Positions 1 through 64,000 of a stretch of DNA of 64,000 nucleotides are shown in pieces. Position 1 is the stretch's first letter, and the number at the start of each line of letters is the position of its first letter. The position numbers and the translations under genes were made by a program. The stretch covers positions 186,001 to 250,000 of the forward strand of contig NZ_JAPWDU010000002.1 in the NCBI RefSeq assembly GCF_027257155.1, written 5' to 3'. Source of the stretch: Cerasicoccus sp. TK19100. GTDB taxonomy: Bacteria > Verrucomicrobiota > Verrucomicrobiia > Opitutales > Cerasicoccaceae. The notes beneath the pieces were generated by a model, which searched no databases, was not told the origin of the DNA, and saw only the letters and a program-made list of their open reading frames with translations.

Positions 1-744
1 TGGTTCGTTAAACAACTTGTCCTCGATTGTTTCACGCAGACGCTCTAGCTGCTCGCTGATGGATCGAAGGTCGCTGTCGAAGGCTTCGCTCCCATCCAAT
101 GCCAAGCCTTCAAGAAGCTCCCCAGGAGTATCGTCATTTTTTTCGCCCTCATGTTGAAGGTAGCTATGCAATAGATATGCCAGGCCTAAGTAAACAGCGG
201 GGTTAGATTCATTGAGAGAGGCAAGCTCGAGGCCGTCCTTGTTGTCGTCAATAAAGGAAAGTAGCTTTTCTCCATCGGCATGTAGTTCAGCGCTGATCAC
301 CCGGTAATTTTCCTTGGAGCGGGTATTCTTTTGGGTGCGCCCGACTTCAAACCGAACCTCCAACAGGTCAATCTGATTAAGGAAGGAGAAACTCCAGCGC
401 AACTTGCCCATACTTGTCCTTTCAAACAGGGCATCCTGAGGGGTGTTTTGTTTGTCTGCAGTATCCCGGCGAAAGCTGAAACCAAGCTGGAGCTTCCTAT
501 CCACCTCATGCTTGTGGATATACTGTCGAAAGCCGCCAAGATCAATTCGCTGCCCCCAGCGTTTGATCGATGAAAAGTCAAAGCTTCCACGATTCAGAGC
601 ATGCTGGCAGAGCAACAATGATTGTATTATGCTGGATTTGCCGGCACTGTTCTGGCCAAAGATCAAGGTGATCGGACGAATCGGTAATGTCTGCGGTTCA
701 CTAATCGCCTTGAAGTTCCCAATCGTGTAGGCCGTAGGTGTCAT
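1..744 (-). CDS. AAA family ATPase, 3' end cut by window edge
   Basis: The reading frame starts at an ATG at 744 and stays open to the first base of the window, so only the N-terminal 248 residues are seen. A Walker A motif, FGQNSAGKSS, lies near residues 27-36, directly after a short N-terminal beta-strand region (TIGNFKAISEP). This is the layout of SMC/ABC-like AAA ATPases of the OLD/RecF-like or DUF3696 type. After the P-loop comes a long variable insertion without a recognisable domain. Walker B and the signature motif would lie outside the window. Such ATPases often pair with nucleases or act alone in defence islands, which fits the neighbours. The family and defence role are inferred; the ATPase call itself is solid. 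Confidence 0.75.
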   Translation of the reverse strand, partial: MTPTAYTIGNFKAISEPQTLPIRPITLIFGQNSAGKSSIIQSLLLCQHALNRGSFDFSSIKRWGQRIDLGGFRQYIHKHEVDRKLQLGFSFRRDTADKQNTPQDALFERTSMGKLRWSFSFLNQIDLLEVRFEVGRTQKNTRSKENYRVISAELHADGEKLLSFIDDNKDGLELASLNESNPAVYLGLAYLLHSYLQHEGEKNDDTPGELLEGLALDGSEAFDSDLRSISEQLERLRETIEDKLFNEP

Positions 745-866
745 GATCTGAGGCTAGTAATGATGCTATAACAGTTGCAATATAATGTTTCAGCTGGCTA
801 GAAGTTGAATGTCATTTGACGTCAGCGGACTATAAATAGCGACGTTTATCGTGTATAAATCATTTT
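745..866. promoter_or_regulatory. divergent intergenic region with TGACGTCAG palindrome
   Basis: This 122-bp AT-rich spacer separates the minus-strand ATPase from the plus-strand NE0113 gene. It holds TGACGTCAG at 817-825, a motif seen again before two other island genes (2017-2024 and 14384-14392). A possible minus-strand promoter is TTCAAC (809-804), 18 nt, TTATAT (785-780). For the plus strand TATAAA occurs at 831-836 and 854-859. The second lies only 7 nt before the ATG, so a leaderless transcript is possible. All of this is pattern reading only. Confidence 0.35.
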
Positions 867-1985
867 ATGACCGCAGAACAGAAGCATGTAGTTCTCCTCA
901 GTCTTGTCGGCACCGCTCCTGCAGTGCTCACCGAGACCGTTTGGGCGCTCGCCCACGACTCCGAGCCAGTCATCCCCAATCGCATTATTGCGATGACGAC
1001 GGCCACCGGTGCAGCCCGCCTCCGAGAAAAGCTTTTTGATGGAGGGCATTGGGAGCAACTCCAAGCGGATTTGAAAGCAGACGGTATCGAAATTGTGGGA
1101 AAGTTACGCTTTGGACCAATATCAGAGTCGATTCGGGTTTTCCCGGACGCAAGCCGATCCAGGGAGTTGGATGACATTCGTTCTGCCGAGGACAATGAAG
1201 CGGTCGCCGAGTTTTTCATGGAGATTATCCGCTCGTTCGTCGAAAACGACTCGATTAGGTTGATCGTCTCGATTGCCGGGGGTCGTAAAACGACCAGCGC
1301 TTTACTTTATTCGGTGATGAGCCTCTTGGGCCGAGCAGAAGATCAGATTCAGCACATCCTGGTTGATGACCAGTGGGTATTGCAGCCCGATTTCATGTAT
1401 CCTGGTTGCAAGGGGCAGTTTATTGACCGTGACAGCGGGAATTCTCTCTGCAGTAAGGATGTGAACCTGCAACTGGTCGATGTGCCGTTTGTGCCTTTAC
1501 GTTACCTCTTTGAACGTGATCTGCAGCATTCTGCAGGGAGTTTTGTCGCCCTGATCAATCAGGTTCGGAACCGTTCCATCAATGTGTCCGAGGATCTGGC
1601 CATCCAGTTGGGCACCCTGGCCGGACGTTTGCTCATCTCAGGGCAAGAGATCGCATTATCCGCAAATGAGTTTCTACTCTATCTCTACTTTGCACGTCGG
1701 GTATGTGAAGGGCGTGGTCCCATCGCCAGCTACGGGGTCATCACCGAGGACGAACTCTCGGATCTGGCCGAAGAATTCAAGGTATCCGACAACTTCAACC
1801 ACTGGAGCCACAATGCCCTGAGTAATACTTTTGATTCCAATGAGGACCCCCGCAAGTGGCTTTCCAGCATCCGGGGCAAGCTACGGAAGGCAGGCTTTGA
1901 AGGGTATCAAGTTGACCGGCTCGTTCCCCGCGCCGGGCACATCGCTATCGAATTACCCCAAGAGAGCGTTAGCATCGAGGCGTGA
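867..1985 (+). CDS. Cas_NE0113 (TIGR02584)-type CARF/ring-nuclease-like protein
   Basis: This 372-residue protein opens with a Rossmann-like strand and loop (VVLLSLVGTAPAVLTETVWAL, residues about 8-28) and has SIAGGRKTTSALLYSVMSL around residues 134-152. Both are hallmarks of the CRISPR-associated NE0113 family (PF09623), a CARF-related group annotated as Csm6-like ring nuclease. Family members are thought to bind or cleave cyclic oligoadenylates made by type III CRISPR complexes. The C-terminal about 150 residues are helical and could be a wHTH or effector part; I do not see an R-X4-6-H HEPN motif clearly. No CRISPR array and no other cas gene lies in this window, so the gene is an orphan here. 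The family call is confident; the activity is inference. Confidence 0.75.
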   Translation: MTAEQKHVVLLSLVGTAPAVLTETVWALAHDSEPVIPNRIIAMTTATGAARLREKLFDGGHWEQLQADLKADGIEIVGKLRFGPISESIRVFPDASRSRELDDIRSAEDNEAVAEFFMEIIRSFVENDSIRLIVSIAGGRKTTSALLYSVMSLLGRAEDQIQHILVDDQWVLQPDFMYPGCKGQFIDRDSGNSLCSKDVNLQLVDVPFVPLRYLFERDLQHSAGSFVALINQVRNRSINVSEDLAIQLGTLAGRLLISGQEIALSANEFLLYLYFARRVCEGRGPIASYGVITEDELSDLAEEFKVSDNFNHWSHNALSNTFDSNEDPRKWLSSIRGKLRKAGFEGYQVDRLVPRAGHIAIELPQESVSIEA

Positions 1986-1993
1986 CGCACGGG

Positions 1994-2024
1994 CTGACAG
2001 CGTCAGCCGAAACGCAGACGTCAG
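1994..2024. promoter_or_regulatory. cluster of GTCAG repeats with GACGTCAG palindrome
   Basis: Between the NE0113 and DUF2130 genes there are CTGACAGCGTCAG (1994-2006) and GACGTCAG (2017-2024), followed by CGTCAG at 2030-2035 and GTCAG at 2038-2042. The half-site GTCAG is thus repeated four times in about 50 bp, in both orientations. This looks like an operator array and shares its core with sites at 817 and 14384. No factor is known. Confidence 0.35.
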
Positions 2025-2063
2025 ATGACCGTCAGAAAGTCAGCAATTTTCGGGACTCCCGCT

Positions 2064-3371
2064 ATGATGGGCATCATGAAAAATTTAACTAATCCAAATC
2101 CGTTCGCCACGAGTGAGTCCATCCGCGTCAAATGTCCCAATTGCGGGCACGAATTCCCCCTGAGCGAAGGTGTTTTGAGTGGACTCCGCGATACCCTGAG
2201 CCGCGAACTTCAAGGCGACATCAGTGCCCGTGAGCAGCAACTGACAGCCAGTAAGAAGGCGCTTGCAGCAGAACAGGCGAAAATGAAGCAGCAGCAAGAA
2301 GAGCTGAACGATAAGGTTCAGGCTCTTGTTGATCAGCAACTATCGAAAAGGGAGGCAGAAATCCGCGCCAAAGCTGAAGAGCGTGCTGCGAAGAAGGCAA
2401 CTGAAGCATCGGAGACGCGATTGAAGGAACTTTCGGAAGATTTGGAATCCAAATCAGCTGCCCTCAAGAAGGCCCAGGATGCCGAACTCGAACTGCAACG
2501 CGAGAAACGCAAGCTGGCCGAGGAGAAGGAAGCCATGGCTCTAGAGGTCGAGCGCAAGCTCAATGCCGAGCGCGAGCAGATTCGTGACGCAGTTCAGAAA
2601 CAGGCCGATGAAAGCAACCGCCTGAAATTCGCGGAGAAGGAAAAGCTGGTTGAGGATCTGAAGAAGCAGCTTCAGGAAGCTCAGCGTAAGGCCGAGCAAG
2701 GCTCCATGCAGGCGCAGGGCGATGTGCTTGAGGTCGATTTCGAGCAACAGCTCAAGCAGACCTTCCCTCTCGACAAGGTCGAACCAGTCTCCACCGGTGT
2801 TCGTGGTGCGGATGTTACCCAGGAGGTCATCAGCAATACAGGCCGCTCCTGCGGTAAAATCATCTTCGAGACGAAGCGCACCAAGAACTGGAGCAATGAC
2901 TGGCCTGCCAAGCTTAAGGGTGACATGCGTGATGCCCGGGCAGATATTGCCATGATTGTTACCCAGGCACTCCCGGCGGACATTGAGCACTTTGGCCAGA
3001 AAGATGGTGTTTGGGTTGCCGATTACGCCTCAGCCATTCCGCTGGTTCACGCCCTCCGTTCGACCCTCCATGAAGTGATGATCGTCAAAGGCCACCAACA
3101 GGGCGCCAAGGAAAAGCAGGAACTGCTCTATGACTACTTGACAGGCAATGACTTCCGCCAGCGCGTGCAGGCGGTAATTGAAGCCTTTAGCTCGATGCGC
3201 GAGGATTTGGATAAGGAAAAACGCGCCCTCACCAAATACTGGGGCAAGCGCGAGAAGCAACTGGGCTTGGTGCTCGATAACATGGCGGGCATGTTCGGTG
3301 ACGTTCAGGCACTGTCCGGAGGGGCAATAAAAAGCATCGACTCACTAGAGCTGGATGGTGATATCGAATAA
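2064..3371 (+). CDS. DUF2130 coiled-coil protein with nuclease-like C-terminus
   Basis: The N-terminus carries a short zinc-ribbon-like motif, KCPNCGHEFPLS. A highly charged coiled coil (roughly residues 50-230, rich in E, K, Q and A) follows, and then the conserved DUF2130 domain. In that domain GADVTQEV and, about 18 residues later, FETKRTKNW give a D...ExK arrangement of the PD-(D/E)XK type, so a nuclease fold is likely though unproven. The start is uncertain: in-frame ATGs lie at 2025, 2064, 2067 and 2076 and none has a clear Shine-Dalgarno. I prefer one of the 2064-2076 cluster because 2025 sits inside the GTCAG repeat array. The DUF2130 function is unknown; similar proteins are common on islands and plasmids. 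Confidence 0.8.
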   Translation: MMGIMKNLTNPNPFATSESIRVKCPNCGHEFPLSEGVLSGLRDTLSRELQGDISAREQQLTASKKALAAEQAKMKQQQEELNDKVQALVDQQLSKREAEIRAKAEERAAKKATEASETRLKELSEDLESKSAALKKAQDAELELQREKRKLAEEKEAMALEVERKLNAEREQIRDAVQKQADESNRLKFAEKEKLVEDLKKQLQEAQRKAEQGSMQAQGDVLEVDFEQQLKQTFPLDKVEPVSTGVRGADVTQEVISNTGRSCGKIIFETKRTKNWSNDWPAKLKGDMRDARADIAMIVTQALPADIEHFGQKDGVWVADYASAIPLVHALRSTLHEVMIVKGHQQGAKEKQELLYDYLTGNDFRQRVQAVIEAFSSMREDLDKEKRALTKYWGKREKQLGLVLDNMAGMFGDVQALSGGAIKSIDSLELDGDIE

Positions 3372-3439
3372 ATTTCCCAACGAACATGAATAGGCAATCA
3401 ATCCCGAAGCTTTCGTGAACGTTTAACAAGTGCTTAATA

Positions 3440-4411
3440 ATGACAATATACAAAAGAATACTAGGAGTCGGCCTATTGATTTTCGTTATGTTTGTCATCG
3501 ATCTTCGGTTTTTGAACGAGCGTATGATTCAATATTCGGAGGACTATCTGGAAGAAAGTATTGGACTTGCTGCGACCACGTATGCCGTTAGCCGGGTAGT
3601 GAACGGCGGGGTTTCAATGCTTCAAGAATCTAGTGTTGCAATCACCCCGTTCGGCCTAGGGTTGGAAACCGAACCCGGGCAACTGCTGGACCCTATCAAC
3701 GACGCGACTGAGCGCTTATCCGATCTATGCGTCTACTCAATCGGGCTTATGGGAGTCCAGAGAATTGCACTCGAAGTTGTCAACGAGTATACCATAATAC
3801 TGTTTTATGGCGCAGTCGCTCTGGGATTTATGGTCATTTGCTTCACCAGATGGAATAATTTATCCGTATTTTTAAATAAGCTCATCATACTTTTCGTCCT
3901 TTTAAGAATCTCCACCCCTTTCATGTGCTTTATTGGACAGTTTGCAGACAATAAATACTTCCAGCCACAGATCGAAGAGAGTATCGACGGACTCAGCAAA
4001 GTTCAGGAAATCTTAGCCGAGGACTACGTATTCGAAGAAACGGAGTTCGATATCGATTTCAATTCAGATGGGGAGACCAGCGCACTAGAAGCAGTCAAAC
4101 TCTTCTTTTTGGAAATGACTACAGCTGCAAAGAGACAGTTTAAAAAGATTCAGTTTATAGGAGAAAAAACTGGTGATTCAATCAACTACATACGAACAAA
4201 TGAGGGCAGCATAGCACTGAACCTAACGGAATTATTCGCAGCAATATTCGGGAAAATTGTAGTTCAAGTCTTCCTTATCCCACTAGCAACACTGGTGATT
4301 ATCCGCTGGGTGTTCAAGCAAGTATCCGGGGCCTCCTTGAATGCATTAATTCTCAATTGTAGAAAGTATTTAACGAAAGAAAATGACCAACGAAATATTT
4401 CAAATGCTTGA
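3440..4411 (+). CDS. multi-pass membrane protein of unknown function
   Basis: I do not recognise a family for this 323-residue protein. Hydrophobic segments appear near residues 5-21 (LGVGLLIFVMFVIDL), 118-136 (ILFYGAVALGFMVICF), 145-165 (LIILFVLLRISTPFMCFIG) and 275-292 (VFLIPLATLVIIRW). A soluble, acidic stretch of about 100 residues lies between the third and fourth. The N-terminal segment could be a signal anchor. Base composition and codon use are more AT-rich than in the flanking DUF2130 and hsdM genes, suggesting separate acquisition. It stands 75 bp before hsdM on the same strand, so it could be an accessory or membrane effector of the restriction locus, but nothing in the sequence proves that. 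Confidence 0.6.
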   Translation: MTIYKRILGVGLLIFVMFVIDLRFLNERMIQYSEDYLEESIGLAATTYAVSRVVNGGVSMLQESSVAITPFGLGLETEPGQLLDPINDATERLSDLCVYSIGLMGVQRIALEVVNEYTIILFYGAVALGFMVICFTRWNNLSVFLNKLIILFVLLRISTPFMCFIGQFADNKYFQPQIEESIDGLSKVQEILAEDYVFEETEFDIDFNSDGETSALEAVKLFFLEMTTAAKRQFKKIQFIGEKTGDSINYIRTNEGSIALNLTELFAAIFGKIVVQVFLIPLATLVIIRWVFKQVSGASLNALILNCRKYLTKENDQRNISNA

Positions 4412-4486
4412 GTTTTTCGTGCAGAAATCCAAATGAGAGTTTTCAATAATTGAGAATATTACCACGAATATAACCTTAGAATTCTT

Positions 4487-6043
4487 ATGATTACCGGAGC
4501 CGTGAAAAACCAAGTAGACCAGATATGGGACGCATTTTGGGCAGGTGGAATTGCCAGTCCGATTAGCGTCATTGAGCAGATGACCTATCTGCTCTTTATT
4601 AAGGGTCTTGATGAGGCGCAGAGCCGGAAAGAGAAGCAGGCCCAGTTACTCGGCGGTGAAATCGAGAACCCCATTTTCCCAAAAGGTGACTTCAACAACC
4701 CGGTGACCAAGGAAAAAGTGCCCTTCGAGCAGCTCCGCTGGTCGCGCTTCAAGAATCTTGAGCCCCGTGCAATGCACAAGATCGTCTCGCAGGACGTCTT
4801 TCCATTCATCAAGAACCTGGGGGACAAGGAGTCGGCATTCGTCCACCACATGCGTGACGCCATTTTCCTCATCCCGCCGGAAAAAGCCGGGCTGTTGGCT
4901 CGCGTGGTGGATATGCTCGATGAGATCCCGATGCAGGATCGCGACACCAAGGGCGACCTCTACGAATACATGCTGGGTAAGCTGAGCACTGCCGGTGACA
5001 GCGGACAGTTCCGCACGCCGCGTCACATCATCAAGCTGATGGTGGACATGGTCCAGCCGCAGACCACCGATATCATCTGCGACCCGGCTTGTGGCACCGC
5101 AGGTTTCCTTGTGGCTGCGGTCGAGTATTTTAATACCGAGGACAAGCTGAAGCTCTTTAACAACGAGGCCTTCAAACAGCATTACCACAAGGACATGTTC
5201 AACGGTTTCGACTTCGACAGCACTATGCTGCGCATCGCCGCCATGAACATGATGCTACACGGCGTCACCGAGCCACAGATTGTGAATCGCGACTCGCTGG
5301 CGGAGGACCACGCAACCGAGGAAGATAAATACAGCCTCATCCTCGCCAATCCTCCATTTGCGGGAAGCCTCGATTACGAGAGCACGGCTAAAGACCTTTT
5401 GCAGGTGGTGAAAACCAAGAAGACTGAGCTGCTTTTCCTCGCGCTCTTCCTGCGCCTGCTCAAGCCCGGTGGCCGCGCTGCCGTAATCGTGCCCGATGGT
5501 GTGCTCTTTGGCTCGTCCAATGCGCACCGGGAACTGCGTCGCATGTTGGTTGAAGACCATAAGCTTGACGGTATCGTCAGTATGCCCAGCGGTGTGTTCA
5601 AGCCCTACGCAGGGGTATCGACTGCCATCGTTTTCTTCCACCGCACCGACTCCGGGGGCACTGACAATGTCTGGTTCTACGATATGAAGGCCGACGGCTT
5701 GTCATTAGACGACAAGCGAACGGAATTGCTATCCTTTGACAAACTGGGATCACGCCCGAAGAATCCCCTTTCAGAGGACGAGCACCTGAAGAATAATTTA
5801 CCCGATATCCTCAAGCGTTGGCAGAATATTGACACCGAGGTCGATCGAACCCGCACCGATCAAAGCTTCTTTGTGCCCAAGGATGAGATTGCCGAGAATG
5901 ACTACGACCTCTCAATCAATCGCTACAAGGAAGTGGTTTACGATGCCATTGAATATGATGATCCGAAGGTCATCCTGAAGCGCATCATTGATATCGAAAA
6001 GGCTATCAATGAAGGAAGTCGAGAATTGGAGGGAATGCTGTGA
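4487..6043 (+). CDS. hsdM: type I restriction-modification DNA methyltransferase (M subunit)
   Basis: The 518-residue protein has the N-terminal HsdM helical domain (VDQIWDAFWAGG..MTYLLFIKGLDE) and then the N6-adenine methyltransferase domain. The SAM-binding motif DPACGTAGFLV is near residue 200 and the catalytic motif LANPPFAGS near 286-294. Length and layout match the N6_Mtase M subunit of EcoEI-like systems. With HsdS it would methylate adenine in a bipartite target. The ATG at 4487 gives a standard N-terminus, MITGAVKNQVDQ. hsdS follows 41 bp later. The matching EcoEI-type hsdR sits about 13 kb downstream, beyond eight unrelated genes, which is an unusual separation. Confidence 0.95.
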   Translation: MITGAVKNQVDQIWDAFWAGGIASPISVIEQMTYLLFIKGLDEAQSRKEKQAQLLGGEIENPIFPKGDFNNPVTKEKVPFEQLRWSRFKNLEPRAMHKIVSQDVFPFIKNLGDKESAFVHHMRDAIFLIPPEKAGLLARVVDMLDEIPMQDRDTKGDLYEYMLGKLSTAGDSGQFRTPRHIIKLMVDMVQPQTTDIICDPACGTAGFLVAAVEYFNTEDKLKLFNNEAFKQHYHKDMFNGFDFDSTMLRIAAMNMMLHGVTEPQIVNRDSLAEDHATEEDKYSLILANPPFAGSLDYESTAKDLLQVVKTKKTELLFLALFLRLLKPGGRAAVIVPDGVLFGSSNAHRELRRMLVEDHKLDGIVSMPSGVFKPYAGVSTAIVFFHRTDSGGTDNVWFYDMKADGLSLDDKRTELLSFDKLGSRPKNPLSEDEHLKNNLPDILKRWQNIDTEVDRTRTDQSFFVPKDEIAENDYDLSINRYKEVVYDAIEYDDPKVILKRIIDIEKAINEGSRELEGML

Positions 6044-6084
6044 AGCAGTGTGAATTCCACAAAAAGTTAGAAGGTTAGCTATAA

Positions 6085-7290
6085 ATGAAAAGCAAATCTA
6101 TCAAACTGGTAGCCTTGAAAGAACATGCTAAATTTCTTCGTGGTTTAACTTTCAAACCGACGGATAAAGTTGATTTTCTTTCGCCCGATTCTGTTGCGTG
6201 CATGCGAACCAAAAATGTGCAAGCTGAGCTAGACGAAAGCGATATCATTGCGATACCAAAAAGATTAGTTAAAAATTCCGAAAAGTTGCTCTGCGAAGGG
6301 GATATTTTAGTCTCCAGTGCCAACAGCTGGAATTTAGTAGGTAAATGTTGTTGGGTTCCGAAGTTGTCATATGAAAGCACTGCTGGCGGATTTATTTCAG
6401 TGCTGAGACCCAAAGACGAAAAGCTTAATAAGCGGTATCTCTATCAATGGTTCTCATCTGAAGTTATACAGCATCAAGTTAGGTCATTTGGGAACCAAAC
6501 AACAAATATCTCTAACTTAGATCATAAAAGAACTCTTAATCTGGAAATCCCGCTTCCACCGCTGGAAGAGCAAAAGCGCATCGCAAAGATTTTGGATGCG
6601 GCAGACGGCCTCCGGCAGCAGCGCCGCGAAGCCCTCACCGAACTCGACACCTTCCTCCAGTCCACCTTCCTCGACCTCTTCGGCGACCCGGTTACCAACC
6701 CGAAGGGATGGGATGTTATCTCGTTTGATAAAATTGGAAAATTTATCAGTGGTGCAACTCCAAGCAAACAAAGGGCCGACTTTTGGGATGGCGAATTTCC
6801 TTGGGTAAGCCCCAAGGATATGAAAGTGAACCGAATCGTCGACTCCATCGACCATATAAGTGATTCGGCATTTAAAGAAACGAACCTTAAACGTATCTCA
6901 CCAAGTCATGTGCTTATTGTTGTGCGAGGGATGATTTTGGCGCACTCGTTTCCAGTAGCAGTTAACGAAGTTGAAATCGCCATAAACCAAGACATGAAGG
7001 CGATTTCCCCCGATGAGTCGTTTGATACAATTTTTCTATCGGAGTGTATACGAGGCCTGAAAACAAAAATACTTTCCGAGGTGTCAACTGCTGGTCACGG
7101 AACAAAACGTTTCGATGCCATTGCTATGGCAAAGATTAATGTTCCTGTCCCCCCCCTCGACCTCCAGCAGCATTTCGCAAAGATTGTCACCAAGGTCGAA
7201 GAACAAAAGACCCGGATGCGCGAACAACTGACCGAACTCGACGACCTCTTCGCCGCCCTCCAACAACGCGCCTTCAACGGAGAACTGTAG
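6085..7290 (+). CDS. hsdS: type I restriction-modification specificity subunit
   Basis: This 401-residue protein shows the two-fold layout of HsdS: TRD1 (about residues 1-150), the central conserved region beginning IPLPPLEEQKRIAKILDAAD, TRD2 (about 205-350), and a second conserved region VPVPPLDLQQHFAKIV ending in TELDDLFAALQQRAFNGEL. The two conserved helices are internal repeats of each other, each ending in a TELD motif. The TRD segments are more AT-rich than the conserved repeats, as expected from TRD exchange between hsdS alleles. It picks the DNA target for HsdM and HsdR. The next gene starts 3 bp after its stop, so the two are very likely cotranscribed. Confidence 0.95.
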   Translation: MKSKSIKLVALKEHAKFLRGLTFKPTDKVDFLSPDSVACMRTKNVQAELDESDIIAIPKRLVKNSEKLLCEGDILVSSANSWNLVGKCCWVPKLSYESTAGGFISVLRPKDEKLNKRYLYQWFSSEVIQHQVRSFGNQTTNISNLDHKRTLNLEIPLPPLEEQKRIAKILDAADGLRQQRREALTELDTFLQSTFLDLFGDPVTNPKGWDVISFDKIGKFISGATPSKQRADFWDGEFPWVSPKDMKVNRIVDSIDHISDSAFKETNLKRISPSHVLIVVRGMILAHSFPVAVNEVEIAINQDMKAISPDESFDTIFLSECIRGLKTKILSEVSTAGHGTKRFDAIAMAKINVPVPPLDLQQHFAKIVTKVEEQKTRMREQLTELDDLFAALQQRAFNGEL

Positions 7291-7292
7291 GT

Positions 7293-10200
7293 ATGTCTGA
7301 TAATGCAGAGCAGATGACCCTTGAAATCGAACACCTGAGCCTTCCGGCTTTGGTGTTTGAGAAGGTTGTGCTCGGCTTGGGCAGGATTCTGCATCAGTTG
7401 CATGCACCTCAGCAAATTCAGTGTTCACCGGGGGTGAAGCTAAAGGGACGACGTAAAAACGAAGCGTGGGAGTATCGCTGCACGGATGGCGCTAGATACC
7501 TCGTCACCTCAACCACCTCAGACAAGAAACGCGAGGGATATACCGGAATTCTCCTCCGTGATGAACGTAGGCTAACATGGCTCAAACACTCCACACTTGA
7601 AAACGGTAAACTCGACTTTGACGAAGGTACCCGGAATCAGATAAGTCTTTCGTGGGCGAACCGATTTACTTATCGGAAAGAATCCAAGGAGCCCGAGCAA
7701 AAGGGCCTTCGACCTCCTCAAATTGGTGCCCTTCATGCCATCGCGGCCCATTGGTCCCTCTCTAACGAAGCTGCGACCATCGTGATGCCAACGGGAACCG
7801 GCAAGACCGAGACCGTGCTATCTGTGCTAATCACGGCTCAGCCCAAGTGTATGCTGGTGGTTGTGCCCAGTAAGGCGCTCAAGGATCAAACAGTTAGGAA
7901 GTTCCAAACCCTCGGAATTCTTCCCGATCTGGGTGCGGTGCCTCATGAAATTGTTCGACCAGTAGTTGGCGTCTTGGATCATCAGTTGAAGACAGATGAG
8001 CACCTTGAAATATTTGAACAGTGCAATGTGGTTGTCGCTGTCGTCAATTCGCTCACCAGCGGCAGCTCCGTTTCGTATATTCAGGAAATTGCAAAACGGT
8101 GCAGCCACCTTGTCCTGGATGAGGCACACCACGTCGCAGCACGTTCATGGAGTCGCCTTAAGGATGCCTTCGCCAAAGAAGAAAAACCAATTCTTCAGTT
8201 CACTGCGACTCCATTTCGAGAGGACCGCTCTCCACTGGGAGGCAAGGTCCTCTACAACTATCCGCTCAGCCGAGCACAAAGCGAGGGCTACTTCCTCCCA
8301 ATTAACTTTGAGGGCGTATTTGAAGTTGAACAAAGGACAGCTGATCAAAAGATCGCGGAGAAGGCGGTGGAACGTCTTCGAGCCGATATCGAAGAAGGAT
8401 TCGACCATCGCTTGTTGGCACGCTGTCAGAAGATTAACCGAGCAAAGGAAGTATTGCAGATCTACGAAGCGATCGCCCCGGACCTCAATCCTGTGCTGGT
8501 GCATAGCCAACTTGGCAATGTCGATAAGCAGATCGAGGCGCTGATTAGTGGAGAGAGCAAGATTGTCGTCACCGTTAATATGCTCTCGGAAGGTTTTGAC
8601 CTCCCCAGTCTCAAAGTGGCGGCTATACATGATACTTTTAAAAGTTTGGCAGTCACATTGCAGTTCGCTGGTCGGTTTCCGCGAGTCGGTTCAGGTAACT
8701 ATGGTAAGCCAACGATCATTGCTAATACTGGATCGGAGGATGTTTCCCGAGCACTTCAAGGATTATACGATGAAGATGCAAATTGGGACAATCTACTGAA
8801 CGAGCTTCAATTTGAAAAAGTAGCCGAACGATTGAGGTTCGAGGAATTTAACCGGCAATGTCAGGATCTGGGTGATGGGGAAATTTCAGAAGAATCGATC
8901 GCGGCTAACTTGAACGCCAAAAATCTGAATTTCCGTTTTAATACGGTAGTCTATCGAAATGCCCGAGACTTTAACCAGTTTGGTATCCGTCATGGCATCG
9001 AGCAAAATCATCACCTGGTTAGATCATGGGAGGTTCAAGATCAGAAAGTCGTCTTCTTCGTTACTCGACTTGTCGAGAAACCTCGATTTACCGATAACCG
9101 GTTGGTTGAAGATTCGACCTTCAACCTATACGTCGTCTATCACGATGAAGACAATCATCTGCTTCACATTGGTTCGTCGACAACCAGTATGAACTGCCAC
9201 GAGAAACTGGCAAAAGCCGTTTCGGGTGACAGTGTGGAACGGATTCAGGGCGAAGGGCCATACCGGGTGTTCTGCAAGATTGAGTCATTGATGCTCCAAC
9301 AGGTTGGGTTGTTCAGTGGAGGTGGTGCTCGGAACCACCGCTATTCCATGTTTGCTGGCGCAGACGTCACAGAGGCGATTGACCGTATTACGAACGACAA
9401 TGCCATGAAATCGAACTTTTTTGGCAACGGTTTCAAAGAAGGAGGACCAATCGGTATCGGTTGCTCATCTAAAGGAAAGATATGGGGACGTGACACCGGT
9501 TCCTTAAGTGAATGGATCGACTGGTGTGACGGTGTCGCTGTTGATCTGCTGGATACCACTCTGGACACGAGGCAGCTACTAGAAAACGTTCTGTTGCTAG
9601 AAGTCATCAAAGAACTTCCCAATCGGGAGTGTTGGTTTGTTGAATGGCCTGAGCGTTTTAACAGTATGAGAGAGAGGGCTCTCTCCTTCCTTTCAGATCA
9701 GCACGACGAACCGTTTTACCGATGGGAAATTTCAATCAAGGAATACAGTCACGAAGAGAATTCCTACAAAATCGAGGTGACTCACGTTGACGGTCAAATC
9801 CCTACCTCAACCTATATCTTTAAACTCACTGATGGAGAGGGATCAGGTTACAATGCAACACTTGATAGTGGGCCAAATCTTCGCATCAAGGGCGTCAAAG
9901 GGGAACCTCTTCTTCATGAATATTTCAACGAGTATCCTCCAATCTTGAGTTTCACTGACCATGCCTCTTTGGAAGGAGCTAACTTTGTCGACCCAAAGTC
10001 AACCCCGCCCTCATTCCCGGAGGGGCAGTTGGAGGTCAAGAACTGGAGTGGCGTAGACATCCTTAAAGAGTCACGCTGGAAGGACGGAGCAATGCGGGGA
10101 GATTCAATTCAGGCGATTGCCATGGAATGGTGCGTCCAAGAAGGGTTCGACGTAGTCGTAGATGATGACGGCGCGAATGAGGTTGCTGACATCGTTGCAG

Positions 10201-10607
10201 TCAAAGAGGAAGGAAATGGTCTGTGCCTTCGACTTCTGCATTGTAAGTATTCGGCTGGAGAAGATCCCGGGGCTAGGATAAAGGATGTTGTAGAAGTCTC
10301 TTCTCAAGCGGTTAAAAATGTTCCCTGGATGTGGTCTCTGAGCGACCTCCAGTCTAGACTGAATAAGCGGGATCAAGATCGCATGAAGAAGGGAGCGTCA
10401 CGCTTCTTTCATGGAGATCGTCCCTCCCTTAAGAAAATTGCACGCATATCACAAATACGTCCTAAATATACCAAAGAGATTATCATTGTTCAGCCAGGGA
10501 TTTCAGCAGCCAGTTTGACGCCAGAAATGAGCTCAGTCCTTGGTTCTGCGGACTCATATATCAGAACTCGTTTGGGATGTTGTCTCAAGGTCTGGTGCTC
10601 TGCATAG
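7293..10607 (+). CDS. SF2 DEAD/DEAH-box helicase with probable PD-(D/E)XK C-terminal domain
   Basis: The 1104-residue protein has a superfamily 2 core: Walker A MPTGTGKTET near 164-173, DEAH in VLDEAHHV near 274, FTATPF near 303, and motif VI QFAGRFPR near 457-464. The C-terminal 600 residues match nothing I know by name. Near residues 960-985 the pattern ADIVAV...LLHCKYS followed by VVEVSSQA looks like the D...x-x-K core and Q motif of restriction endonuclease-fold domains. It starts 3 bp after hsdS, in the place where hsdR would be expected, so it may be an alternative translocase/nuclease subunit for HsdMS. A true HsdR exists further on, so this is either a second effector or a separate system. 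The helicase call is certain; the nuclease call is inference. Confidence 0.85.
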   Translation: MSDNAEQMTLEIEHLSLPALVFEKVVLGLGRILHQLHAPQQIQCSPGVKLKGRRKNEAWEYRCTDGARYLVTSTTSDKKREGYTGILLRDERRLTWLKHSTLENGKLDFDEGTRNQISLSWANRFTYRKESKEPEQKGLRPPQIGALHAIAAHWSLSNEAATIVMPTGTGKTETVLSVLITAQPKCMLVVVPSKALKDQTVRKFQTLGILPDLGAVPHEIVRPVVGVLDHQLKTDEHLEIFEQCNVVVAVVNSLTSGSSVSYIQEIAKRCSHLVLDEAHHVAARSWSRLKDAFAKEEKPILQFTATPFREDRSPLGGKVLYNYPLSRAQSEGYFLPINFEGVFEVEQRTADQKIAEKAVERLRADIEEGFDHRLLARCQKINRAKEVLQIYEAIAPDLNPVLVHSQLGNVDKQIEALISGESKIVVTVNMLSEGFDLPSLKVAAIHDTFKSLAVTLQFAGRFPRVGSGNYGKPTIIANTGSEDVSRALQGLYDEDANWDNLLNELQFEKVAERLRFEEFNRQCQDLGDGEISEESIAANLNAKNLNFRFNTVVYRNARDFNQFGIRHGIEQNHHLVRSWEVQDQKVVFFVTRLVEKPRFTDNRLVEDSTFNLYVVYHDEDNHLLHIGSSTTSMNCHEKLAKAVSGDSVERIQGEGPYRVFCKIESLMLQQVGLFSGGGARNHRYSMFAGADVTEAIDRITNDNAMKSNFFGNGFKEGGPIGIGCSSKGKIWGRDTGSLSEWIDWCDGVAVDLLDTTLDTRQLLENVLLLEVIKELPNRECWFVEWPERFNSMRERALSFLSDQHDEPFYRWEISIKEYSHEENSYKIEVTHVDGQIPTSTYIFKLTDGEGSGYNATLDSGPNLRIKGVKGEPLLHEYFNEYPPILSFTDHASLEGANFVDPKSTPPSFPEGQLEVKNWSGVDILKESRWKDGAMRGDSIQAIAMEWCVQEGFDVVVDDDGANEVADIVAVKEEGNGLCLRLLHCKYSAGEDPGARIKDVVEVSSQAVKNVPWMWSLSDLQSRLNKRDQDRMKKGASRFFHGDRPSLKKIARISQIRPKYTKEIIIVQPGISAASLTPEMSSVLGSADSYIRTRLGCCLKVWCSA

Positions 10608-10620
10608 CAGTGTTCTTGTT

Positions 10621-11733
10621 ATGAAAAATGCCTACCTCGATTACTATATCCCCTTGGTCCAGCAGTTTTGTCAGCAGATGCAGGATGGTTCATTTGAGGC
10701 TTTGGAACACCTCCCCCAGCCATTCCTTCCCCTATTCGGAACCGGCTACGAACAATCGGCCTTCAAGCTGCTCTTTGTCGGTCAGGACACAAAAGGATGG
10801 GGATCGACAAGTGATTTCATTGAACGAGAGCTCAAAAGCCCGGGGGAATGCTTGGAAGCCATGTTTGGAAACATTGAAGGGCGACCTTTCACTGGCTGGG
10901 GAAAAAGCACCAATTCGTTTTTTGGCTTCGTTATGGCTCTCCTTGCTTCTGTTCATGGCATCGAAAACTGGAATGTGCTCAAATGGGGCGGTCATGAAGC
11001 TGTGCTGTCATCATTCGGATGGGCGAATGCAAATGCAGTCGAGCTATGGCCGTCGCTTAAAAAGCATGAAAGCCGGGTGCCAAAGGCTACTTTAGATGCA
11101 GCCCGGCATGCGGCGGCACATCTCAACCGCCTAAAGCACATGCTCGTGACTTTAAAACCCAGGGTTGTGCTCATTACCTTCATGGGCCTGAGCAAGTCGG
11201 AATTCTTCGAAGACCTAGATGTGCAGGAGCTCGATACGACAAATGAGAGGTTTCACCATTACAGAATCGATGATTACGATGTGGACATATTCCACACCTG
11301 CCATCCTGGTTACATGCGGAATTACGGAGGGCCATGGGGATTCCTTAATGAGCTGCGAGAGATTCTCAGAGCAAATGGCTTTGCCCCGGATTTCCCTGAG
11401 TTCGTCTCCACAGGTAGCGAGAGTGAGTCGGTGCTTGCACACCTCTTTAAATCTGCACCGACCCCGAATGGAGACAGTCAAAGAAAATATGAATTAGTTG
11501 CATGGGTTGCCAAGGAATTGAATAAGCATGGAGCTTTCATGTCCGTTCCGAGCTTCGTGCAAATGGCCAACGAGCTTGGGTATCGAACTGACTATGGGAC
11601 GGAATACTCCGGCGGTCGGGGGTCCTACCGATTGATTCGCGGGGCCTACTGGCGCTATTTCGAGCGCGAACCGAATACCGCTCGTGCCATTGCAGAAGCC
11701 TTCCGCAAGCCAGATTTTACCTACGCATATTAG
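10621..11733 (+). CDS. protein with uracil-DNA-glycosylase-like motifs, unknown function
   Basis: I place the start at the ATG at 10621, 14 bp after the helicase stop; an upstream in-frame start at 10540 would overlap the helicase. The 370-residue protein shows LLFVGQDTKGWG near residues 50-61 and DIFHTCHPGYM near 221-231. Their order and spacing resemble motif A (GQDPY or GxxPG) and motif B (HPS) of the uracil-DNA glycosylase superfamily, with strands such as RVVLITFMG between them. The C-terminal about 80 residues look like a separate small helical domain (AWVAKELNKHGAF..FVQMANELGYRTDYG). It could be a base-excision or base-sensing partner of the restriction genes. The UDG-fold assignment is weak to moderate and not a named family. 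Confidence 0.6.
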   Translation: MKNAYLDYYIPLVQQFCQQMQDGSFEALEHLPQPFLPLFGTGYEQSAFKLLFVGQDTKGWGSTSDFIERELKSPGECLEAMFGNIEGRPFTGWGKSTNSFFGFVMALLASVHGIENWNVLKWGGHEAVLSSFGWANANAVELWPSLKKHESRVPKATLDAARHAAAHLNRLKHMLVTLKPRVVLITFMGLSKSEFFEDLDVQELDTTNERFHHYRIDDYDVDIFHTCHPGYMRNYGGPWGFLNELREILRANGFAPDFPEFVSTGSESESVLAHLFKSAPTPNGDSQRKYELVAWVAKELNKHGAFMSVPSFVQMANELGYRTDYGTEYSGGRGSYRLIRGAYWRYFEREPNTARAIAEAFRKPDFTYAY

Positions 11734-11737
11734 CCCG

Positions 11738-11753
11738 TTTTTTGTGGAAAATT
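11738..11753 (+). repeat. TTTTTTGTGGAAAATT direct repeat, copy 1
   Basis: This 16-bp sequence recurs exactly at 12028-12043. Each copy lies upstream of a small gene (ATG at 11772 and at 12108). A shared promoter element or regulator site is the simplest reading. No standard -10 box is spaced correctly for GTGG to serve as a -35. Confidence 0.5.
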
Positions 11754-11775
11754 GCATGCGACAATGCTCGCATGC
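11754..11775. promoter_or_regulatory. inverted repeat GCATGCGA/TCGCATGC over a start codon
   Basis: GCATGCGA (11754-11761) and TCGCATGC (11768-11775) form a perfect 8-bp inverted repeat with a 6-nt spacer. It overlaps the ATG at 11772 of the ParE/RelE-like gene. It could be an operator for autoregulation, as in toxin-antitoxin loci, or a hairpin occluding the start codon. Confidence 0.4.
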
Positions 11776-12014
11776 GAACAATCCAGCTAACCCAATCTGA
11801 AACCAGGCGTTTGAATTATATCATTGAGTCGGTCGTGTCCGGCTCACGACATCCGGCGACCTTCAAGGGCAAGGCTCTCCAGCGGATGAAAAACACTGTT
11901 TCTGTGCCTCTCGGGCGCAACAAACGGATACTTTTTGAGCGGTCAGAAAATAAATACAGGTTTCTGCAAGTCGTTACACACGAACGATATAATCAGATAA
12001 TTGCCCGGACCTGA
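11772..12014 (+). CDS. small ParE/RelE-fold-like protein (possible toxin)
   Basis: The 80-residue basic protein begins MRTIQLTQSETRRLNYIIES and ends in a strand-helix unit, RFLQVVTHERYNQIIART. A beta-hairpin around KRILFERSENKYRFLQVV resembles the core of ParE/RelE/HigB toxins. The start is placed at 11772 because an upstream in-frame ATG (11742) lies inside the repeat element. No obvious antitoxin is next to it: the 57-aa gene downstream does not look like a DNA-binding antitoxin. Family membership is tentative and it may simply be an orphan small protein. Confidence 0.5.
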   Translation: MRTIQLTQSETRRLNYIIESVVSGSRHPATFKGKALQRMKNTVSVPLGRNKRILFERSENKYRFLQVVTHERYNQIIART

Positions 12015-12027
12015 AGCGCGTTCCGAT

Positions 12028-12043
12028 TTTTTTGTGGAAAATT
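12028..12043 (+). repeat. TTTTTTGTGGAAAATT direct repeat, copy 2
   Basis: Exact second copy of the element at 11738-11753, here 65 bp before the ATG of the 57-aa gene. Bases flanking the two copies differ, so only the 16-bp core is conserved. Confidence 0.5.
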
Positions 12044-12107
12044 CCGTGGTCAAATGTGGGCACCGGAACGAACCGGAAAACGATAACAACCCAACAAAGG
12101 TAATAAC

Positions 12108-12281
12108 ATGTCCAAATCAGATAAAAGCAATCCTATGACCAGTAGCCGGGCCGCAGCAATTCAATCCGCATCGGCTAAAAGCGGGGGAGGCCAGGTGTCC
12201 AAGGGCTCCTTTGCAGCGCGTGCCCAAAGTGCTGTTTCCCGGAACGCCGGTGCGGGCGGACGCGGCGGTAAATCGAAGTAA
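12108..12281 (+). CDS. 57-aa SMP-motif-like small protein
   Basis: The ATG at 12108 is preceded by AAAGG with 7-nt spacing. The 57-residue product is rich in A, S, G, K and R. It has MTSSRAAAIQSASAKSGGGQ and SKGSFAARAQSAVSRN, which resembles the seed-maturation-protein (SMP) motif (MTPxDAARIQSAxAK) found in short proteins on bacterial plasmids and islands. The C-terminus is glycine-rich. Function is unknown; such peptides are predicted to be disordered and may bind nucleic acid. A strong hairpin follows 17 bp after the stop. Confidence 0.55.
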   Translation: MSKSDKSNPMTSSRAAAIQSASAKSGGGQVSKGSFAARAQSAVSRNAGAGGRGGKSK

Positions 12282-12297
12282 GGCACAGTCACCAAAC

Positions 12298-12325
12298 GGG
12301 GTTGCGGAGAAATATCCGCAACCCC
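12298..12325 (+). terminator. 11-bp perfect hairpin after the 57-aa gene
   Basis: GGGGTTGCGGA (12298-12308), loop GAAATA, TCCGCAACCCC (12315-12325): a perfect GC-rich stem. The following bases (TAAACTTTC) are only weakly T-rich. It is either an intrinsic terminator or an mRNA-stabilising or attenuating hairpin ahead of the gene starting at 12351. Confidence 0.6.
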
Positions 12326-12350
12326 TAAACTTTCAACAAATTTGAATACC

Positions 12351-14357
12351 ATGAGCCGACCTAAAGAACTGGACAGTGCCTCCGCCATCGTCGAGGCCAT
12401 TTTTGGAGAAACCATTACCGCTGAGGCGAAAGCACATTACGAGGAGCGGTTGCGATCCAATTATTTGCATAAAAAGAATGAGGACAAAATTCCCGGTCAC
12501 TACCGTTGGCGATCCAACTATGGTGAGCGACGCCGCAGCCACCTTACCACAGAAGCCCGACATTACTTTGAGAACCTGCTATTGTTGGACAGCATTTTCC
12601 TGATGCCGAAGAAGGTGTTCGAAGTCTTGGGGGATGAAGATAAACGAACTGTTGAGGAGCGCGTTCGCTATGCGAAACATATGATACGGCAGCGTCGAGC
12701 GGAGCTGGCCCCAATTCAAGCCCAACGACAAGCTGTGCTCAACCAATCGGCATCTTGGGAAAATCTTCCGGATGACTTTGATCTATACCGGGATAGCTTG
12801 GGGAGTTTGCTGATTCAGGGCGGTCGAGTGAATTCACCGAAAGAAAACGGTGAGTCTTGGAAGTTCCCTCTGGCAGACAAAATCCGTCGGATCGAAGAGA
12901 GTCCAGAGTGGCAGGCCGGAGACCTTTCGAAGGCAGCAGAGCGAGCTATGTGCTTTCACGACCTAGGGAATACGGAATTGGCGCATGTGCAGATAGATGA
13001 ACTGCTGGCTGAAAACCCCATGGAACCAGTGCTTTACTATGTCAAAGCGGTGCTTCTGATTGAAGGTGCCGCTTATCACTGGAAGCAATCGTTTTTACAT
13101 CGCCAGTTCGGAGCAACGGGTATTCCACTGACTGCTGAGGAGCGTTGGCATGATGAGCAGGCTTCGGACCAAGCGATGGATGCGATGACTAAGGAGCAGC
13201 ACGCGCTGGAGCAGTTGCTATGCTGTTATCAGCATTGGGATGAGAATAAGTTTCCAAATTGGGCACGTTTTGGCCGACGTCATGATGCCGAACTTCTCTT
13301 GATTCAGAAGATTATTGCCAAGGCATGTCTGCATCTAGATACGACCGTTTATATTGATTACAGCCGTGAGAATTCGGTTTTAACTAAGATCAGGGCATTT
13401 ATTGAGCGTGTTCACTCAAGTTCACGTTTCGAGCATAATTTCTACAACCCTGCCCAGTTTGCTTCTTTGCTGGGTTTCTGGAAGCTCTGTCGCTTTTTAA
13501 ACTCAGAGTTGCATGGGGCTTCAGTGAAGCAATGGCACGTAGCAGTAACGGATTGTTTCAATGAAACGCAGGAGGGTATCTGGCGCACAAGGGATTGGTT
13601 TGAACCGCCGCTCGATGGGCATATGAAGTTTGAGCATCCGTTTACCAACCGGTGGCCAGAGTTAATCGTTCGGGTCTGTGGCAATGCGGAGTTTATGCAT
13701 GCATTGGATATAGCCAAGATCCCTCAGGATTTCTTGTCATTGATCGATAGGGCGCATGCATCTCAAACCGCAGATGGGCATTTGTGGAGCCGTATTCAGC
13801 TTGAATGGTCCCGGCTGGTTACAGAGTCCTGCGATACGCCGTTGAAACGGATTCAAGTATGTCGGTGCGCTCTTGAACATCTGCTTTGGACGGAGTCGGA
13901 CTTTGGTAAACGCTGGCGGACGCACTGGGAGTATGCGGAAGTGCGCTGTCATTTTGATGCAGCGATGCTCCTGGCCGATCAGGATAAGCAGCTTGCACGT
14001 GACCACCTTGGCATTATGGAGGCACGGCTAGATCAGTGCCCGGACATCCAGAAAAAGGCGATGACGCTTTTTACCTTGGATCAATCCTACGACGATCTTG
14101 ATGTCGAGAGAGATTCCGATCTCATCGGGAATGATATTAACATATTTATGCACGAAGTGGAGCCAGCAACGGAAGCCGCCGATGGATGGTCCAGGGCTCC
14201 TAAATCGGAAACCTTTGATAGGCTAATCTTAAATATTCCTGGAGCAGACTTCATGACACCCTCCGAAATGGTCGACCGCTTTGATTCAGTCCGCCAGAAG
14301 CTTCAGGATTTGAAAGGAAGTCCATTTGAACGGCTGAAAGCCTATTTGGAAGGCTGA
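12351..14357 (+). CDS. 668-aa helical protein of unknown function in SNF2/actin-like module
   Basis: The ATG at 12351 is preferred over an upstream TTG. The product is almost entirely alpha-helical and unusually rich in Trp, His and Glu. A stretch near residues 200-235 (ERAMCFHDLGNTELAHVQID..ENPMEPVLYYVKAVLL) resembles a TPR-like helix pair. I recognise no catalytic motif and no named family. It ends 100 bp before the SNF2 helicase and is on the same strand. A scaffold, sensor or adaptor role for the helicase and the actin-like ATPase is a guess from context. The tail (about 600-668) is acidic and then basic, possibly an interaction segment. Confidence 0.75.
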   Translation: MSRPKELDSASAIVEAIFGETITAEAKAHYEERLRSNYLHKKNEDKIPGHYRWRSNYGERRRSHLTTEARHYFENLLLLDSIFLMPKKVFEVLGDEDKRTVEERVRYAKHMIRQRRAELAPIQAQRQAVLNQSASWENLPDDFDLYRDSLGSLLIQGGRVNSPKENGESWKFPLADKIRRIEESPEWQAGDLSKAAERAMCFHDLGNTELAHVQIDELLAENPMEPVLYYVKAVLLIEGAAYHWKQSFLHRQFGATGIPLTAEERWHDEQASDQAMDAMTKEQHALEQLLCCYQHWDENKFPNWARFGRRHDAELLLIQKIIAKACLHLDTTVYIDYSRENSVLTKIRAFIERVHSSSRFEHNFYNPAQFASLLGFWKLCRFLNSELHGASVKQWHVAVTDCFNETQEGIWRTRDWFEPPLDGHMKFEHPFTNRWPELIVRVCGNAEFMHALDIAKIPQDFLSLIDRAHASQTADGHLWSRIQLEWSRLVTESCDTPLKRIQVCRCALEHLLWTESDFGKRWRTHWEYAEVRCHFDAAMLLADQDKQLARDHLGIMEARLDQCPDIQKKAMTLFTLDQSYDDLDVERDSDLIGNDINIFMHEVEPATEAADGWSRAPKSETFDRLILNIPGADFMTPSEMVDRFDSVRQKLQDLKGSPFERLKAYLEG

Positions 14358-14382
14358 AAAATCATGTCGGGCGGACCGTCGT

Positions 14383-14392
14383 CTGACGTCAG
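14383..14392. promoter_or_regulatory. CTGACGTCAG palindrome upstream of SNF2 helicase
   Basis: A perfect 10-bp palindrome in the 100-bp spacer before the ATG at 14458. GCTGACTTCTCACATCAG follows at 14398, adding another imperfect CTGA..TCAG pair. The 9-bp core TGACGTCAG matches the site at 817-825, and its last 8 bp (GACGTCAG) recur at 2017-2024, so the same regulator may act on several island genes. Confidence 0.4.
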
Positions 14393-14457
14393 AAAAGCTG
14401 ACTTCTCACATCAGGTGTTTACTTTATGGTGTATTCCTAATTTAAATTACGAGACTG

Positions 14458-17400
14458 ATGCCAGAGAATGCTACAGATTCCGAACCACCTTTCGTAGCCG
14501 ATGATTGGGTGATCGACACCGCCAATGGCCAGAAGGCGCAGTTCACAGGACGTTCCCGGAAAGTGGGATCGCATGTGATGGTCGAATTGCGTTACCCGGA
14601 TGGTTCAGTTGCACGGAGGCCCCTGGGGGCGATCAGGACTATAAGCGCGGAGACCGGCACCACCGTCGTCGATCAGTTACGCAATGGTGCTTTTGGTAAA
14701 TTGCGGGACATCCAGCGCCTCATTACCTTTCAGAAGCTCAAAGGGACGCTGCACGAGGTGGTTTACTCCATGGAGGCGGCGCAGATTGATTTCTACCCCT
14801 ATCAGTTCAAACCGGTGCTGAAGTTCATTAACTCGCCCACCGAAAGATTGATTCTGGCCGATGAAGTGGGTCTGGGTAAGACGATTGAGTCCGCGCTCGT
14901 CTGGACGGAGTTGCAGGCCCGGAAACAGGCCAAGCGTTTGCTGGTGGTCTGTCCGAAGATTTTGACCGAGAAGTGGCGCGATGAGTTACGTTCTAAATTT
15001 CTCTTTGATGCCCGCATCGTGGACTTTCGCAATCTTCAGCAGGAAATAGCGGAACTGAAAAAAGCGGGACCGGTGCATCCCTTTGTTTTGATCGCTTCTT
15101 ATTCCGGGTTGAGACCTCCCAAAGACGAAATTACGCTGCTGGACCAACCTGTGGATGCGGATCAGGCCGGGTCTGCAAAGACACGCTTTTTGCGTGATAT
15201 CCGGCACTGGGACTATTCGTTCGCTCCTTTTGACTTGGTGATCTACGACGAAGCCCACTATATGCGTAACGCCGCGACCTCGACATTCAATCTTGGTGAG
15301 AGCCTGGCGGCACATGATGACACGGCGGTCTTATGCGTATCTGCGACTCCGATCAATAACAGCAACAATGATCTTCACAGTCTGTTGCGCCTGATTGACC
15401 GGGACTTCTTCGAGACTCAGGGCATGTTCGAAGAATTGCTTGATGCAAATCGCCCGACCGTGCGCGCCATCAATACGCTCTCAAGGCCAATACTCGATAT
15501 GCAGGCCCTGGAACAGGAAGTCGACGGCATGTCGAGAAGTAGCTTCATTAACGATTCCCCCTTGTTCAAGCAGCTCTTGGAGCAACTGGATGCACTTGAG
15601 TCGAATCCATCAAATAAGGCCTTACTGGCGCGTGCGCAAGATACAGCGGAAAAGCTGAATCTGCTTGGTAATTACGTGAACCGGACGCGACGTGTGCAAG
15701 TCGAGGGCAAGCGTCCTGTGCGTGAAGTTAAAGTGCTCCCGGTAGAATATACGGATGAGGAAATGAAGCTTTACAGCACCATACTTGAATTGGTGCGCCG
15801 CCTCTGCGAGCGGGATATGAAACCTTTCCATGTGTTCCGGGTATTGGGCCTACAACTGAGGGCGGCGAGTTGCCTGCCAGTAATTGCCCAGGACATTCGG
15901 AATGGCCGTCTGGGCGGCTTGAGCGCCACAGTCGATGAAATGAACGAACTCTTAGCTGAGGGCGTTGGCGATGAAGTGTTCGAAGAATTCTTTGGTGGAG
16001 TGCAACCCGACGAAGAATATGAAGCTCCCGACTTAGCCGAATTGGTTGATTACGATTTTGAAAAACATGACACTAAATTCAAATCCCTGGCCGACCTGCT
16101 ATCAAAAACGGCTGCGAAGGGAGAGAAGATAGTCATCTTTGCCTACTACCGACCGACACTCGCTTACCTTCGGCGTCGCTTACAGGATGAAGACTACGAG
16201 GTGGCTGTGATACATGGTGGCGTTGAGCATGAACAGCGCTGGGCAGAGTTGGATCGCTTCAAAGATCCGAATGGTCCACGCATTCTGCTTTCATCCGAAG
16301 TCGGTAGCGAAGGTATCGACCTGCAGTTCTGTAGCCGCTTGGTGAACTACGACCTGCCTTGGAACCCGATGAAGGTCGAACAGCGAATCGGTCGTATAGA
16401 CCGTGTGGGTCAAAAGTCGGAAAAACTCTCGATCTTCAATTTTAAAGTAAAAGACACCATCGAGGAGCGACTCTATGACCGTTTGCACGCAAAACTGCTA
16501 AGATTTTCGAATAGCCTGGGTGACTTGGAGAAAGTTATTGGTGAAGAAGTCCAGAAACTGACCATCAAACTGTTGAGTCAAAAGCTCACACCGGAACAGG
16601 AGCGGGACCGCATGGAACTTGCAGCCAACGTAATTGAGAACCAATTGCTCGCGATTCAGGATCTGGAGGATTCCGGTGAAGCTTTAGTCGCACTTTCAGA
16701 TTACGTGCAAAAGAAGATCAAGGAGGACCATGAAAAGGGTCGCTTCCTACAGGCGTATGAACTGGAGGACTACCTGTCTGACTTTTTCGAACGCAATTTT
16801 CCCGGGACGGAGCTTAACTTTAATACCCCTGCGGATGGGTGTATGCGCTTGAGGCTGAGCTACGATGCCCAAAGCTCCTTGTCTGAATACATCCGTAACG
16901 ACCACACCTTGAGCGCGCGACCACTACGCCAGCGTGAATTTTCAATTAGCTTCCAGCGCGAAGCGATGGCGAGAATGTCAGCGGCACAACGCAAAGGAGT
17001 GACTTTCATCAATCACCTTTCTCCTTTGATCCGTTGGGTCACGCAACTCAACGAGCAGAGCGACCATGATTTCCACAAAGTGTCTGCTCTCAAACTGGAG
17101 TCGGGACAATTCCCGGTCGGCTCATACTTGTATCGCGTAGAGCGCTGGCTGTTCAAGGGACTGGCAACCCGTGATTCGCTAAGTTATGCGGTTATCGATT
17201 TGGACACCGGCAAGGTGCTCTCAGAAGATGAAAGTGAGCTCTTGGTCCAGGAGGCCATGCGTAGTGGGATCGACTGGGACTATGCGAAGTGGAACAGTGA
17301 AGCGATCATGGAGGCGTATGATCGGGTCACTGATGTTCAAGGTGAGTGGATCGGTGAGGCGTTTACCCGCTACGAGGCCGAGAACGATACTAATATTCAA

Positions 17401-17637
17401 ATTCGTGTTCGACGAGCCTCCAACCACTGGGACCGCCTGATCCGCCAGAGTGAGCAAGCAATTAGCACAATGAAGGCGCTCGGGCGTAAAGAAAGCCAAA
17501 TTCGTGGGCGTGAGACTCGGTTGAAAAACGAGCGTGAAAACAAGGCGCAACGGATTTCCGAATTAGAGCGAGGCGGTGAGACAGAGCCGAATCAATCTGA
17601 GATCGCTGCTGGTATCATTCAAATAACCAAATCTTAG
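14458..17637 (+). CDS. SNF2/RapA-like superfamily 2 helicase
   Basis: The 1059-residue protein has a short N-terminal beta domain (residues about 15-65, possibly SH3-like) and then a full SNF2 core. This comprises LADEVGLGKTIES (about 132-144), YDEAHYMRN (about 261), VSATPINN (about 294), and SEVGSEGIDLQ with QRIGRIDRVGQ (about 612-651). The last 50 residues form a charged coiled coil. The length and motifs resemble DISARM DrmD, Zorya ZorD and RapA-like remodellers. No drmA/B/C or zorA/B is nearby, so neither system is indicated. It would be an ATP-driven DNA translocase or remodeller. The downstream ATPase gene follows after 20 bp with a strong ribosome-binding site, so they form an operon. 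Confidence 0.85.
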   Translation: MPENATDSEPPFVADDWVIDTANGQKAQFTGRSRKVGSHVMVELRYPDGSVARRPLGAIRTISAETGTTVVDQLRNGAFGKLRDIQRLITFQKLKGTLHEVVYSMEAAQIDFYPYQFKPVLKFINSPTERLILADEVGLGKTIESALVWTELQARKQAKRLLVVCPKILTEKWRDELRSKFLFDARIVDFRNLQQEIAELKKAGPVHPFVLIASYSGLRPPKDEITLLDQPVDADQAGSAKTRFLRDIRHWDYSFAPFDLVIYDEAHYMRNAATSTFNLGESLAAHDDTAVLCVSATPINNSNNDLHSLLRLIDRDFFETQGMFEELLDANRPTVRAINTLSRPILDMQALEQEVDGMSRSSFINDSPLFKQLLEQLDALESNPSNKALLARAQDTAEKLNLLGNYVNRTRRVQVEGKRPVREVKVLPVEYTDEEMKLYSTILELVRRLCERDMKPFHVFRVLGLQLRAASCLPVIAQDIRNGRLGGLSATVDEMNELLAEGVGDEVFEEFFGGVQPDEEYEAPDLAELVDYDFEKHDTKFKSLADLLSKTAAKGEKIVIFAYYRPTLAYLRRRLQDEDYEVAVIHGGVEHEQRWAELDRFKDPNGPRILLSSEVGSEGIDLQFCSRLVNYDLPWNPMKVEQRIGRIDRVGQKSEKLSIFNFKVKDTIEERLYDRLHAKLLRFSNSLGDLEKVIGEEVQKLTIKLLSQKLTPEQERDRMELAANVIENQLLAIQDLEDSGEALVALSDYVQKKIKEDHEKGRFLQAYELEDYLSDFFERNFPGTELNFNTPADGCMRLRLSYDAQSSLSEYIRNDHTLSARPLRQREFSISFQREAMARMSAAQRKGVTFINHLSPLIRWVTQLNEQSDHDFHKVSALKLESGQFPVGSYLYRVERWLFKGLATRDSLSYAVIDLDTGKVLSEDESELLVQEAMRSGIDWDYAKWNSEAIMEAYDRVTDVQGEWIGEAFTRYEAENDTNIQIRVRRASNHWDRLIRQSEQAISTMKALGRKESQIRGRETRLKNERENKAQRISELERGGETEPNQSEIAAGIIQITKS

Positions 17638-17657
17638 AAATAGCAAAGGAGGAAGCA

Positions 17658-19166
17658 ATGGCGGGATTCTTCAAAAAGCTCAAACAGCGCATCTTTTATG
17701 AAAAATCAGACCAGAAGCCTTCGATCCGTCCCGGCGACATTCCTGATGGAAACGCCGCAATACCCAAGTTTACGTTACCACCTCGGGACGAAGCACCTCA
17801 GCAAGCCGAACGGGATGCTTATTTCGTTCAGATCGGATTGGATTTCGGCACCTCCTTTACCAAAGTGGTTTGCCGAGACATCATGATCGATAAGCCATGG
17901 GTTTACATGCCGGACTATCCCTGCGATCCTGAACTGCCTTTTCTGATATCCAGCACAGTGTGTTTCAATGATGGGCGCTTTTCCCACCCGAAACGCCTGG
18001 ATGGAGCCTATACCTCGACATCGCTCGTTCATGTGAAGATGGCACTGCAATGTGTGGGAGCGGCTGACACGACGAACAAGCATCTAGACGGTTATCGGGC
18101 ACTTGTTCCAGAGGGCCTCGATCTGTCTACTTTTGTGGAGGCTTCTTGCATCTATTTACTTGCAGGAATCATGGGCGAGGTAAAGGGCGCTATTCGTAGC
18201 CGTTTCACCGGCTCGGTCGAGGGGGACCAGATACATGTGAATATGGCTGTTCCGGTGGCTTCCGCCGATGATGATCGGGTCGGAGAGCTTTTCGAGCGAG
18301 TCCTACGTTTATCCTGGTCAATGGCCGATGAAATGACGGGGCATCCGGAGTGCCTACTGCAGGAGGTCATTGATTCAATAGCAAGACATGAAGCAAACGC
18401 GGCTTCAGAGTCCGTGAAGGAGATTTGCTTTATTTACCCGGAAGTCAGTGCAAATGTTCAAGGCTTTATCCGCTCCCGCTCATCGCAACCGGGCTTGTAT
18501 TTGTTTTGTGACACAGGAGCTGGCACCGTCGATCAAAGCCTGTTCCAGTTCAGCCGTAAAAACAGTGGTGACGAATATCTAATCTATCTATCGGCACAGG
18601 TTTTACCTATCGGTTCGTGTCGCATCGAAGAACTGGCGCTGGAATATTCGCCCGAACAAGGATGGAAGGCACTTGAGGAGTTTCGTAGGTTCAAAGAATC
18701 CGGAGCAAATGATCCACACCTGCAGAAAGCAAGATATGCCATCGGTAATGAATTGGAAAAGCGAACCAACCAGACCATTGCACTTGGAAAAAAGAAGCTA
18801 ACCTCACCCAAAAGCATCAACGAACTGCGTGTAATCTTCGGTGGAGGTGGGCACTGCACCGACCCTTATAAAATTGGGGTGATGAAGCAGTTTGACAGCA
18901 CGATATTTCGGAACGAGTTGATTGCACAACGTCGACGTGCCGAGCCCAATTTTGATCGAGGAATGCCCGATTTGCGCACCGAGTTCAATCTGAAGCCCGG
19001 CCAGGAACGCTGGTCCCGCCGACTGTCTGTCGCCTATGGTCTAAGTTTTGCGAAGATTGATCTGGCAGCATTCCGCTTACCCAAGGATGTTAGCACTCCA
19101 TCCGAGGATGAGATTGTTAAAAAACGTGCAGTTACTGCACATGCGCCGACAAAGGATGATTGCTAA
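17658..19166 (+). CDS. actin/Hsp70-fold ATPase
   Basis: A strong Shine-Dalgarno (AAAGGAGG) lies 6 nt before the ATG. The 502-residue protein has the three signatures of the actin/Hsp70 ATPase fold in order: phosphate-1 IGLDFGTSFTKVV near 57-69, phosphate-2 FCDTGAGTVDQSLF near 282-295, and the adenosine motif VIFGGGGHC near 393-401. There is no substrate-binding domain as in DnaK and the spacing is not that of ParM or MreB. The N-terminal 50 residues are basic and probably disordered. It is inserted between the SNF2 helicase and hsdR, 20 and 32 bp apart, so probably cotranscribed with both. A role in complex assembly or in sensing is inferred; no named defence family is recognised. Confidence 0.8.
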   Translation: MAGFFKKLKQRIFYEKSDQKPSIRPGDIPDGNAAIPKFTLPPRDEAPQQAERDAYFVQIGLDFGTSFTKVVCRDIMIDKPWVYMPDYPCDPELPFLISSTVCFNDGRFSHPKRLDGAYTSTSLVHVKMALQCVGAADTTNKHLDGYRALVPEGLDLSTFVEASCIYLLAGIMGEVKGAIRSRFTGSVEGDQIHVNMAVPVASADDDRVGELFERVLRLSWSMADEMTGHPECLLQEVIDSIARHEANAASESVKEICFIYPEVSANVQGFIRSRSSQPGLYLFCDTGAGTVDQSLFQFSRKNSGDEYLIYLSAQVLPIGSCRIEELALEYSPEQGWKALEEFRRFKESGANDPHLQKARYAIGNELEKRTNQTIALGKKKLTSPKSINELRVIFGGGGHCTDPYKIGVMKQFDSTIFRNELIAQRRRAEPNFDRGMPDLRTEFNLKPGQERWSRRLSVAYGLSFAKIDLAAFRLPKDVSTPSEDEIVKKRAVTAHAPTKDDC

Positions 19167-19198
19167 TCATTAATCGTCTTAACTAGGCTACATGACAC

Positions 19199-22100
19199 AT
19201 GTCCAACTTCACTTTCCTGCGAGATGAGTTTCCGAAGCTTTGGGAGTCCACCCGAAGCCTCGAATCGTTGGCCCTGAATGATCCCCGTGCCAGTTGCTTC
19301 TACGCTCGCCGAACCACTGAACTGCTTTTGCACTGGCTCTATGAACATGAGTCGGCGCTGCATTTCCCATACTCTAGAAAGTTGGCGGCACTTTTAGAGG
19401 AGCCATCATTGCGGAATGTCGTTCCTCCTGAAGTCTTAACCAAATTACAGTATGTGCGCCAACTCGGTAATCTCGCGGTTCACAGCGGGAAGCGAATCCG
19501 TCAGTATGACGCGGTCCAAGCAACGAAGGAGGTTTATCATTGTTGCTTCTGGCTCGTTCGCACCTACACCCGCTTTGACCCCAAAATACTGGATGGCATC
19601 ACCTTTGAACAGACCAGGCTCCCGGATCATGGTCGTGCCGAGAATAAAGTCACTACGGAGAAGCTTAAGGCGCTTGAAATCGAGCTGGCACAAAAAGACA
19701 AGGAATTGCTCGATAAGAATGAAGCCCTGAAGGGTTACGATGCCCAGATCAAGCAACTCCGAGCTGAGATTGCAGAAGCTAAGAAGCGAAACCTTAGCCG
19801 GGCGGTGGCTCACGATTACGGTGAAGCTGAGACTCGGGATAAGTTCATCGATCTGCTTTTGAAAGAGGCCGGTTGGGACCCAGGCTTCAAAGACGGCTCC
19901 ATAAGGACTGCCGAATATGAAGTATCCGGAATGCAAAATACGAAGGGAATTGGTTTCGTCGATTATGTTTTATGGAGTGATGAAGGTAAGCCCTTGGCAG
20001 TAGTAGAAGCCAAGCGAACTCGCAAGGACGCACGGCTGGGACAAACTCAGGCTAAACTCTACGCTGATTGCTTGGAGCAGATGCACGGGCAACGTCCTAT
20101 TATATTTTACACCAATGGCTATGAGCATTGGCTTTGGGATGATGAACGTTTTCCGCCGCGCCGGATTCAAGGATTTCTAAAACAGGATGAATTGAAGCTC
20201 ATGATTGAGCGTCGCCAAAGCGCGAGCGATCTTGGTAAAGCTTACGTGGACAAGGACATCGCTGGACGCTATTATCAAGAGCAGGCGATCCGTCACATCA
20301 CTGAGAGCATGATGCAATGCCAGCGCAAATCGCTGGTAGTGATGGCAACTGGCTCTGGAAAGACTCGAACAGTCGTCGCACTCTGCGATCTACTCCAGCG
20401 GTGCAACTGGATAAAACGAGTTTTGTTTCTTGCTGATCGGGTAGCACTGGTGAACCAAGCGGTGAATGCGTTCAAAACGCACCTACCACACTGCAATCCC
20501 GTTAATTTGGTTACGGATCGGGAGCAAACTTCGTCCCGCGCCTATGTATCGACTTACCCCACGATGATGGGCTTAATTGATGATACGGATGATGGACTCA
20601 AGCGTTTCGGCGCCGGGCACTTCGATTTGATCATTATAGACGAAGCCCATCGCTCTGTTTATCAAAAATATCGAGCAATCTTTGAATACTTCGATTCTTA
20701 TCTTGTCGGATTGACGGCAACACCCCGCGATGAAGTTGACCGGGATACTTACGCTCTCTTTGAATTGAATCGGGGAGTGCCAACCTATGCCTACGAACTC
20801 GAACAAGCCGTTGCAGATGGCTATCTGACGCCACCAAAGCTTGTATCGGTGCCCATACGGATACCGCGCCAAGGGCTTAGCTATAATCAACTGGACGATG
20901 ATGAGAAAGAACAGTGGGACATGACTGAGTGGGATGACGAGGGCAACATCCCGACTGATGTGGAAGCTCCTGCGATCAATGAATGGCTGTTTAATATTGA
21001 TACTGTTGACAAGGTTCTGGAGCACTTGATGCAAAACGGTCTAAAAGTCGACGCTGGTCAACAGATCGGAAAAACGATCATATTCGCTAAGAATCACAAC
21101 CATGCGATGTTTATTCAGGAGCGGTTTGATGCGAACTACCCCCACCTGAAAGGTCAATTTGCGAGGGTGATCGACAATAAAGAAAGTTATGCGCAAAACC
21201 TGATCGATAAGTTTTCTTCAACGAAACCCATCAAAGACGCCCCCCGCATTGCAATCTCGGTAGACATGTTGGATACCGGCATCGACGTGCCAGATGTGGT
21301 CAATCTTGTATTCTTCAAAATCGTCCGATCTAAAACAAAGTTCTGGCAGATGATTGGTCGAGGAACGCGCCTTTGTCCGGATCTCTACGGAGTCGGGGAA
21401 GATAAAAACGAATTTTTCGTATTTGATTTCTGTGGAAACTTTGAGTTTTTCAACGAACACCCCGAAGGTGTTGATGGGAGCACACAAGAGTCAATCGGAA
21501 CCAAAATCTTTCGACAAAGACTAGAGCTTCTCGATGCCGTTCGTAAGCTTGAACCCAAACAGGATGAAGTGGTTATGATGGTAGCGGAGCCTGGTGGTAA
21601 TGAAACCGGTTTTGAATCTTCTCTTGTTGATATGCTTCACGGTGAGGTTGCGTCGATGCCACTGGAGAATTTTATGGTTCGTGCGAAACGTAAGCATGTG
21701 GTAACCTTTCAACACAGAAAGCGATGGTTCGATTTATCAGAAGAGGACTTGGGTATCCTTCACCGTGAAGTAGCCGGTCTACCAACAAAGCTACTGCCTG
21801 AAGACCCAACCGCCAAGTATTTCGATCTTTTGATTCTTCGGATACAGATTGGGAAACTAAAAAGTGATCCGGCAATAGCTAAGTTAATCGAGACAGTGAA
21901 GACGATTGCTTCAGACCTTGAACAGGTGCAAAGTATCCCGGCGGTCAGAAAGCAACTTGTCTTGATTGAGGCGCTTCAGTCGGATGATTACTGGCAAGAT
22001 ATTACTTTACCAATACTGGAAGTCGTCCGCCTACGTTTGCGTGATTTGATCCGTCATATCGAAAAGCGCAAAAGAAAGATCGTAACTACCGATTTCGATG

Positions 22101-22633
22101 ATGAAATCGGAGAATCGGTAGAGGTTAAAATCGCCGGGCTTGGAGCCGCCATTGATAAAGCACAATACAAGAAGAAGTTTCTCTCGTTCATTGAGGGCCA
22201 CGAAAACGATTTGGCCCTTCAAAAGGTGAAGCACAATCATTCGCTGACTCGCCTTGATCTTCAGGAGTTGGAGAAAATTCTATTTGAGTCCGGCGGACTC
22301 GGGGACCGCGAGCAATTTGAAGCTTGCTATGGTAAGCAGGAAAATCTCGGTCTGTTCATTCGCAAATTAATCGGACTGGACCGAGGTGCGGCAAAGAAAG
22401 CTTTTGACCAGTATCTTGACAACAGCCGTTTTAATTCAAAGCAGCTGGCATTTGTAAATCAGATCATCGATTACCTGACGCAAAATGGCATCATGGAGCC
22501 GAAGCTGCTTTTCGAGCATCCATTCACAAATATCGCGCCAGAAGGACCAATGTCGGTATTTGATGAAGGCGATGCCTCCAATATCATCCAAATCATTAAG
22601 GTGGTAAACCTGAATGCCGAGGGCACTGTATAA
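19199..22633 (+). CDS. hsdR: type I restriction endonuclease R subunit, EcoEI-type
   Basis: The 1144-residue protein has an N-terminal DUF4145-like helical domain (about 1-125), a coiled coil (about 150-200) and an HSDR_N nuclease domain. In that domain GFVDYVLW and VVEAKRT supply the D and ExK residues (near 252 and 269-271). The SF2 motor follows with MATGSGKTRT (about 381), IIDEAHRSVY (about 480), LTATPRDE (about 506) and IGRGTRLCPD (about 718), and then an EcoEI_R_C-type C-terminus. It is the ATP-dependent translocase/nuclease that would work with HsdM and HsdS at 4487-7290. It lies in the downstream cluster, just after the actin-like ATPase rather than next to hsdS. Confidence 0.93.
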   Translation: MSNFTFLRDEFPKLWESTRSLESLALNDPRASCFYARRTTELLLHWLYEHESALHFPYSRKLAALLEEPSLRNVVPPEVLTKLQYVRQLGNLAVHSGKRIRQYDAVQATKEVYHCCFWLVRTYTRFDPKILDGITFEQTRLPDHGRAENKVTTEKLKALEIELAQKDKELLDKNEALKGYDAQIKQLRAEIAEAKKRNLSRAVAHDYGEAETRDKFIDLLLKEAGWDPGFKDGSIRTAEYEVSGMQNTKGIGFVDYVLWSDEGKPLAVVEAKRTRKDARLGQTQAKLYADCLEQMHGQRPIIFYTNGYEHWLWDDERFPPRRIQGFLKQDELKLMIERRQSASDLGKAYVDKDIAGRYYQEQAIRHITESMMQCQRKSLVVMATGSGKTRTVVALCDLLQRCNWIKRVLFLADRVALVNQAVNAFKTHLPHCNPVNLVTDREQTSSRAYVSTYPTMMGLIDDTDDGLKRFGAGHFDLIIIDEAHRSVYQKYRAIFEYFDSYLVGLTATPRDEVDRDTYALFELNRGVPTYAYELEQAVADGYLTPPKLVSVPIRIPRQGLSYNQLDDDEKEQWDMTEWDDEGNIPTDVEAPAINEWLFNIDTVDKVLEHLMQNGLKVDAGQQIGKTIIFAKNHNHAMFIQERFDANYPHLKGQFARVIDNKESYAQNLIDKFSSTKPIKDAPRIAISVDMLDTGIDVPDVVNLVFFKIVRSKTKFWQMIGRGTRLCPDLYGVGEDKNEFFVFDFCGNFEFFNEHPEGVDGSTQESIGTKIFRQRLELLDAVRKLEPKQDEVVMMVAEPGGNETGFESSLVDMLHGEVASMPLENFMVRAKRKHVVTFQHRKRWFDLSEEDLGILHREVAGLPTKLLPEDPTAKYFDLLILRIQIGKLKSDPAIAKLIETVKTIASDLEQVQSIPAVRKQLVLIEALQSDDYWQDITLPILEVVRLRLRDLIRHIEKRKRKIVTTDFDDEIGESVEVKIAGLGAAIDKAQYKKKFLSFIEGHENDLALQKVKHNHSLTRLDLQELEKILFESGGLGDREQFEACYGKQENLGLFIRKLIGLDRGAAKKAFDQYLDNSRFNSKQLAFVNQIIDYLTQNGIMEPKLLFEHPFTNIAPEGPMSVFDEGDASNIIQIIKVVNLNAEGTV

Positions 22634-22733
22634 GTCAGTCCGAGAATGGTTCTCTTCGCTATTTCGTTAGCATGAGTTACGAATACACATAAACAATTAG
22701 CTATAAATAGAATAGAGTGACTCGACTCAAACC

Positions 22734-23345
22734 TCAAACACTTTCAAGGGGTTTTATTCCCATGTGATCGAGGTACTTCACGACGCTTAGTAGCTGTAAT
22801 TTTTCATCGTCTGAATTTGACGATTCAGCAATGGCCTCGATTTTAGCCAGGCCTGAGCAAATCATATGGATGTTGATGCCAGGAATCTTGGCTACTGATA
22901 ATGCATGCTTAAGAATCTCCTCGCGATTAGAGTCAATAATTTGAATTGAAGATTTTAGTTTGTCTCGGATATGGCTCTCACTCTCTGTTAGCTTTGCAAG
23001 AGCATCTTCGTCCATGTAACTGAGATTAAAAGGTTCTATCGTTGCTACGATGATTTGTCTGAGTTCTTTTAGATAAGCTTCGATTTTGCTCAGATCTTGG
23101 GCACATACAGATTCTGTGTGCAGATTCACCAGCGTATAGCTTCCATTCTTTCTAAGTTGATGCAAGATATCAAATGCATCGTTAATCCCCTTATTGATGC
23201 TTGTATCCCTGGGGGCTTCATTGAAGAAACTAAGATAGGGCTCCCATTCACTATTTTTGGGGGTCGACTGGAGTGACTGCGGGACTCCTTCCTTCTGTTT
23301 TTTTTGTTTCTCTTTGATTATTTCGTAGGCGCTTTTTTTCATCAT
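22734..23345 (-). CDS. hypothetical protein after relaxase-like gene
   Basis: A 203-residue protein with no family I recognise. It begins with a lysine-rich segment (MMKKSAYEIIKEKQKKQKEG) and the rest is mainly helical, for example LRQIIVATIEPFNLSYMDED. Its start overlaps the end of the upstream gene by 95 bp in another frame, which suggests translational coupling. Codon use is AT-rich like the rest of the 22.7-26.9 kb block. It may be an accessory mobilisation protein, by position only. Confidence 0.6.
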   Translation of the reverse strand: MMKKSAYEIIKEKQKKQKEGVPQSLQSTPKNSEWEPYLSFFNEAPRDTSINKGINDAFDILHQLRKNGSYTLVNLHTESVCAQDLSKIEAYLKELRQIIVATIEPFNLSYMDEDALAKLTESESHIRDKLKSSIQIIDSNREEILKHALSVAKIPGINIHMICSGLAKIEAIAESSNSDDEKLQLLSVVKYLDHMGIKPLESV

Positions 23346-24225
23346 ATTGCGTCGGTTGAACTTGTTTCGATTGCTTTACTAAGCGGTGCATGCCTTGGGC
23401 AAGTTCACGCTTTTCTTGTTCTTTTTTCCGGTTTCGAATCCTATCGAATTCGTAGATTTCGATTAGATTCCATCTCAATTGATGGCATAGTCCAAAGTCT
23501 CTTTGACAACGATCTAATAGTGCTTCTTTGGCGTCTTTTGAGCGGCCATAATATAGGTTCGCGTCTCGGCAGTATAGACGTTTCACGTGGAGATGCTCTA
23601 GGACTCGGGCTTGAGTTCTACTGTTTAGTCGCTTCCACGCTTCGAAAAGCTCCTCGTTGGTATAGTTTTTCAACACATCGGCGGATGTCAGGTCGACTAT
23701 TGGATCTGGAATAAGATTGTCTTCACGCTTGTAGTTGAAAACGGTCAACATCTTCCGAAGAAAATAGTGGATTGACCTGTAGTTGGGTAGAGCGCGTGGA
23801 GATGCGTCCAGAAGGCCTCCATTGCCGCCATAATTCGCTACGATGAAATTGAACTCGATTGCCCCATCTGTATGTATGTGCTGGTTGAAAAACAAAGGGT
23901 AGTTATAAAAGTACTCCATGATGAGAGCTCGGTAGATGATTTTTATTTCATTGCTTTCTAGCTTGGTTGCAGATGGAAATCTCATTACATGCCAGTGAAA
24001 GAGTGCGTGTGCGGGGTTTGAATTGGGTCTTATAAGGTTTCGCAGGGCATTTACTTTTTTTGTTCTAAAGGTGAAATCTTCCAAACTATTACAAAAGAAT
24101 GGAATCAATTTAGTAACCTTGATGTCCTTATGGTTGGCGTGCCGCTGGTCGTTTAGATAGGCATACCCTCCGAGTAATTGAGGTATTGTTGAAATTGAAA
24201 TTCGATTGCAGTAGGGTGCTGGCAT
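23251..24225 (-). CDS. relaxase/replication-initiator-like protein
   Basis: The 324-residue protein has HALFHWHVMRFPSATKLESNE followed about 45 residues later by NQHIHTDGAIEFNFIVAN. The order, a HW strand, a helix and then a His-rich strand ending in N, resembles the HUH relaxase fold of mobilisation proteins. There the second His cluster binds the metal. A tyrosine candidate upstream is not clear. The C-terminus is basic and disordered, as in many Mob proteins. With an excisionase-like gene and an XRE regulator nearby, a mobilisation or rolling-circle replication role is plausible. The family call is weak. Confidence 0.55.
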   Translation of the reverse strand: MPAPYCNRISISTIPQLLGGYAYLNDQRHANHKDIKVTKLIPFFCNSLEDFTFRTKKVNALRNLIRPNSNPAHALFHWHVMRFPSATKLESNEIKIIYRALIMEYFYNYPLFFNQHIHTDGAIEFNFIVANYGGNGGLLDASPRALPNYRSIHYFLRKMLTVFNYKREDNLIPDPIVDLTSADVLKNYTNEELFEAWKRLNSRTQARVLEHLHVKRLYCRDANLYYGRSKDAKEALLDRCQRDFGLCHQLRWNLIEIYEFDRIRNRKKEQEKRELAQGMHRLVKQSKQVQPTQYDEKKRLRNNQRETKKTEGRSPAVTPVDPQK

Positions 24226-24274
24226 GACTGTTTGTTCAATGGTTTTTTGTTTTGTTCATGCTGAATTGTTTCTA

Positions 24275-25597
24275 TTATGCGCCCTGATTATCCTGCGCTA
24301 GTTCTGGGTCTATTTCTAAGATATATTTATAGACGTTAAGTCGAATTTCCGGATATTCCTCAAGGATTTCCCAAAGGCCTTCCAGCGAGTAATCGGGCTC
24401 GCGCTCAAAATTCCTGATTATCGCATTCTTTGTTCTATTGGCGCATTTACTCTCCAAATTAACCGAATCTGAATCATCAACTTTACTATCGATTACTCGC
24501 GATTTAATGCGCTTATAAGTTTCCTCGGTAATTGCAGCTCCATCGCCAATTTCAAGGGTCGCTTTGCGATGGATTTCCAGTATCTCATCAGGCTCAAGGC
24601 CTTCAATCGGACGTACCGCTGAATGCGATTCTGGTGGTGTCTCGCCATTGGCAGTCAAAAAAATAACAATGCAACCGTAATTGACCCAATAGCGGACACT
24701 GGCATATCCCCCCTTAAAACCTGGAAAGCGCGTTAAGACTGGAACAACATCTTTGATCTTGCTATATCCGCGAGCGAGGAACAGTTCTGCTGCAAATAGT
24801 CCTTTTTTGATCTCGCTAAAGTCAATGATGTCTGGATTCCGCAGTATTTCTTCGAGATTATCCTGATCGACCACGTGCCCATTGGTCATTAGGGCCTGCC
24901 AAGTGGATGACTCATGCTTTGGGTTGAGAGGCAGAGATTTTACTGGTTTATTAGCAGCTGGCTCATTTTCCTTTAAACCCTCGTCAACGTGCTTAGCTAT
25001 TCTGGATTTTATGCTTTGGGATTTGTGACTCTTAGCCTTCACAATCGGCGATTTTCGTGGGAGCGGGTCGACTTCTATGATTTGCGTTAAATCACCATCA
25101 AACGGATGAGAAAGTACGATGCGGAATACTTTGATTTTAGTTAAATCAAGATCCCGGTGAACTGAAATGCGGGGTGTGCCATCGGTTCTGAGGACCCCCG
25201 GGGAGATGCCGGTGGCTATTATTTCTTGCACTGGAATAGCACAGGGTAAATCGGCCACTAGGCCGACAGTCGTAACTTTCGCTGTACGAAGCACTCCGAT
25301 ACGGCTGAGATCGAGTTCGAGACGGTGTCGATTGATTCTTCTAGATGTCGGTTTGTCACCCAAGATGCCTTTTCGCATATCACGGATCATTTTGGAAAGA
25401 TCGCTCTGATCGATACAATAGATCTCGCTCATCTGCTTTTCCGAAGCCAAAATCGGTTGTTCGACTGAATAGAAATCTAGGCTTTGTATCGGCAAAAACT
25501 TGACCAACTCTTCTACCGTATAGGTTTTGTCGCCATCGAATTTGATTCTGTACGCTGCGCGGACCTGTGCTCGTCTCTCCTTTTCTTCTTTTGTCAT
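24275..25597 (-). CDS. hypothetical protein of the AT-rich mobile block
   Basis: A 440-residue protein that I do not recognise. Residues about 25-100 look like a helical DNA-binding segment (YTVEELVKFLPIQ..KQMSEIYCIDQSDLSKMIRDMRKG), with a possible helix-turn-helix at the SDLSKMIRDM part. The middle is beta-rich, and a basic linker near 190-225 is rich in K and S. The C-terminus is acidic and helical. The start ATG at 25597 follows a 69-bp gap from the excisionase-like gene. A regulator or replication accessory is possible; nothing firmer can be said. Confidence 0.6.
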   Translation of the reverse strand: MTKEEKERRAQVRAAYRIKFDGDKTYTVEELVKFLPIQSLDFYSVEQPILASEKQMSEIYCIDQSDLSKMIRDMRKGILGDKPTSRRINRHRLELDLSRIGVLRTAKVTTVGLVADLPCAIPVQEIIATGISPGVLRTDGTPRISVHRDLDLTKIKVFRIVLSHPFDGDLTQIIEVDPLPRKSPIVKAKSHKSQSIKSRIAKHVDEGLKENEPAANKPVKSLPLNPKHESSTWQALMTNGHVVDQDNLEEILRNPDIIDFSEIKKGLFAAELFLARGYSKIKDVVPVLTRFPGFKGGYASVRYWVNYGCIVIFLTANGETPPESHSAVRPIEGLEPDEILEIHRKATLEIGDGAAITEETYKRIKSRVIDSKVDDSDSVNLESKCANRTKNAIIRNFEREPDYSLEGLWEILEEYPEIRLNVYKYILEIDPELAQDNQGA

Positions 25598-25666
25598 TTT
25601 GAGTAGTCGGCTATGGGTTTGATGTTTAACGATTCGTTAAATTTTTCCCTAGAGTTGATTCATCGT

Positions 25667-25948
25667 TTACTTGGTAAAGTTCGATTCCAGATCCTCGATC
25701 AATTGTGCTGCTAGGAAGTAATAGCACTGCCGACGTTTACCATTCGGAACGGCATAAGCTCTAAGGTGGCCATCTTTGACCCATTTTAGTACCAGAGCTG
25801 GTTTTCGTTGAAAAAATCTCTCGGCGGCAACCTCAAGGGGAATGATTGGTGGTAGAGTGCGGTCATCAGCCAACAACGCTGTCAGCTCCTTCATGTAGAC
25901 CATGATCTCATCGATTTTCTCCTCTAAATGTCCGCTACTTTCATCCAT
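25667..25948 (-). CDS. excisionase-like helix-turn-helix protein
   Basis: The 93-residue protein has PLEVAAERFFQRKPALVLKWVKDGHLRAYAVPNGKRR, the layout of MerR/excisionase-type winged HTH proteins: a helix, a recognition helix with W, then a wing that ends in a basic turn. Such proteins direct excision of integrated elements or regulate their promoters. It is the first gene of a leftward operon (25948 to 22734) and is divergent from the XRE regulator at 26040. A promoter fits just before its ATG. Confidence 0.65.
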   Translation of the reverse strand: MDESSGHLEEKIDEIMVYMKELTALLADDRTLPPIIPLEVAAERFFQRKPALVLKWVKDGHLRAYAVPNGKRRQCYYFLAAQLIEDLESNFTK

Positions 25949-25957
25949 TGGGGTGAA

Positions 25958-25986
25958 TATTTATTTGGTTAATATGAAAACGTCAA
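25958..25986 (-). promoter_or_regulatory. promoter TTGACG-N17-TAAATA for the leftward operon
   Basis: On the minus strand TTGACG (25986-25981), a 17-nt spacer and TAAATA (25963-25958) precede the ATG at 25948. The predicted start of transcription, about 25951, leaves almost no leader, so the message may be leaderless. The box lies in the short divergent spacer and could be controlled by the XRE protein. Confidence 0.45.
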
Positions 25987-26039
25987 GAATCTAATTCGCC
26001 TTTGTGAAATTTTCATCTGGACAATTTCATGGTCGGGCC

Positions 26040-26918
26040 ATGCAATCTTCGGCTCGAATGAAAAAAATAGTTAACATTCTGGAAATGAGCCCTGAAAAAT
26101 TGGCGCCGCGAGTAAAGCAAGCCCGTGAACAACTAGGGTTATCGACGGCAGAACTGGCCCGCCAAGCCAATGTCGAGTTTTACAGCGTCACTAGAGTGGA
26201 AAATGAAAATGAGGACCCTGGCATTTTAACCTCACTAGCCGTTGCCGAAGCGGCAAAAATCATCAATTTTGATTCGCACGTTGTTGATCAGGACGCCACG
26301 CGCTTCGCCGAATTACTGGCCTCTGATAAGAGAGCCGCAGGGGTATTGTTTGATGAAATCACCACTAATTATCTTTCACCATCGATAGCAGGTGAGTGTC
26401 CGACAGGCATTTTTAGCCTTAATACGTCTACCAGAGCACGTGGTCGCTTTCAAATTGTCGAGACTGTGGCTCTAGAAGATCAGATCCGTAAATTCAAAGG
26501 CGATTTATTTTTAATCCTACCACGTGACCTTGGAAACATTTCGAAGAATTGCCTCAAGCTATCTAGACGAATGGGCCTAGAACAGGCAGATCAAAACCAA
26601 GACCAATTGTACTGGAACCACCTTGCCACCGGACGTGCCGTCAATGTTAGTTCACGACGTCTAGCTCATTCGGTAGAGGCGGTCACTGCGCTTTGCAAAG
26701 AATCTGGGTTTATGAGCCCTTCTTCTTACTTGGATATTGTATGGGCGGCTTTTATGAATCACTTTCATCTTGAAAGGACGCATCGTAGTGAATGCAAAAA
26801 GCATAATGTCGATGAGGTGGGTGGATTTTGGCAATTAATTTATGACTATATTCGCATGCTAAGGATGGTTCATTTGGATGATTCGCGCTCTGGCCGACCG
26901 CGGAGACAATTCACATAG
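26040..26918 (+). CDS. XRE-family transcriptional regulator
   Basis: An HTH_3-type domain is clear: APRVKQAREQLGLSTAELARQANVEFYSVTRVENE. A C-terminal domain of about 200 residues follows that I do not recognise, with no LexA-like Ser/Lys protease pair. The start is uncertain: GTG 26004 and ATGs at 26040, 26058 and 26085 are all in frame, and none has a good ribosome-binding site. Divergent placement from the excisionase-like gene suggests it represses the leftward operon of the element, in the manner of a phage or ICE immunity repressor. Confidence 0.75.
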   Translation: MQSSARMKKIVNILEMSPEKLAPRVKQAREQLGLSTAELARQANVEFYSVTRVENENEDPGILTSLAVAEAAKIINFDSHVVDQDATRFAELLASDKRAAGVLFDEITTNYLSPSIAGECPTGIFSLNTSTRARGRFQIVETVALEDQIRKFKGDLFLILPRDLGNISKNCLKLSRRMGLEQADQNQDQLYWNHLATGRAVNVSSRRLAHSVEAVTALCKESGFMSPSSYLDIVWAAFMNHFHLERTHRSECKKHNVDEVGGFWQLIYDYIRMLRMVHLDDSRSGRPRRQFT

Positions 26919-27036
26919 CTTTCAGTCAGATTCAGAGCATTTGTAGGTTGGAAAGCGCCTATTATTGACGTAAAATCCAAATAATCAATTTCATAAACTT
27001 TTCATCAACAGGGATATACGTAAAAGTCACGGATGT

Positions 27037-27059
27037 TTCGAATCCCTCCCTCTCCGCCA
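27037..27059 (+). repeat. tRNA-Ser 3'-end fragment, probable attachment site (attR)
   Basis: The 23 bp begin TTCGAATCCC and end CTCCGCCA. They parse exactly as a T-loop (TTCGAAT), 3' T-stem (CCCTC), 3' acceptor (CCTCTCC), discriminator G and CCA of a tRNA-Ser. No matching 5' T-stem GAGGG lies just upstream, so the 5' portion of a tRNA is absent. This is the classic duplicated att core left by a tyrosine integrase that targets the 3' end of a tRNA. It lies on the plus strand, so the intact tRNA should lie left of the window, with the island between. Confidence 0.75.
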
Positions 27060-27143
27060 TTGCTTTGCCATCTTCACTGCGTTCCGTCGACGCGCTCCGC
27101 TTGCTCATGGCAGGCCGAGTAGATTGATTGGAGATTAGAAGGT

Positions 27144-27413
27144 TTGAAGCGCGTCGAATGCCCTGAGCCTGTCGAAGGGCTTTATTGGATTTATATCCTT
27201 TTGATGCGCAATGGTATGTTTTACGTCGGTCAAACGCAAAATGTTGCGAGTCGAATGCAGAGGCACTCTGATGGCACAGGTTCGAGGCAGGCGATGCAGT
27301 TGAAGGAATTCGTCTTAGTTTGCGTCGAAGGTCCAATGGAGGCAGACATCGTCACCAAGAGAGAGCGCCAGCTCAAAAAGTGGACTCGTGCTAAGAAGCT
27401 TCGCGCTGATTAG
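27144..27413 (+). CDS. GIY-YIG nuclease superfamily protein
   Basis: This 89-residue protein has WIYILLMRNGMFYVGQTQN, which carries the GIY and YIG elements (YIL...YVG), followed by the R of VASRMQRH and the E of KREXQLKKW type (TKRERQLKKW). It matches short stand-alone GIY-YIG (UPF0213-like) proteins. The only upstream in-frame start is a TTG at 27144, because the first ATG is inside the catalytic motif. The first dozen residues (CPEPVEG) are encoded by a repeated palindromic element. It sits directly outside the attachment site and is likely the original neighbour of the tRNA-Ser gene. Its biological role is unknown. Confidence 0.75.
   Translation: MKRVECPEPVEGLYWIYILLMRNGMFYVGQTQNVASRMQRHSDGTGSRQAMQLKEFVLVCVEGPMEADIVTKRERQLKKWTRAKKLRAD
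27161..27179. repeat. CCCTGAGCCTGTCGAAGGG repetitive element
   Basis: A 19-bp imperfect palindrome of the kind dispersed in many bacterial genomes (coding PEPVEG when read through). Here it lies within the 5' end of the GIY-YIG gene and supplies its N-terminal residues. Only one copy is seen in this window. Confidence 0.45.
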
Positions 27414-27666
27414 CGGCGATTTTAAAGCCCTAAAAAACCTTAGCAAGTCACATGAATCTTGAGTAGGGCGTGCTCTGTCTGAAATTTGCGATAAAACCAC
27501 ACCGACTTTCCGTTCAGTTGGATTCAAAAACTTTTCCCAGTCCTTGATTTCTGGCCCAATCATAGCTCTATTGTAGGCATTCGATTACGTTACACTACTT
27601 GAGAATCGGTCTCGTGGTATTTTCGTTTGCGTCCTGCCGAGAACACATCTTTAACCACCTAAGAAT

Positions 27667-28224
27667 ATGGCTACGGAGAACAATTACGCCTACAACAGCA
27701 AGATCGAGGGAGACCTCGTGGTGACGAAGCTGGACACGGCGATCAACTGGATTCGCAAGCACTCGGTTTGGCCGATGCCGATGGGGTTGGCCTGCTGCGC
27801 TATTGAGCTGATGGCCGTTGGCGCATCCCGTTTTGATATCAGCCGCTTCGGCATGGAAGTGATGCGTTTTTCCCCGCGTCAGGCTGACTGCATGATCGTC
27901 TCGGGCACCGTCACTTACAAGATGGCTGAGGTGGTCCGCCGCATTTACGACCAGATGGCCGAGCCAAAGTGGGTCGTCGCAATGGGTGCCTGCGCATCGA
28001 CCGGTGGCATGTATCGCTCCTATGCTGTGTTGCAAGGGGTGGACCGTATCGTGCCAGTAGATGTTTACATCAGCGGTTGCCCGCCACGCCCTGAAGCGCT
28101 GCTCGACGGCATGATGAAAATTCAGGACAAAATTGAACGCGAACCATCAGTGAAAAATCTGATGAACCGGGACATGCACAAAGCGCCCGAAAAGAAATGC
28201 AAGCCCGCGCCGGCTCACGCTTAA
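27667..28224 (+). CDS. nuoB: NADH-quinone oxidoreductase subunit B
   Basis: The 185-residue subunit of the peripheral arm of complex I carries cluster N2, the last iron-sulfur centre before quinone. The ligands are visible as C43-C44 ([11 protein letters not shown]), C109 (GACAST) and C138 (YISGCPP). Length is normal; the C-terminal 25 residues are a basic tail. It is the first gene of the operon: nuoA, which normally precedes it, is not in the 253-bp gap upstream, where I see no gene. nuoC follows after 31 bp. Confidence 0.97.
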
Positions 28225-28255
28225 GCGCTCGCGAATATAACCTGCTGACTGCGAT

Positions 28256-28876
28256 ATGGAATCTGCGTTAGTCGAAGAAATTACCAAAAAATTTGATGGG
28301 GCGACTCCCCGTGAGTCCATCGATCACCCGGCGGTAAATATCCCGGTCGACCTGCTGCTCAGCGTTGTTGAGTGGCTGCGCGACGAGAAGTCGTTCGACC
28401 TGCTCATGGACGTGACCGCGATCGATTGGTCGGAGGACGCCTCTCCGCGTTTCACCGGGATATATCACTTGGCCAGCACGACCAAACATGAATACATCCG
28501 CCTGGCTTCCAATTGCGAGGACGATGTCGAGCCCGAGCTGCCTACCTTATCCAAGCTTTTCCCGGCGGCAAACTGGCATGAGCGCGAGACCTACGACATG
28601 CTCGGCATTCGCTACAAGGGGCACCCGGATCTGCGCCGCATCCTGATGTGGGACGACTATCCTTACCATCCGCTGCGCAAGGAGTTCCCGTTGGCGGGTA
28701 TCGACACGGATCTGCCCGCTGCCGACGTTGCTGAAGCGACCGGTGCTAAAGTCATTCCTGCGCCCATGATGGGCGGCCCATTCCACGCACCACAAACCGG
28801 TGCCATGTCCAAGCGCGAACCACGCGCCGCCGACCAGAGCTGGAACGAAGCGAAACCCAAGCCAAGCACCAACTAA
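28256..28876 (+). CDS. nuoC: NADH-quinone oxidoreductase subunit C
   Basis: The 206-residue hydrophilic subunit has the typical 30-kDa complex I signature YDMLGIRYKGHPDLRRILM (residues about 118-136), followed by WDDYPYHPLRKEFPL. It is separate from NuoD, unlike the NuoCD fusion of E. coli. The last about 40 residues (SKREPRAADQSWNEAK) are an extra low-complexity tail. It overlaps no neighbour: nuoD starts 1 bp after its stop codon, at the ATG at 28878. Confidence 0.96.
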   Translation: MESALVEEITKKFDGATPRESIDHPAVNIPVDLLLSVVEWLRDEKSFDLLMDVTAIDWSEDASPRFTGIYHLASTTKHEYIRLASNCEDDVEPELPTLSKLFPAANWHERETYDMLGIRYKGHPDLRRILMWDDYPYHPLRKEFPLAGIDTDLPAADVAEATGAKVIPAPMMGGPFHAPQTGAMSKREPRAADQSWNEAKPKPSTN

Positions 28877-28877
28877 A

Positions 28878-30119
28878 ATGGCTAGCGAAACCGAAATTTC
28901 CTACGGCGACATCGCCGGACGTGCGGCACAGTTCGAATCCGACGACTTGCACGGCGAAGAAATGCTGCTCAACATGGGGCCGTCGCACCCGGCGACCCAC
29001 GGTGTGCTCCGCCTCAAGCTCAAGCTCGATGGTGACGTCATTTCCGGCTGCGATCCGGTCATCGGCTACCTGCATCGCGGTGACGAGAAGATTGCCGAGA
29101 ACATGACCTACAATCAGTTCGTGCCTTACACGGACCGGTTGGACTACCTGGCCCCGCTTGCGAACAACGTTGCCTACGCCATTGCCGTTGAGCGCCTCGC
29201 CGGCATCGAAGTCCCGGCACGTTGCCAGGCGATCCGTGTGATTTGCTGTGAGCTGGCCCGCATTTCATCTCACTTGTTGGGCCTCGGTGTTTACGGTATG
29301 GACACCGGCGCGTTGACCACGTTCATGTATACCTTCACCGAGCGCGAAAAACTTTACACGCTCTTTGAAGAACTGACCGGCGCTCGCTTCACCACCAGCT
29401 ACACGCGCATTGGCGGCCTGACCCGCGATATGCCCGATGGCTGGATGGGCCGTGTGAATAATTTCTGCAATCAGTTGGTGCCGATCATCGATGAGCTCGA
29501 CAAGCTGCTGACCCGCAACCGCATTTTCGTGGACCGCACGCGCGACGTCGGCACGATCACCAAAGAAGACGCGATCGCCTGGGGCCTGACCGGTGCCAAC
29601 CTTCGCGCTTCCGGTGTAGAGCTCGATATCCGCAAGGCTCAGCCCTACAGTGGTTACGAAAACTACGATTTCGATGTGCCGATTGGCTCGGCTGGCGACG
29701 CCTACGACCGCTACCTGGTCCGCATGGAAGAGCTACGCGAGAGTATCCGCATCGTCCAGCAGGCGATCAGCAAAATGCCCGACGGCTTGTTCTACAACGA
29801 CGAAGCCAAGAAGATTTTTGCCCCGCGCAAGGACAAGGTGCTTACGAGCATGGAAGAGTTGATCCAGAACTTCATGATCGTCACCGAAGGCCCGCAAATT
29901 CCCGCCGGTGAAGTTTATTTTGAAGCCGAAAACCCGAAAGGTGTCCTGGCGTTCTTCATTCACAGCAAGGGTGGGGGCGTGCCGTACCGCCTGAAGATTC
30001 GCGGCCCGTCCTTCTGCTCGCTGAGCATCCTGGAGCACATTTGCCCGGGCCACTACATGAGCGACGTGCCTGTCATCCTAGGCAGTCTCGACTTCGTGAT
30101 GGGGGAGTGCGACCGATAA
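28878..30119 (+). CDS. nuoD: NADH-quinone oxidoreductase subunit D
   Basis: The 413-residue 49-kDa subunit forms the quinone cavity together with NuoB. Motifs are GPSHPATHGVLRLKL, the GDEKIAENMTYNQFVPYTDRLDY region, and the conserved C-terminal IEHICPGHYMSDVPVILGSLDFVMGECDR type end. The start is taken as the ATG at 28878, which gives MASETEISYGD; a longer reading from 28800 would overlap nuoC by 77 bp and has no support. After it comes a 99-bp gap before nuoE, the longest within the operon. Confidence 0.97.
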   Translation: MASETEISYGDIAGRAAQFESDDLHGEEMLLNMGPSHPATHGVLRLKLKLDGDVISGCDPVIGYLHRGDEKIAENMTYNQFVPYTDRLDYLAPLANNVAYAIAVERLAGIEVPARCQAIRVICCELARISSHLLGLGVYGMDTGALTTFMYTFTEREKLYTLFEELTGARFTTSYTRIGGLTRDMPDGWMGRVNNFCNQLVPIIDELDKLLTRNRIFVDRTRDVGTITKEDAIAWGLTGANLRASGVELDIRKAQPYSGYENYDFDVPIGSAGDAYDRYLVRMEELRESIRIVQQAISKMPDGLFYNDEAKKIFAPRKDKVLTSMEELIQNFMIVTEGPQIPAGEVYFEAENPKGVLAFFIHSKGGGVPYRLKIRGPSFCSLSILEHICPGHYMSDVPVILGSLDFVMGECDR

Positions 30120-30218
30120 GCAAACGTTACTGACTCGATTCAAAATACTTAAATACCTGACACGGAAATATTTACTTTTGAATTTTGCCAGCTACACCCT
30201 GAACCTTGATTTTTGAGC

Positions 30219-30755
30219 ATGGAACTTTCCGCTGAACTGACTGAAAAAATCGACAAGCTGATTCCGCGATACCCGGACAAGCGGAGCTGCACGCTGCCGC
30301 TTTGCCACCTCATCCAGGAAGAAAAGGGCTACCTGTCCAAGGAATCGGTCGAATGGATCGCCAAGCGCCTGGACCTTCAGCCGATGCAAGTCTGGGAAGT
30401 GGTCACGTTTTACCCGATGTTTCGCCGCGAGCCCATTGGCAAGGTGCACGTAAAAGTCTGCCGCACGCTTTCCTGCGCACTGCGCGGCTCTTACAAAACC
30501 TGCGAAAAGCTCGAAGAAGCCCTCGGCTGCAAACGTGGCGAAACTTCGCATGACGGAAAGTTTACCATCGAATTCGTCGAGTGCATCGCAGACTGCGGCT
30601 ACGCGCCGGTGGTCCAGGTCGATGACAAGCTCTACGAAAACGTCACGCCAGACGGCGCTGCTGACCAATTGATCGAGAAAATCAAAAGCATGGCCGACGG
30701 CGAAGCTGTCGATGCCACCGCAGAAGGCGTTGCCCACCCGGCATTCAAGGGCTAA
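30219..30755 (+). CDS. nuoE: NADH-quinone oxidoreductase subunit E
   Basis: The 178-residue subunit of the NADH-input module binds the 2Fe-2S cluster N1a through C81, C86, C122 and C126 (CRTLSC and CIADC motifs). The N-terminal helical part (LTEKIDKLIPRYPDKRS) is standard. The start is the ATG at 30219, since the TTG 6 bp upstream is unlikely. The gene product docks with NuoF, encoded next. Confidence 0.96.
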   Translation: MELSAELTEKIDKLIPRYPDKRSCTLPLCHLIQEEKGYLSKESVEWIAKRLDLQPMQVWEVVTFYPMFRREPIGKVHVKVCRTLSCALRGSYKTCEKLEEALGCKRGETSHDGKFTIEFVECIADCGYAPVVQVDDKLYENVTPDGAADQLIEKIKSMADGEAVDATAEGVAHPAFKG

Positions 30756-30803
30756 CTATTACCTTCGAACTTATCCACTTTTCGAACCTCCGAACTTTAC
30801 TCA

Positions 30804-32162
30804 ATGGCCATCACTGAACGCAGAATGATTTACAAGCATGTCGACGAGGAAGGCTACTCGAACGACATCGACTGCTACATCAAAAACGGCGGCTACGAGG
30901 TGCTGAAAAAGGCCGTGCAAGCCAAGCCCGAAGACCTGCGCCAGGAAGTGCTCGACAGCGGCATCCGTGGCCGCGGTGGTGCCGGTTTCCCGACCGGCAT
31001 GAAGTGGAAGTTCCTCGACTTTAAATCAGGCAAGCCGATTTACCTCGTTTGCAACGCAGACGAGTCCGAGCCTGGTACCTATAAGGACCGTCAGATCATT
31101 TACCAAGACCCGCATCAACTGGTCGAGGGTATGATGATTTCGGCCTTCGCCATTGGCGCGAAGTGCGCCTTCATTTACATTCGTGGCGAGTTCATTAACG
31201 GCGCTCGCATTCTCGAAAAGGCCATTGAAGATGCCCGGGCGAAGAATCTGCTCGGCGAAGACATTCTGGGCTCCGGCTACTCTTGCGACCTGATCGTCCA
31301 CCGTGGCGGTGGTGCCTACATTTGCGGCGAAGAAACCGGCCTGATCGAATCTCTCGAAGGCAAGCGGGGCTATCCGCGCATTAAGCCGCCTTACTTCCCG
31401 GCCGCGCTGGGGCTCTACATGTGCCCGACGATTGTCAACAACGTCGAAACGCTTTGCTGGGTAAAGCATATCATCGAAATCGGCGGCAAAGAGTTTGCCA
31501 ATATCGGTGTTAAGGGCGACAGCGGTACGCACATTATCGGTGTCAGCGGCCTGGTGCAAAAGCCCGGCTATTTCGAAATCGAAGCCGGTGCACATACCCT
31601 TGGCGAAGTGCTTTACGACGGCTGCGGCGGCCCATTACCCGGGCGCAAGTTCAAGGCAGTCATCCCTGGCGGCCTCTCGATGAAAATTCTGAAATGGGGC
31701 GAGCGCTGGAAGGGCAAGCACCCGAACACCGGCGAAGATTACGACTGGGGCGTGGAAGACATTCCGCTGGACTCCGTTAGTATGGGCCTGACAGGCTCGG
31801 CGCTTTCCACCGGCGGTGCGATGATCATGGATGACTCCACGGATATGTTGGAGGCCATGGCGAACATAAACGCCTTCTACGCACACGAATCCTGCGGACA
31901 ATGCACGCCTTGCCGCGAAGGTTCGCTCTGGATGCACAAGCTTTCCAAGCGCATGACCGACGGCCAGGCCCGCGAAGAAGATGTGCCGCTCCTGCTCGAC
32001 ATTGCCGATCAAATCGCCGGTCGCACCATTTGCGCCCACGGCGAAGCGGCTGCATGGCCCGTCCAGAGCGCGGTTCCGAAGTTTAAAGACGAATATCTCG
32101 ACAAGATTAAGAAACAGGCCAACGGTGAGCGTTATAACCCGGTGGGCTATCCTCTGATCTGA
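30804..32162 (+). CDS. nuoF: NADH-quinone oxidoreductase subunit F (NADH-binding)
   Basis: The 452-residue flavoprotein oxidises NADH. The glycine-rich motif GIRGRGGAGFPTGMKWKF is near 53-70, and further FMN/NADH-binding segments are VCNADESEPGTYKDR and GGGAYICGEETGLIESLEGKRG (two adjacent parts near 170-190). Cluster N3 ligands are C364, C367 and C370 (SCGQCTPC) plus C410. Length is typical of the family. nuoG starts 7 bp after the stop. Confidence 0.97.
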   Translation: MAITERRMIYKHVDEEGYSNDIDCYIKNGGYEVLKKAVQAKPEDLRQEVLDSGIRGRGGAGFPTGMKWKFLDFKSGKPIYLVCNADESEPGTYKDRQIIYQDPHQLVEGMMISAFAIGAKCAFIYIRGEFINGARILEKAIEDARAKNLLGEDILGSGYSCDLIVHRGGGAYICGEETGLIESLEGKRGYPRIKPPYFPAALGLYMCPTIVNNVETLCWVKHIIEIGGKEFANIGVKGDSGTHIIGVSGLVQKPGYFEIEAGAHTLGEVLYDGCGGPLPGRKFKAVIPGGLSMKILKWGERWKGKHPNTGEDYDWGVEDIPLDSVSMGLTGSALSTGGAMIMDDSTDMLEAMANINAFYAHESCGQCTPCREGSLWMHKLSKRMTDGQAREEDVPLLLDIADQIAGRTICAHGEAAAWPVQSAVPKFKDEYLDKIKKQANGERYNPVGYPLI

Positions 32163-32169
32163 CTTTCTC

Positions 32170-33879
32170 ATGGCTGACAGCGAAACCAATTTGGTGACGA
32201 TCAACATCGACGGCGTCGAACATAGCGTGCCAGGCGGGATGAATCTCGTCGACGCGTGTGAAAGCGTTGGCGTGGAGGTCCCACACTACTGCTACCACCC
32301 GAAGCTTTCCGTGGCAGGCAACTGCCGCATGTGCCTCGTGGAAATGGGCATGCCCATGCGCGACCGCGCGACCGGTGAGCCCGTGCTGGATGACGACGGC
32401 GTGCAAAAAATCGGCTGGATGCCGAAGCCCGCCATTGCGTGTGCATCCAAGACGATGCCCGGGCTGCACATCAAGACGAAGTCCGACCTGACCAAGGAAT
32501 GCCGCGAAGGCGTCATGGAATTCCTTTTGGTCAACCACCCGCTGGATTGCCCGATTTGCGACCAGGCCGGGGAGTGTCGTTTGCAGGAGTTTGCCACCGA
32601 TTACGGCCGTGGCTTTAGCCGCTTCGTCGAGGAGAAAAACGTCAAGCCGAAGCGCACGGTTCTCGGCCCACGCGTAACACTCGACGACGAGCGCTGCATC
32701 CTCTGCTCGCGCTGTGTGCGCTTCTGCGAAGAGATCGATGAAAACCCGGTTTTGGGCTTCACCGAGCGTGGCAGCTATAACACATTGACCTGCTTCCCCG
32801 GCACTCAGCTGGACAGCAATTATTCGCTCAACACGGTCGATATTTGCCCGGTTGGCGCGCTGACCAGCACGGATTTCCGCTTCAAGATGCGCGTGTGGTT
32901 CCTCAAGCCGACACCCAGCATTTGCACCGAGTCCAGCGTTGGCGTGAACACGGAAGTCTGGTCGCGCGAAGGCGTCATTTACCGCGTGACACCGCGCCGC
33001 AATGACTCCGTCAACGACACTTGGATGGCTGATACCGGCCGTGCGCTTTACCACCAAGTCGAGGCCAAAAGCCGCATGAAAAGCTTCCGCGTGGATGGCA
33101 ACAAAGCCAGCCTCGGCGAGGCGATTCAGCGCGTTCGCGAGCTGATGACCGTTGGCCCGATCGCCTACGTCGGCTCCGGCCAAATGAGCGTGGAAGATCA
33201 GTGGATGCTGCGCAAGCTAGTGGAAACCGAGCCGGGTCCGATTCACTTTGTTTACCATCAAGGGGAGGGCGATGGTCGCCTGATTTCCAAGGACAAAACG
33301 CCCAACCTCCGCGGCGGATTGCTCACTGGCCTCATCAAGGACCTGCCCGATGCCCACCTGCACGCGCTGCGTGACCAGTTGGAGAAGGGCGAGATCAAGA
33401 CGATCGTCGCATTTGGCGAGGATTTGGTAAAGGCTGGCATCGCGCCTGAACTGCTCAAGAAGGCCAACGTCATTTACTTCGGCGACCAACGCAACGACAC
33501 CACGGATTTCGTGAAAGTGCTGCTGCCGACGTTGACCGTTTTCGAGCGCTCTGGCTCGTTTATTAACCAGCAGTTCCGCTTGCAGAAGTTTGCCCAATGC
33601 GTGCCCGGACCCGCTGGCCTGATGCCGACCACCGCACTGATCTCCCGCCTCATTGGTGAGATCAAGGGCGAGTCCAGCCTACCGCCCAGTAATCCGCAAC
33701 TTTGGCGGGACATGGCAGTGGCCATTGAACAATTTGCCGGCATTGAATTTGCCAAGATACCGGCTACCGGCCTTGAACTCGACAGCTCTGCTTTCGCCCA
33801 GCTTCACTTTGTGGAAGAAAAGGGTTGGCATTATGAGCCCGTCGCCGAACCTGCTGGGGCTGAAAGCTCGCACCACTAA
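32170..33879 (+). CDS. nuoG: NADH-quinone oxidoreductase subunit G, short form
   Basis: The N-terminus has the 2Fe-2S motif (C41, then C52 and C55 in GNCRMCLVE). A His/Cys 4Fe-4S site (HPLDCPICDQAGECRLQ) and a second 4Fe-4S site (ERCILCSRCVRFCEE with VDICPVGAL) follow. The remaining 300 residues are a reduced molybdopterin-oxidoreductase-like domain. At 569 residues it is much shorter than E. coli NuoG (about 900). This is within the range of short forms and is not a frameshift, since the frame is closed by a normal stop and nuoH follows 3 bp later. Confidence 0.95.
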   Translation: MADSETNLVTINIDGVEHSVPGGMNLVDACESVGVEVPHYCYHPKLSVAGNCRMCLVEMGMPMRDRATGEPVLDDDGVQKIGWMPKPAIACASKTMPGLHIKTKSDLTKECREGVMEFLLVNHPLDCPICDQAGECRLQEFATDYGRGFSRFVEEKNVKPKRTVLGPRVTLDDERCILCSRCVRFCEEIDENPVLGFTERGSYNTLTCFPGTQLDSNYSLNTVDICPVGALTSTDFRFKMRVWFLKPTPSICTESSVGVNTEVWSREGVIYRVTPRRNDSVNDTWMADTGRALYHQVEAKSRMKSFRVDGNKASLGEAIQRVRELMTVGPIAYVGSGQMSVEDQWMLRKLVETEPGPIHFVYHQGEGDGRLISKDKTPNLRGGLLTGLIKDLPDAHLHALRDQLEKGEIKTIVAFGEDLVKAGIAPELLKKANVIYFGDQRNDTTDFVKVLLPTLTVFERSGSFINQQFRLQKFAQCVPGPAGLMPTTALISRLIGEIKGESSLPPSNPQLWRDMAVAIEQFAGIEFAKIPATGLELDSSAFAQLHFVEEKGWHYEPVAEPAGAESSHH

Positions 33880-33882
33880 GCC

Positions 33883-35046
33883 ATGACTGACTCACTTGTA
33901 TTGGACATCGTTCTCAAGGTCGTCTTCGCCCTGATCTTCGTCGTGGTGATCATGACGCTGGCGGCGTATTCGGTGCTCGCAGAGCGCAAGGTCGCTTCGT
34001 GGATTCAAGGGCGTGTTGGGCCGAATCGCACTGCCTTGCCTGGCCTGTCTGCGATCCCGGTCATCGGTCCACATCTCGTTAAAATGGGCATGTGGCAGCC
34101 GCTGGCTGACGGCGTGAAGTTCCTCTTTAAGGAAGACCCGATTCCGGGCCATGTAAACAAGCTTTACTACGTGCTCGCGCCCTGTATCGCGCTGGTGCCT
34201 GCATTGACCACGATGGTCGTGCTGCCAGTCGGCCAGTATCTGGACGGCGACATCGTAAAGCCCATCGTGCTGGCCAATGTCGATATCGGCATCCTGTTCA
34301 TCTTGGCGTTCAGCTCACTCGGTGTTTACGGCATCGTGATTGGTGGCTGGGCAGCGAACTCCAAGTATCCGTATTTCGGCGGCATCCGCTCTTCGGCGCA
34401 GATGATTTCCTACGAGCTCGCCATGGGCATGAGCATCCTGCCCGTTTTCATCTGGGCCAATGGTCCGGGCGCTGGCATCGGTGGCTTGTCGTTGTTCAAT
34501 GTCGTGGAGTCGCAACAAGCGATGTGGCTTGGTGTTTGGATGCCGATTCCGGCCTTCATTTTTCTCACTTCACTCTACGCGGAAACGAACCGTTTGCCGT
34601 TCGACATGCCGGAGAGTGAAACCGAGCTCGTGGGCGGTTTCCACACGGAGTACGGCTCATTTAAGTTCGGCCTGTTCTTCGTGGGCGAATACGCGCACAT
34701 GGTCATCGGCTCGGCGGTCTTCACGATCCTGTTCCTCGGCGGCTGGAACTTCCTCCCGACCTTCGGTGTACTGCCGGACTGGGTTGCCGATCCATGGTCA
34801 CTCATGCCAAACTGGCTGGGCTCGACGCTGAGTGTAATCTACTTCATCGGCAAGACGCTGTTCTTCGTCTTCCTGTTCATGTGGGTCCGCTGGACGCTTC
34901 CGCGCTTCCGCTACGACCAGGTCATGACCCTCGGTTGGAAATACCTCGTGCCCGGCGCGCTGATCTGCGTGGTGGCCTACGCCATCATCATTGGCCTGTG
35001 GGATATCGCGTTCACCATCGAAGAAACCCCGGCAATCGTCGAATAA
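33883..35046 (+). CDS. nuoH: NADH-quinone oxidoreductase subunit H
   Basis: The 387-residue membrane subunit sits at the junction of the two arms and lines the quinone channel. About eight transmembrane segments are visible. The signature AERKVASWIQGRVGPNR lies near residues 32-48 and the acidic loop with ETNRLPFDMPESETELVGGF near 227-246. It ends 13 bp before the ATG of nuoI. Confidence 0.97.
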   Translation: MTDSLVLDIVLKVVFALIFVVVIMTLAAYSVLAERKVASWIQGRVGPNRTALPGLSAIPVIGPHLVKMGMWQPLADGVKFLFKEDPIPGHVNKLYYVLAPCIALVPALTTMVVLPVGQYLDGDIVKPIVLANVDIGILFILAFSSLGVYGIVIGGWAANSKYPYFGGIRSSAQMISYELAMGMSILPVFIWANGPGAGIGGLSLFNVVESQQAMWLGVWMPIPAFIFLTSLYAETNRLPFDMPESETELVGGFHTEYGSFKFGLFFVGEYAHMVIGSAVFTILFLGGWNFLPTFGVLPDWVADPWSLMPNWLGSTLSVIYFIGKTLFFVFLFMWVRWTLPRFRYDQVMTLGWKYLVPGALICVVAYAIIIGLWDIAFTIEETPAIVE

Positions 35047-35059
35047 ACAAGGAATTACC

Positions 35060-35608
35060 ATGGCTGTAAAAGTTGTCGATCGATCACCGCTGAATTTCTG
35101 GGAAAAGACCTACATGCCGCAGGTTTTAGGCGGCTTGAAGATTACTCTGGATAATATGCTGCGCCCCAAAGTGACGCTGCAGTATCCTGAGGAGCGTCCC
35201 ACGATTCCCGATAATTACCGTGGCGTGCCCACGCTCGTGCGCGACCCCAATGGCCGCGAAAAGTGCGTTTCCTGCCAACTCTGCGAGTTTGTTTGCCCGC
35301 CCAAGGCCATCCGGATCACCCCGGGTGAGATTGAAGACGGCGACGAACACGAACACGTGGAGAAGCGCCCCAAGGATTTTGAAATCAACATGCTGCGCTG
35401 CATCTACTGCGGCATGTGCCAGGAAGTCTGCCCGGAAGAGGCGATTTTCCTGCAAGACACCTACTCGGTTTCCGGCTACTCCCGCGAGGAGCTGGTTTAC
35501 CACAAGGCCAAGCTGTATGAGCTTGGTGGCACGCTGCCTGACCAACACTACAAGTGGGACAGGAAAAAAGATGCGGAAGAAAAAGCCGCGGCTGGGGGGC
35601 ACCACTAG
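35060..35608 (+). CDS. nuoI: NADH-quinone oxidoreductase subunit I
   Basis: A 182-residue ferredoxin-type subunit carrying clusters N6a and N6b. The ligand sets are C69-C72-C75-C79 (CVSCQLCEFVCP) and C114-C117-C120-C124 (CIYCGMCQEVCP). The start is the ATG at 35060, preceded by AAGGAAT; an upstream in-frame start at 34991 would overlap nuoH. An acidic insertion with EDGDEHEHVEKR separates the two motifs. Confidence 0.97.
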   Translation: MAVKVVDRSPLNFWEKTYMPQVLGGLKITLDNMLRPKVTLQYPEERPTIPDNYRGVPTLVRDPNGREKCVSCQLCEFVCPPKAIRITPGEIEDGDEHEHVEKRPKDFEINMLRCIYCGMCQEVCPEEAIFLQDTYSVSGYSREELVYHKAKLYELGGTLPDQHYKWDRKKDAEEKAAAGGHH

Positions 35609-35668
35609 AAAAGCGCTATTTTCGCTTTTCATGACTTGGCGCTTCAACTTAGCTTCACCTTCTTGCAA

Positions 35669-36244
35669 ATGGCTGACTTTTTATTCTACCTGTTTTCCGC
35701 GCTCACGGTGCTGTCCGCATTGCTGGTCACCGTAAGCCGCAACGCCGTCAATGGCGCGATGTTCATGATCATGAGCTTCGTCGGTATGGCTGCGCTGTTT
35801 CTGCTGCTGGAGGCCTACTTCCTGGCGGCGCTGCAGATCCTGGTCTATGCGGGCGCAGTGATGGTGCTCTTCCTGTTCATCATCATGCTGCTCGATGCAG
35901 ACAAAGGGCGCTCCGTGCGCCCGGACCGCCTGACGACGTTTGCCGCTGGTATTGGCGCGCTGTTGCTCGTTCTGGGCTTGGCTTACATCACTTTCGGCGA
36001 GAGTGCTTCTCCGTCCACGCCGCTGCCCGAAATCACGGAAATGCCGCAAAATGCATCCGCTGACGACATCCCGTTCACCACGGCGTCGCGCTCATTCGGC
36101 TACGGCCTTTTTACGAAATACATGCTGCCATTCCAGGTGACCGGCTTCTTGCTGCTGATCGCCATGGTTGGCGTGATTGTCCTGAGTAAAAAGATCGATG
36201 CTTCCGGTGAGGAGTCAACCAAACCGAGGATCGCCAAGTCATGA
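35669..36244 (+). CDS. nuoJ: NADH-quinone oxidoreductase subunit J
   Basis: The 191-residue membrane subunit has five transmembrane segments. The typical [21 protein letters not shown] region of TM2-TM3, which carries the pi-bulge helix in known structures, is near residues 45-65. The start is the ATG at 35669; an upstream TTG at 35636 is less likely. The last bases overlap the nuoK start as ATGA, showing translational coupling. Confidence 0.94.
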
Positions 36245-36546
36245 CCATTTCGCTCAACGCTTTCCTGTTCGTTTCCGGCCTGCTGTTTGCCATCGGGTTC
36301 TTTGGTGTGCTGTTTCGCCGGAATACACTGGTCATCTACATGTGCCTGGAGTTGATGCTCAACGCGGTCAACTTGGCACTGGTCGCATTTTCGCGTTACC
36401 ACAATTCGATGGACGGAAACTTGTTCGTTTTCTTCATCATTGCGGTGGCCGCGGCCGAGGTGGCCGTTGGCCTGGCGATCATTGTCGCACTTTACCGTAA
36501 ACGCCAGACTGTCATGGTCGAAGAACTCGCCGAGCTGAGGAACTGA
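36241..36546 (+). CDS. nuoK: NADH-quinone oxidoreductase subunit K
   Basis: This 101-residue subunit has three transmembrane helices and includes the conserved Glu in [16 protein letters not shown] (residues about 37-52) and the second Glu in [17 protein letters not shown]. Both are proton-path residues in the family. Length is standard. It overlaps nuoJ by 4 bp. Confidence 0.97.
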
Positions 36547-36562
36547 CTGAATTACGCTGCAA

Positions 36563-38563
36563 ATGGATACGCTCGCACTATTTAATGTTTTGATGTTTAT
36601 CCCGCTGATCTCGGCGGGGCTCATCGCGCTGTTCCTTCGTCGTGGCGGATATGTGGCAGCCGCGGTCTCCGTGCTATCCGCACTGGGCATTGCCGTGGTG
36701 TCGTTTATCATCCTCTTTGGCTGGGATGGCCAGGATCTTGGTGGCCCGGAATACAGCTATACCTGGCTGAAATTCGGTAGCTACCAAATCGACCTTGGCT
36801 ACTACTTCACCCACGAAAGCGCGACCATGCTCGCGGTGGTCGGCTTTATTGGTTTTTTCATCCACGTCTTCAGCGTGGGTTACATGGATGACGATAAAAA
36901 CAAGGGCCGCTTCTTCGGAGGCCTGTCGATCTTCATGTTCTCGATGCTCGGTATCGTGCTTTCGAGTAACCTGTTCATGATCTTCATCTTCTGGGAGTTG
37001 GTCGGCTTCAGCTCATACATGCTGATCGCCCACTACTGGGACAAAGATTTTGCCGCTGCTGCCTCGAAGAAAGCATTCATCGTCAACCGCATTGGTGACT
37101 TCGGATTCCTCGTCGGTATCGCCTGGGCTTACCATTATTTCGGCACGGCGGATTTCCAAGAGATCAATGCACTCATCGCCAGCGGCGAGAAGCATGCGGT
37201 GACGGGCATTGGCCTGTTGCTCATGTGCGGCTTCCTCGGTAAGAGTGCGCAATTCCCGCTGCAAGTCTGGCTCACCGACGCGATGGCGGGCCCGACTCCG
37301 GTCTCTGCGCTCATTCACGCGGCGACGATGGTCGCGGCCGGTGTTTACTTCATGGTTCGCATCTTCTTCTTGCTCACTCCGGAAGTGCTGGAAGTGGTCA
37401 TGTGGATCTGCGCCGCCATGTCGATGCTCGCTGGTTTCTGGGCACTGGGTCAGCGCGACATTAAGAAGTCGCTGGCTTATTCGACGCTTTCACACTTGGG
37501 CTACATGGGCACCGCACTGGGCCTTGGTTTCCCCGGCCTCGCCATCATGCACATGGCGATGCATGCCTGCTTTAAAGCCACACTTTTCCTTTGCTCCGGT
37601 TCGGTCATCCACGCCTGCCACCACGAGCAGGACATGTTCAAGATGGGGGGCCTCTGGAAGAAAATGAAGATCACGGGCACGGCATTCCTGATTGCCGCAC
37701 TGTCGATTTCCGCCGTTCCGTTCTTTGCCGGTTATTATTCGAAGGACACCATTATCAACGCCGCTTACGGGCTTGGTGCCGAGACCGGCCACACCACTTA
37801 TTACTGGGTTTATGGCCTAACACTGGTCGCCGCACTGACGACCGCGCTCTACATGGGCCGCATGTTCTTTGTCGTCTTCCTCGGCAAGCCGAACAGTGAG
37901 AAGGCCGAACACGCGCACGAATCCAGCCTGTGGATGACGGTTCCGCTGATCGTGCTCGGTATTTTCCTGTCGCTGGGAGCCGGTTGGTTTGCCAGCAAGT
38001 CAGAGTTTCTAAATTTCACTTGGGCAGGCGGTGAAATGACGTCCATGCTGCCGACGGACACCACTACCTTCATGATGGAAGGCTACGGTACCCAAGCTGC
38101 GGCTGAAGACCACGGACACCCGCCGCATCACGGTTACGGTGGCGGTTGGGAAGCTGCCCACCACGCGATCGAAGCAACCGGTAAGGTGACCATGCTGGAA
38201 GGCATTACGCTCGCCGCGATGCTGCTCGGATTCGTATTTACTTTCTTCTTCTACGGTCGTGGACCCAAGGAGGACAAACTGCAGGTCAAGGCTCCGGCGC
38301 TCTACGGCGCATTGGAGAAGCACGGCTGGTTTGATGACATCTACGACTGGTATGTCGCCGAGGTGCAGGAGCGTTTTGCCAACATTTTGGCCGCCCTGGA
38401 CAACTGGCTCATTTCCGGATTCCTCGTCCGCGGGACTGCAGGCGTTGCCGGCCTGTTTGGCATGGTGTCCCGTTCCCTTCACGTAGGCAACATTCACGGT
38501 TACGTTTACTGGTTTCTGGCCGGCGTACTTTTCTTCGGCGCATTCGCCCTCGGACTGCTGTAA
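36563..38563 (+). CDS. nuoL: NADH-quinone oxidoreductase subunit L
   Basis: The 666-residue antiporter-like subunit is at the distal end of the membrane arm. Hallmarks are FFIFWELVGFSSYMLI-type TM5 with the conserved Glu (IFIFWELVGFSSYML), LTDAMAGPTPVSALIHAATMVAAGVY (the TM7-8 Lys/His region, in two adjacent parts) and STLSHLGYMG. A His-rich loop (EDHGHPPHHGYGGG, residues about 514-527) is an insertion before the last helices. The long lateral helix expected at the C-terminus is present. Confidence 0.97.
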   Translation: MDTLALFNVLMFIPLISAGLIALFLRRGGYVAAAVSVLSALGIAVVSFIILFGWDGQDLGGPEYSYTWLKFGSYQIDLGYYFTHESATMLAVVGFIGFFIHVFSVGYMDDDKNKGRFFGGLSIFMFSMLGIVLSSNLFMIFIFWELVGFSSYMLIAHYWDKDFAAAASKKAFIVNRIGDFGFLVGIAWAYHYFGTADFQEINALIASGEKHAVTGIGLLLMCGFLGKSAQFPLQVWLTDAMAGPTPVSALIHAATMVAAGVYFMVRIFFLLTPEVLEVVMWICAAMSMLAGFWALGQRDIKKSLAYSTLSHLGYMGTALGLGFPGLAIMHMAMHACFKATLFLCSGSVIHACHHEQDMFKMGGLWKKMKITGTAFLIAALSISAVPFFAGYYSKDTIINAAYGLGAETGHTTYYWVYGLTLVAALTTALYMGRMFFVVFLGKPNSEKAEHAHESSLWMTVPLIVLGIFLSLGAGWFASKSEFLNFTWAGGEMTSMLPTDTTTFMMEGYGTQAAAEDHGHPPHHGYGGGWEAAHHAIEATGKVTMLEGITLAAMLLGFVFTFFFYGRGPKEDKLQVKAPALYGALEKHGWFDDIYDWYVAEVQERFANILAALDNWLISGFLVRGTAGVAGLFGMVSRSLHVGNIHGYVYWFLAGVLFFGAFALGLL

Positions 38564-38566
38564 GTC

Positions 38567-40201
38567 ATGTTTACCGATTTTAATTTGCTGCTTCTTTCGA
38601 TCTTCATCCCGCTGTCTGCGGCGGTGGTGCTTTTCTTTGGAAAGGCGCTGGGCATTGCCGGCGTCCGGTTAATATCCGCCATCGGCTTCATGTTGCCGGC
38701 GGTTATTTCCGTGTATCTCTGGATTAAGTTCGATTCACAAACGGAGCTTCTTAATGGCTTTGCCTATGTTGGCGGGTGCGATCTCGGCCTACGCGATAGT
38801 GTGGGCATCACGCTGCTCCTCGGTTTGAACGGCATTTCGATGCCACTGTATCTGCTTGCGGGTATCGTGGGCCTCGCGGCTGGCATTCATGCGATGTATT
38901 CGCAGGCCGAACGCCTTAATCTCTACATGGGGCTACTCCTAGTGATGCAGGCCGGTCTGATGGGCGTCTTTTGCTCGATCGACATTTTCTTCTTCTATTT
39001 CTTCCACGAACTCGCGCTGATCCCGACGTTTATCATGATCGGCATCTGGGGCGGGGAAGGGCGCCGCGCCGCCGCGATGGAAATGACCATTTACCTGACC
39101 CTTGGTGCAATGCTTTCGCTCCTGGGCCTGATCTACCTATATGGTCAAACCGGCTGGGATCCGGCCACCGGCTTTAGTCTGATCGGCCTCAAGGAATACC
39201 TGACCGCCAACGGCGTCGCCAAGGTGGCGCAAAGCAATATCTTCGCATTGCTGCTCTTCGGCTTTGGTATTCTGGTGTCGCTCTTTCCGTTCCACTCCTG
39301 GGCACCCCGCGGTTACGCCAACGCGCCAACCGCCAACGCCATGCTTCATGCCGGCGTGCTGAAGAAATTCGGTCTCTATGGCTTGGTGCAGATTGCCGCG
39401 CCGTTGGTTCCGTTTGGCGCATTGGCCTGGAATGACTGGTTGGTCTGGCTCGCACTAGGCAACATCCTGGTCATCGGCTTCGTCACCATCGCCCAGCGCG
39501 ACCTGAAGCTGATGATTGGTTACAGCTCAGTGATGCACATGGGCTACATTTTCCTCGGCATCGCGACGATGTCCGTTGTGGGCATTGGCGGCGCAGTCAT
39601 GCTGATGTTCGCGCACGGGGTATCCGTCGCGCTGATGTTTGTGCTGGCGACTGCCGTTTACAACCGCACTGGCACTTATGACATGAAGGCGATTGGCGGG
39701 CTCGGGCCGAAAGCGCCGGTATTGGCCGCTTTCTTTGTTGCCGCGAGCATGGCCTCGATCGGCCTGCCTGGTTTCGCCAACTTCTGGGGCGAATTTACGA
39801 TCTTCATCGCACTGTGGGAAAACCATGCTTGGGCCGTCGCGCCTGCGGTGTTGGGTGTGGTGATTTCCGCCATCTACGGCCTCCGCGCCGCCGCGAACAT
39901 TTTCTTCGGCCCGCACACCAAGGAATTCAGCACTGCGCTCGGTGAACGCGAAATCGGCGACATTACGCCGGCTGAACGCGCGCCTGCCACCATCCTGTTG
40001 GTAACGCTGGCCTTCATCGGTCTGTGGCCGATGGGCATCTCGCAATCCATCGAGCGGGCAGTGGAGGCCGAACCCGTTTACGTGCACATGCCCAAGGAAT
40101 TGAAGAAGGCTAATTTGAATAAGGCAGAATTGGAATCAGACTCCACTGATGGCGTTAAGCTCGCCGAGGCTCAGCCACAGGAAGGAGGGCAATCGCTATG
40201 A
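38567..40201 (+). CDS. nuoM: NADH-quinone oxidoreductase subunit M
   Basis: The 544-residue antiporter-like proton-pumping subunit has the conserved FFFYFFHELALIPTFIMIGIWGG helix in TM5 (residues about 141-163, described by its key Glu), FPFHSWAPRGYANAPTANA and GYSSVMHMGYIFLG. Its last about 40 residues form an acidic soluble tail. The stop overlaps the nuoN start (ATGA at 40198-40201). Confidence 0.97.
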   Translation: MFTDFNLLLLSIFIPLSAAVVLFFGKALGIAGVRLISAIGFMLPAVISVYLWIKFDSQTELLNGFAYVGGCDLGLRDSVGITLLLGLNGISMPLYLLAGIVGLAAGIHAMYSQAERLNLYMGLLLVMQAGLMGVFCSIDIFFFYFFHELALIPTFIMIGIWGGEGRRAAAMEMTIYLTLGAMLSLLGLIYLYGQTGWDPATGFSLIGLKEYLTANGVAKVAQSNIFALLLFGFGILVSLFPFHSWAPRGYANAPTANAMLHAGVLKKFGLYGLVQIAAPLVPFGALAWNDWLVWLALGNILVIGFVTIAQRDLKLMIGYSSVMHMGYIFLGIATMSVVGIGGAVMLMFAHGVSVALMFVLATAVYNRTGTYDMKAIGGLGPKAPVLAAFFVAASMASIGLPGFANFWGEFTIFIALWENHAWAVAPAVLGVVISAIYGLRAAANIFFGPHTKEFSTALGEREIGDITPAERAPATILLVTLAFIGLWPMGISQSIERAVEAEPVYVHMPKELKKANLNKAELESDSTDGVKLAEAQPQEGGQSL

Positions 40202-41721
40202 ATTATAACGGTTTCCAGGAACTAGCATCCACCAACCAATGGGGTGCCATTTGGCCGGAACTGGTCATGGCGGGCATCGCGCTTGCCGTGCTCTGCCTCG
40301 ACTTGTTTTTGCCATCCACACGTAAGCGTATTATTGCGACTTTCGCCATTGCTGCGCAATTCGGTTTGCTCGGATTCATGGTGATCGGCTGCGGATGTGG
40401 TGACGCGGTTTCCAGCGGTCCGCTTTTCGGTGGAATGATCGAAGCGGGGCCTTATTTGCCCTACATGCGGGCGTTCTTCGTGCTGAGCTCCGCGCTGGTG
40501 TGCTACCTTGGCGTTGCATATTTATCGAAGCAAAACCTGCCGCGCTCAGAGTTTTTCCTGATCACGATTCTGGTCAGTGCATCAATGATGCTGCTGGTGC
40601 AATCGAGCAATTTTGTGATGCTCTTTGTGGCGCTGGAAACGGTGACCATCGGCTTCTATATATTGGTGGCGTATTGCCGCTACAGTGCGTTCTCGCTGGA
40701 GGCTGGCCTGAAATACCTCATCCTGGGCGCGCTTAGCTCGGCGATCCTGCTTTTTGGTATCGTGCTGCTCTACGGCGCGGCCAGCAATCCGGCCCTCGAA
40801 GCAACCAGCAAGGATGCTATGAACTTTGGCGAGTTGGCCAAGTTCATTGCCGCCAATCCGCACGAACCGCTCGTAATGATCGGCACCGTGCTCGTTCTTT
40901 GCGGCATTTGCTTTAAGATTGGCGCGGTTCCATTTCAGATCTGGGTGCCAGATGTTTATCAAGGTGCACCTACTCCGGTTACTGCGTTCCTGGCGGTATC
41001 CTCCAAGGCAGCCGGTTTCTTTGTGCTGATGAATCTGATCACCGGTCCGTTTGCCGCGCTTAAAGACCTGACCCAGCCGCTACTGTCGGCCATTGCGATC
41101 ATCACCATTCTCTTCGGCAACCTGACCGCCATTGGGCAAAACAACGTGAAGCGCGTGATTGGCCTGTCTGGCATTGCGCACGCGGGTTATCTGCTGATCG
41201 CGATTGTGGCTCTGGCCAGCTTGGGTGATGGCGCAGCATTAGCCCCGTGGGCGATTATTTTCTACCTGTTTTCCTACCTGTTTGCTTCGTTTGCGATCTT
41301 TGGCGTCATGGTGCACTTGGCTGGACCTGCCGACGAGTCGCAGGAGCTGGTGCATTACCAGAAGCTGGCTGAGCGTCAGCCATTCCTGGCCGGTGTGCTG
41401 GCGATTGGTCTGGGCTCACTGGCAGGGATTCCGCCCTTGGCTGGCTTTATCGGAAAGCTGCTCATCTTCATCGCAGCCTTCCAAGCCGGTCTCTATACCT
41501 TGCTCGGTGCGGCGATTATCGGGGTCGTGATCTCGATTTATTACTACTTCGGCTGGATGCGCGTGGCATTCTTTGTTAAGTCGCCCTTGCCCGGTGATGA
41601 AGCCAAGCAAGCTTACCCGATGCCCGGCGCGGTTAGCGTCATGCACAAGGTGATGCTGAGTCTGCTTGTCATCGTTACGGTGATCCTCGGCCTGTTCCAG
41701 CGCGGTCTGATTGGAGGCTAG
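40198..41721 (+). CDS. nuoN: NADH-quinone oxidoreductase subunit N
   Basis: The 507-residue third antiporter-like subunit closes the operon. It has about 14 transmembrane helices, the MLFVALETVTIGFYILVAY helix with the key Glu, FQIWVPDVYQGAPTPVTAFL and NVKRVIGLSGIAHAGYLL. It is followed almost directly (4 bp) by the DNA glycosylase gene, whose Shine-Dalgarno GGAGG lies inside the end of nuoN. Confidence 0.97.
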   Translation: MNYNGFQELASTNQWGAIWPELVMAGIALAVLCLDLFLPSTRKRIIATFAIAAQFGLLGFMVIGCGCGDAVSSGPLFGGMIEAGPYLPYMRAFFVLSSALVCYLGVAYLSKQNLPRSEFFLITILVSASMMLLVQSSNFVMLFVALETVTIGFYILVAYCRYSAFSLEAGLKYLILGALSSAILLFGIVLLYGAASNPALEATSKDAMNFGELAKFIAANPHEPLVMIGTVLVLCGICFKIGAVPFQIWVPDVYQGAPTPVTAFLAVSSKAAGFFVLMNLITGPFAALKDLTQPLLSAIAIITILFGNLTAIGQNNVKRVIGLSGIAHAGYLLIAIVALASLGDGAALAPWAIIFYLFSYLFASFAIFGVMVHLAGPADESQELVHYQKLAERQPFLAGVLAIGLGSLAGIPPLAGFIGKLLIFIAAFQAGLYTLLGAAIIGVVISIYYYFGWMRVAFFVKSPLPGDEAKQAYPMPGAVSVMHKVMLSLLVIVTVILGLFQRGLIGG

Positions 41722-41725
41722 CGCA

Positions 41726-42250
41726 ATGGCGCAGGGCAGGGCGCTGACACCCGATTTCTTCGCGCGCGATACCGTTGTGGTCGCGCGCGAATTGCTTGGG
41801 CAGTATCTTTGCCGTCGGTTGCCATCCGGCGAAATCCTGCGTTGGCCATTGACTGAAGTCGAAGCCTACGATGGCCCGGAAGACAAGGCCTGCCATGCGC
41901 ATCGTGGCAAAACACCGCGCAACGCCGTGATGTTTGGCCCGCCAGGGCGTTTTTATGTGTATCTCTGCTACGGGGTGCACTGGATGCTCAATATCGTGAC
42001 TGGCCCCGAAGATTTCCCTGCCGCGGTTTTGATACGCGGTGCGGGTCCCATGAGTGGCCCCGGGCGCTTAACCAAAGCTATGGTAATTAGCAAAGAGCTC
42101 GATGCGCAGTTAGTGGCCGCTACAAGTGGCCTCTGGGTTGAGTCTGCTGATCCCGTTGCCGAGAGCGATATCGAGCGCACGCCACGCATCGGTATTAACT
42201 ATGCGCCAGAGCCCTGGCTTTCCGCGCCTTATCGCTTTGTGAAAAAATAA
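41726..42250 (+). CDS. DNA-3-methyladenine glycosylase (AAG/MPG family)
   Basis: The 174-residue protein matches the Pur_DNA_glyco family: LTPDFFARDTVVVARELLGQ at the N-terminus, VEAYDGPEDKACHAHRGKTPRN with the catalytic Glu-containing segment near 46-67, and YVYLCYGVHWMLNIVT. It removes alkylated purines from DNA in base-excision repair. It is a little shorter than the usual 190-200 residues, with a compact C-terminus. GGAGG at 41712-41716 lies 9 nt before the ATG and sets the start. Confidence 0.92.
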   Translation: MAQGRALTPDFFARDTVVVARELLGQYLCRRLPSGEILRWPLTEVEAYDGPEDKACHAHRGKTPRNAVMFGPPGRFYVYLCYGVHWMLNIVTGPEDFPAAVLIRGAGPMSGPGRLTKAMVISKELDAQLVAATSGLWVESADPVAESDIERTPRIGINYAPEPWLSAPYRFVKK

Positions 42251-42319
42251 TTCGACGATTCGTTGGACAAAAAGTTGGCCCTGGGTTTGTCAAACGGCGC
42301 TGAGTCAGTAGGTTGTGGT

Positions 42320-42529
42320 ATGAGCGATCATATCTACAAGAAAATCGAGTTAACCGGTTCCTCCGAATTATCCACCGATGACGCCATCAAGAACGCAATC
42401 GCGCGCGCATCGAAATCTGTCCGCAACATGCGCTGGTTTGAAGTCGTTGAAACGCGTGGCCACATCGAAAACAATGCTGTCATGCATTGGCAGGTGACGA
42501 TCAAGGTCGGATTTACTTTGGACGAATAA
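42320..42529 (+). CDS. dodecin family flavin-binding protein
   Basis: The 69-residue product [16 protein letters not shown]... with [21 protein letters not shown] and [10 protein letters not shown] is a typical dodecin, including the conserved Trp of the flavin stacking site. Dodecins assemble as dodecamers that store or buffer flavins. The ATG at 42320 gives the standard length; an upstream in-frame start at 42263 would add 19 residues unlike the family. It is likely its own transcription unit or a read-through from the glycosylase gene. Confidence 0.92.
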
Positions 42530-42592
42530 GCTTCGGCCAATCGCAGGGAATTTTGGAAACAACGTGCGCTTGCGCGTTTCCTATTTCTCACT

Positions 42593-43534
42593 ATGATTTT
42601 CTCTGTGAAATTCATTCTTACCTGTTTGCTCGCGTTGGCGTGGCTCCCGGCATTCGGCGAGCGCGCGACCATCAATCTTGGCGAAGGCAATACTGTCAGC
42701 GGCTCCGTCGTCTACGAAAGGCCCAATAGCATATTCGTCGATCTGGGATTTACCGTGCTGGAAATCCCTCGAGACAACATCATCGGGATTGACCTGGAGA
42801 ACGTCACGCAGGTGGCGGTCGCGAACGCAACGACCAAGCAGGGCCTGTTTCAAGTATTGTCCGAACGTAATAGTCAAAGCGTCGGTGATTGGGTGGATGA
42901 GTACGGCGAAGCAGTCGTGTTGATTCGCACGCAAACGGGGCTTGGCAGCGGCTTCGTCATTAACCCGGATGGCTACCTGATCACCAATGATCACGTCATT
43001 GCCGGTGAACACGAAATTTCCGTAACGGTTTTCAAGGACGACAACGACTCGCTCTCCCGCGAGCAATATAGCAACGTGAAAATCGTCGCCAGTAACCCCA
43101 GTGCCGACTTGGCCTTGTTGAAGATTGATCTGGCCGACGGCGAACAGCTGACAGCGGTGCCGTTAGGCGAGTCGAACGACATCAAGCAAGGGCAGTCCGT
43201 GTTTGCCATTGGGGCACCGCTGGGACTGGACCGGACGGTTTCACAGGGCATCGTGAGCAATCGCAACCGCCCCATCAATGGCCGCGTTTACATCCAGACG
43301 ACAACCGAGATTAGCCCCGGCAATTCCGGCGGACCGCTCTTCAACATGAATGGCGAAGTCATTGGTGTAAACAACATGAAGGTGGTCGCCATGGGGGCCG
43401 AGGGGCTGGCTTTCGCCATTCCCGCCAACGTGCTGAAGTTTTTCCTCGAGAACCGCGACGCATTTGCCTTCGATCCCAGAAACCCGAATACCGGATTTCG
43501 TTACAACACGCCACCTACCGCCGCTGGCAACTAA
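42593..43534 (+). CDS. exported S1C-family serine protease (HtrA/DegP-like, no PDZ)
   Basis: A signal peptide (IFSVKFILTCLLALAWLPAFG) leads the 313-residue protein. A small beta domain (about 25-80) precedes a trypsin-like domain with the triad H124 (ITNDHVI), D172 (SADLALLKID) and S245 (PGNSGGPLF). There is room for no PDZ domain after it: the protein ends about 55 residues beyond GVNNMKVVAMGAEGLAFAIP. It should act in the periplasm or envelope. It is followed 6 bp later by a DUF3352-like exported protein, so the two are probably coexpressed. Confidence 0.9.
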   Translation: MIFSVKFILTCLLALAWLPAFGERATINLGEGNTVSGSVVYERPNSIFVDLGFTVLEIPRDNIIGIDLENVTQVAVANATTKQGLFQVLSERNSQSVGDWVDEYGEAVVLIRTQTGLGSGFVINPDGYLITNDHVIAGEHEISVTVFKDDNDSLSREQYSNVKIVASNPSADLALLKIDLADGEQLTAVPLGESNDIKQGQSVFAIGAPLGLDRTVSQGIVSNRNRPINGRVYIQTTTEISPGNSGGPLFNMNGEVIGVNNMKVVAMGAEGLAFAIPANVLKFFLENRDAFAFDPRNPNTGFRYNTPPTAAGN

Positions 43535-43540
43535 AGCCGC

Positions 43541-45259
43541 ATGCTAAAATATTTATTGCCCATTTCCATTGCCTTGGTGAGTGCCTCGGCATTCGCTAAA
43601 GATTATCTCGAAGAGTATCTCCCGGAAAGCGCTGTCGTCAGCATATCGCTGGACGACTTTAAAGCCGTGATGGCGCATGCCGAAGATGGCAAGCTCAGCG
43701 AGTTCTTTTCCGCCAGCCAAAAAGAGAAATGGGACGCCGAGCTGAGCGAACCGTTTGAAACCGAGGACGGCGAACGCTTTGTGTTGCAAAGTGGCGATGA
43801 GCTTTCCCTGGCGAATCTCTCAGAGCTGCTCAACGGCCGCCTCTGCGCTTCCATCGTTGGCTTTGACCAGGCAAACGACATGGAGCCGAGCATCGTGATC
43901 ATGGCAGACTTTGCCGGAGAGGTTGACGCTTTGCGCTACCTTCAAGTGCTGGACCGTGAGATGCCCACCGACCAAGTCGTGCTAATCGAAGAGCCGTATG
44001 CTGGCGTGACTCTCTACACAGAAGAGATCGCCGACGAGCCAGAAGAAGATTGGATGGCTGAGTATTGGACGCTCGTTGATGGCATTGCCATTGAGGCTAC
44101 CTCCCTGGAACTATTGAAAAACGTGGTCGACTCCATCATCGATTCACGCAGCGACGGTCTGGGTAGCTCTCGTGGTTTTCTCCGCTCCATGGACATTGCC
44201 GGCGACTCGCAGATTCGGTTTTACGCCAACGCGGCCGAGGCGATCTCGTTGATCCAGGAAGCCATTGCCGCCGAGCAAGAGGAACTGCCGATGAATCCTT
44301 TGGGGCTGACCATGGAATCCATCTGGGACAGCCTGGGTCTGGATTCCTTCAAATCGTTTTTCTTCACGCTGAATCTCGACGGCGATAACCCGGAGTCGGT
44401 GCTAGGCGTGCTGTATGACGAACGGCGCGGCGTCCTCGATGTGTTGGCCTACACCTCGGATCCCATCAACTATCCGCACTGGGTGCCCAGTGACGCCGTC
44501 GACGCGAATATCGCGATGATCGATTTCAGCGAGGCATTTGCGTCCTTCGAGGCCCTGATGAATGACATGAGCCCCAACTTTGGCGGAATGTTCCAACTGC
44601 AGTTGGACAATATGCGAGAGCAGACCGGCATCGATTTGCGTGAATCGCTCATGAAGAATTTCGGCAAGCAATTCACCTCCTACACCATGTGGGACACTTC
44701 CGAAACCTCGGACATCATGGAGCCCACCGAGCACATGGTTGCCGCGGTGCCACTCCGCGACCCGCAGGCATTCCAAAACGCCGTCAAGGGCCTGACGGAG
44801 ACCTTTGCTCCGGGGGTTGCCGTTTTCTCTGAGCGTGAGTTTCTGGACTACAAGATCGTGACGCCGGCCAACCTGAATGTCGCCGATGCGCCTTTCGGCT
44901 ACTCGCTTGCCAACGGGCATTTATTCATCGCCGTTGGCTCGGTGGATTTGCTGGAGCGCACGCTTTATCGTCTGCAAGAGTCCGAGGGTGGTCTTTGGAG
45001 CCAACCGCACATTGTTGATGCGCTAACTGAGTTTCCACCCAACCCAGTTGAAAATGCCTACCTGAATCTCGGGCCATTGATCGACCAGATGGTGAGCCTC
45101 TACAACTCAGAGCTTCAAAGCAGTTTGGGCAGCGATATGGATTTTGAGTTGCCGGAAATTAACAGCGATGATCTGCCATATTTCGTTCTTTCCGCGGGCT
45201 ATGTGTTGGAGGATGCCCAGATTACTCGCATTAAAATCCTCCCCAAAGACGAACAGTAG
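43541..45259 (+). CDS. exported DUF3352-like protein
   Basis: The 572-residue protein has a signal peptide (MLKYLLPISIALVSASAFA) and then a repeated alpha/beta layout, with LPESAVVSISLDDFKAVMAH at the start and several domain-like blocks such as GLTMESIWDSLGLDSFKSFF. It resembles DUF3352 proteins, which are common in Verrucomicrobiota and Planctomycetota and of unknown function. No catalytic motif is seen. It is sandwiched between the S1C protease and the FG-GAP protein with 2-6 bp gaps, suggesting a periplasmic three-gene operon. Confidence 0.75.
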   Translation: MLKYLLPISIALVSASAFAKDYLEEYLPESAVVSISLDDFKAVMAHAEDGKLSEFFSASQKEKWDAELSEPFETEDGERFVLQSGDELSLANLSELLNGRLCASIVGFDQANDMEPSIVIMADFAGEVDALRYLQVLDREMPTDQVVLIEEPYAGVTLYTEEIADEPEEDWMAEYWTLVDGIAIEATSLELLKNVVDSIIDSRSDGLGSSRGFLRSMDIAGDSQIRFYANAAEAISLIQEAIAAEQEELPMNPLGLTMESIWDSLGLDSFKSFFFTLNLDGDNPESVLGVLYDERRGVLDVLAYTSDPINYPHWVPSDAVDANIAMIDFSEAFASFEALMNDMSPNFGGMFQLQLDNMREQTGIDLRESLMKNFGKQFTSYTMWDTSETSDIMEPTEHMVAAVPLRDPQAFQNAVKGLTETFAPGVAVFSEREFLDYKIVTPANLNVADAPFGYSLANGHLFIAVGSVDLLERTLYRLQESEGGLWSQPHIVDALTEFPPNPVENAYLNLGPLIDQMVSLYNSELQSSLGSDMDFELPEINSDDLPYFVLSAGYVLEDAQITRIKILPKDEQ

Positions 45260-45261
45260 CC

Positions 45262-47559
45262 ATGCGTTTCATCCTTCCTTTTCTATTGATCGGCAGCGGG
45301 CTGATCGCTGACTCCGCCGACACCGCGCCCATTCAGATCACCGGGCCGGAAATTACCAAGATTGACTGGAGCGTCCGCGGATTGGCGCAGGGAGATGTTG
45401 ACCAAGATGGCCGCACGGACATCGCCATCATCAACAATGACCGAGCGCGGGTGGAGATCTACTACCAGCGTGAACCGGGGGAGATTGACAACAGCAGCCG
45501 CAGCATTCGGCGAAACCGGTGGGAGCCAGTTTTGGAAGATGCACGATTCGAGCTCGAAGGCGTGGCTAGCGGCATCGCGATGTTTGACCTCGAGCTGGGG
45601 GACGTAACCGGTGATGGCTTGGTCGATGTGGTTTTCACCAGCAAGGATGAGCCCTTGGTCGCAGTCGCGCAGTTGGAAAAGGGTGACTGGGCTGAAAAGC
45701 GTGAGTATGACGGCATTGAGGCGCTCCCGTGGAACTCGACGCTTAAGCTGATCGAACTGACCGAAGATTACCCAGGCCTTGAGTTGGTGGCTTTGACCAA
45801 AAACCGTCTGGTTGTCTTTGCTTTCGACGAAAAAGCGAACCCGATCAAGCTTCACGAAACTTTCCGAATGGAGTCCAATGGGATGGACCTCGAAAGCCTG
45901 CCCGGCGAAGGCAATGAGCCACTGCGCTTTAGTTATCGGGTGCCGGGGTCTCCCCGCGCACTGCGGGTAATCGAGTGGGACCCCGAACTCGGTCTTGGTG
46001 CCGAACTCGCCTACGGACTGGACGCCACCACGCCAAGCATTGCCTGGCTGGATACCGAAGCAGCCAAGCCGCAATTGGTTTTAATCGAACCGCGGACCGG
46101 TCGTTTGCGCGTGGAACAACTCCAAGCGGACAGCCTCGAAAAGGGTGGTGACTGGCCCATGGAATATTACTCAAGTGGGTCTGAAGCGACTGCTCGCGAC
46201 GCCTACGCCTCGGGAGATTTTAACGGAGATGGCGCGCTGGATGTAGTCGTGGCAGACTCTGCCAATGCGCAAGTTTGGCTTTTGCTTGGGCGGGAGAATG
46301 GTGGCTGGAAGGCACCACAATCTTTCCCGTCTTTTCAGGGGGTTGAATCGCTCGCCGCTGCGGATATCGACGCCGATGGGCAGCATGAATTATTCGTCCT
46401 CAGCCAAAGTGAATCCATCATCGGCCTGAGCCAATGGAATGGTGAGCGCCTAACGTTTCCCCGCGCGATTGGCGTTAGCGGAGAGCCGGAAAAAATCGTC
46501 TGGCTGCCAGAGCGAAAGCAGCTGGCCTTGATATCGGGCAAAAACGGTAAACAACTGCTGTCATTTTTGTCGCAAAACCAAGATGGGTGGATGGTTGATA
46601 AGCAATTTGAGCTGGAGGGCGTCCGGCGTTCACCCGATGGCATCATGTATGCCGACCTCGACCAGAATGACTCGAAGGATTTATTGATCGCGGTGCCCCG
46701 CGACGCCGCTCGCTATGTGGACATGGCACTCGTGGATGCCTTGCCCGAAGACCAGACCAGCGAGGCTGTTTTTGAAATCGATGGCTTGCGGGAAATCGAT
46801 TTAGCCAATGTCGGTATGGGCGACATCAATGACGATGGGCGGGAAGAGATGCTGATCGCTTCCAATGGATTTGTGCGCGCCATTTACCTGGATGCTGACA
46901 AGCGCCGCATCGTCATGGATCAGTTCAATTCGCGCGCGGGCAATGATCACTTGTCGATCCCGCATTTGCGCGACGTGGATGGTGATGGCGTGGCGGAAAT
47001 GCTAATCTTCGATACCCGCGAGAAGGAGTTTCAAATTCTCAACCGCGACGAAGCCGGGATCTACCGCTATTCGCGCTCGGTGGAATACGGCGACTTCAGT
47101 CCGATGGGGGTTCTACAGTCAGAGGGCGACAGCAAAGATCTCGTCCTGCTCGGCAAAAATGCCCTGGTTCGTTCTGCGCTGGATTCTCAATGGGAGTCAT
47201 TGCAAAACGTATCCAGCTATGAGTCCGATCTGGATAGCATTGTCTATAATCAAATCGTTGTGGGTGAGTTGAACAACGACGATGAGCCCGAATTTATCAT
47301 CATTGATGGCCAGAACAACGTACTGGAAATCATCAAGTACAGCTCGCCGGATTCCTGGCAAAGCGCGCTGCACTTCAGCGTGTTTGAGGAAGACTTACAC
47401 TATGGCGGTCGCAAAGGCGCTCCACTGGAGCCACGCGAAGTGATGATCGGCGATTTTACCAACGACGGCCGACAAGACATCGTGCTGCTGGTTCACGACC
47501 GGTTGCTGCTTTACCCGCAGGCTGATCCGGATCAGCCTACGGACAAGGCAGTGAATTAA
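45262..47559 (+). CDS. exported FG-GAP/VCBS repeat beta-propeller protein
   Basis: A signal peptide (RFILPFLLIGSGLIADSA) is followed by many FG-GAP-type repeats, visible as calcium-binding DxDxDG loops: GDVDQDGRTDIA, GDVTGDGLVDVV, GDFNGDGALDVV, ADIDADGQHELF, GDINDDGREEML, RDVDGDGVAEML and GDFTNDGRQDIV. The 765 residues probably form one or two seven-bladed propellers. No enzyme domain is seen; adhesion or binding on the cell surface is possible. Its stop codon shares the TTAA at 47556-47559 with the convergent PhoX gene. Confidence 0.85.
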   Translation: MRFILPFLLIGSGLIADSADTAPIQITGPEITKIDWSVRGLAQGDVDQDGRTDIAIINNDRARVEIYYQREPGEIDNSSRSIRRNRWEPVLEDARFELEGVASGIAMFDLELGDVTGDGLVDVVFTSKDEPLVAVAQLEKGDWAEKREYDGIEALPWNSTLKLIELTEDYPGLELVALTKNRLVVFAFDEKANPIKLHETFRMESNGMDLESLPGEGNEPLRFSYRVPGSPRALRVIEWDPELGLGAELAYGLDATTPSIAWLDTEAAKPQLVLIEPRTGRLRVEQLQADSLEKGGDWPMEYYSSGSEATARDAYASGDFNGDGALDVVVADSANAQVWLLLGRENGGWKAPQSFPSFQGVESLAAADIDADGQHELFVLSQSESIIGLSQWNGERLTFPRAIGVSGEPEKIVWLPERKQLALISGKNGKQLLSFLSQNQDGWMVDKQFELEGVRRSPDGIMYADLDQNDSKDLLIAVPRDAARYVDMALVDALPEDQTSEAVFEIDGLREIDLANVGMGDINDDGREEMLIASNGFVRAIYLDADKRRIVMDQFNSRAGNDHLSIPHLRDVDGDGVAEMLIFDTREKEFQILNRDEAGIYRYSRSVEYGDFSPMGVLQSEGDSKDLVLLGKNALVRSALDSQWESLQNVSSYESDLDSIVYNQIVVGELNNDDEPEFIIIDGQNNVLEIIKYSSPDSWQSALHFSVFEEDLHYGGRKGAPLEPREVMIGDFTNDGRQDIVLLVHDRLLLYPQADPDQPTDKAVN

Positions 47560-48923
47560 CCGCGTTTCTCCGGCCAGGGCCCGGTCACCGCAATGGTCAT
47601 ACCCGGGTGATTCTGAACGTTGAAGAATAGCGTCTGTCCATCGGGAGAGAAGCAGGCACCCGCCAACTCACTACTATTATAAACGCACTTGGCCAGATGG
47701 TAGATCTCGCCTTGGGGCGTTACGCCGACGAGGCGCTTGTGTGGCGCGTTGGAATCCTCGCAGATGATGACATCGCCCCATGGCGCGACGACGAGATTGT
47801 CCGCGTTTTGCATGAGGTCGGAATCGTGCGATTCGATAAATAGCTCCAGCGTGTCCGGCTTTCCCTTGCGACCGGGCTTGAGGCGGAATATCTGCCCGAA
47901 CATCTGCGGGCCACCCGTTGTGCAGGCAAAATACATTTCGTCCTCACCCATCCAGATGCCTTCGGTCCGCGCAAAGATGGCTGCTCCTTTTCGCTGTGCT
48001 TGCAAACGGAGGTCGTTGTTGGGGGACTCGACATCCTCCAGGTCCACCCAGTCCACGGTGAAGGATTGACCAATGGGGAAGTTGCCGGTGGCACCGGGAT
48101 TATTTCGCGTATCAGCCGGGCCGTTCTTAATGACGAGTGCTTGAAGCTTTCCAGAGTCCAGCTTGTCCGGCTTGTCAGGGATAAAACGGTAGAAACTGGA
48201 GTCGCCAATGTCTTCGGTTTGGTAAACAATGCCGGTCTCGGGATCGACCGCGATGGCCTCGTGGCGAAAGCGCCCCATTGCTTTCAATGGCTTAGCTGGC
48301 TCAAGTTCCGGAGTCAGGGTAGGGGTCACTTCAAAATTGTAACCATGGTCCTGACTATATCCGTCCTTAGTGGTCACCTGAGTCTCTTCACAGGTGATCC
48401 AAGTGCCCCATGGCGTGGGCCCGCCCGCACAATTACGCTCGGTGCCCAGCAAGCGCATGAATTCCTTTTCCACGCGGCCGGTTTTGGGATTGTAGATTAA
48501 AACAGTACACCCGCCAATGCAGGGCATGTTCCCTTGGCGCGCATCATAAAGCTTTTTGGGGTCCACTTCGGCGTAGCGCTCGTTGAGCATACCGAATGGG
48601 CCTAAGGGGCGCCATGGGTATTCATTTTCGTGGTTGCGAATGAGGATCACGCGGCCCTCTGGTCCCGGAAAAGCCGCCATTCCATCCTGACGCCCCGGGG
48701 AGAGTAAACCATCGGCCATGGGCTTGCCGGTTTGAGAAATAATCCGATAAGAGAAGCCCTTGGGGAGTTCCAAAACAGAGTCTGAATCCGGGAGGAGGGG
48801 GCCGAAGCCCACTGTCGAAGGTCCTTGGTCCGATGCCAGTAACTTTTGTAACCCACCAAAGCCGAGGCTCAAGGCGGCCCCAGAAACCCCTATAGTCTGA
48901 ATAAAACTGCGTCGATGTAACAT
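47556..48923 (-). CDS. Tat-exported PhoX/DUF839 family protein
   Basis: The start is the ATG at 48923, giving MLHRRSFIQTIGVSGAALSLG, a twin-arginine signal (RRSFIQ). The 455-residue protein is a PhoX/DUF839-type beta-propeller: LLSPGRQDGMAAFPGPEGRVILIRNHE, GTWITCEE, FRHEAIAVDPETG and VAPWGDVIICEDSN are typical. PhoX members are calcium/iron-dependent alkaline phosphatases, but the DUF839 group also includes proteins of unproven activity. An upstream in-frame start at 49007 is unlikely, because the added residues lack the signal. Confidence 0.85.
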   Translation of the reverse strand: MLHRRSFIQTIGVSGAALSLGFGGLQKLLASDQGPSTVGFGPLLPDSDSVLELPKGFSYRIISQTGKPMADGLLSPGRQDGMAAFPGPEGRVILIRNHENEYPWRPLGPFGMLNERYAEVDPKKLYDARQGNMPCIGGCTVLIYNPKTGRVEKEFMRLLGTERNCAGGPTPWGTWITCEETQVTTKDGYSQDHGYNFEVTPTLTPELEPAKPLKAMGRFRHEAIAVDPETGIVYQTEDIGDSSFYRFIPDKPDKLDSGKLQALVIKNGPADTRNNPGATGNFPIGQSFTVDWVDLEDVESPNNDLRLQAQRKGAAIFARTEGIWMGEDEMYFACTTGGPQMFGQIFRLKPGRKGKPDTLELFIESHDSDLMQNADNLVVAPWGDVIICEDSNAPHKRLVGVTPQGEIYHLAKCVYNSSELAGACFSPDGQTLFFNVQNHPGMTIAVTGPWPEKRG

Positions 48924-49048
48924 AATATTATAGATATTATATAAAAATTTAGCTAAAGCTTTCCTGCAAAAGACCGATAACTTAGGCCAATTGCTATAAA
49001 TTTCCACCCCAGAAAGCTGACCTGCACTACGCAGTCCCTGTATATTCC

Positions 49049-49798
49049 ATGAGTACCAGTCAAGAGCCGACGCTGAATATCTACTTCGCTGGAGACCTTT
49101 TCACGCATAAAGACTTGATTGGCAACGCGATGCTTGCTGAGGCGATTTCTGATATCTCCGATCAACGCTATTGCAGTGTGCTCCCGCAGAATTTCCCTGC
49201 CCGCGACAAATCTGCCCGCCGCATTCGCGACGAGAAGTTGCTCAATCTGCTACAATGCGATCTGGCGCTCTTTAATTTCGATGGGGGTATAATTGAAGCC
49301 GGCGCTGTGGTGGAGTTTATGACGGCAAAATTTGCTGATATCCCGACCGTTATTTTACGAACGGATTCGCGTGGATTGGACGAAACGCCCGAAGACATTC
49401 ACCCTTGGACACTCATGGCACACTTCTTTCCGCGCACGGAAGTGGAGTCACTGAATGCGGCAGCGATTTATCAGAACATTTTTGAAGAATTTCCCATGAC
49501 TGATGCGGCCGACGTGCTCATTGAGGAGCGAAGTTCTGAGGTTTCGCGCACGATGGTTCGAGTCATTGCGCAAGCGGTGGTGGATGCATTTGACCGTGTA
49601 CGCGAACAGCCCAGCCGCATGCACGAAATGGAGCCAAAAATCGTTTACAGCTGGCTTTCGCGTTTCTTTGGAGCAGAGGTATCGGCAGAAGAATGCCTCT
49701 ATACCTTGGAGCGCGCACTTGAGCGCAAGCGCAGTCGAGGATTGTTACCGAAAGAGCCGACAACAAAGACTGCCCGTCACCAAGAGCAGGTGAGCTAG
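49049..49798 (+). CDS. nucleoside 2-deoxyribosyltransferase family protein
   Basis: The 249-residue protein begins with the family signature IYFAGDLFTHKDLIGN and has CDLALFNFDGGIIEAGAVVEF near 69-89, where the D and the catalytic-type Glu (in AGAVVEF) lie. This fits the PF05014 fold, which exchanges bases between deoxynucleosides or hydrolyses nucleotides. The C-terminal 90 residues are an extra helical region not needed for the fold. It is divergent from PhoX and ends at a clear intrinsic terminator. Confidence 0.8.
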   Translation: MSTSQEPTLNIYFAGDLFTHKDLIGNAMLAEAISDISDQRYCSVLPQNFPARDKSARRIRDEKLLNLLQCDLALFNFDGGIIEAGAVVEFMTAKFADIPTVILRTDSRGLDETPEDIHPWTLMAHFFPRTEVESLNAAAIYQNIFEEFPMTDAADVLIEERSSEVSRTMVRVIAQAVVDAFDRVREQPSRMHEMEPKIVYSWLSRFFGAEVSAEECLYTLERALERKRSRGLLPKEPTTKTARHQEQVS

Positions 49799-49839
49799 CG
49801 CTCAACCCAGCATATCAGCAAGTTAAGCTGACTAAACTT

Positions 49840-49866
49840 GCCGCCAATGGATTGTTGGCGGCTATT
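49840..49866 (+). terminator. intrinsic terminator after the deoxyribosyltransferase gene
   Basis: GCCGCCAA (49840-49847), loop TGGATTG, TTGGCGGC (49855-49862), followed by TATTTT. The stem is perfect and GC-rich. Confidence 0.8.
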
Positions 49867-49936
49867 TTGTGCGTAAATTTCTGTAAGGCCGGATCATGGC
49901 CGCTGGATGCGGGGCCGGCAACAAGCCAGCCGCCGT

Positions 49937-50104
49937 CTAGCTGCGTGGCTTGATGCCCAAGCGCTTATCTTGGGGTGACGTCGCATGCATGGTTTGTGCG
50001 TCTCGAGCCCAGCGAAGCTCCAACCACAGGTCCAAAGCGAGTGCAGATATGATGATTGCACCCATTACGTAAACCACGACGTTAATGCTGTTTGTTAATT
50101 CCAT
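49937..50104 (-). CDS. small single-span membrane protein (hypothetical)
   Basis: The ATG at 50104 gives a 55-residue product with one hydrophobic helix (VVVYVMGAIIISALALDLWL) and a charged C-terminus. No Shine-Dalgarno is obvious and no family is recognised. It may be real because it carries a clean membrane segment and fills part of a 620-bp gap, but the evidence is thin. The rest of that gap (49867-49936 and 50105-50419) holds no gene that I can see. Confidence 0.35.
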   Translation of the reverse strand: MELTNSINVVVYVMGAIIISALALDLWLELRWARDAQTMHATSPQDKRLGIKPRS

Positions 50105-50371
50105 GTCACGAATGTCACACAAACGAAACATAAGGTCAAGTTGAAAGCGACGCCTTTAGTTTAAGCATTCTTAATATTATCGCGGTCGATAGAATTAAAC
50201 ATGCTGATGGCTTGAGGAAAAACCATACGTTTCGTTCTGCAGCCTGACTAAATGAACCCGTCTTGTTTTAACTGTTTCTGCCACCATCTCGGGCGTTGCG
50301 CCCTTTGTTTGACCTAAAATGCTGAAAGTTTTGATTGCCTTTCAGGGCAGGGGTGTTTTTCTGGCTCGTTT

Positions 50372-50387
50372 CCACTCATCCGAGTGG
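50372..50387 (+). promoter_or_regulatory. leader hairpin upstream of rplY
   Basis: CCACTC (50372-50377), loop ATCC, GAGTGG (50382-50387) lies 32 bp before the rplY ATG. GGGCGTTGCGCCC occurs further upstream at 50294-50306. The position suggests a leader structure, possibly for autoregulation by L25, but there is no proof. Confidence 0.3.
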
Positions 50388-50419
50388 GAACCAAACAAGA
50401 ACCATTAGAATAGTTAAAC

Positions 50420-51040
50420 ATGAGCGAACACCTCCTGTCCGTACAAAAACGTGAGGGCATCGGCCGTGGTAATTCACGCCGCCTGCGCGCACAGGGCTTG
50501 ATCCCTGCAGTCATCTACGGTAAGAGCGGCAACCGCAATCTTGCGGTTGCCGAACGAGATTTCCAGATGCTGCTGCGCGAAGTCGCCGGGTCCACTGCCG
50601 TGATCACCCTCAAAGACGACGCAGATCAGACCATCGATGCGCTGATCCACGAAACCCAGCGCGATCCGCTCACGGACCGCTTCCGCCATATTGACTTCTT
50701 GGAAGTCGTTGCCGGTCAACTCATTCACGCGCACATCCCAGTTCACGTGACTGGCGAATCCATCGGCGTCAAGAACGGTGGCGTGCTCGACACTCCAGTC
50801 CACGAACTGGAAATCCACTGCATGCCGCGCAACTTGCCGGAATACGTTGAAATCAACGTTTCCGACCTCAAGATCGGCGACGCGATCCACCTGGAAGATC
50901 TGCCCGCAATCGAAGGCGTTACCTTCGACGGCGAGCCCGACATGGTGATCGTAGCCGTTGCTGAACCGGCCAAGGTCGAAAGCAGCGAAACCGAGGAAGC
51001 CGAAGAGGGCGAAGCCAAAGAAAAGGCTGAAGCCGAGTAA
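50420..51040 (+). CDS. rplY: 50S ribosomal protein L25 (general stress protein Ctc type)
   Basis: A 206-residue L25/TL5/CTC protein: the N-terminal 5S-rRNA-binding domain (LRAQGLIPAVIYGK, ALIHETQRDPLTDRFRHIDFLEV) and the C-terminal beta domain (VTGESIGVKNGGVLD..EIHCMPRNLPEYVEINVSDL in two parts). An acidic tail (SSETEEAEEGEAK) ends it. It binds 5S rRNA in the large subunit. The start is the ATG at 50420, although no Shine-Dalgarno is visible. A terminator follows 14 bp after the stop. Confidence 0.95.
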   Translation: MSEHLLSVQKREGIGRGNSRRLRAQGLIPAVIYGKSGNRNLAVAERDFQMLLREVAGSTAVITLKDDADQTIDALIHETQRDPLTDRFRHIDFLEVVAGQLIHAHIPVHVTGESIGVKNGGVLDTPVHELEIHCMPRNLPEYVEINVSDLKIGDAIHLEDLPAIEGVTFDGEPDMVIVAVAEPAKVESSETEEAEEGEAKEKAEAE

Positions 51041-51054
51041 TGTCTTTAATCCGT

Positions 51055-51088
51055 GGAATCAGCGTCACCCGGCGCTGATTCCATTTTC
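51055..51088 (+). terminator. intrinsic terminator between rplY and pth
   Basis: GGAATCAGCG (51055-51064), loop TCACCCGG, CGCTGATTCC (51073-51082), then ATTTTCTGTTCTTT. The 10-bp stem is perfect. It would reduce read-through from rplY into pth. Confidence 0.75.
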
Positions 51089-51102
51089 TGTTCTTTGCCA
51101 AA

Positions 51103-51711
51103 ATGGCCGTAACCGTCATCGCCGGACTGGGAAACCCCGGACTGGAGTATCGTGACACTCGTCATAATGTCGGATTCCAGGTCGTGGATCAATTAGCCGC
51201 CGATTGCCGTGGCGAGTGGAAGCTGCAGAAGAAGCTGCATGCCCAAACTGCCAAGGTAAATTTTGCCGGCGAATCAATTGTCCTCGTTAAGCCTGAAACT
51301 TACATGAATGAGAGCGGTGTCGCGGTTGGTGCCATGATGCGCTACCTGAAGGCCCCAGTCGATTCCGTTGTGGTAATCTACGACGAGATAAATCTCGATC
51401 TGGGGCGCTGCAAGGTATCTATCCGCGGCAGTAATGGCGGGCATAATGGCGTGGCAAGCCTGCTCCAACATTTGGGCAACGGCTTCGTCCGCTATCGGAT
51501 CGGCATTGGTAGCAACCCCCACAAAGGGAAGCTTACCAATTGGGTCCTTGGCAAATTCAACAGCGAAGAAAAAACACTTATTGAATCGCGTATCCCCGAG
51601 TATATCAACGGCTTGCGACTGCTAGTCGAGCAGGGGACCACCGTCGCGATGAATCAGATTAACACCCGAATTCCCACACAGTCGAACAATGAGCCAGACA
51701 GCAACGAATAA
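51103..51711 (+). CDS. pth: peptidyl-tRNA hydrolase
   Basis: The 202-residue enzyme frees tRNA from peptidyl-tRNA that has dropped off ribosomes. The signature GLGNPGLEYRDTRHNVGF contains N11 and the catalytic H21. KPETYMNESG and RGSNGGHNGVASLLQHLG are also present. Length is typical. It overlaps rpsF by 23 bp in another frame, so translation of the two is probably coupled. Confidence 0.96.
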   Translation: MAVTVIAGLGNPGLEYRDTRHNVGFQVVDQLAADCRGEWKLQKKLHAQTAKVNFAGESIVLVKPETYMNESGVAVGAMMRYLKAPVDSVVVIYDEINLDLGRCKVSIRGSNGGHNGVASLLQHLGNGFVRYRIGIGSNPHKGKLTNWVLGKFNSEEKTLIESRIPEYINGLRLLVEQGTTVAMNQINTRIPTQSNNEPDSNE

Positions 51712-51991
51712 GCGCTACCGCGCAACCTTTATCCTCGATACCCGCAACTACAGCGAGTCCATCGAAACCCTGATCGATTCCATCAAGGAAAACATCAACG
51801 GCCTTGGAGCCAACGTGACCAACGTGAAGAACAACGGCACCAAGGAGTTCATTCGCGTGACCGATCGCCGCATGCCCAGTGGCATCTACCTCGAAATTGA
51901 CATCGAGGCCGGCAGCGATCTGCCTGCGCAAATCCAGGAGCGTTTCCGCCTCGATAAGACGGTGAACCGCATCCTCGTCCAGAGCGCCTAA
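51689..51991 (+). CDS. rpsF: 30S ribosomal protein S6
   Basis: The 100-residue product has the S6 ferredoxin-like layout: RYRATFILDTRN, a helix SESIETLIDSIKENI, the central strands and an ending in IQERFRLDKTVNRILV. It would bind 16S rRNA together with S18. The ATG at 51689 lies inside the end of pth. S18 and L9 genes, which often follow rpsF-ssb, are not in the visible downstream region because a prophage begins there. Confidence 0.93.
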   Translation: MSQTATNKRYRATFILDTRNYSESIETLIDSIKENINGLGANVTNVKNNGTKEFIRVTDRRMPSGIYLEIDIEAGSDLPAQIQERFRLDKTVNRILVQSA

Positions 51992-52005
51992 CCAATTTCA
52001 GTTCA

Positions 52006-52039
52006 GCCCGGCCAGAGCAAATCTTGACTCTGGCCGGGC
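52006..52039 (+). promoter_or_regulatory. 12-bp perfect hairpin between rpsF and ssb
   Basis: GCCCGGCCAGAG (52006-52017), loop of 10 nt, CTCTGGCCGGGC (52028-52039). No T-tract follows, so it is a weak terminator candidate. An mRNA-stabilising or S6-binding regulatory structure is also possible. Confidence 0.5.
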
Positions 52040-52058
52040 AACGACTGATTCTGGCCCT

Positions 52059-52508
52059 ATGGCATCTTTCAATAAAGTCATCCTCATGGGCAACCTCGTT
52101 GCGGAACCCGAAATGCGGGTCACGCCAGGGGGCATGTCCATTTGCAAATTCACCATCGCGGTGAATCGCCAATTTACCACGAAAGAGGGCGAGCAGCGCG
52201 AGGAAGTGGCTTACGTCGACATTGATTCCTTTGGCCGCAGCGCCGAAGTGATCTCCAAATACCTCGGCAAAGGCAGCCCAATTTTAGTGGAAGGCCGTTT
52301 GCGTCAAGATAAGTGGGAAACACCGCAAGGCGAAAAGCGCAGCAAGCTAATGGTCGTCTGTGAGTCGTTTAAGTTCGTTGGTGGCCGCGATGGCGAGTCC
52401 AACGGCGGAGGAGGTAACGAAGGCTACGAGCGCTCGGCACCGCCACCACGTCAAACCAAGGCCGCGCCAACCCAGGAAGACGACTTCGACGAAGACGTTC
52501 CGTTCTGA
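52059..52508 (+). CDS. ssb: single-stranded DNA-binding protein
   Basis: The 149-residue SSB has an OB-fold (FNKVILMGNLVAEPEMRVTPGG, SKYLGKGSPILVEGRLRQDKW), a glycine/serine-rich linker and an acidic tip, EDDFDEDVPF, used to bind partner proteins. It coats single-stranded DNA in replication and repair. Its end is marked by a strong terminator, after which the Mu-like element begins. Confidence 0.96.
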   Translation: MASFNKVILMGNLVAEPEMRVTPGGMSICKFTIAVNRQFTTKEGEQREEVAYVDIDSFGRSAEVISKYLGKGSPILVEGRLRQDKWETPQGEKRSKLMVVCESFKFVGGRDGESNGGGGNEGYERSAPPPRQTKAAPTQEDDFDEDVPF

Positions 52509-52537
52509 TCAAACTAGAGTGGCATCCAGCCAGTCAA

Positions 52538-52568
52538 ACGCATGTTGCCACTAGGCCATGCGTTTTTT
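52538..52568 (+). terminator. intrinsic terminator after ssb
   Basis: ACGCATG (52538-52544), 12-nt loop, CATGCGT (52557-52563) followed by TTTTT. This is the end of the rplY-ssb block and lies just before the prophage genes. Confidence 0.75.
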
Positions 52569-52632
52569 AATGCCTGAAGGTCAATGTAAACGCACCGTGA
52601 TCTTTTTGGTTTTTGCGATGTCCGATGTCTAT

Positions 52633-52660
52633 AAAAACGCGGGCAGCAGGAAATCCCCGC
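52633..52660 (-). terminator. minus-strand terminator of the Mu-like operon
   Basis: On the minus strand GCGGG (52660-52656), an intervening loop and CCCGC (52643-52639) are followed by GTTTTT (52638-52633). It lies 38 bp beyond the MuB-like stop codon, in the right place to end the leftward operon. The true left end of the element lies somewhere in 52570-52697; I cannot fix it. Confidence 0.55.
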
Positions 52661-52697
52661 CCAAAGGCGAGGTTTTGAAAAATATGACTGAAAGTGT

Positions 52698-54278
52698 TTA
52701 GCCTACGGCTTGAGGGTCGAGCTTGGGTGATGCGACTCGGTCCGGCGCAAAATTTGCCGGAGAATCATTGAACTTTTCACGGGTGCTTAAAGCTGGTTTC
52801 AATGGCTTTGCAGTAGGCTTAAAATCTGATTGTTCGCGTGGCGTCGGTTTCTTGGTTGTGCGCTTTGTCTTTGCCTCCGGGAATTCCTGTGCGCAGACAT
52901 TGTCGACGCCCATACTACGAGAGATGGCCTCTCCTATCTTGGTTTCCCATTGCACGCCTGTTTTGGCGGCCAAACGTTTCGCTTCGCCAACGGCGCGGCG
53001 GATCCCCTGAAAGTAGAACGTTGAAATCTTACCGTAGGCGGCCAGAGCCTTTTTGAACTCTGGCGTGGCATTGGGGGCAAGTGATTCAGCTACGGCGTGG
53101 TAGTCTTCCACCTTGGGTGATTCCGGCAGCTTCACAAAGTTGTTCAGGCGACCTTTGAATTGATCGATGTTGAAGCCAGACTCCGCGCCGCCCTGGTTGA
53201 GTCGCTGATTGAATTGCGGAGTCGATAAGAGGACGACAGGCACGTCGCGATTTAGCAATGCCGTGCGCAACCACTCAATGCGAGCCAAGTTCGCTTTGCG
53301 ACCCGAGCCCATCAACAGGTGAGCTTCGTCAATAATCAGCATTACATCACCCGAGCGTAGTGTGTCAGCAATCGCCTGCTTCGTCCGAGCCAGTGATGTA
53401 GTCTGCCCAATTTGGCAGCCTAGGGCCAAGGCAATCTCTCGGTAAAATTGAGCATCCCCGCTGCCAGCTTCAAGGGTCAGGTATCGAGCTTTGTCCAGGT
53501 TGAGATTTACCCATGACTTTGCGGCGGTTGTTTTGCCAATACGAGAATTGCCGTGGACGATGGTCAGGCCGCCGGTTGCTTGGGCTTCATCCATTGCATT
53601 CCATACTTTTTGCAAGATACTGGTTTGGGCGATCTCTGATATTGAGCTTGGGCGATAGTGGCGGCGGTGATCATGCAGACAATTGAGCAAATCCGGAAAC
53701 CAATCCAATGCCGAGGGTGCTGATTGATAGACACGGCGAGCGAGAGCGGCGCGGCCTGAAATACAGAGTTTGTGTAATACGTTTGGCAGATGGCTAGCTG
53801 CCAATTTGAGTGCCGAGTCTCGCAGCCTTACAAATTGGACGCCCGGTTGTTCAGCATCTTTGACAGAGCAACCATTCATAGCCTCAGCGTATTCCCGCTC
53901 TGCATTGGCGCGGTGGGCTAGAATTTCCTCGGGGGATAATTCATGATCAAGTAACTCTCGCGGGTTTATTGAAACCGGGCGAGGGTCACCATAGGGGAAG
54001 TGATTTAACTTCCTGCAGGCGTTGTCGTATTCCTCAGCGGTGAGACGTGTGCGGCCTTCGCGTTGAGCATTCAAAACTTCAATCGGGCATATCTGGTCCG
54101 CATATCTGTTCATCAGCTCTTGCGCCAGGTTACGGCAACCGCCTGACTCTTCAGCCCGCGCCTGGATAAAATAAAGGGATGCTCTCAAGTCATGATCACC
54201 AATCGATGATGCCACACGAGCAACACCTTCGGCGTCTAGTTTCCCAGTATCGACAAAATCACAAATTTGATGGGTCAT
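52698..54278 (-). CDS. MuB-like transposition ATPase
   Basis: The 526-residue protein has an AAA+ core with Walker A VHGNSRIGKTTAAK near residues 238-251 and Walker B LIIDEAHLL near 311-319. It is preceded by a 200-residue helical N-terminal region and followed by a basic, disordered tail. It would be the target-DNA-binding activator of the MuA-like transposase. Its start overlaps the transposase stop (ATGA at 54275-54278), as in Mu A-B. At 526 residues it is longer than Mu B (312), with the extra part at the N-terminus. Confidence 0.85.
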   Translation of the reverse strand: MTHQICDFVDTGKLDAEGVARVASSIGDHDLRASLYFIQARAEESGGCRNLAQELMNRYADQICPIEVLNAQREGRTRLTAEEYDNACRKLNHFPYGDPRPVSINPRELLDHELSPEEILAHRANAEREYAEAMNGCSVKDAEQPGVQFVRLRDSALKLAASHLPNVLHKLCISGRAALARRVYQSAPSALDWFPDLLNCLHDHRRHYRPSSISEIAQTSILQKVWNAMDEAQATGGLTIVHGNSRIGKTTAAKSWVNLNLDKARYLTLEAGSGDAQFYREIALALGCQIGQTTSLARTKQAIADTLRSGDVMLIIDEAHLLMGSGRKANLARIEWLRTALLNRDVPVVLLSTPQFNQRLNQGGAESGFNIDQFKGRLNNFVKLPESPKVEDYHAVAESLAPNATPEFKKALAAYGKISTFYFQGIRRAVGEAKRLAAKTGVQWETKIGEAISRSMGVDNVCAQEFPEAKTKRTTKKPTPREQSDFKPTAKPLKPALSTREKFNDSPANFAPDRVASPKLDPQAVG

Positions 54279-56653
54279 AGTTCGTCCAGGTCTGCGGCAG
54301 GGATGCCTAGATTTTCTAGTTCAGCCAGTCCCTCGCGATGCAAGTCTTCACGACCTGGCGCGGCGGTTGTTCGGACGCCAATTTTCCGTGCGGTGCGCTG
54401 GCTACGTTTCTTTTTGCGGGTTTCTTTCTGCGATTCCTCGCGAAGCCGCTCCATGGCTTCCGATGTTTCTCGGGTAGCCAGATCAACCCAATTCTTGCGG
54501 TATTGGCGTTGGTGGAATTCTTCAGGGAATTGATGGGTCAAATCACGGTAGCGGATACGGGCATGGCGTGCATGTGCCTTGGCTTGTGCGCTGGCGGCGG
54601 CCAACTCTTCATCGCTGGCATTGAATGCAGATACTTCGGCAGCGCGCTCGACAATTTCAATATTCTTGTTGTCGAGGTCGCTAATGAAAATCGAATCCAT
54701 GTTTTCAGGGTCGAACCAGGCCAAGACCTTTTCACCTTCACGCCGCCCAGTGGCCTCGCCACGATAAACGAACTTCTGGCGACCAATCGCAATCGTGGCA
54801 CCTTGGCTATTGATGGTGATCTCCCTACGGTGAGTTGAGAGGATATGGCGGGCCTCGTCTCTCAACTTGGTGAGTGGATGCTGAGGGGATAAGTTTGCCA
54901 TGAAAGTTTCCCACGGTGTCTTACCCTGGCACTGCTTACCCTCGCGGGGAGTTTGATTATATCGCTCGCAGTACTCTTTGAGTTTAGTCAGCCACTCTTC
55001 ATAATGGTAGAAGCATTCGCTTGGGTCGCGCTTGCCGGTTTGCACTTCTCGAATCCAGCGCTGTATGTGTTCTGGGCAATCTTCGCGCTCGTTGCGACCT
55101 GCATAGCCGCGATCTCGCTCCATGTAGTTTTGGAGGCTTCCAAGCACGCGCTCCACAACCTTGGCCGATGGGTCGAGGGCGTGTTTAATGCGAACGATGC
55201 TTTCCAGTCCGTAAACGGTATCTTGGATGCCGCGCTCATCGCGGCGGCCTTTAATGAGTAAAGATTTTTCCCAAATGCCGCGCTCGAAATAAAATTCTTC
55301 GGGCAAGCCCACCACGTCATGAACGCGAATGATGCCACGCAGAATATCTAAAGATGAATACGCCTTTTCGGGAATGAGTTGAAAATCAATGATGAAAGTT
55401 GAACGTGTATCAATCCAGGGGAAGAACTGGCCTCGGGTTACCCGGACGCCGGATTTTTCAGTTTCATCCTCAATCCAAAAATACACTGGCGGCGTCAGGT
55501 CATCGCTTTGGAACTGGCAGCCGCTCGGCATGCTCTCCCAATTGCGAACAAGCTTAGGGCCGTCGAGCTTAGCTTTCTTCGGGCCCTGGTGCCACTTTTG
55601 CATGCGCATCACTTCATGAGTGACAGCTTTGCGAACTTTGGCGGGCACGCGGTCGCCATTACTACTGGCATAAAATTCGTAAACGGCTGGGGGTAGTTCA
55701 CCTTCATCCCATAGCTCGCGCCAGGCTTGCTGAATACGACCGCCACAGCTTAGCGCCCGCGAGCATAATTTTCCGATGGTATGCTCGCTTAGCTTGGGGA
55801 AGCGGTGTGCGCCGCTATTGCCTTTTCTCGCATCGGCTAAGGCAGAGCTAATACGCCCGGCCTCAATCCATAGTTTGTTCTTGGTGCGAAATTGTTGCTC
55901 CAGAGAAAGGCGGCTCTTTGATATGCAAACCTCTTGGCCGTCGAGGTAATCTATGATTTCGCGCTTAGCGCGGCGCGGCTTCTTGCCTTGAGAGATTAAA
56001 AAGTCGAGCGCCTCAAAACTTTTGGCCCAGATGTATTGCAACTCGCGAGGGGTAGGCTTCTCTTTTATCTCGACCAAGTCGAGCGCAGGGCGAATGAGGC
56101 CGGCATCGAATGCTGAAGGCTTGGGCACCGTGATCTTGGGGGAGAGGTTGTCATCGAGATATAACTCTAGGCGGTTAAATTCGTAACGTCCGCCGTCACG
56201 CTCCAGAATGCGCTCGAAAATGCGCTCCCATTGCTTGCTTGATACGCTGTGGCCAAAAACGCGTTTATATTCAACCAGGCCAAGCGAGCGAAGGTCATAC
56301 CATGGCCGTTGGTCGATCAGGCCGAGCACTTCATTAAATGCCGCCATCGTGCGCTGAGCTTTATTGATATGATGGGGCGCAATGCGAGATAGTGCCAACT
56401 TGGGCTCCCAGCGCTCAGTGCCGTGCTGCAAAAGCGTTTCTGGCGACTTGAAAGAGCGTTTATCGCATATCTCCCAAAGTTGCCTGCGATGCTTCTCGGG
56501 TAAGCTGGCAACATCCCAGGCGTCAGCCTCGCGACCACTAACAATTACCTTACTGGACGGTGTAGCCTGGCGAAGTTCACGGTAAACCGCACCGCGCTTA
56601 CGACCAAGTGCGGCAGCGATTTGTGAAGCGGTGAACTGTGGCGCGTCGGTCAT
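54275..56653 (-). CDS. MuA-like transposase
   Basis: The start is the ATG at 56653, giving MTDAPQFTASQIAAALGRKRG, a Mu-type HTH DNA-binding domain. The 792-residue protein has a catalytic rve-like domain (WIDTRSTFIIDFQL etc.). Candidate active-site residues are D near 382 (FQSDDLTPP), E near 454 (FYFERGIW) where a D is usual, and E near 499 (KVVERVLGSLQ). A C-terminal part (about 630-790) with a basic coiled coil would bind MuB. It should catalyse replicative transposition of the element. The ATG overlaps the stop of the small gene upstream (TAATG). Confidence 0.88.
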   Translation of the reverse strand: MTDAPQFTASQIAAALGRKRGAVYRELRQATPSSKVIVSGREADAWDVASLPEKHRRQLWEICDKRSFKSPETLLQHGTERWEPKLALSRIAPHHINKAQRTMAAFNEVLGLIDQRPWYDLRSLGLVEYKRVFGHSVSSKQWERIFERILERDGGRYEFNRLELYLDDNLSPKITVPKPSAFDAGLIRPALDLVEIKEKPTPRELQYIWAKSFEALDFLISQGKKPRRAKREIIDYLDGQEVCISKSRLSLEQQFRTKNKLWIEAGRISSALADARKGNSGAHRFPKLSEHTIGKLCSRALSCGGRIQQAWRELWDEGELPPAVYEFYASSNGDRVPAKVRKAVTHEVMRMQKWHQGPKKAKLDGPKLVRNWESMPSGCQFQSDDLTPPVYFWIEDETEKSGVRVTRGQFFPWIDTRSTFIIDFQLIPEKAYSSLDILRGIIRVHDVVGLPEEFYFERGIWEKSLLIKGRRDERGIQDTVYGLESIVRIKHALDPSAKVVERVLGSLQNYMERDRGYAGRNEREDCPEHIQRWIREVQTGKRDPSECFYHYEEWLTKLKEYCERYNQTPREGKQCQGKTPWETFMANLSPQHPLTKLRDEARHILSTHRREITINSQGATIAIGRQKFVYRGEATGRREGEKVLAWFDPENMDSIFISDLDNKNIEIVERAAEVSAFNASDEELAAASAQAKAHARHARIRYRDLTHQFPEEFHQRQYRKNWVDLATRETSEAMERLREESQKETRKKKRSQRTARKIGVRTTAAPGREDLHREGLAELENLGIPAADLDEL

Positions 56654-56898
56654 TAGCGATTTCTGATGTCGGCAAGAATCTCTTTGCCCACTTCGGAACC
56701 AGCAGCCTGATTCCAAGCTTGTAGATAGTTGCCGCCGTTGATCTCCATTTTGGTTTCCACCATGAGAGAGAATCGAATTTCCTGGAGTGATTTGCCTTGA
56801 ACCTGTTTCCAGGCTTCGGAGTAGTCGACGCCACGCTTGACCATCTTGGCTATAAGCATGTCGCGAACTTCTGTTTCGGTGAGGGTGATGGTCTTCAT
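56653..56898 (-). CDS. small hypothetical phage protein before the transposase
   Basis: An 81-residue protein, MKTITLTETEVRDMLIAKMVKRG..., which is mostly helical with a GKSLQEIRFSLMVE core. I recognise no family. The stop codon overlaps the transposase start codon, so translation is coupled and the two act together at least in expression. Confidence 0.65.
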   Translation of the reverse strand: MKTITLTETEVRDMLIAKMVKRGVDYSEAWKQVQGKSLQEIRFSLMVETKMEINGGNYLQAWNQAAGSEVGKEILADIRNR

Positions 56899-56910
56899 TG
56901 CATGAAAAAA

Positions 56911-57249
56911 TTAGTTTTGATCGGGTGCGTCACTGGAGAGGCGTTTTACCTTTTTAGATGTGATAATGGCGTTCATGTTTGGGTGTAAGTTTGCGGTTTC
57001 CTGAACAAGAGCCTCAAAGTTCTCTAGAATGCACAGAGTTGCGTCATCGAAGTCTTGCTCGCTTTCCAGTAGCACCTTAACGGGCACGCCTTTTTGGCCT
57101 TTGTGTCGCCGCCGATGATTGTTCACCTGCTCCAAGGTTTTGCAGAAGACCTTATTACCAACAAGCTCGGGGTCTTTGCGGTGAGCAAGAAGAAGGTGCA
57201 TGAGGGCGAGCGATAGATTGGCTTCGGCTGATAGTTGGTTGTCGTTCAT
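56911..57249 (-). CDS. hypothetical phage protein
   Basis: A 112-residue, helical product (MNDNQLSAEANLSLALMHLLLAHR...) with no recognised family. It is part of the leftward operon and starts at the ATG at 57249, about 58 bp after the preceding gene. Nothing else can be said from the sequence. Confidence 0.6.
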   Translation of the reverse strand: MNDNQLSAEANLSLALMHLLLAHRKDPELVGNKVFCKTLEQVNNHRRRHKGQKGVPVKVLLESEQDFDDATLCILENFEALVQETANLHPNMNAIITSKKVKRLSSDAPDQN

Positions 57250-57306
57250 GATGTTGTGATGGTTGGGTCTGATGTTGCGTTGGTGATTGTAAGGTTAAAT
57301 TGAAGT

Positions 57307-57666
57307 TTATTGACGTTCGATGAGTCGTGTTATTTCGGCGCGCAAGAAAACAAGGTCTGCGCGCTTGAAGCTGCGAAGCGCTTCGCAGAGGTGCTCACGC
57401 TTGGTGATCGTATCTATTGTAGACTTGCGGCTGAGATAAAATTGTAGGTGTTCACGAAGAACCGTTGTTTTTCCACGCGAACCATCTCCCTTGATGCGGT
57501 TATGCTGTATTGCGCCGAGCTCCCCTTCATCGACTAGGGCTTGCACGCTTTGCCGAGAGAGATTTATCACACGCCCAGCCTCAAGTAACGTATAGTGCTG
57601 CTTTGTAATTGGGCCAAGTAGACTGTCAAAGCCATGCTGATCGGTTATGCTCGGGTGGGTGTTCAT
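57307..57666 (-). CDS. HTH protein, paralogue of the next gene upstream
   Basis: The 119-residue protein has YTLLEAGRVINLSRQSVQALVDEGEL, a MerR/excisionase-type HTH followed by a wing-like segment. It is clearly similar to the gene at 57663-58040: both share HTH, a GDGSRGKTT/GSGQRRSY wing and a LCxAL helix. The ATG overlaps the stop of that gene by 4 bp. It is a likely DNA-binding regulator of the element. Confidence 0.65.
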   Translation of the reverse strand: MNTHPSITDQHGFDSLLGPITKQHYTLLEAGRVINLSRQSVQALVDEGELGAIQHNRIKGDGSRGKTTVLREHLQFYLSRKSTIDTITKREHLCEALRSFKRADLVFLRAEITRLIERQ

Positions 57667-58040
57667 TTCCTTGCACCTCCAGGCATTTGAGAAATCCTAT
57701 CTGCCAAGTAGGAGTAAATCGTTTTGATCGACTTGCGGCACTGGATGGTGTCCAGCGCCCGGCAAAGCATCTCGACCTTCATTTCTTCATCGTGGTCTGC
57801 GGTTTTGCCCAAATAGCAAAGAATACTATCGCGCGTGATCGCATAGCTGCGACGTTGGCCACTTCCACGCATTGACTCATGGCAGATACCCCACAGCTCG
57901 CCCTGGTCGATAAGCCGTTGCACAGAGTCCGGGGACAGGCAAAGCAGCTTGCCAACTTCGCCGCGCTTAAATGTGCGCTTCCCTGGGTTTGCAATCAACC
58001 AGTCGAAAGTGTTGCTGTGTGGTAATTTGGGGCTAAGCAT
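57663..58040 (-). CDS. HTH protein, tandem paralogue
   Basis: A 125-residue protein with FKRGEVGKLLCLSPDSVQRLIDQGEL, again an excisionase-like HTH, then RGSGQRRSYAIT. It ends in a helical segment like the downstream paralogue. The pair looks like a tandem duplication with divergence. Its role (regulator or transposition accessory) is inferred from context only. Confidence 0.65.
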   Translation of the reverse strand: MLSPKLPHSNTFDWLIANPGKRTFKRGEVGKLLCLSPDSVQRLIDQGELWGICHESMRGSGQRRSYAITRDSILCYLGKTADHDEEMKVEMLCRALDTIQCRKSIKTIYSYLADRISQMPGGARK

Positions 58041-58052
58041 AAATATTTAACG

Positions 58053-58589
58053 TTAGCTGGCCTTTGCTTGGGATTGTTCTGGAATTTGAATCTGAGAGAA
58101 TAGGCTCATTTCATTGATTTGAAATCGCTCCAGGGCATCGGTGAATTGTTTCACCGAGTGGCGAAGTTCATCGTTGCGCGTAATGTAGTCGCGCTTATCG
58201 CACAAGGTAAGGCAAAGCTCATGCAGCCATTCACCAAAGTGACGCACCGGAGTATTTTCGGCTCCTCTTAAAAAATCAGTATCACTCGAAAGCCCAAAAT
58301 CGCTATGAACATCATAGACCGCCATCAGGATGTTGTCCCAAGCTTGGCCAATTTGATTGACCAGCAGTTGAGAAGAGTCAGAAGGGGCGATTCTTTCCGC
58401 ACCTGCCACTAACGGTATCAAAGCCCCAGCGGGCGCGTCGATTAGTGAGCGAATGGCGAAGGTAAGAAAATCATCCCAGCGTTCGTGGTCGCGGAACTTC
58501 AGCGGTCTTTTGTCCCAGCGCTCGTGGGGCGGCAGATGGGGTGTTGATGGCATAGAGGGGAATTGAGCGGTTTTCGGTGCGTTTGACAT
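58053..58589 (-). CDS. hypothetical phage protein
   Basis: The ATG at 58589 is preferred over the GTG at 58604. The 178-residue product has a proline-rich start and a helical body (DHERWDDFLTFAIRSLIDAPAGALIPLVAG). I know no family. It is the first gene after a gap of 183 bp in which I see no convincing gene on either strand. Confidence 0.55.
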   Translation of the reverse strand: MSNAPKTAQFPSMPSTPHLPPHERWDKRPLKFRDHERWDDFLTFAIRSLIDAPAGALIPLVAGAERIAPSDSSQLLVNQIGQAWDNILMAVYDVHSDFGLSSDTDFLRGAENTPVRHFGEWLHELCLTLCDKRDYITRNDELRHSVKQFTDALERFQINEMSLFSQIQIPEQSQAKAS

Positions 58590-58772
58590 GATATTTAGGG
58601 CCACAGGGTTACAGTTGGAGATTGATCAGCATCCATTGAAATAGAACTGCTTTGAAAAACGGTGTAATGCCGTTGCAAAATCGCTTTCAAAGAAAAGAGG
58701 CAACATGACACCAACCGGTCCGCCAAAGGCCGCTGAGCGCGAATTTTTACGACTGGAGCGACTTGAAACATA

Positions 58773-59348
58773 TTAATTGGAATTTGCCTGCTTTCGCTGG
58801 CGGCGGATTAATCGGCTAAGGCGCTTGCGGGCTGAAAAGTAGAGTTCCAACTCAATGATAGCCTCATTGGACAAAACGCGGCGCCAACTGCTCGCGTGCA
58901 TGGGTGGTTTACCATTGCCTGGATCGCGGCGGGGAAGGCCTGGGATTGCAAAGCCTGCTTCCCAATCAGCCTTTAGTGAGGCAATCGCATCGTCGAGACT
59001 GTCTGAGTTCAATGCTCGCTCCATAAGTGCCAAGGCGCTATCATTGGTAATTGGGCATTTGGCATGAACATAACCCGGTAGGAATGCCTCGGGAGCCTGG
59101 CATTCGCGCCAGTCGTCATAGTGACGGCGAAGGCTGCGCTCAGACAGGCGAACGCAGCGGGATGGTTCAGCACGATAAACGGCAGGAATGGCTGAGCGTT
59201 GATACACTTGGTGGATCGCATCGCGAACCGGCATCTGCTTTTCCACCCGACGTTCGATACTGGAGCAAAGGCGATGCAGTAGGGCAGCGCGTTCCTGCAT
59301 CCAGGCGGGGGCCTCTTGTAAACTGTGGTATCGTGTGAGTGCTTTCAT
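58773..59348 (-). CDS. hypothetical phage protein with basic HTH-like region
   Basis: The 191-residue protein is basic, with VRDAIHQVYQRSAIPAVYRAEP and RLSERSLRRHYDDWRE resembling a DNA-binding helix pair near residues 40-85. No family is recognised. A 13-bp hairpin sits directly before its start codon and may control its translation. It is part of the leftward operon. Confidence 0.6.
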   Translation of the reverse strand: MKALTRYHSLQEAPAWMQERAALLHRLCSSIERRVEKQMPVRDAIHQVYQRSAIPAVYRAEPSRCVRLSERSLRRHYDDWRECQAPEAFLPGYVHAKCPITNDSALALMERALNSDSLDDAIASLKADWEAGFAIPGLPRRDPGNGKPPMHASSWRRVLSNEAIIELELYFSARKRLSRLIRRQRKQANSN

Positions 59349-59358
59349 TGAAATTGTT

Positions 59359-59400
59359 GGCAGTTGGCGGGGAACTGTTGGACTAGACCCGCCAACTGCC
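59359..59400 (-). promoter_or_regulatory. 13-bp perfect hairpin just before a start codon
   Basis: GGCAGTTGGCGGG (59359-59371) and CCCGCCAACTGCC (59388-59400) form a perfect stem with a 16-nt loop. It lies 10 nt before the ATG at 59348 on the minus strand and after the 288-aa gene. No T-tract follows on the minus strand, so an RNA structure that hides the ribosome-binding region is more likely than a terminator. Confidence 0.5.
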
Positions 59401-59444
59401 TTGCCGTCGCGTCAATGGATCAGACCAATCACCCATTGATGAAA

Positions 59445-60311
59445 TTAGGCCGCGTCCTTCTTGTCGAAGGGAAGGGTAATGCCCAGCAAAGCCTTGGGCA
59501 GATTCGGGTTTTCGTCAGCCAAAGTCTGAATGACCAGAATCCACTTACGGTATCGAGCGATGTCCGGCATGGTATTTTTATCGGTATAGTAATCTCCGCC
59601 GATGTCCTGGATCACATGTGACAACTTCCAGGTGATCTGTTGTATGATGGGAGTTCTACCGATGAAGTTCAGAATTCCACCCATGTCATCGAGATACAAA
59701 AAGTCGATATACGACCTTATATCGTCTTTGAGTTTCCCCATCAACGGCGTGCAAAGCTGCTGGATGGCTTTACTCATCGTCTCCGCATGTGGACGCGGCA
59801 AATCAGAGAGCGCGGTTTGATATGCTGATTCCGCATCCTTATGCGCTTTGCGCAATGTGGCCAATTGTTGGCGGGGTTCCTCCAACTCAGTCTCGGCTGT
59901 GGCATGCTCAGTTTTCGCGCAATCGCATTGCTCTGAGACATCTTTTAACCGCTTCTTCGCTTCCTTTAAGCGATCCTCATAGCCCTTGCAGATTTCAGTG
60001 GGGGTGCCTTCGGGCAGATTGTTAAAATCGTGTTGGGCAGTGGAAAGCGCCTCTTCTGCCGCTTCCAGCCGAGCCTGGGCACGTTCGAGATTTGATTGCG
60101 TTTCCTCGGTGCGGTCTTGAGGCATGCTGTTGAGGAAATCCGCGACAGCTTGTCGCGCCTCCTGCTCAGCATTTTCAGCCTCTTCAAATTGAAGCCAAAA
60201 TGGACTAAGTTCATCCCAATAGCGGCGTAATACCAGATAATAGCCCAAGATTTCAGGCCCGAACGATGCCCAAACAGATGGTGGGTTTTTAGTTTTCTTC
60301 TTAGTTGTCAT
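59445..60311 (-). CDS. coiled-coil phage protein, unknown function
   Basis: Residues about 45-190 of this 288-residue protein form a long charged coiled coil (EEAENAEQEARQAVADFL, ERAQARLEAAEEALSTA and similar). The C-terminus is globular (LYLDDMGGILNFIGRTPIIQQI). No named family is recognised. It lies two genes from the tape-measure gene, so a virion tail or injection role is conceivable. That is inference. Confidence 0.6.
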   Translation of the reverse strand: MTTKKKTKNPPSVWASFGPEILGYYLVLRRYWDELSPFWLQFEEAENAEQEARQAVADFLNSMPQDRTEETQSNLERAQARLEAAEEALSTAQHDFNNLPEGTPTEICKGYEDRLKEAKKRLKDVSEQCDCAKTEHATAETELEEPRQQLATLRKAHKDAESAYQTALSDLPRPHAETMSKAIQQLCTPLMGKLKDDIRSYIDFLYLDDMGGILNFIGRTPIIQQITWKLSHVIQDIGGDYYTDKNTMPDIARYRKWILVIQTLADENPNLPKALLGITLPFDKKDAA

Positions 60312-60347
60312 GGTGCGGTGAGTTGATGATTGATTACTAGAATTTTG

Positions 60348-60620
60348 TTAGGATAGTTCTGTGATTCGTTGCCGGAATGCCTCATTTATCGGATCAAGCT
60401 TTATCGTATCCTGCGAATTGACCGTTACACTGGGAGCAGGGGCACGAGAGCAGATGATGTGGTTGATCGCTCTGCTTTCGGCGGCGATTGGTGGAAAGCA
60501 AAGCTCAAGAAATTGTTGGCGATGGCGAGTGAATGAATTGTATTCAAGTTCGCTAAGCACGTAGCTTTCAGCTGAGCCGTCCGGGTGATTTACTAGAATT
60601 TTGATGCTTTCTATTTGCAT
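60348..60620 (-). CDS. small hypothetical phage protein next to tape measure
   Basis: The 90-residue product (MQIESIKILVNHPDGSAESYVLSELEYN...) has a short beta-rich N-terminus and no recognised family. It begins 1 bp after the tape-measure stop. The position is typical for a tail accessory gene. Confidence 0.55.
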   Translation of the reverse strand: MQIESIKILVNHPDGSAESYVLSELEYNSFTRHRQQFLELCFPPIAAESRAINHIICSRAPAPSVTVNSQDTIKLDPINEAFRQRITELS

Positions 60621-60621
60621 A

Positions 60622-62883
60622 CTACATGCGCTTTCGGATTAAGGCGTCAGCTTGGCGAATGGTGACGAAACCACTCCGGTCGGCGGCGGCTTCCAGGGCG
60701 TCGGCCATGCTGCCAACAATGATGATCTCTGTCGCGCCGCCTGAACCCGTGGATGGTGATCCACCAACCAAGCCCCCTTCAGCAAAGCCAGGGAAGCGAC
60801 CAGCGCGCATCTGCTCCAGTATGGGCAAATAAGCGCGGGTCTTGTCGGCGGGCATCACGAACTCCATGTTAGACAATCGGGCGAGGATGGCGTCATCTTT
60901 GGGGCCTCCAGGGCCAGTAATCAGGCCACCTTCAGCAAAGCCCGGAATCCCGCCGCCGATAACGCCAGCCGCGCCGACGCCGAAGCCAGCGGATACCGAT
61001 TGTGTGGTGCCAAGAGCCAGCGCAATGGATGCGGGAGCGATAGCGGCTGCACCGCCGTAACTGGCGATAGATGCAAGCGTGGCGGGAGTTGCCCAAATGG
61101 CAGAAAGGCTAGCGGCTTCTACGGCAGCGGTCGCCATCATGGATTTCCCAAAAATCGCCCGCATTGCCAGCATGATCATCTGTTGGGCAATGAACTGAAC
61201 CACCAGTTGAACAAGGGTGCTGACGATTTGGCTACCAACGTTTTGGAAGGCGTCGCCCCAGGTCATTGTTCCTTGGATCAAGCCGTCGACCGAAGTAGCC
61301 ACGCTATCTATGGCGCTCTGCAGGGTGCCAGTCAGTATGCCTGCGACTTGCTCACCAGTAGTGCCAAAGCCGTTGATCCAGTCGTTAAAGGATGATTGGA
61401 ATGCATCGCCAAAGCTATCAAGCCGGGCCAGCATGTTTTCCAGCTCGGCAAGGTTGAGGCCTTCCTCGTTAAATTGCTCAATGAGTTTAATGCGCGTATC
61501 GTCATCAACTTCCGGGCTGTTGATCATTGCCTCGCGAAAGCCTTGGCTGATCTCACGTAATTCAATTTCGCGCTCCAGTAGGGCGACCAATTCCTCCTGC
61601 TTACGAACAAGTGGAGTCAATGGATCGTCGCCAACACGCGAGCGGAGCGCCGATGCTTGCCCGGTGCGTGTGCCCCAGTATCCAAGCATTGAAGAGTTGA
61701 ACTTCAGCGCATCGGCTGCTATGCGGCGGCGAGGGTCAGCGCTCCCCACGATGTCACTAACTGGCGCAATACCCAAGTCTTCAGAGGAAAGTAGGCCGGT
61801 CCCTGATTCATTTGCCATAGGCCCATACTTGGCCAGTGCATCATCGAGGGCGCGCTGGTATGATATTGGAGCCTCGGGGCCGTTAATCGGGGCAGTCAAT
61901 TGACCCCAGACATTTCGGTAGCTCTCCAAGGCAACAGCGGCAGTGCGGGCAATCGTTGGGAGTTCGGAAACAAGCTTGATGGCGGCCTCGGATGCGGTCT
62001 TAAGACCGTCGGCAATCATGATGACACCATTTTGAAATTCCGGGTCTTTCATTTGTTCGATCAGCTCTCCGATACCATCGGTCAGGTTGTCGATGAATCC
62101 TGTATCGCCCAGGCTTAGCTTTAGCTCGAACCATTCATTATTCAGGCGATTAAGTTGGCCTTGCAGTTTGCCTGCGCGCTCCGCAACCAACGGATCGAAA
62201 GTCTCATGCAGTGCCCTGGCCAAGCGGGGTAAAAACTCTTCTGCGCCGAGCTTGCCGGTCTCCAAGAGCTTGCTCAACTGTTCGGTCGTAAGGTCCATCG
62301 CCTCAGCAGCCAAATTGAAGGCACCCCACAAGCGTTCGCCGAGCTGCTGCTTTAGCTCTTCAGCGGAAACGGTATTTTTGGAGATTATCTGCTCAACGGC
62401 AGTTAGAGCGCCTTCCGTGCGATCTGCGCTCAAGGAAAGGGCAGTCGACGCCGCCAGGAGCCCGTCGAATAAATACTCTGTCTCTTGCTGCGTAAGGTTA
62501 CTCTTGGCCGCGCCTGCCTGAATGCGACCATAGCCCGCTGCAACGGTTTGCAGGGATTGGCCATAATGATCGGCCTTGGCGCGCATTTTCTCCATCTCGG
62601 CTTGAGCGCGGGGGCCAAAAACGTAGTCAAATGGAGCTTCGAGCGCATCCATCTCCAGCTTAGCGTCAACTAGAGCGCGAGTCATGTTTCCAATCAAGTG
62701 CGGCATGCGGCTGATCTGCTGAACCGCGAAATTACCCAGGCCAACAGCGAAACCATCACGTAGCGAACGGCCAAGACTGTCGGCCTTCTTGCGCCCTTCA
62801 TCCAGGGCGCGTAGGGTCTCATCCATGCCTTCCAGGCGTTTCTTTACTTGGATCAGTATCTCGTATTTATCTTTAGCGGTCAT
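60622..62883 (-). CDS. phage tail tape-measure protein
   Basis: The 753-residue protein has the tape-measure N-terminal domain in residues about 70-220: DHYGQSLQTVAAGYGRIQAGA, TALSLSADRTEGALTAVEQI, ISKNTVSAEELKQQLGERL and GKLGAEEFLPRLARALHE are characteristic. Hydrophobic segments near 560-640 and repeated PGFAEGGL boxes near the C-terminus are also usual. It sets tail length and passes through the tail tube. Length is modest for the family. The start overlaps the upstream gene by 4 bp. Confidence 0.9.
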   Translation of the reverse strand: MTAKDKYEILIQVKKRLEGMDETLRALDEGRKKADSLGRSLRDGFAVGLGNFAVQQISRMPHLIGNMTRALVDAKLEMDALEAPFDYVFGPRAQAEMEKMRAKADHYGQSLQTVAAGYGRIQAGAAKSNLTQQETEYLFDGLLAASTALSLSADRTEGALTAVEQIISKNTVSAEELKQQLGERLWGAFNLAAEAMDLTTEQLSKLLETGKLGAEEFLPRLARALHETFDPLVAERAGKLQGQLNRLNNEWFELKLSLGDTGFIDNLTDGIGELIEQMKDPEFQNGVIMIADGLKTASEAAIKLVSELPTIARTAAVALESYRNVWGQLTAPINGPEAPISYQRALDDALAKYGPMANESGTGLLSSEDLGIAPVSDIVGSADPRRRIAADALKFNSSMLGYWGTRTGQASALRSRVGDDPLTPLVRKQEELVALLEREIELREISQGFREAMINSPEVDDDTRIKLIEQFNEEGLNLAELENMLARLDSFGDAFQSSFNDWINGFGTTGEQVAGILTGTLQSAIDSVATSVDGLIQGTMTWGDAFQNVGSQIVSTLVQLVVQFIAQQMIMLAMRAIFGKSMMATAAVEAASLSAIWATPATLASIASYGGAAAIAPASIALALGTTQSVSAGFGVGAAGVIGGGIPGFAEGGLITGPGGPKDDAILARLSNMEFVMPADKTRAYLPILEQMRAGRFPGFAEGGLVGGSPSTGSGGATEIIIVGSMADALEAAADRSGFVTIRQADALIRKRM

Positions 62884-63221
62884 TCATCGTTGATGGTGGA
62901 GTAGTTGACCGGGGTTGAAATGGTTTGCTGCCGCGCATCGGCGACGAGTGCCTGAACATCAGCATCCTCAGCCAGGCGCGGGTTTTCCCTGGCGGCGGCC
63001 TGCACGGCGTCCGGATAGGCCAGGCCGTGTAGTGATTGCTTTTCCATGGCCAAGCGCGAAAATATCTCTGCATCCGTCGCAAAGCGCAGCGGTTCGACTA
63101 CCAAGCGCTCAAATGCCTCATAGTAATCCTTGGCAGGCGCATCCACTGGCAGATTCAGCATGCGGAACAACCAGGCGGGTGGAGGATATGCAGGCGTGCG
63201 CCAGTCGAGTTTAGTTGTCAT
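62880..63221 (-). CDS. phage protein upstream of tape measure (possible chaperone)
   Basis: A 113-residue helical protein (WRTPAYPPPAWLFRMLNLPVDA..ARENPRLAEDADVQALVADAR) whose stop overlaps the tape-measure start. Its position is that of tail assembly chaperones. I do not see the G/GT-type frameshift signal of lambda-like phages. Its function is a guess by position. Confidence 0.6.
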   Translation of the reverse strand: MTTKLDWRTPAYPPPAWLFRMLNLPVDAPAKDYYEAFERLVVEPLRFATDAEIFSRLAMEKQSLHGLAYPDAVQAAARENPRLAEDADVQALVADARQQTISTPVNYSTINDE

Positions 63222-63408
63222 GGCAAAATGCTACGAGGTTATCGAAAATGGGTTCCTCCGGCAGGATCAAGGCCCGGTCACAAGGGCCGAGCTTGCCGTA
63301 TTCGTCGCAAAAGTCCTTAAGTGAACACTGCGAGCAAGAGATCGGATAAATCACATTGCCGTATTTTACGTAAGTCGGCTGAGGGATCGCTGTCTGGGTG
63401 TTGGTCAT
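63211..63408 (-). CDS. small cysteine-rich phage protein
   Basis: A 65-residue product from the ATG at 63408 with four cysteines in CSQCSLKDFCDEYGKLGPC, suggesting a small zinc or Fe-S site. It overlaps both neighbours by a few bases. I recognise no family. A longer in-frame reading exists but lacks support. Confidence 0.55.
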   Translation of the reverse strand: MTNTQTAIPQPTYVKYGNVIYPISCSQCSLKDFCDEYGKLGPCDRALILPEEPIFDNLVAFCHDN

Positions 63409-63632
63409 GACTTGGGAGTTCCGTCTGGGTTTACATCGAGCGGGATATTTTCCCAAAATTGAGCACCAAGCGCATTTTGAACACGGCGCCGGGCGATGGG
63501 GGATTTGTTGGCTCCACAAATAACACGATTCATCGTCTGCGGAGCCATCAGGCACAACTGAGCCAACTCTGCGTTGGTTTCTATGCCTTGGCTTAGCATA
63601 GCTAAACGTATTGCTTTGGATTCAATGCCCAT
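63405..63632 (-). CDS. Ner/Cro-like HTH regulator
   Basis: The 75-residue protein has an HTH near residues 18-44 (TNAELAQLCLMAPQTMNRVICGANKSP), and it is the first gene of the leftward operon. The position beside a divergent repressor and an operator-rich promoter matches Ner or Cro of Mu-like and lambdoid phages. It would control the early switch. The ATG is at 63632. Confidence 0.7.
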   Translation of the reverse strand: MGIESKAIRLAMLSQGIETNAELAQLCLMAPQTMNRVICGANKSPIARRRVQNALGAQFWENIPLDVNPDGTPKS

Positions 63633-63670
63633 AATTCTAAAATTCTAAGATATGTATTAAATTTAGAATT
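63633..63670. promoter_or_regulatory. operator repeats in the divergent switch region
   Basis: AATTCTAA occurs at 63633-63640 and 63641-63648, and its inverse TTAGAATT at 63663-63670. The three half-sites surround the -10 region of the minus promoter. They are likely binding sites for the Ner/Cro-like or XRE repressor. Confidence 0.5.
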
Positions 63671-63682
63671 ATATAATGTCAA
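63654..63682 (-). promoter_or_regulatory. promoter TTGACA-N17-TAATAC for the leftward phage operon
   Basis: On the minus strand TTGACA (63682-63677), a 17-nt spacer and TAATAC (63659-63654) form a near-consensus promoter. Transcription would start about 63647, 15 nt before the ATG at 63632. On the plus strand TATAAT lies at 63672-63677 and may belong to a promoter for the divergent gene. Confidence 0.6.
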
Positions 63683-63727
63683 CACGTTTCCTTGCCTTAT
63701 TTGCCATACATCTAGTTGAATTGATGA

Positions 63728-64000
63728 ATGTCAGTCTCGGTAGAAAACAAGATCATCTCGGTGCGTTACCGAACCGTGCGTGAAATGCGCAAAATAAGCA
63801 GGACTGAGCTTGCTGGCTTACTAAAAATCCCAAGCCCTAGACTCCAATCTTATGAGGTCGGAAGGGCTCCATTGCCTGCGGAAATTGGTCTGCGAACCTG
63901 CCAAATTCTTGAAATAGATCAATTTTGGCTAGGCGGTGGTGGACGTCATTTTGGCGGATTCATTATCATGTCATTTGAAGGTATTGAACCTAAAGAGAAA
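63728..64000 (+). CDS. XRE-family repressor-like gene, 3' end cut by window edge
   Basis: The frame from the ATG at 63728 stays open to the end of the window (91 codons seen). VRYRTVREMRKISRTELAGLLKIPSPRLQSYE, an HTH_3-type fold, occupies residues about 13-44. It is divergent from the Ner/Cro-like gene, and operator repeats lie between them. It is probably the phage repressor; a C-terminal domain may lie outside the window. Confidence 0.65.
   Translation, partial: MSVSVENKIISVRYRTVREMRKISRTELAGLLKIPSPRLQSYEVGRAPLPAEIGLRTCQILEIDQFWLGGGGRHFGGFIIMSFEGIEPKEK

What the first reader, a model, noticed from the sequence alone, without database searches (positions are those of the whole stretch)
12351..19166. 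Candidate new module: helical protein + SNF2 helicase + actin/Hsp70-like ATPase within a type I RM locus
Seen: three consecutive same-strand genes, the last two 20 bp apart with a strong Shine-Dalgarno, placed directly before hsdR (32 bp). Known: SNF2 helicases are used in DISARM, Zorya and other defence systems, but no partner genes of those systems are present here. An actin/Hsp70-fold ATPase as a stable partner of a SNF2 helicase is not a layout I know from a named system. Inference: the trio is either a stand-alone defence system or an accessory layer to the restriction enzyme, with the ATPase as switch or assembly factor.
Basis: partly seen in the sequence, partly recalled or inferred. 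Interest (0 to 1): 0.8.

Follow-up and report, generated by a model that had tools for sequence, protein, structure and literature searches.

The report
SNF2 motor paired with Hsp70-like ATPase
Bacteria of many phyla carry a two-gene unit, often beside known antiviral genes, that couples a DNA-moving motor of the SNF2 family to a small chaperone-like ATPase; I know of no named defence system with this pairing, and its function is still untested.

Summary
The 668-aa gene has no detectable relative in the 80 GTDB loci or in 235 other genomes of its class. The other two genes form a real module. All 80 loci found with the Hsp70-like protein alone have an SNF2-derived gene on the same strand, 76 within 150 nt; in 2 of them the motor part is gone. 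Searches from the SNF2 side agree. The HSP-paired SNF2s in the tree are one clade (77 of 77, support 1.0); their nearest relatives pair with an Hsp90-like (Tiamat-like) ATPase. The Hsp70-like protein is an Hsp70 nucleotide-binding domain without substrate-binding domain; five key ATPase residues are kept in 71 of 71, and its C-terminal tail is peculiar. Neighbours include many kinds of defence genes. Best reading: a mobile defence module in which the ATPase gates a RapA-like DNA translocase, here inserted in a type I restriction locus. Defence and mechanism are inferred. Nine searches of open papers showed no description of the pair.

The parts
14458..17637 (+). SNF2/RapA-like dsDNA translocase, 1059 aa (module gene 1)
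   Evidence: Pfam SNF2-rel_dom 8.8e-26 and Helicase_C 1.6e-23; AlphaFold2 model pLDDT 83.6 aligns with E. coli RapA along 67-1058 (8t0l_F, 798 residues, Z 20.3, rmsd 8.9)
14860..14883 (+). Walker A region DEVGLGKT (residues 135-142)
   Evidence: D135-T142 invariant in 69 aligned SNF2 partners
15247..15258 (+). DEAH motif (residues 264-267)
   Evidence: D264 and E265 invariant, A266 and H267 nearly invariant in 69
17646..17653 (+). Shine-Dalgarno AAGGAGGA of the Hsp70-like gene
   Evidence: read directly
17658..19166 (+). Hsp70-like ATPase: NBD fold without substrate-binding domain, 502 aa (module gene 2)
   Evidence: AlphaFold2 model pLDDT 88.2, pTM 0.85; the 50 listed structural matches are all Hsp70s, DnaK 2v7y Z 26.9, rmsd 3.1, 306 aligned; next to an SNF2-derived gene in 80 of 80 loci
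17841..17864 (+). phosphate-1 loop DFGTSFTK (residues 62-69)
   Evidence: D62, F63, G64, T65, K69 each 71 of 71
18441..18443 (+). E262, at the place of the Hsp70 catalytic glutamate (equivalence recalled from DnaK)
   Evidence: 71 of 71
18510..18527 (+). phosphate-2 loop DTGAGT (residues 285-290)
   Evidence: D285 and G287 71 of 71, T290 68 of 71
19143..19163 (+). C-terminal tail APTKDDC
   Evidence: [STMG][KRP][DE]xx at the very C terminus in 41 of 93 distinct Hsp70-like tails against 1 of 996 other ORFs; the motif was chosen after seeing such tails
12351..14357 (+). 668-aa TPR-like protein; not part of the conserved module
   Evidence: no relative in the 80 loci or in 235 other genomes of the class
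19199..22633 (+). hsdR of the host type I RM locus (context)
   Evidence: PADLOC REase_I 4e-166; same order SNF2-HSP-hsdR in Luteolibacter L024, 68% identical hsdR
4487..10607 (+). hsdM, hsdS and a 1104-aa DEAD/DEAH helicase of the same locus (context)
   Evidence: homologues in the same order in L024 (71%, 33%, 52% identity)

Best explanation
A two-gene, horizontally spread anti-invader module. Gene 1 is a RapA-like SNF2 motor that would move along double-stranded DNA. Gene 2 is an Hsp70 nucleotide-binding domain without substrate-binding domain that I propose binds the accessory (N- and C-terminal) parts of gene 1 and uses its ATP/ADP state to hold or release the motor. The module has no recognised nuclease. 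The likely outcome is therefore motor-driven clearing or stalling of transcription or replication complexes on foreign DNA, or loading of DNA for a neighbouring effector (here possibly HsdR). Shown by sequence and models: the constant pairing, conserved ATPase residues in both proteins, parallel divergence, the Hsp70 NBD fold, RapA-like architecture, neighbourhoods rich in defence genes. Inferred: physical complex, gating by the Hsp70-like protein, action on phage DNA.
For: Pairing from the Hsp70-like side: 80 of 80 loci on the same strand, 76 within 150 nt, in two gene orders (67 SNF2 first, 13 HSP first) (78 of 80 also by blastp). Pairing from the SNF2 side: of 754 genomes in two classes 10 had a match; leaving out the 2 centre genomes chosen for carrying it, 8 remain: 3 next to an HSP, 4 next to an Hsp90-like gene, 1 at a contig end. 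Plasmids: 9 records, 6 with an HSP and 3 with an Hsp90-like neighbour (3 of the 6 were known from the HSP side, and 2 carry the same HSP accession). Cyanobacteria: 21 of 291 genomes match; 20 opened, 19 with an HSP adjacent, 1 at a contig end; 8 of the 19 on contigs not seen before. Distances of the two proteins correlate (r 0.948, 71 loci; best of 2000 permutations 0.123). HSP-paired SNF2s form one clade in the tree (77 of 77, support 1.0). Two cyanobacteria keep the HSP with an open SNF2-derived frame that lost Walker A and the second RecA domain but kept N- and C-terminal parts, which points to contact outside the motor. Neighbours: 83 PADLOC families at E<=1e-30 among 92 genes against 9 among 84 control genes.
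Against: No experiment and no complex model (monomers only). Defence is inferred from neighbourhood; some pairs lie among metabolic genes (L012, L015). Absence of a nuclease leaves the end effect open. RapA, the best full-length structural match, is a transcription factor, so a housekeeping-like role is conceivable; the match has a large rmsd (8.9-11.1). Parallel divergence is expected of any co-inherited operon. The motorless variant rests on two species; none further appeared in 291 cyanobacteria, and two separate losses are possible. The neighbour control was not matched for length or taxonomy, and one gene can match many families.
Confidence: 0.55

Rival explanations
1. Accessory layer of the type I restriction system: the pair helps HsdR find, remodel or hand over DNA and works only with hsd genes.
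For: In the window and in Luteolibacter L024 the pair lies between hsdS/helicase and hsdR, in the same order. L013 has a type I REase (PADLOC REase_I) directly upstream, and L014 and L021 have a gene of the same blastp cluster there.
Against: Homologues (E<=1e-5) of the window hsdR, hsdM and hsdS are in 1, 2 and 5 of the 80 loci, though distant RM families would be missed. Other neighbours include CRISPR I-D, Hachiman, PglX, MkoC, HmaC, DrmA and PDC-S68.
Confidence: 0.12
2. Not defence: a DNA-transaction module (transcription recycling, repair or replication restart), with the Hsp70-like part as assembly factor.
For: RapA is the best full-length structural match; some copies sit among metabolic genes (L012, L015).
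Against: Patchy presence: 3 of 236 genomes of the class; 5 of 385 and 5 of 369 in two others, centre genomes and Hsp90-paired ones included (lower bounds); 21 of 291 cyanobacteria. Plasmid-borne copies. Neighbours richer in defence families than the control.
Confidence: 0.2
3. DISARM variant, with the SNF2 protein as DrmD.
For: PADLOC DrmD model PDLC02623, 631 bits; one locus, L086, has a DrmA-like gene upstream.
Against: NCBIfam DrmD 358.8 bits, cut-off 610; a DrmD over that cut-off (L127) scores only 183 bits with this family's profile; none of seven window proteins is a DrmA, DrmB or DrmC by its best hits, the SNF2 protein matching DrmA models only through its motor.
Confidence: 0.03
4. Plasmid or element maintenance: a ParM-like actin homologue with a helicase.
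For: Profile hits to chains named 'Actin-like ATPase' at E 0.007-0.02 and to ParM at E 0.68-0.74; plasmid copies exist.
Against: The 50 structural matches listed are all Hsp70s, and the best profile hits are DnaK (E 0.0006).
Confidence: 0.05
5. Three-gene system including the 668-aa protein.
For: Same strand, 100 nt upstream; TPR-like hint.
Against: No relative in the 80 loci, in 235 other class genomes or in plasmids.
Confidence: 0.03

Closest known systems
SNF2 plus Hsp90-like (sacsin/GHKL) pairs seen here in L115, L116, L118, L119, L123-L126; PADLOC TmtA for the two scanned
   Same: Nearest SNF2 relatives in the tree; same two-gene layout, motor plus chaperone-fold ATPase
   Different: Partner is a 1030-1117-aa Hsp90-like protein, not an Hsp70 NBD. 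That TmtA stands for Tiamat is recalled.
DISARM DrmD / ARMADA ArmA / BREX BrxH RapA-like helicases
   Same: RapA-like SNF2 motor (ArmA from PMC12458937, passages seen)
   Different: ARMADA adds a PglX-like methyltransferase and a YprA-like helicase (passages seen); DISARM and BREX gene sets are recalled. The passage search of PMC12458937 found no mention of Hsp70.
CoCoNuT CnuD Hsp70-like proteins (PMC11090510, passages seen)
   Same: Hsp70-like ATPase in a predicted defence system
   Different: Attached to McrB/McrC homologues, with substrate-binding and HEAT-like parts and, by that paper, degenerate Walker A; here NBD only, active-site residues invariant, SNF2 partner, no McrB among the tested window genes.
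PADLOC candidate PDC-M61B
   Same: The only PADLOC model that hits the Hsp70-like proteins: E 0.0047 for the window, 2.7e-5 for L049, none for L058
   Different: Weak and partial; what PDC-M61 contains was not shown by any search.
Hsp70/DnaK
   Same: NBD fold (Z 26.9 to 2v7y)
   Different: 13% identity, no substrate-binding domain in the model, short C-terminal peptide or CxxC tail instead in about half of the tails.
E. coli RapA
   Same: Architecture from about residue 67 on
   Different: 18-20% identity, rmsd 8.9-11.1; NCBIfam RapA 172.8 bits, cut-off 576; the first 65 residues are outside the listed alignments.
GAP1-N2 GTPase conflict systems with an HSP70 lacking its peptide-binding domain (PMC7159879, passages seen)
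   Same: Also use an HSP70 domain without peptide-binding part
   Different: GTPase-centred, with GrpE and DnaJ fusions; no SNF2 partner of the HSP70 in the passages seen.

Membership tests
Hsp70 nucleotide-binding domain superfamily | NBD fold | tested here: met
   AlphaFold2 pLDDT 88.2; the 50 listed matches are all Hsp70s, best Z 26.9 over 306 residues
Hsp70 nucleotide-binding domain superfamily | ATP-binding and catalytic residues | tested here: met
   D62, K69, K127, E262, D285 in 71 of 71; T290 in 68 of 71; roles recalled from DnaK
Hsp70 chaperones | substrate-binding domain | tested here: not met
   fold ends near 469; 33 residues follow; no Pfam HSP70 hit
SNF2 family | SNF2 ATPase plus Helicase_C with conserved motifs | tested here: met
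RapA | equivalog score above cut-off | tested here: not met
   172.8 bits, cut-off 576
DISARM | DrmD equivalog score above cut-off | tested here: not met
   358.8 and 163.5 bits, cut-offs 610 and 950
DISARM | DrmA, DrmB, DrmC nearby | tested here: not met
   no such gene among the seven window proteins scanned, though lists for three were cut at 25; ORF 10540-11733 was scanned with Pfam only
Zorya | ZorA/ZorB | tested here: inconclusive
   none among the listed hits of seven proteins, lists for three cut at 25; only motor similarity to ZorD
CoCoNuT | McrB-like GTPase with the Hsp70-like protein | tested here: not met
   none among the window proteins scanned
Type I restriction-modification | hsdM, hsdS, hsdR | tested here: met
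   present as flanking genes; the pair itself is not one of these subunits
SNF2 plus Hsp90-like pair | Hsp90-like partner | tested here: not met
   window partner has the Hsp70 fold; its SNF2 lies outside the Hsp90-paired branches
Anti-phage defence system | protection against phage | not testable with these tools
   only neighbourhood evidence

The most novel reading that the evidence does not exclude
A new class of immune module in prokaryotes: an SNF2 DNA translocase gated by a chaperone-derived ATPase, with two alternative gate types (an Hsp70 NBD without substrate domain, or an Hsp90-like protein), in some cyanobacteria possibly tethered to a membrane and in two species working without the motor. 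It would be a bacterial parallel to eukaryotic remodellers, whose SNF2 motors carry actin-fold subunits (recalled).
Probability: 0.4. Interest if true: 0.88.

Novelty: new variant of a known kind. Interest (0 to 1): 0.72.

Why it matters
RapA-like SNF2 motors recur in DISARM, ARMADA and BREX, yet how they are controlled is, as far as I know, unclear. A clade in which the motor's one constant companion is a chaperone-fold ATPase, Hsp70-like here and Hsp90-like in its nearest relatives, isolates the control part and makes it testable with two genes. It would also show what an Hsp70 domain does once its substrate-binding domain is gone. PADLOC's 'DrmD' label on this family could mislead annotation.

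Tried and rejected
Trio with the 668-aa protein: rejected. DISARM membership: rejected. Phage-borne system: the viral-contig scan with the Hsp70-like alignment found 26 pattern stretches, none a relative. The phage collection gave 3 unannotated 'Bacteriophage sp.' records with the SNF2 relative; the one opened (L125) pairs with an Hsp90-like gene next to a PglZ-looking ORF (PglZ by eye). Hits H14 and H15 were not opened.

Extra motorless SNF2 copies: sought in 291 cyanobacteria, none found; the one candidate with a short frame (492 aa) is a piece whose contig begins inside the gene, with a stop near that end. The blastp comparison of the two motorless proteins failed to run; only a MAFFT alignment was printed.

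DnaJ-type zinc finger: 8 of 93 tails have two CxxC pairs, against 10 of 996 other ORFs, none together with the C-terminal motif. Pfam DnaJ_CXXCXGXG hits are weak and below cut-off (3 of 10 proteins, E 0.015-0.15), so the name stays a resemblance. 44 of 93 tails have neither feature by these patterns.

Membrane anchor: in 14 N-extended cyanobacterial proteins the best 19-residue Kyte-Doolittle mean is 1.34-1.73, against at most 1.05 in the other proteins measured; four cyanobacterial proteins (L049, L053, L068, L121) have no such extension. A hint only; no predictor was run.

Tree: the first carried wrong labels on second SNF2 genes of some loci and was replaced. Cut, split or near-identical copies were left out of it. 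'Unpaired' SNF2 genes were judged on short flanks: 20 ORFs under 340 bits show no partner, 8 of them touching a locus end; 4 more under that score lie within two genes of an Hsp70-like gene as second SNF2 genes of a locus, and L168 and L171 have such a second gene too.

Sampling: 24 of the 104 confirmed relatives were not returned by the tool. Neighbour sample: 137 eligible genes, 93 drawn, 1 dropped as an SNF2 fragment (L015), 92 scanned; another SNF2 fragment and a second SNF2 gene, both of L077, stayed in, so 'DrmD' matches there are not independent. The counts 83 and 9 are families, not genes.
Full report
WHAT IS THERE. The window belongs to a genome of 5.07 Mb in 13 contigs. From 4487 to 22633 the main genes run on the plus strand: hsdM, hsdS, a 1104-aa DEAD/DEAH helicase, a 397-aa ORF without Pfam hit, the 668-aa protein, SNF2, the Hsp70-like protein (HSP) and hsdR.

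THE UNIT IS A PAIR. The first six HSP sequences (window, two genomes of the class, three plasmids) all adjoin an SNF2 gene. Their alignment was used for the one genome-contig scan: 104 relatives, 80 returned, by record title from Verrucomicrobiota, Deltaproteobacteria, Cyanobacteria, Alpha- and Gammaproteobacteria, Treponema, Acidobacteria, Bacteroidetes, Omnitrophota and others. By blastp 78 of 80 have an SNF2 gene, some of them cut by contig ends or split. By a profile made from these SNF2 genes all 80 have an SNF2-derived gene on the same strand, 76 within 150 nt or overlapping; 67 with SNF2 first and 13 with HSP first, the latter all cyanobacterial by record title. Frames are split in L015, L021, L035 and L173. 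The 668-aa protein has no relative in these loci (best blastp E 0.85), in plasmids or in 235 other genomes of the class. The closest locus, Luteolibacter L024, repeats hsdM-hsdS-helicase-X-SNF2-HSP-hsdR with 71, 33, 52, 66, 44 and 68% identity, but X is a 294-aa ORF with no detectable similarity and no Pfam hit. So the slot of the 668-aa gene is variable.

THE REVERSE TEST. The SNF2 profile was run on 385 and 369 genomes of the classes of two loci, Mycoplana and Variovorax (only two candidates per genome were scored, so counts are lower bounds). Ten genomes had a match at E<=1e-60. Two are the centre genomes, chosen because they carry the pair. Of the other eight, three (830-1229 bits) adjoin an HSP, four (586-600 bits) adjoin a 1030-1060-aa Hsp90-like protein with a sacsin domain (Pfam SACS in all four; PADLOC TmtA in the two scanned), and one ends at the contig edge. 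In plasmids nine records match and all nine were opened: six have an HSP (three of them already known from the HSP side, two sharing one HSP accession) and three the Hsp90-like partner, one annotated 'molecular chaperone of HSP90 family' in an archaeon. SNF2 ORFs below 340 bits, including a DrmD over its NCBIfam cut-off (183 bits), mostly show neither partner in the short flanks at hand (20 ORFs); four others are second SNF2 genes near an existing pair. In a FastTree of 94 SNF2 sequences the 77 HSP-paired ones are one clade (support 1.0); with the 8 Hsp90-paired ones and one cut locus they form a clade of 86 (support 0.865) apart from 8 unpaired ones. Sampling favours HSP-paired members, since most came from the HSP search. 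Pairwise distances of HSP and SNF2 correlate at r 0.948 over 71 loci (best of 2000 permutations 0.123; rank correlation 0.75).

WHAT THE PROTEINS ARE. HSP: AlphaFold2 with 71 sequences, pLDDT 88.2, pTM 0.85. Residues 55-469 are an Hsp70 NBD: the 50 PDB entries listed are all Hsp70s, best DnaK 2v7y, Z 26.9, rmsd 3.1, 306 aligned, 13% identity. No substrate-binding domain follows. D62, K69, K127, E262 and D285 are in 71 of 71 and T290 in 68 of 71; their Hsp70 roles are recalled from DnaK. SNF2: pLDDT 83.6. RapA entries align along almost the whole chain (8t0l_F: 798 residues, Z 20.3, rmsd 8.9; 8spg: 768, Z 22.1, rmsd 11.1; 18-20% identity); other SNF2 motors score within about two Z units but over the motor only. 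A long helical hairpin (947-1038) and a C-terminal strand follow the motor. No nuclease domain was seen in either protein.

TWO ODD FEATURES. First, the C-terminus of HSP. A motif [STMG][KRP][DE]xx at the very end (window: TKDDC) occurs in 41 of 93 distinct tails and in 1 of 996 other mechanically called ORFs of the loci held; the strict form [ST]K[DE]xx in 25 and 0. The motif was framed after looking at the tails. Another 8 tails carry two CxxC pairs (10 of 996 controls), never together with the motif; 44 have neither. Hsp70s are known to end in a short peptide that docks partners (EEVD, recalled), so a docking peptide is my guess. Second, the motor can be lost: in two cyanobacteria (L049, L053) the gene beside HSP is an open frame of 457 or 478 aa that matches the SNF2 profile at its start, weakly in part of the first RecA domain, and at its C-terminal third. 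Profile positions 92-146 and 253-750 (L049) or 102-151 and 280-729 (L053), with Walker A and the second RecA domain, have no counterpart. Their HSPs are 49% identical, so the state looks old, unless lost twice. It suggests that HSP contacts the accessory parts. Fourteen cyanobacterial HSPs add an N-terminal hydrophobic stretch, a possible membrane anchor; a coiled coil after it is my reading of the sequence, not a prediction.

IS IT DEFENCE? Context says probably. Named neighbours: CRISPR type I-D (L009), Hachiman (L010), type I REase (L013) and PDC-S68 (L063), DrmA (L086), MkoC (L043), HmaC (L052), PglX (L073, where 5 of 9 proteins had no hit at 1e-60). Of 92 sampled neighbour genes the PADLOC matches at E<=1e-30 span 83 families, against 9 families for 84 genes from 14 other stretches; the control genes are fewer in residues (40,264 against about 48,700) and come from three classes only. 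No neighbour gene is fixed: the most widespread neighbour cluster, a UvrD-like helicase by eye, occurs in 10 of 83 loci. Some copies stand among metabolic genes (L012, L015). No experiment exists here.

LITERATURE. Nine full-text searches of the open PMC library that combined Hsp70, SNF2, chaperone, DISARM, DrmD, Tiamat or antiphage terms showed no report of this pair in their listings; one search listed 15 of 324 papers. Nearest are CoCoNuTs (PMC11090510, passages), ARMADA (PMC12458937, passages), conflict systems with HSP70 (PMC7159879, passages) and MORC restriction loci (PMC2292703, passages). The DnaJ-bNACHT25 paper (PMC12169576, abstract and outline) shows a chaperone used in phage sensing. 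Most subscription journals were not searchable.

VERDICT. A conserved SNF2 plus Hsp70-NBD pair is established by this analysis. That it defends against invaders is likely. That the Hsp70-like part gates the motor is my best guess.

Noticed in passing
L115:4717-11384, L116:7494-13826, L118:7503-13783, L119:7228-13976, L123-L126: SNF2 genes directly followed by an Hsp90-like sacsin/GHKL gene, in bacteria, one archaeal plasmid and one record labelled phage: a sister pair that deserves its own study.
   Followed up: partly
L049:8593-9966 and L053:3362-4798: SNF2-derived proteins that lost the motor but have open frames and still sit beside the Hsp70-like gene.
   Followed up: partly
PADLOC model PDLC02623 (DrmD): Scores three proteins of this SNF2 group at 384-631 bits although a DrmD over the NCBIfam cut-off (L127) is only distantly related; possible mislabelling source.
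   Followed up: partly
L030:3032-5413: A second, more ordinary-looking Hsp70-type ORF (793 aa, GIDLGTTNS) two genes upstream of the SNF2-HSP pair.
   Followed up: no
L063 and L066:15422-18694, L060:16560-19829: A second SNF2-type gene of about 1090 aa recurs a few kb downstream of the pair, followed by a 231-252-aa gene.
   Followed up: no
window 22734-25948, minus strand: Four ORFs without Pfam hits facing hsdR, before a regulator with weak helix-turn-helix hits (26004-26918) and, by eye, nuo genes; possibly remains of a mobile element.
   Followed up: no
window 10540-11733: 397-aa ORF without Pfam hit between the DEAD/DEAH helicase and the 668-aa gene.
   Followed up: no
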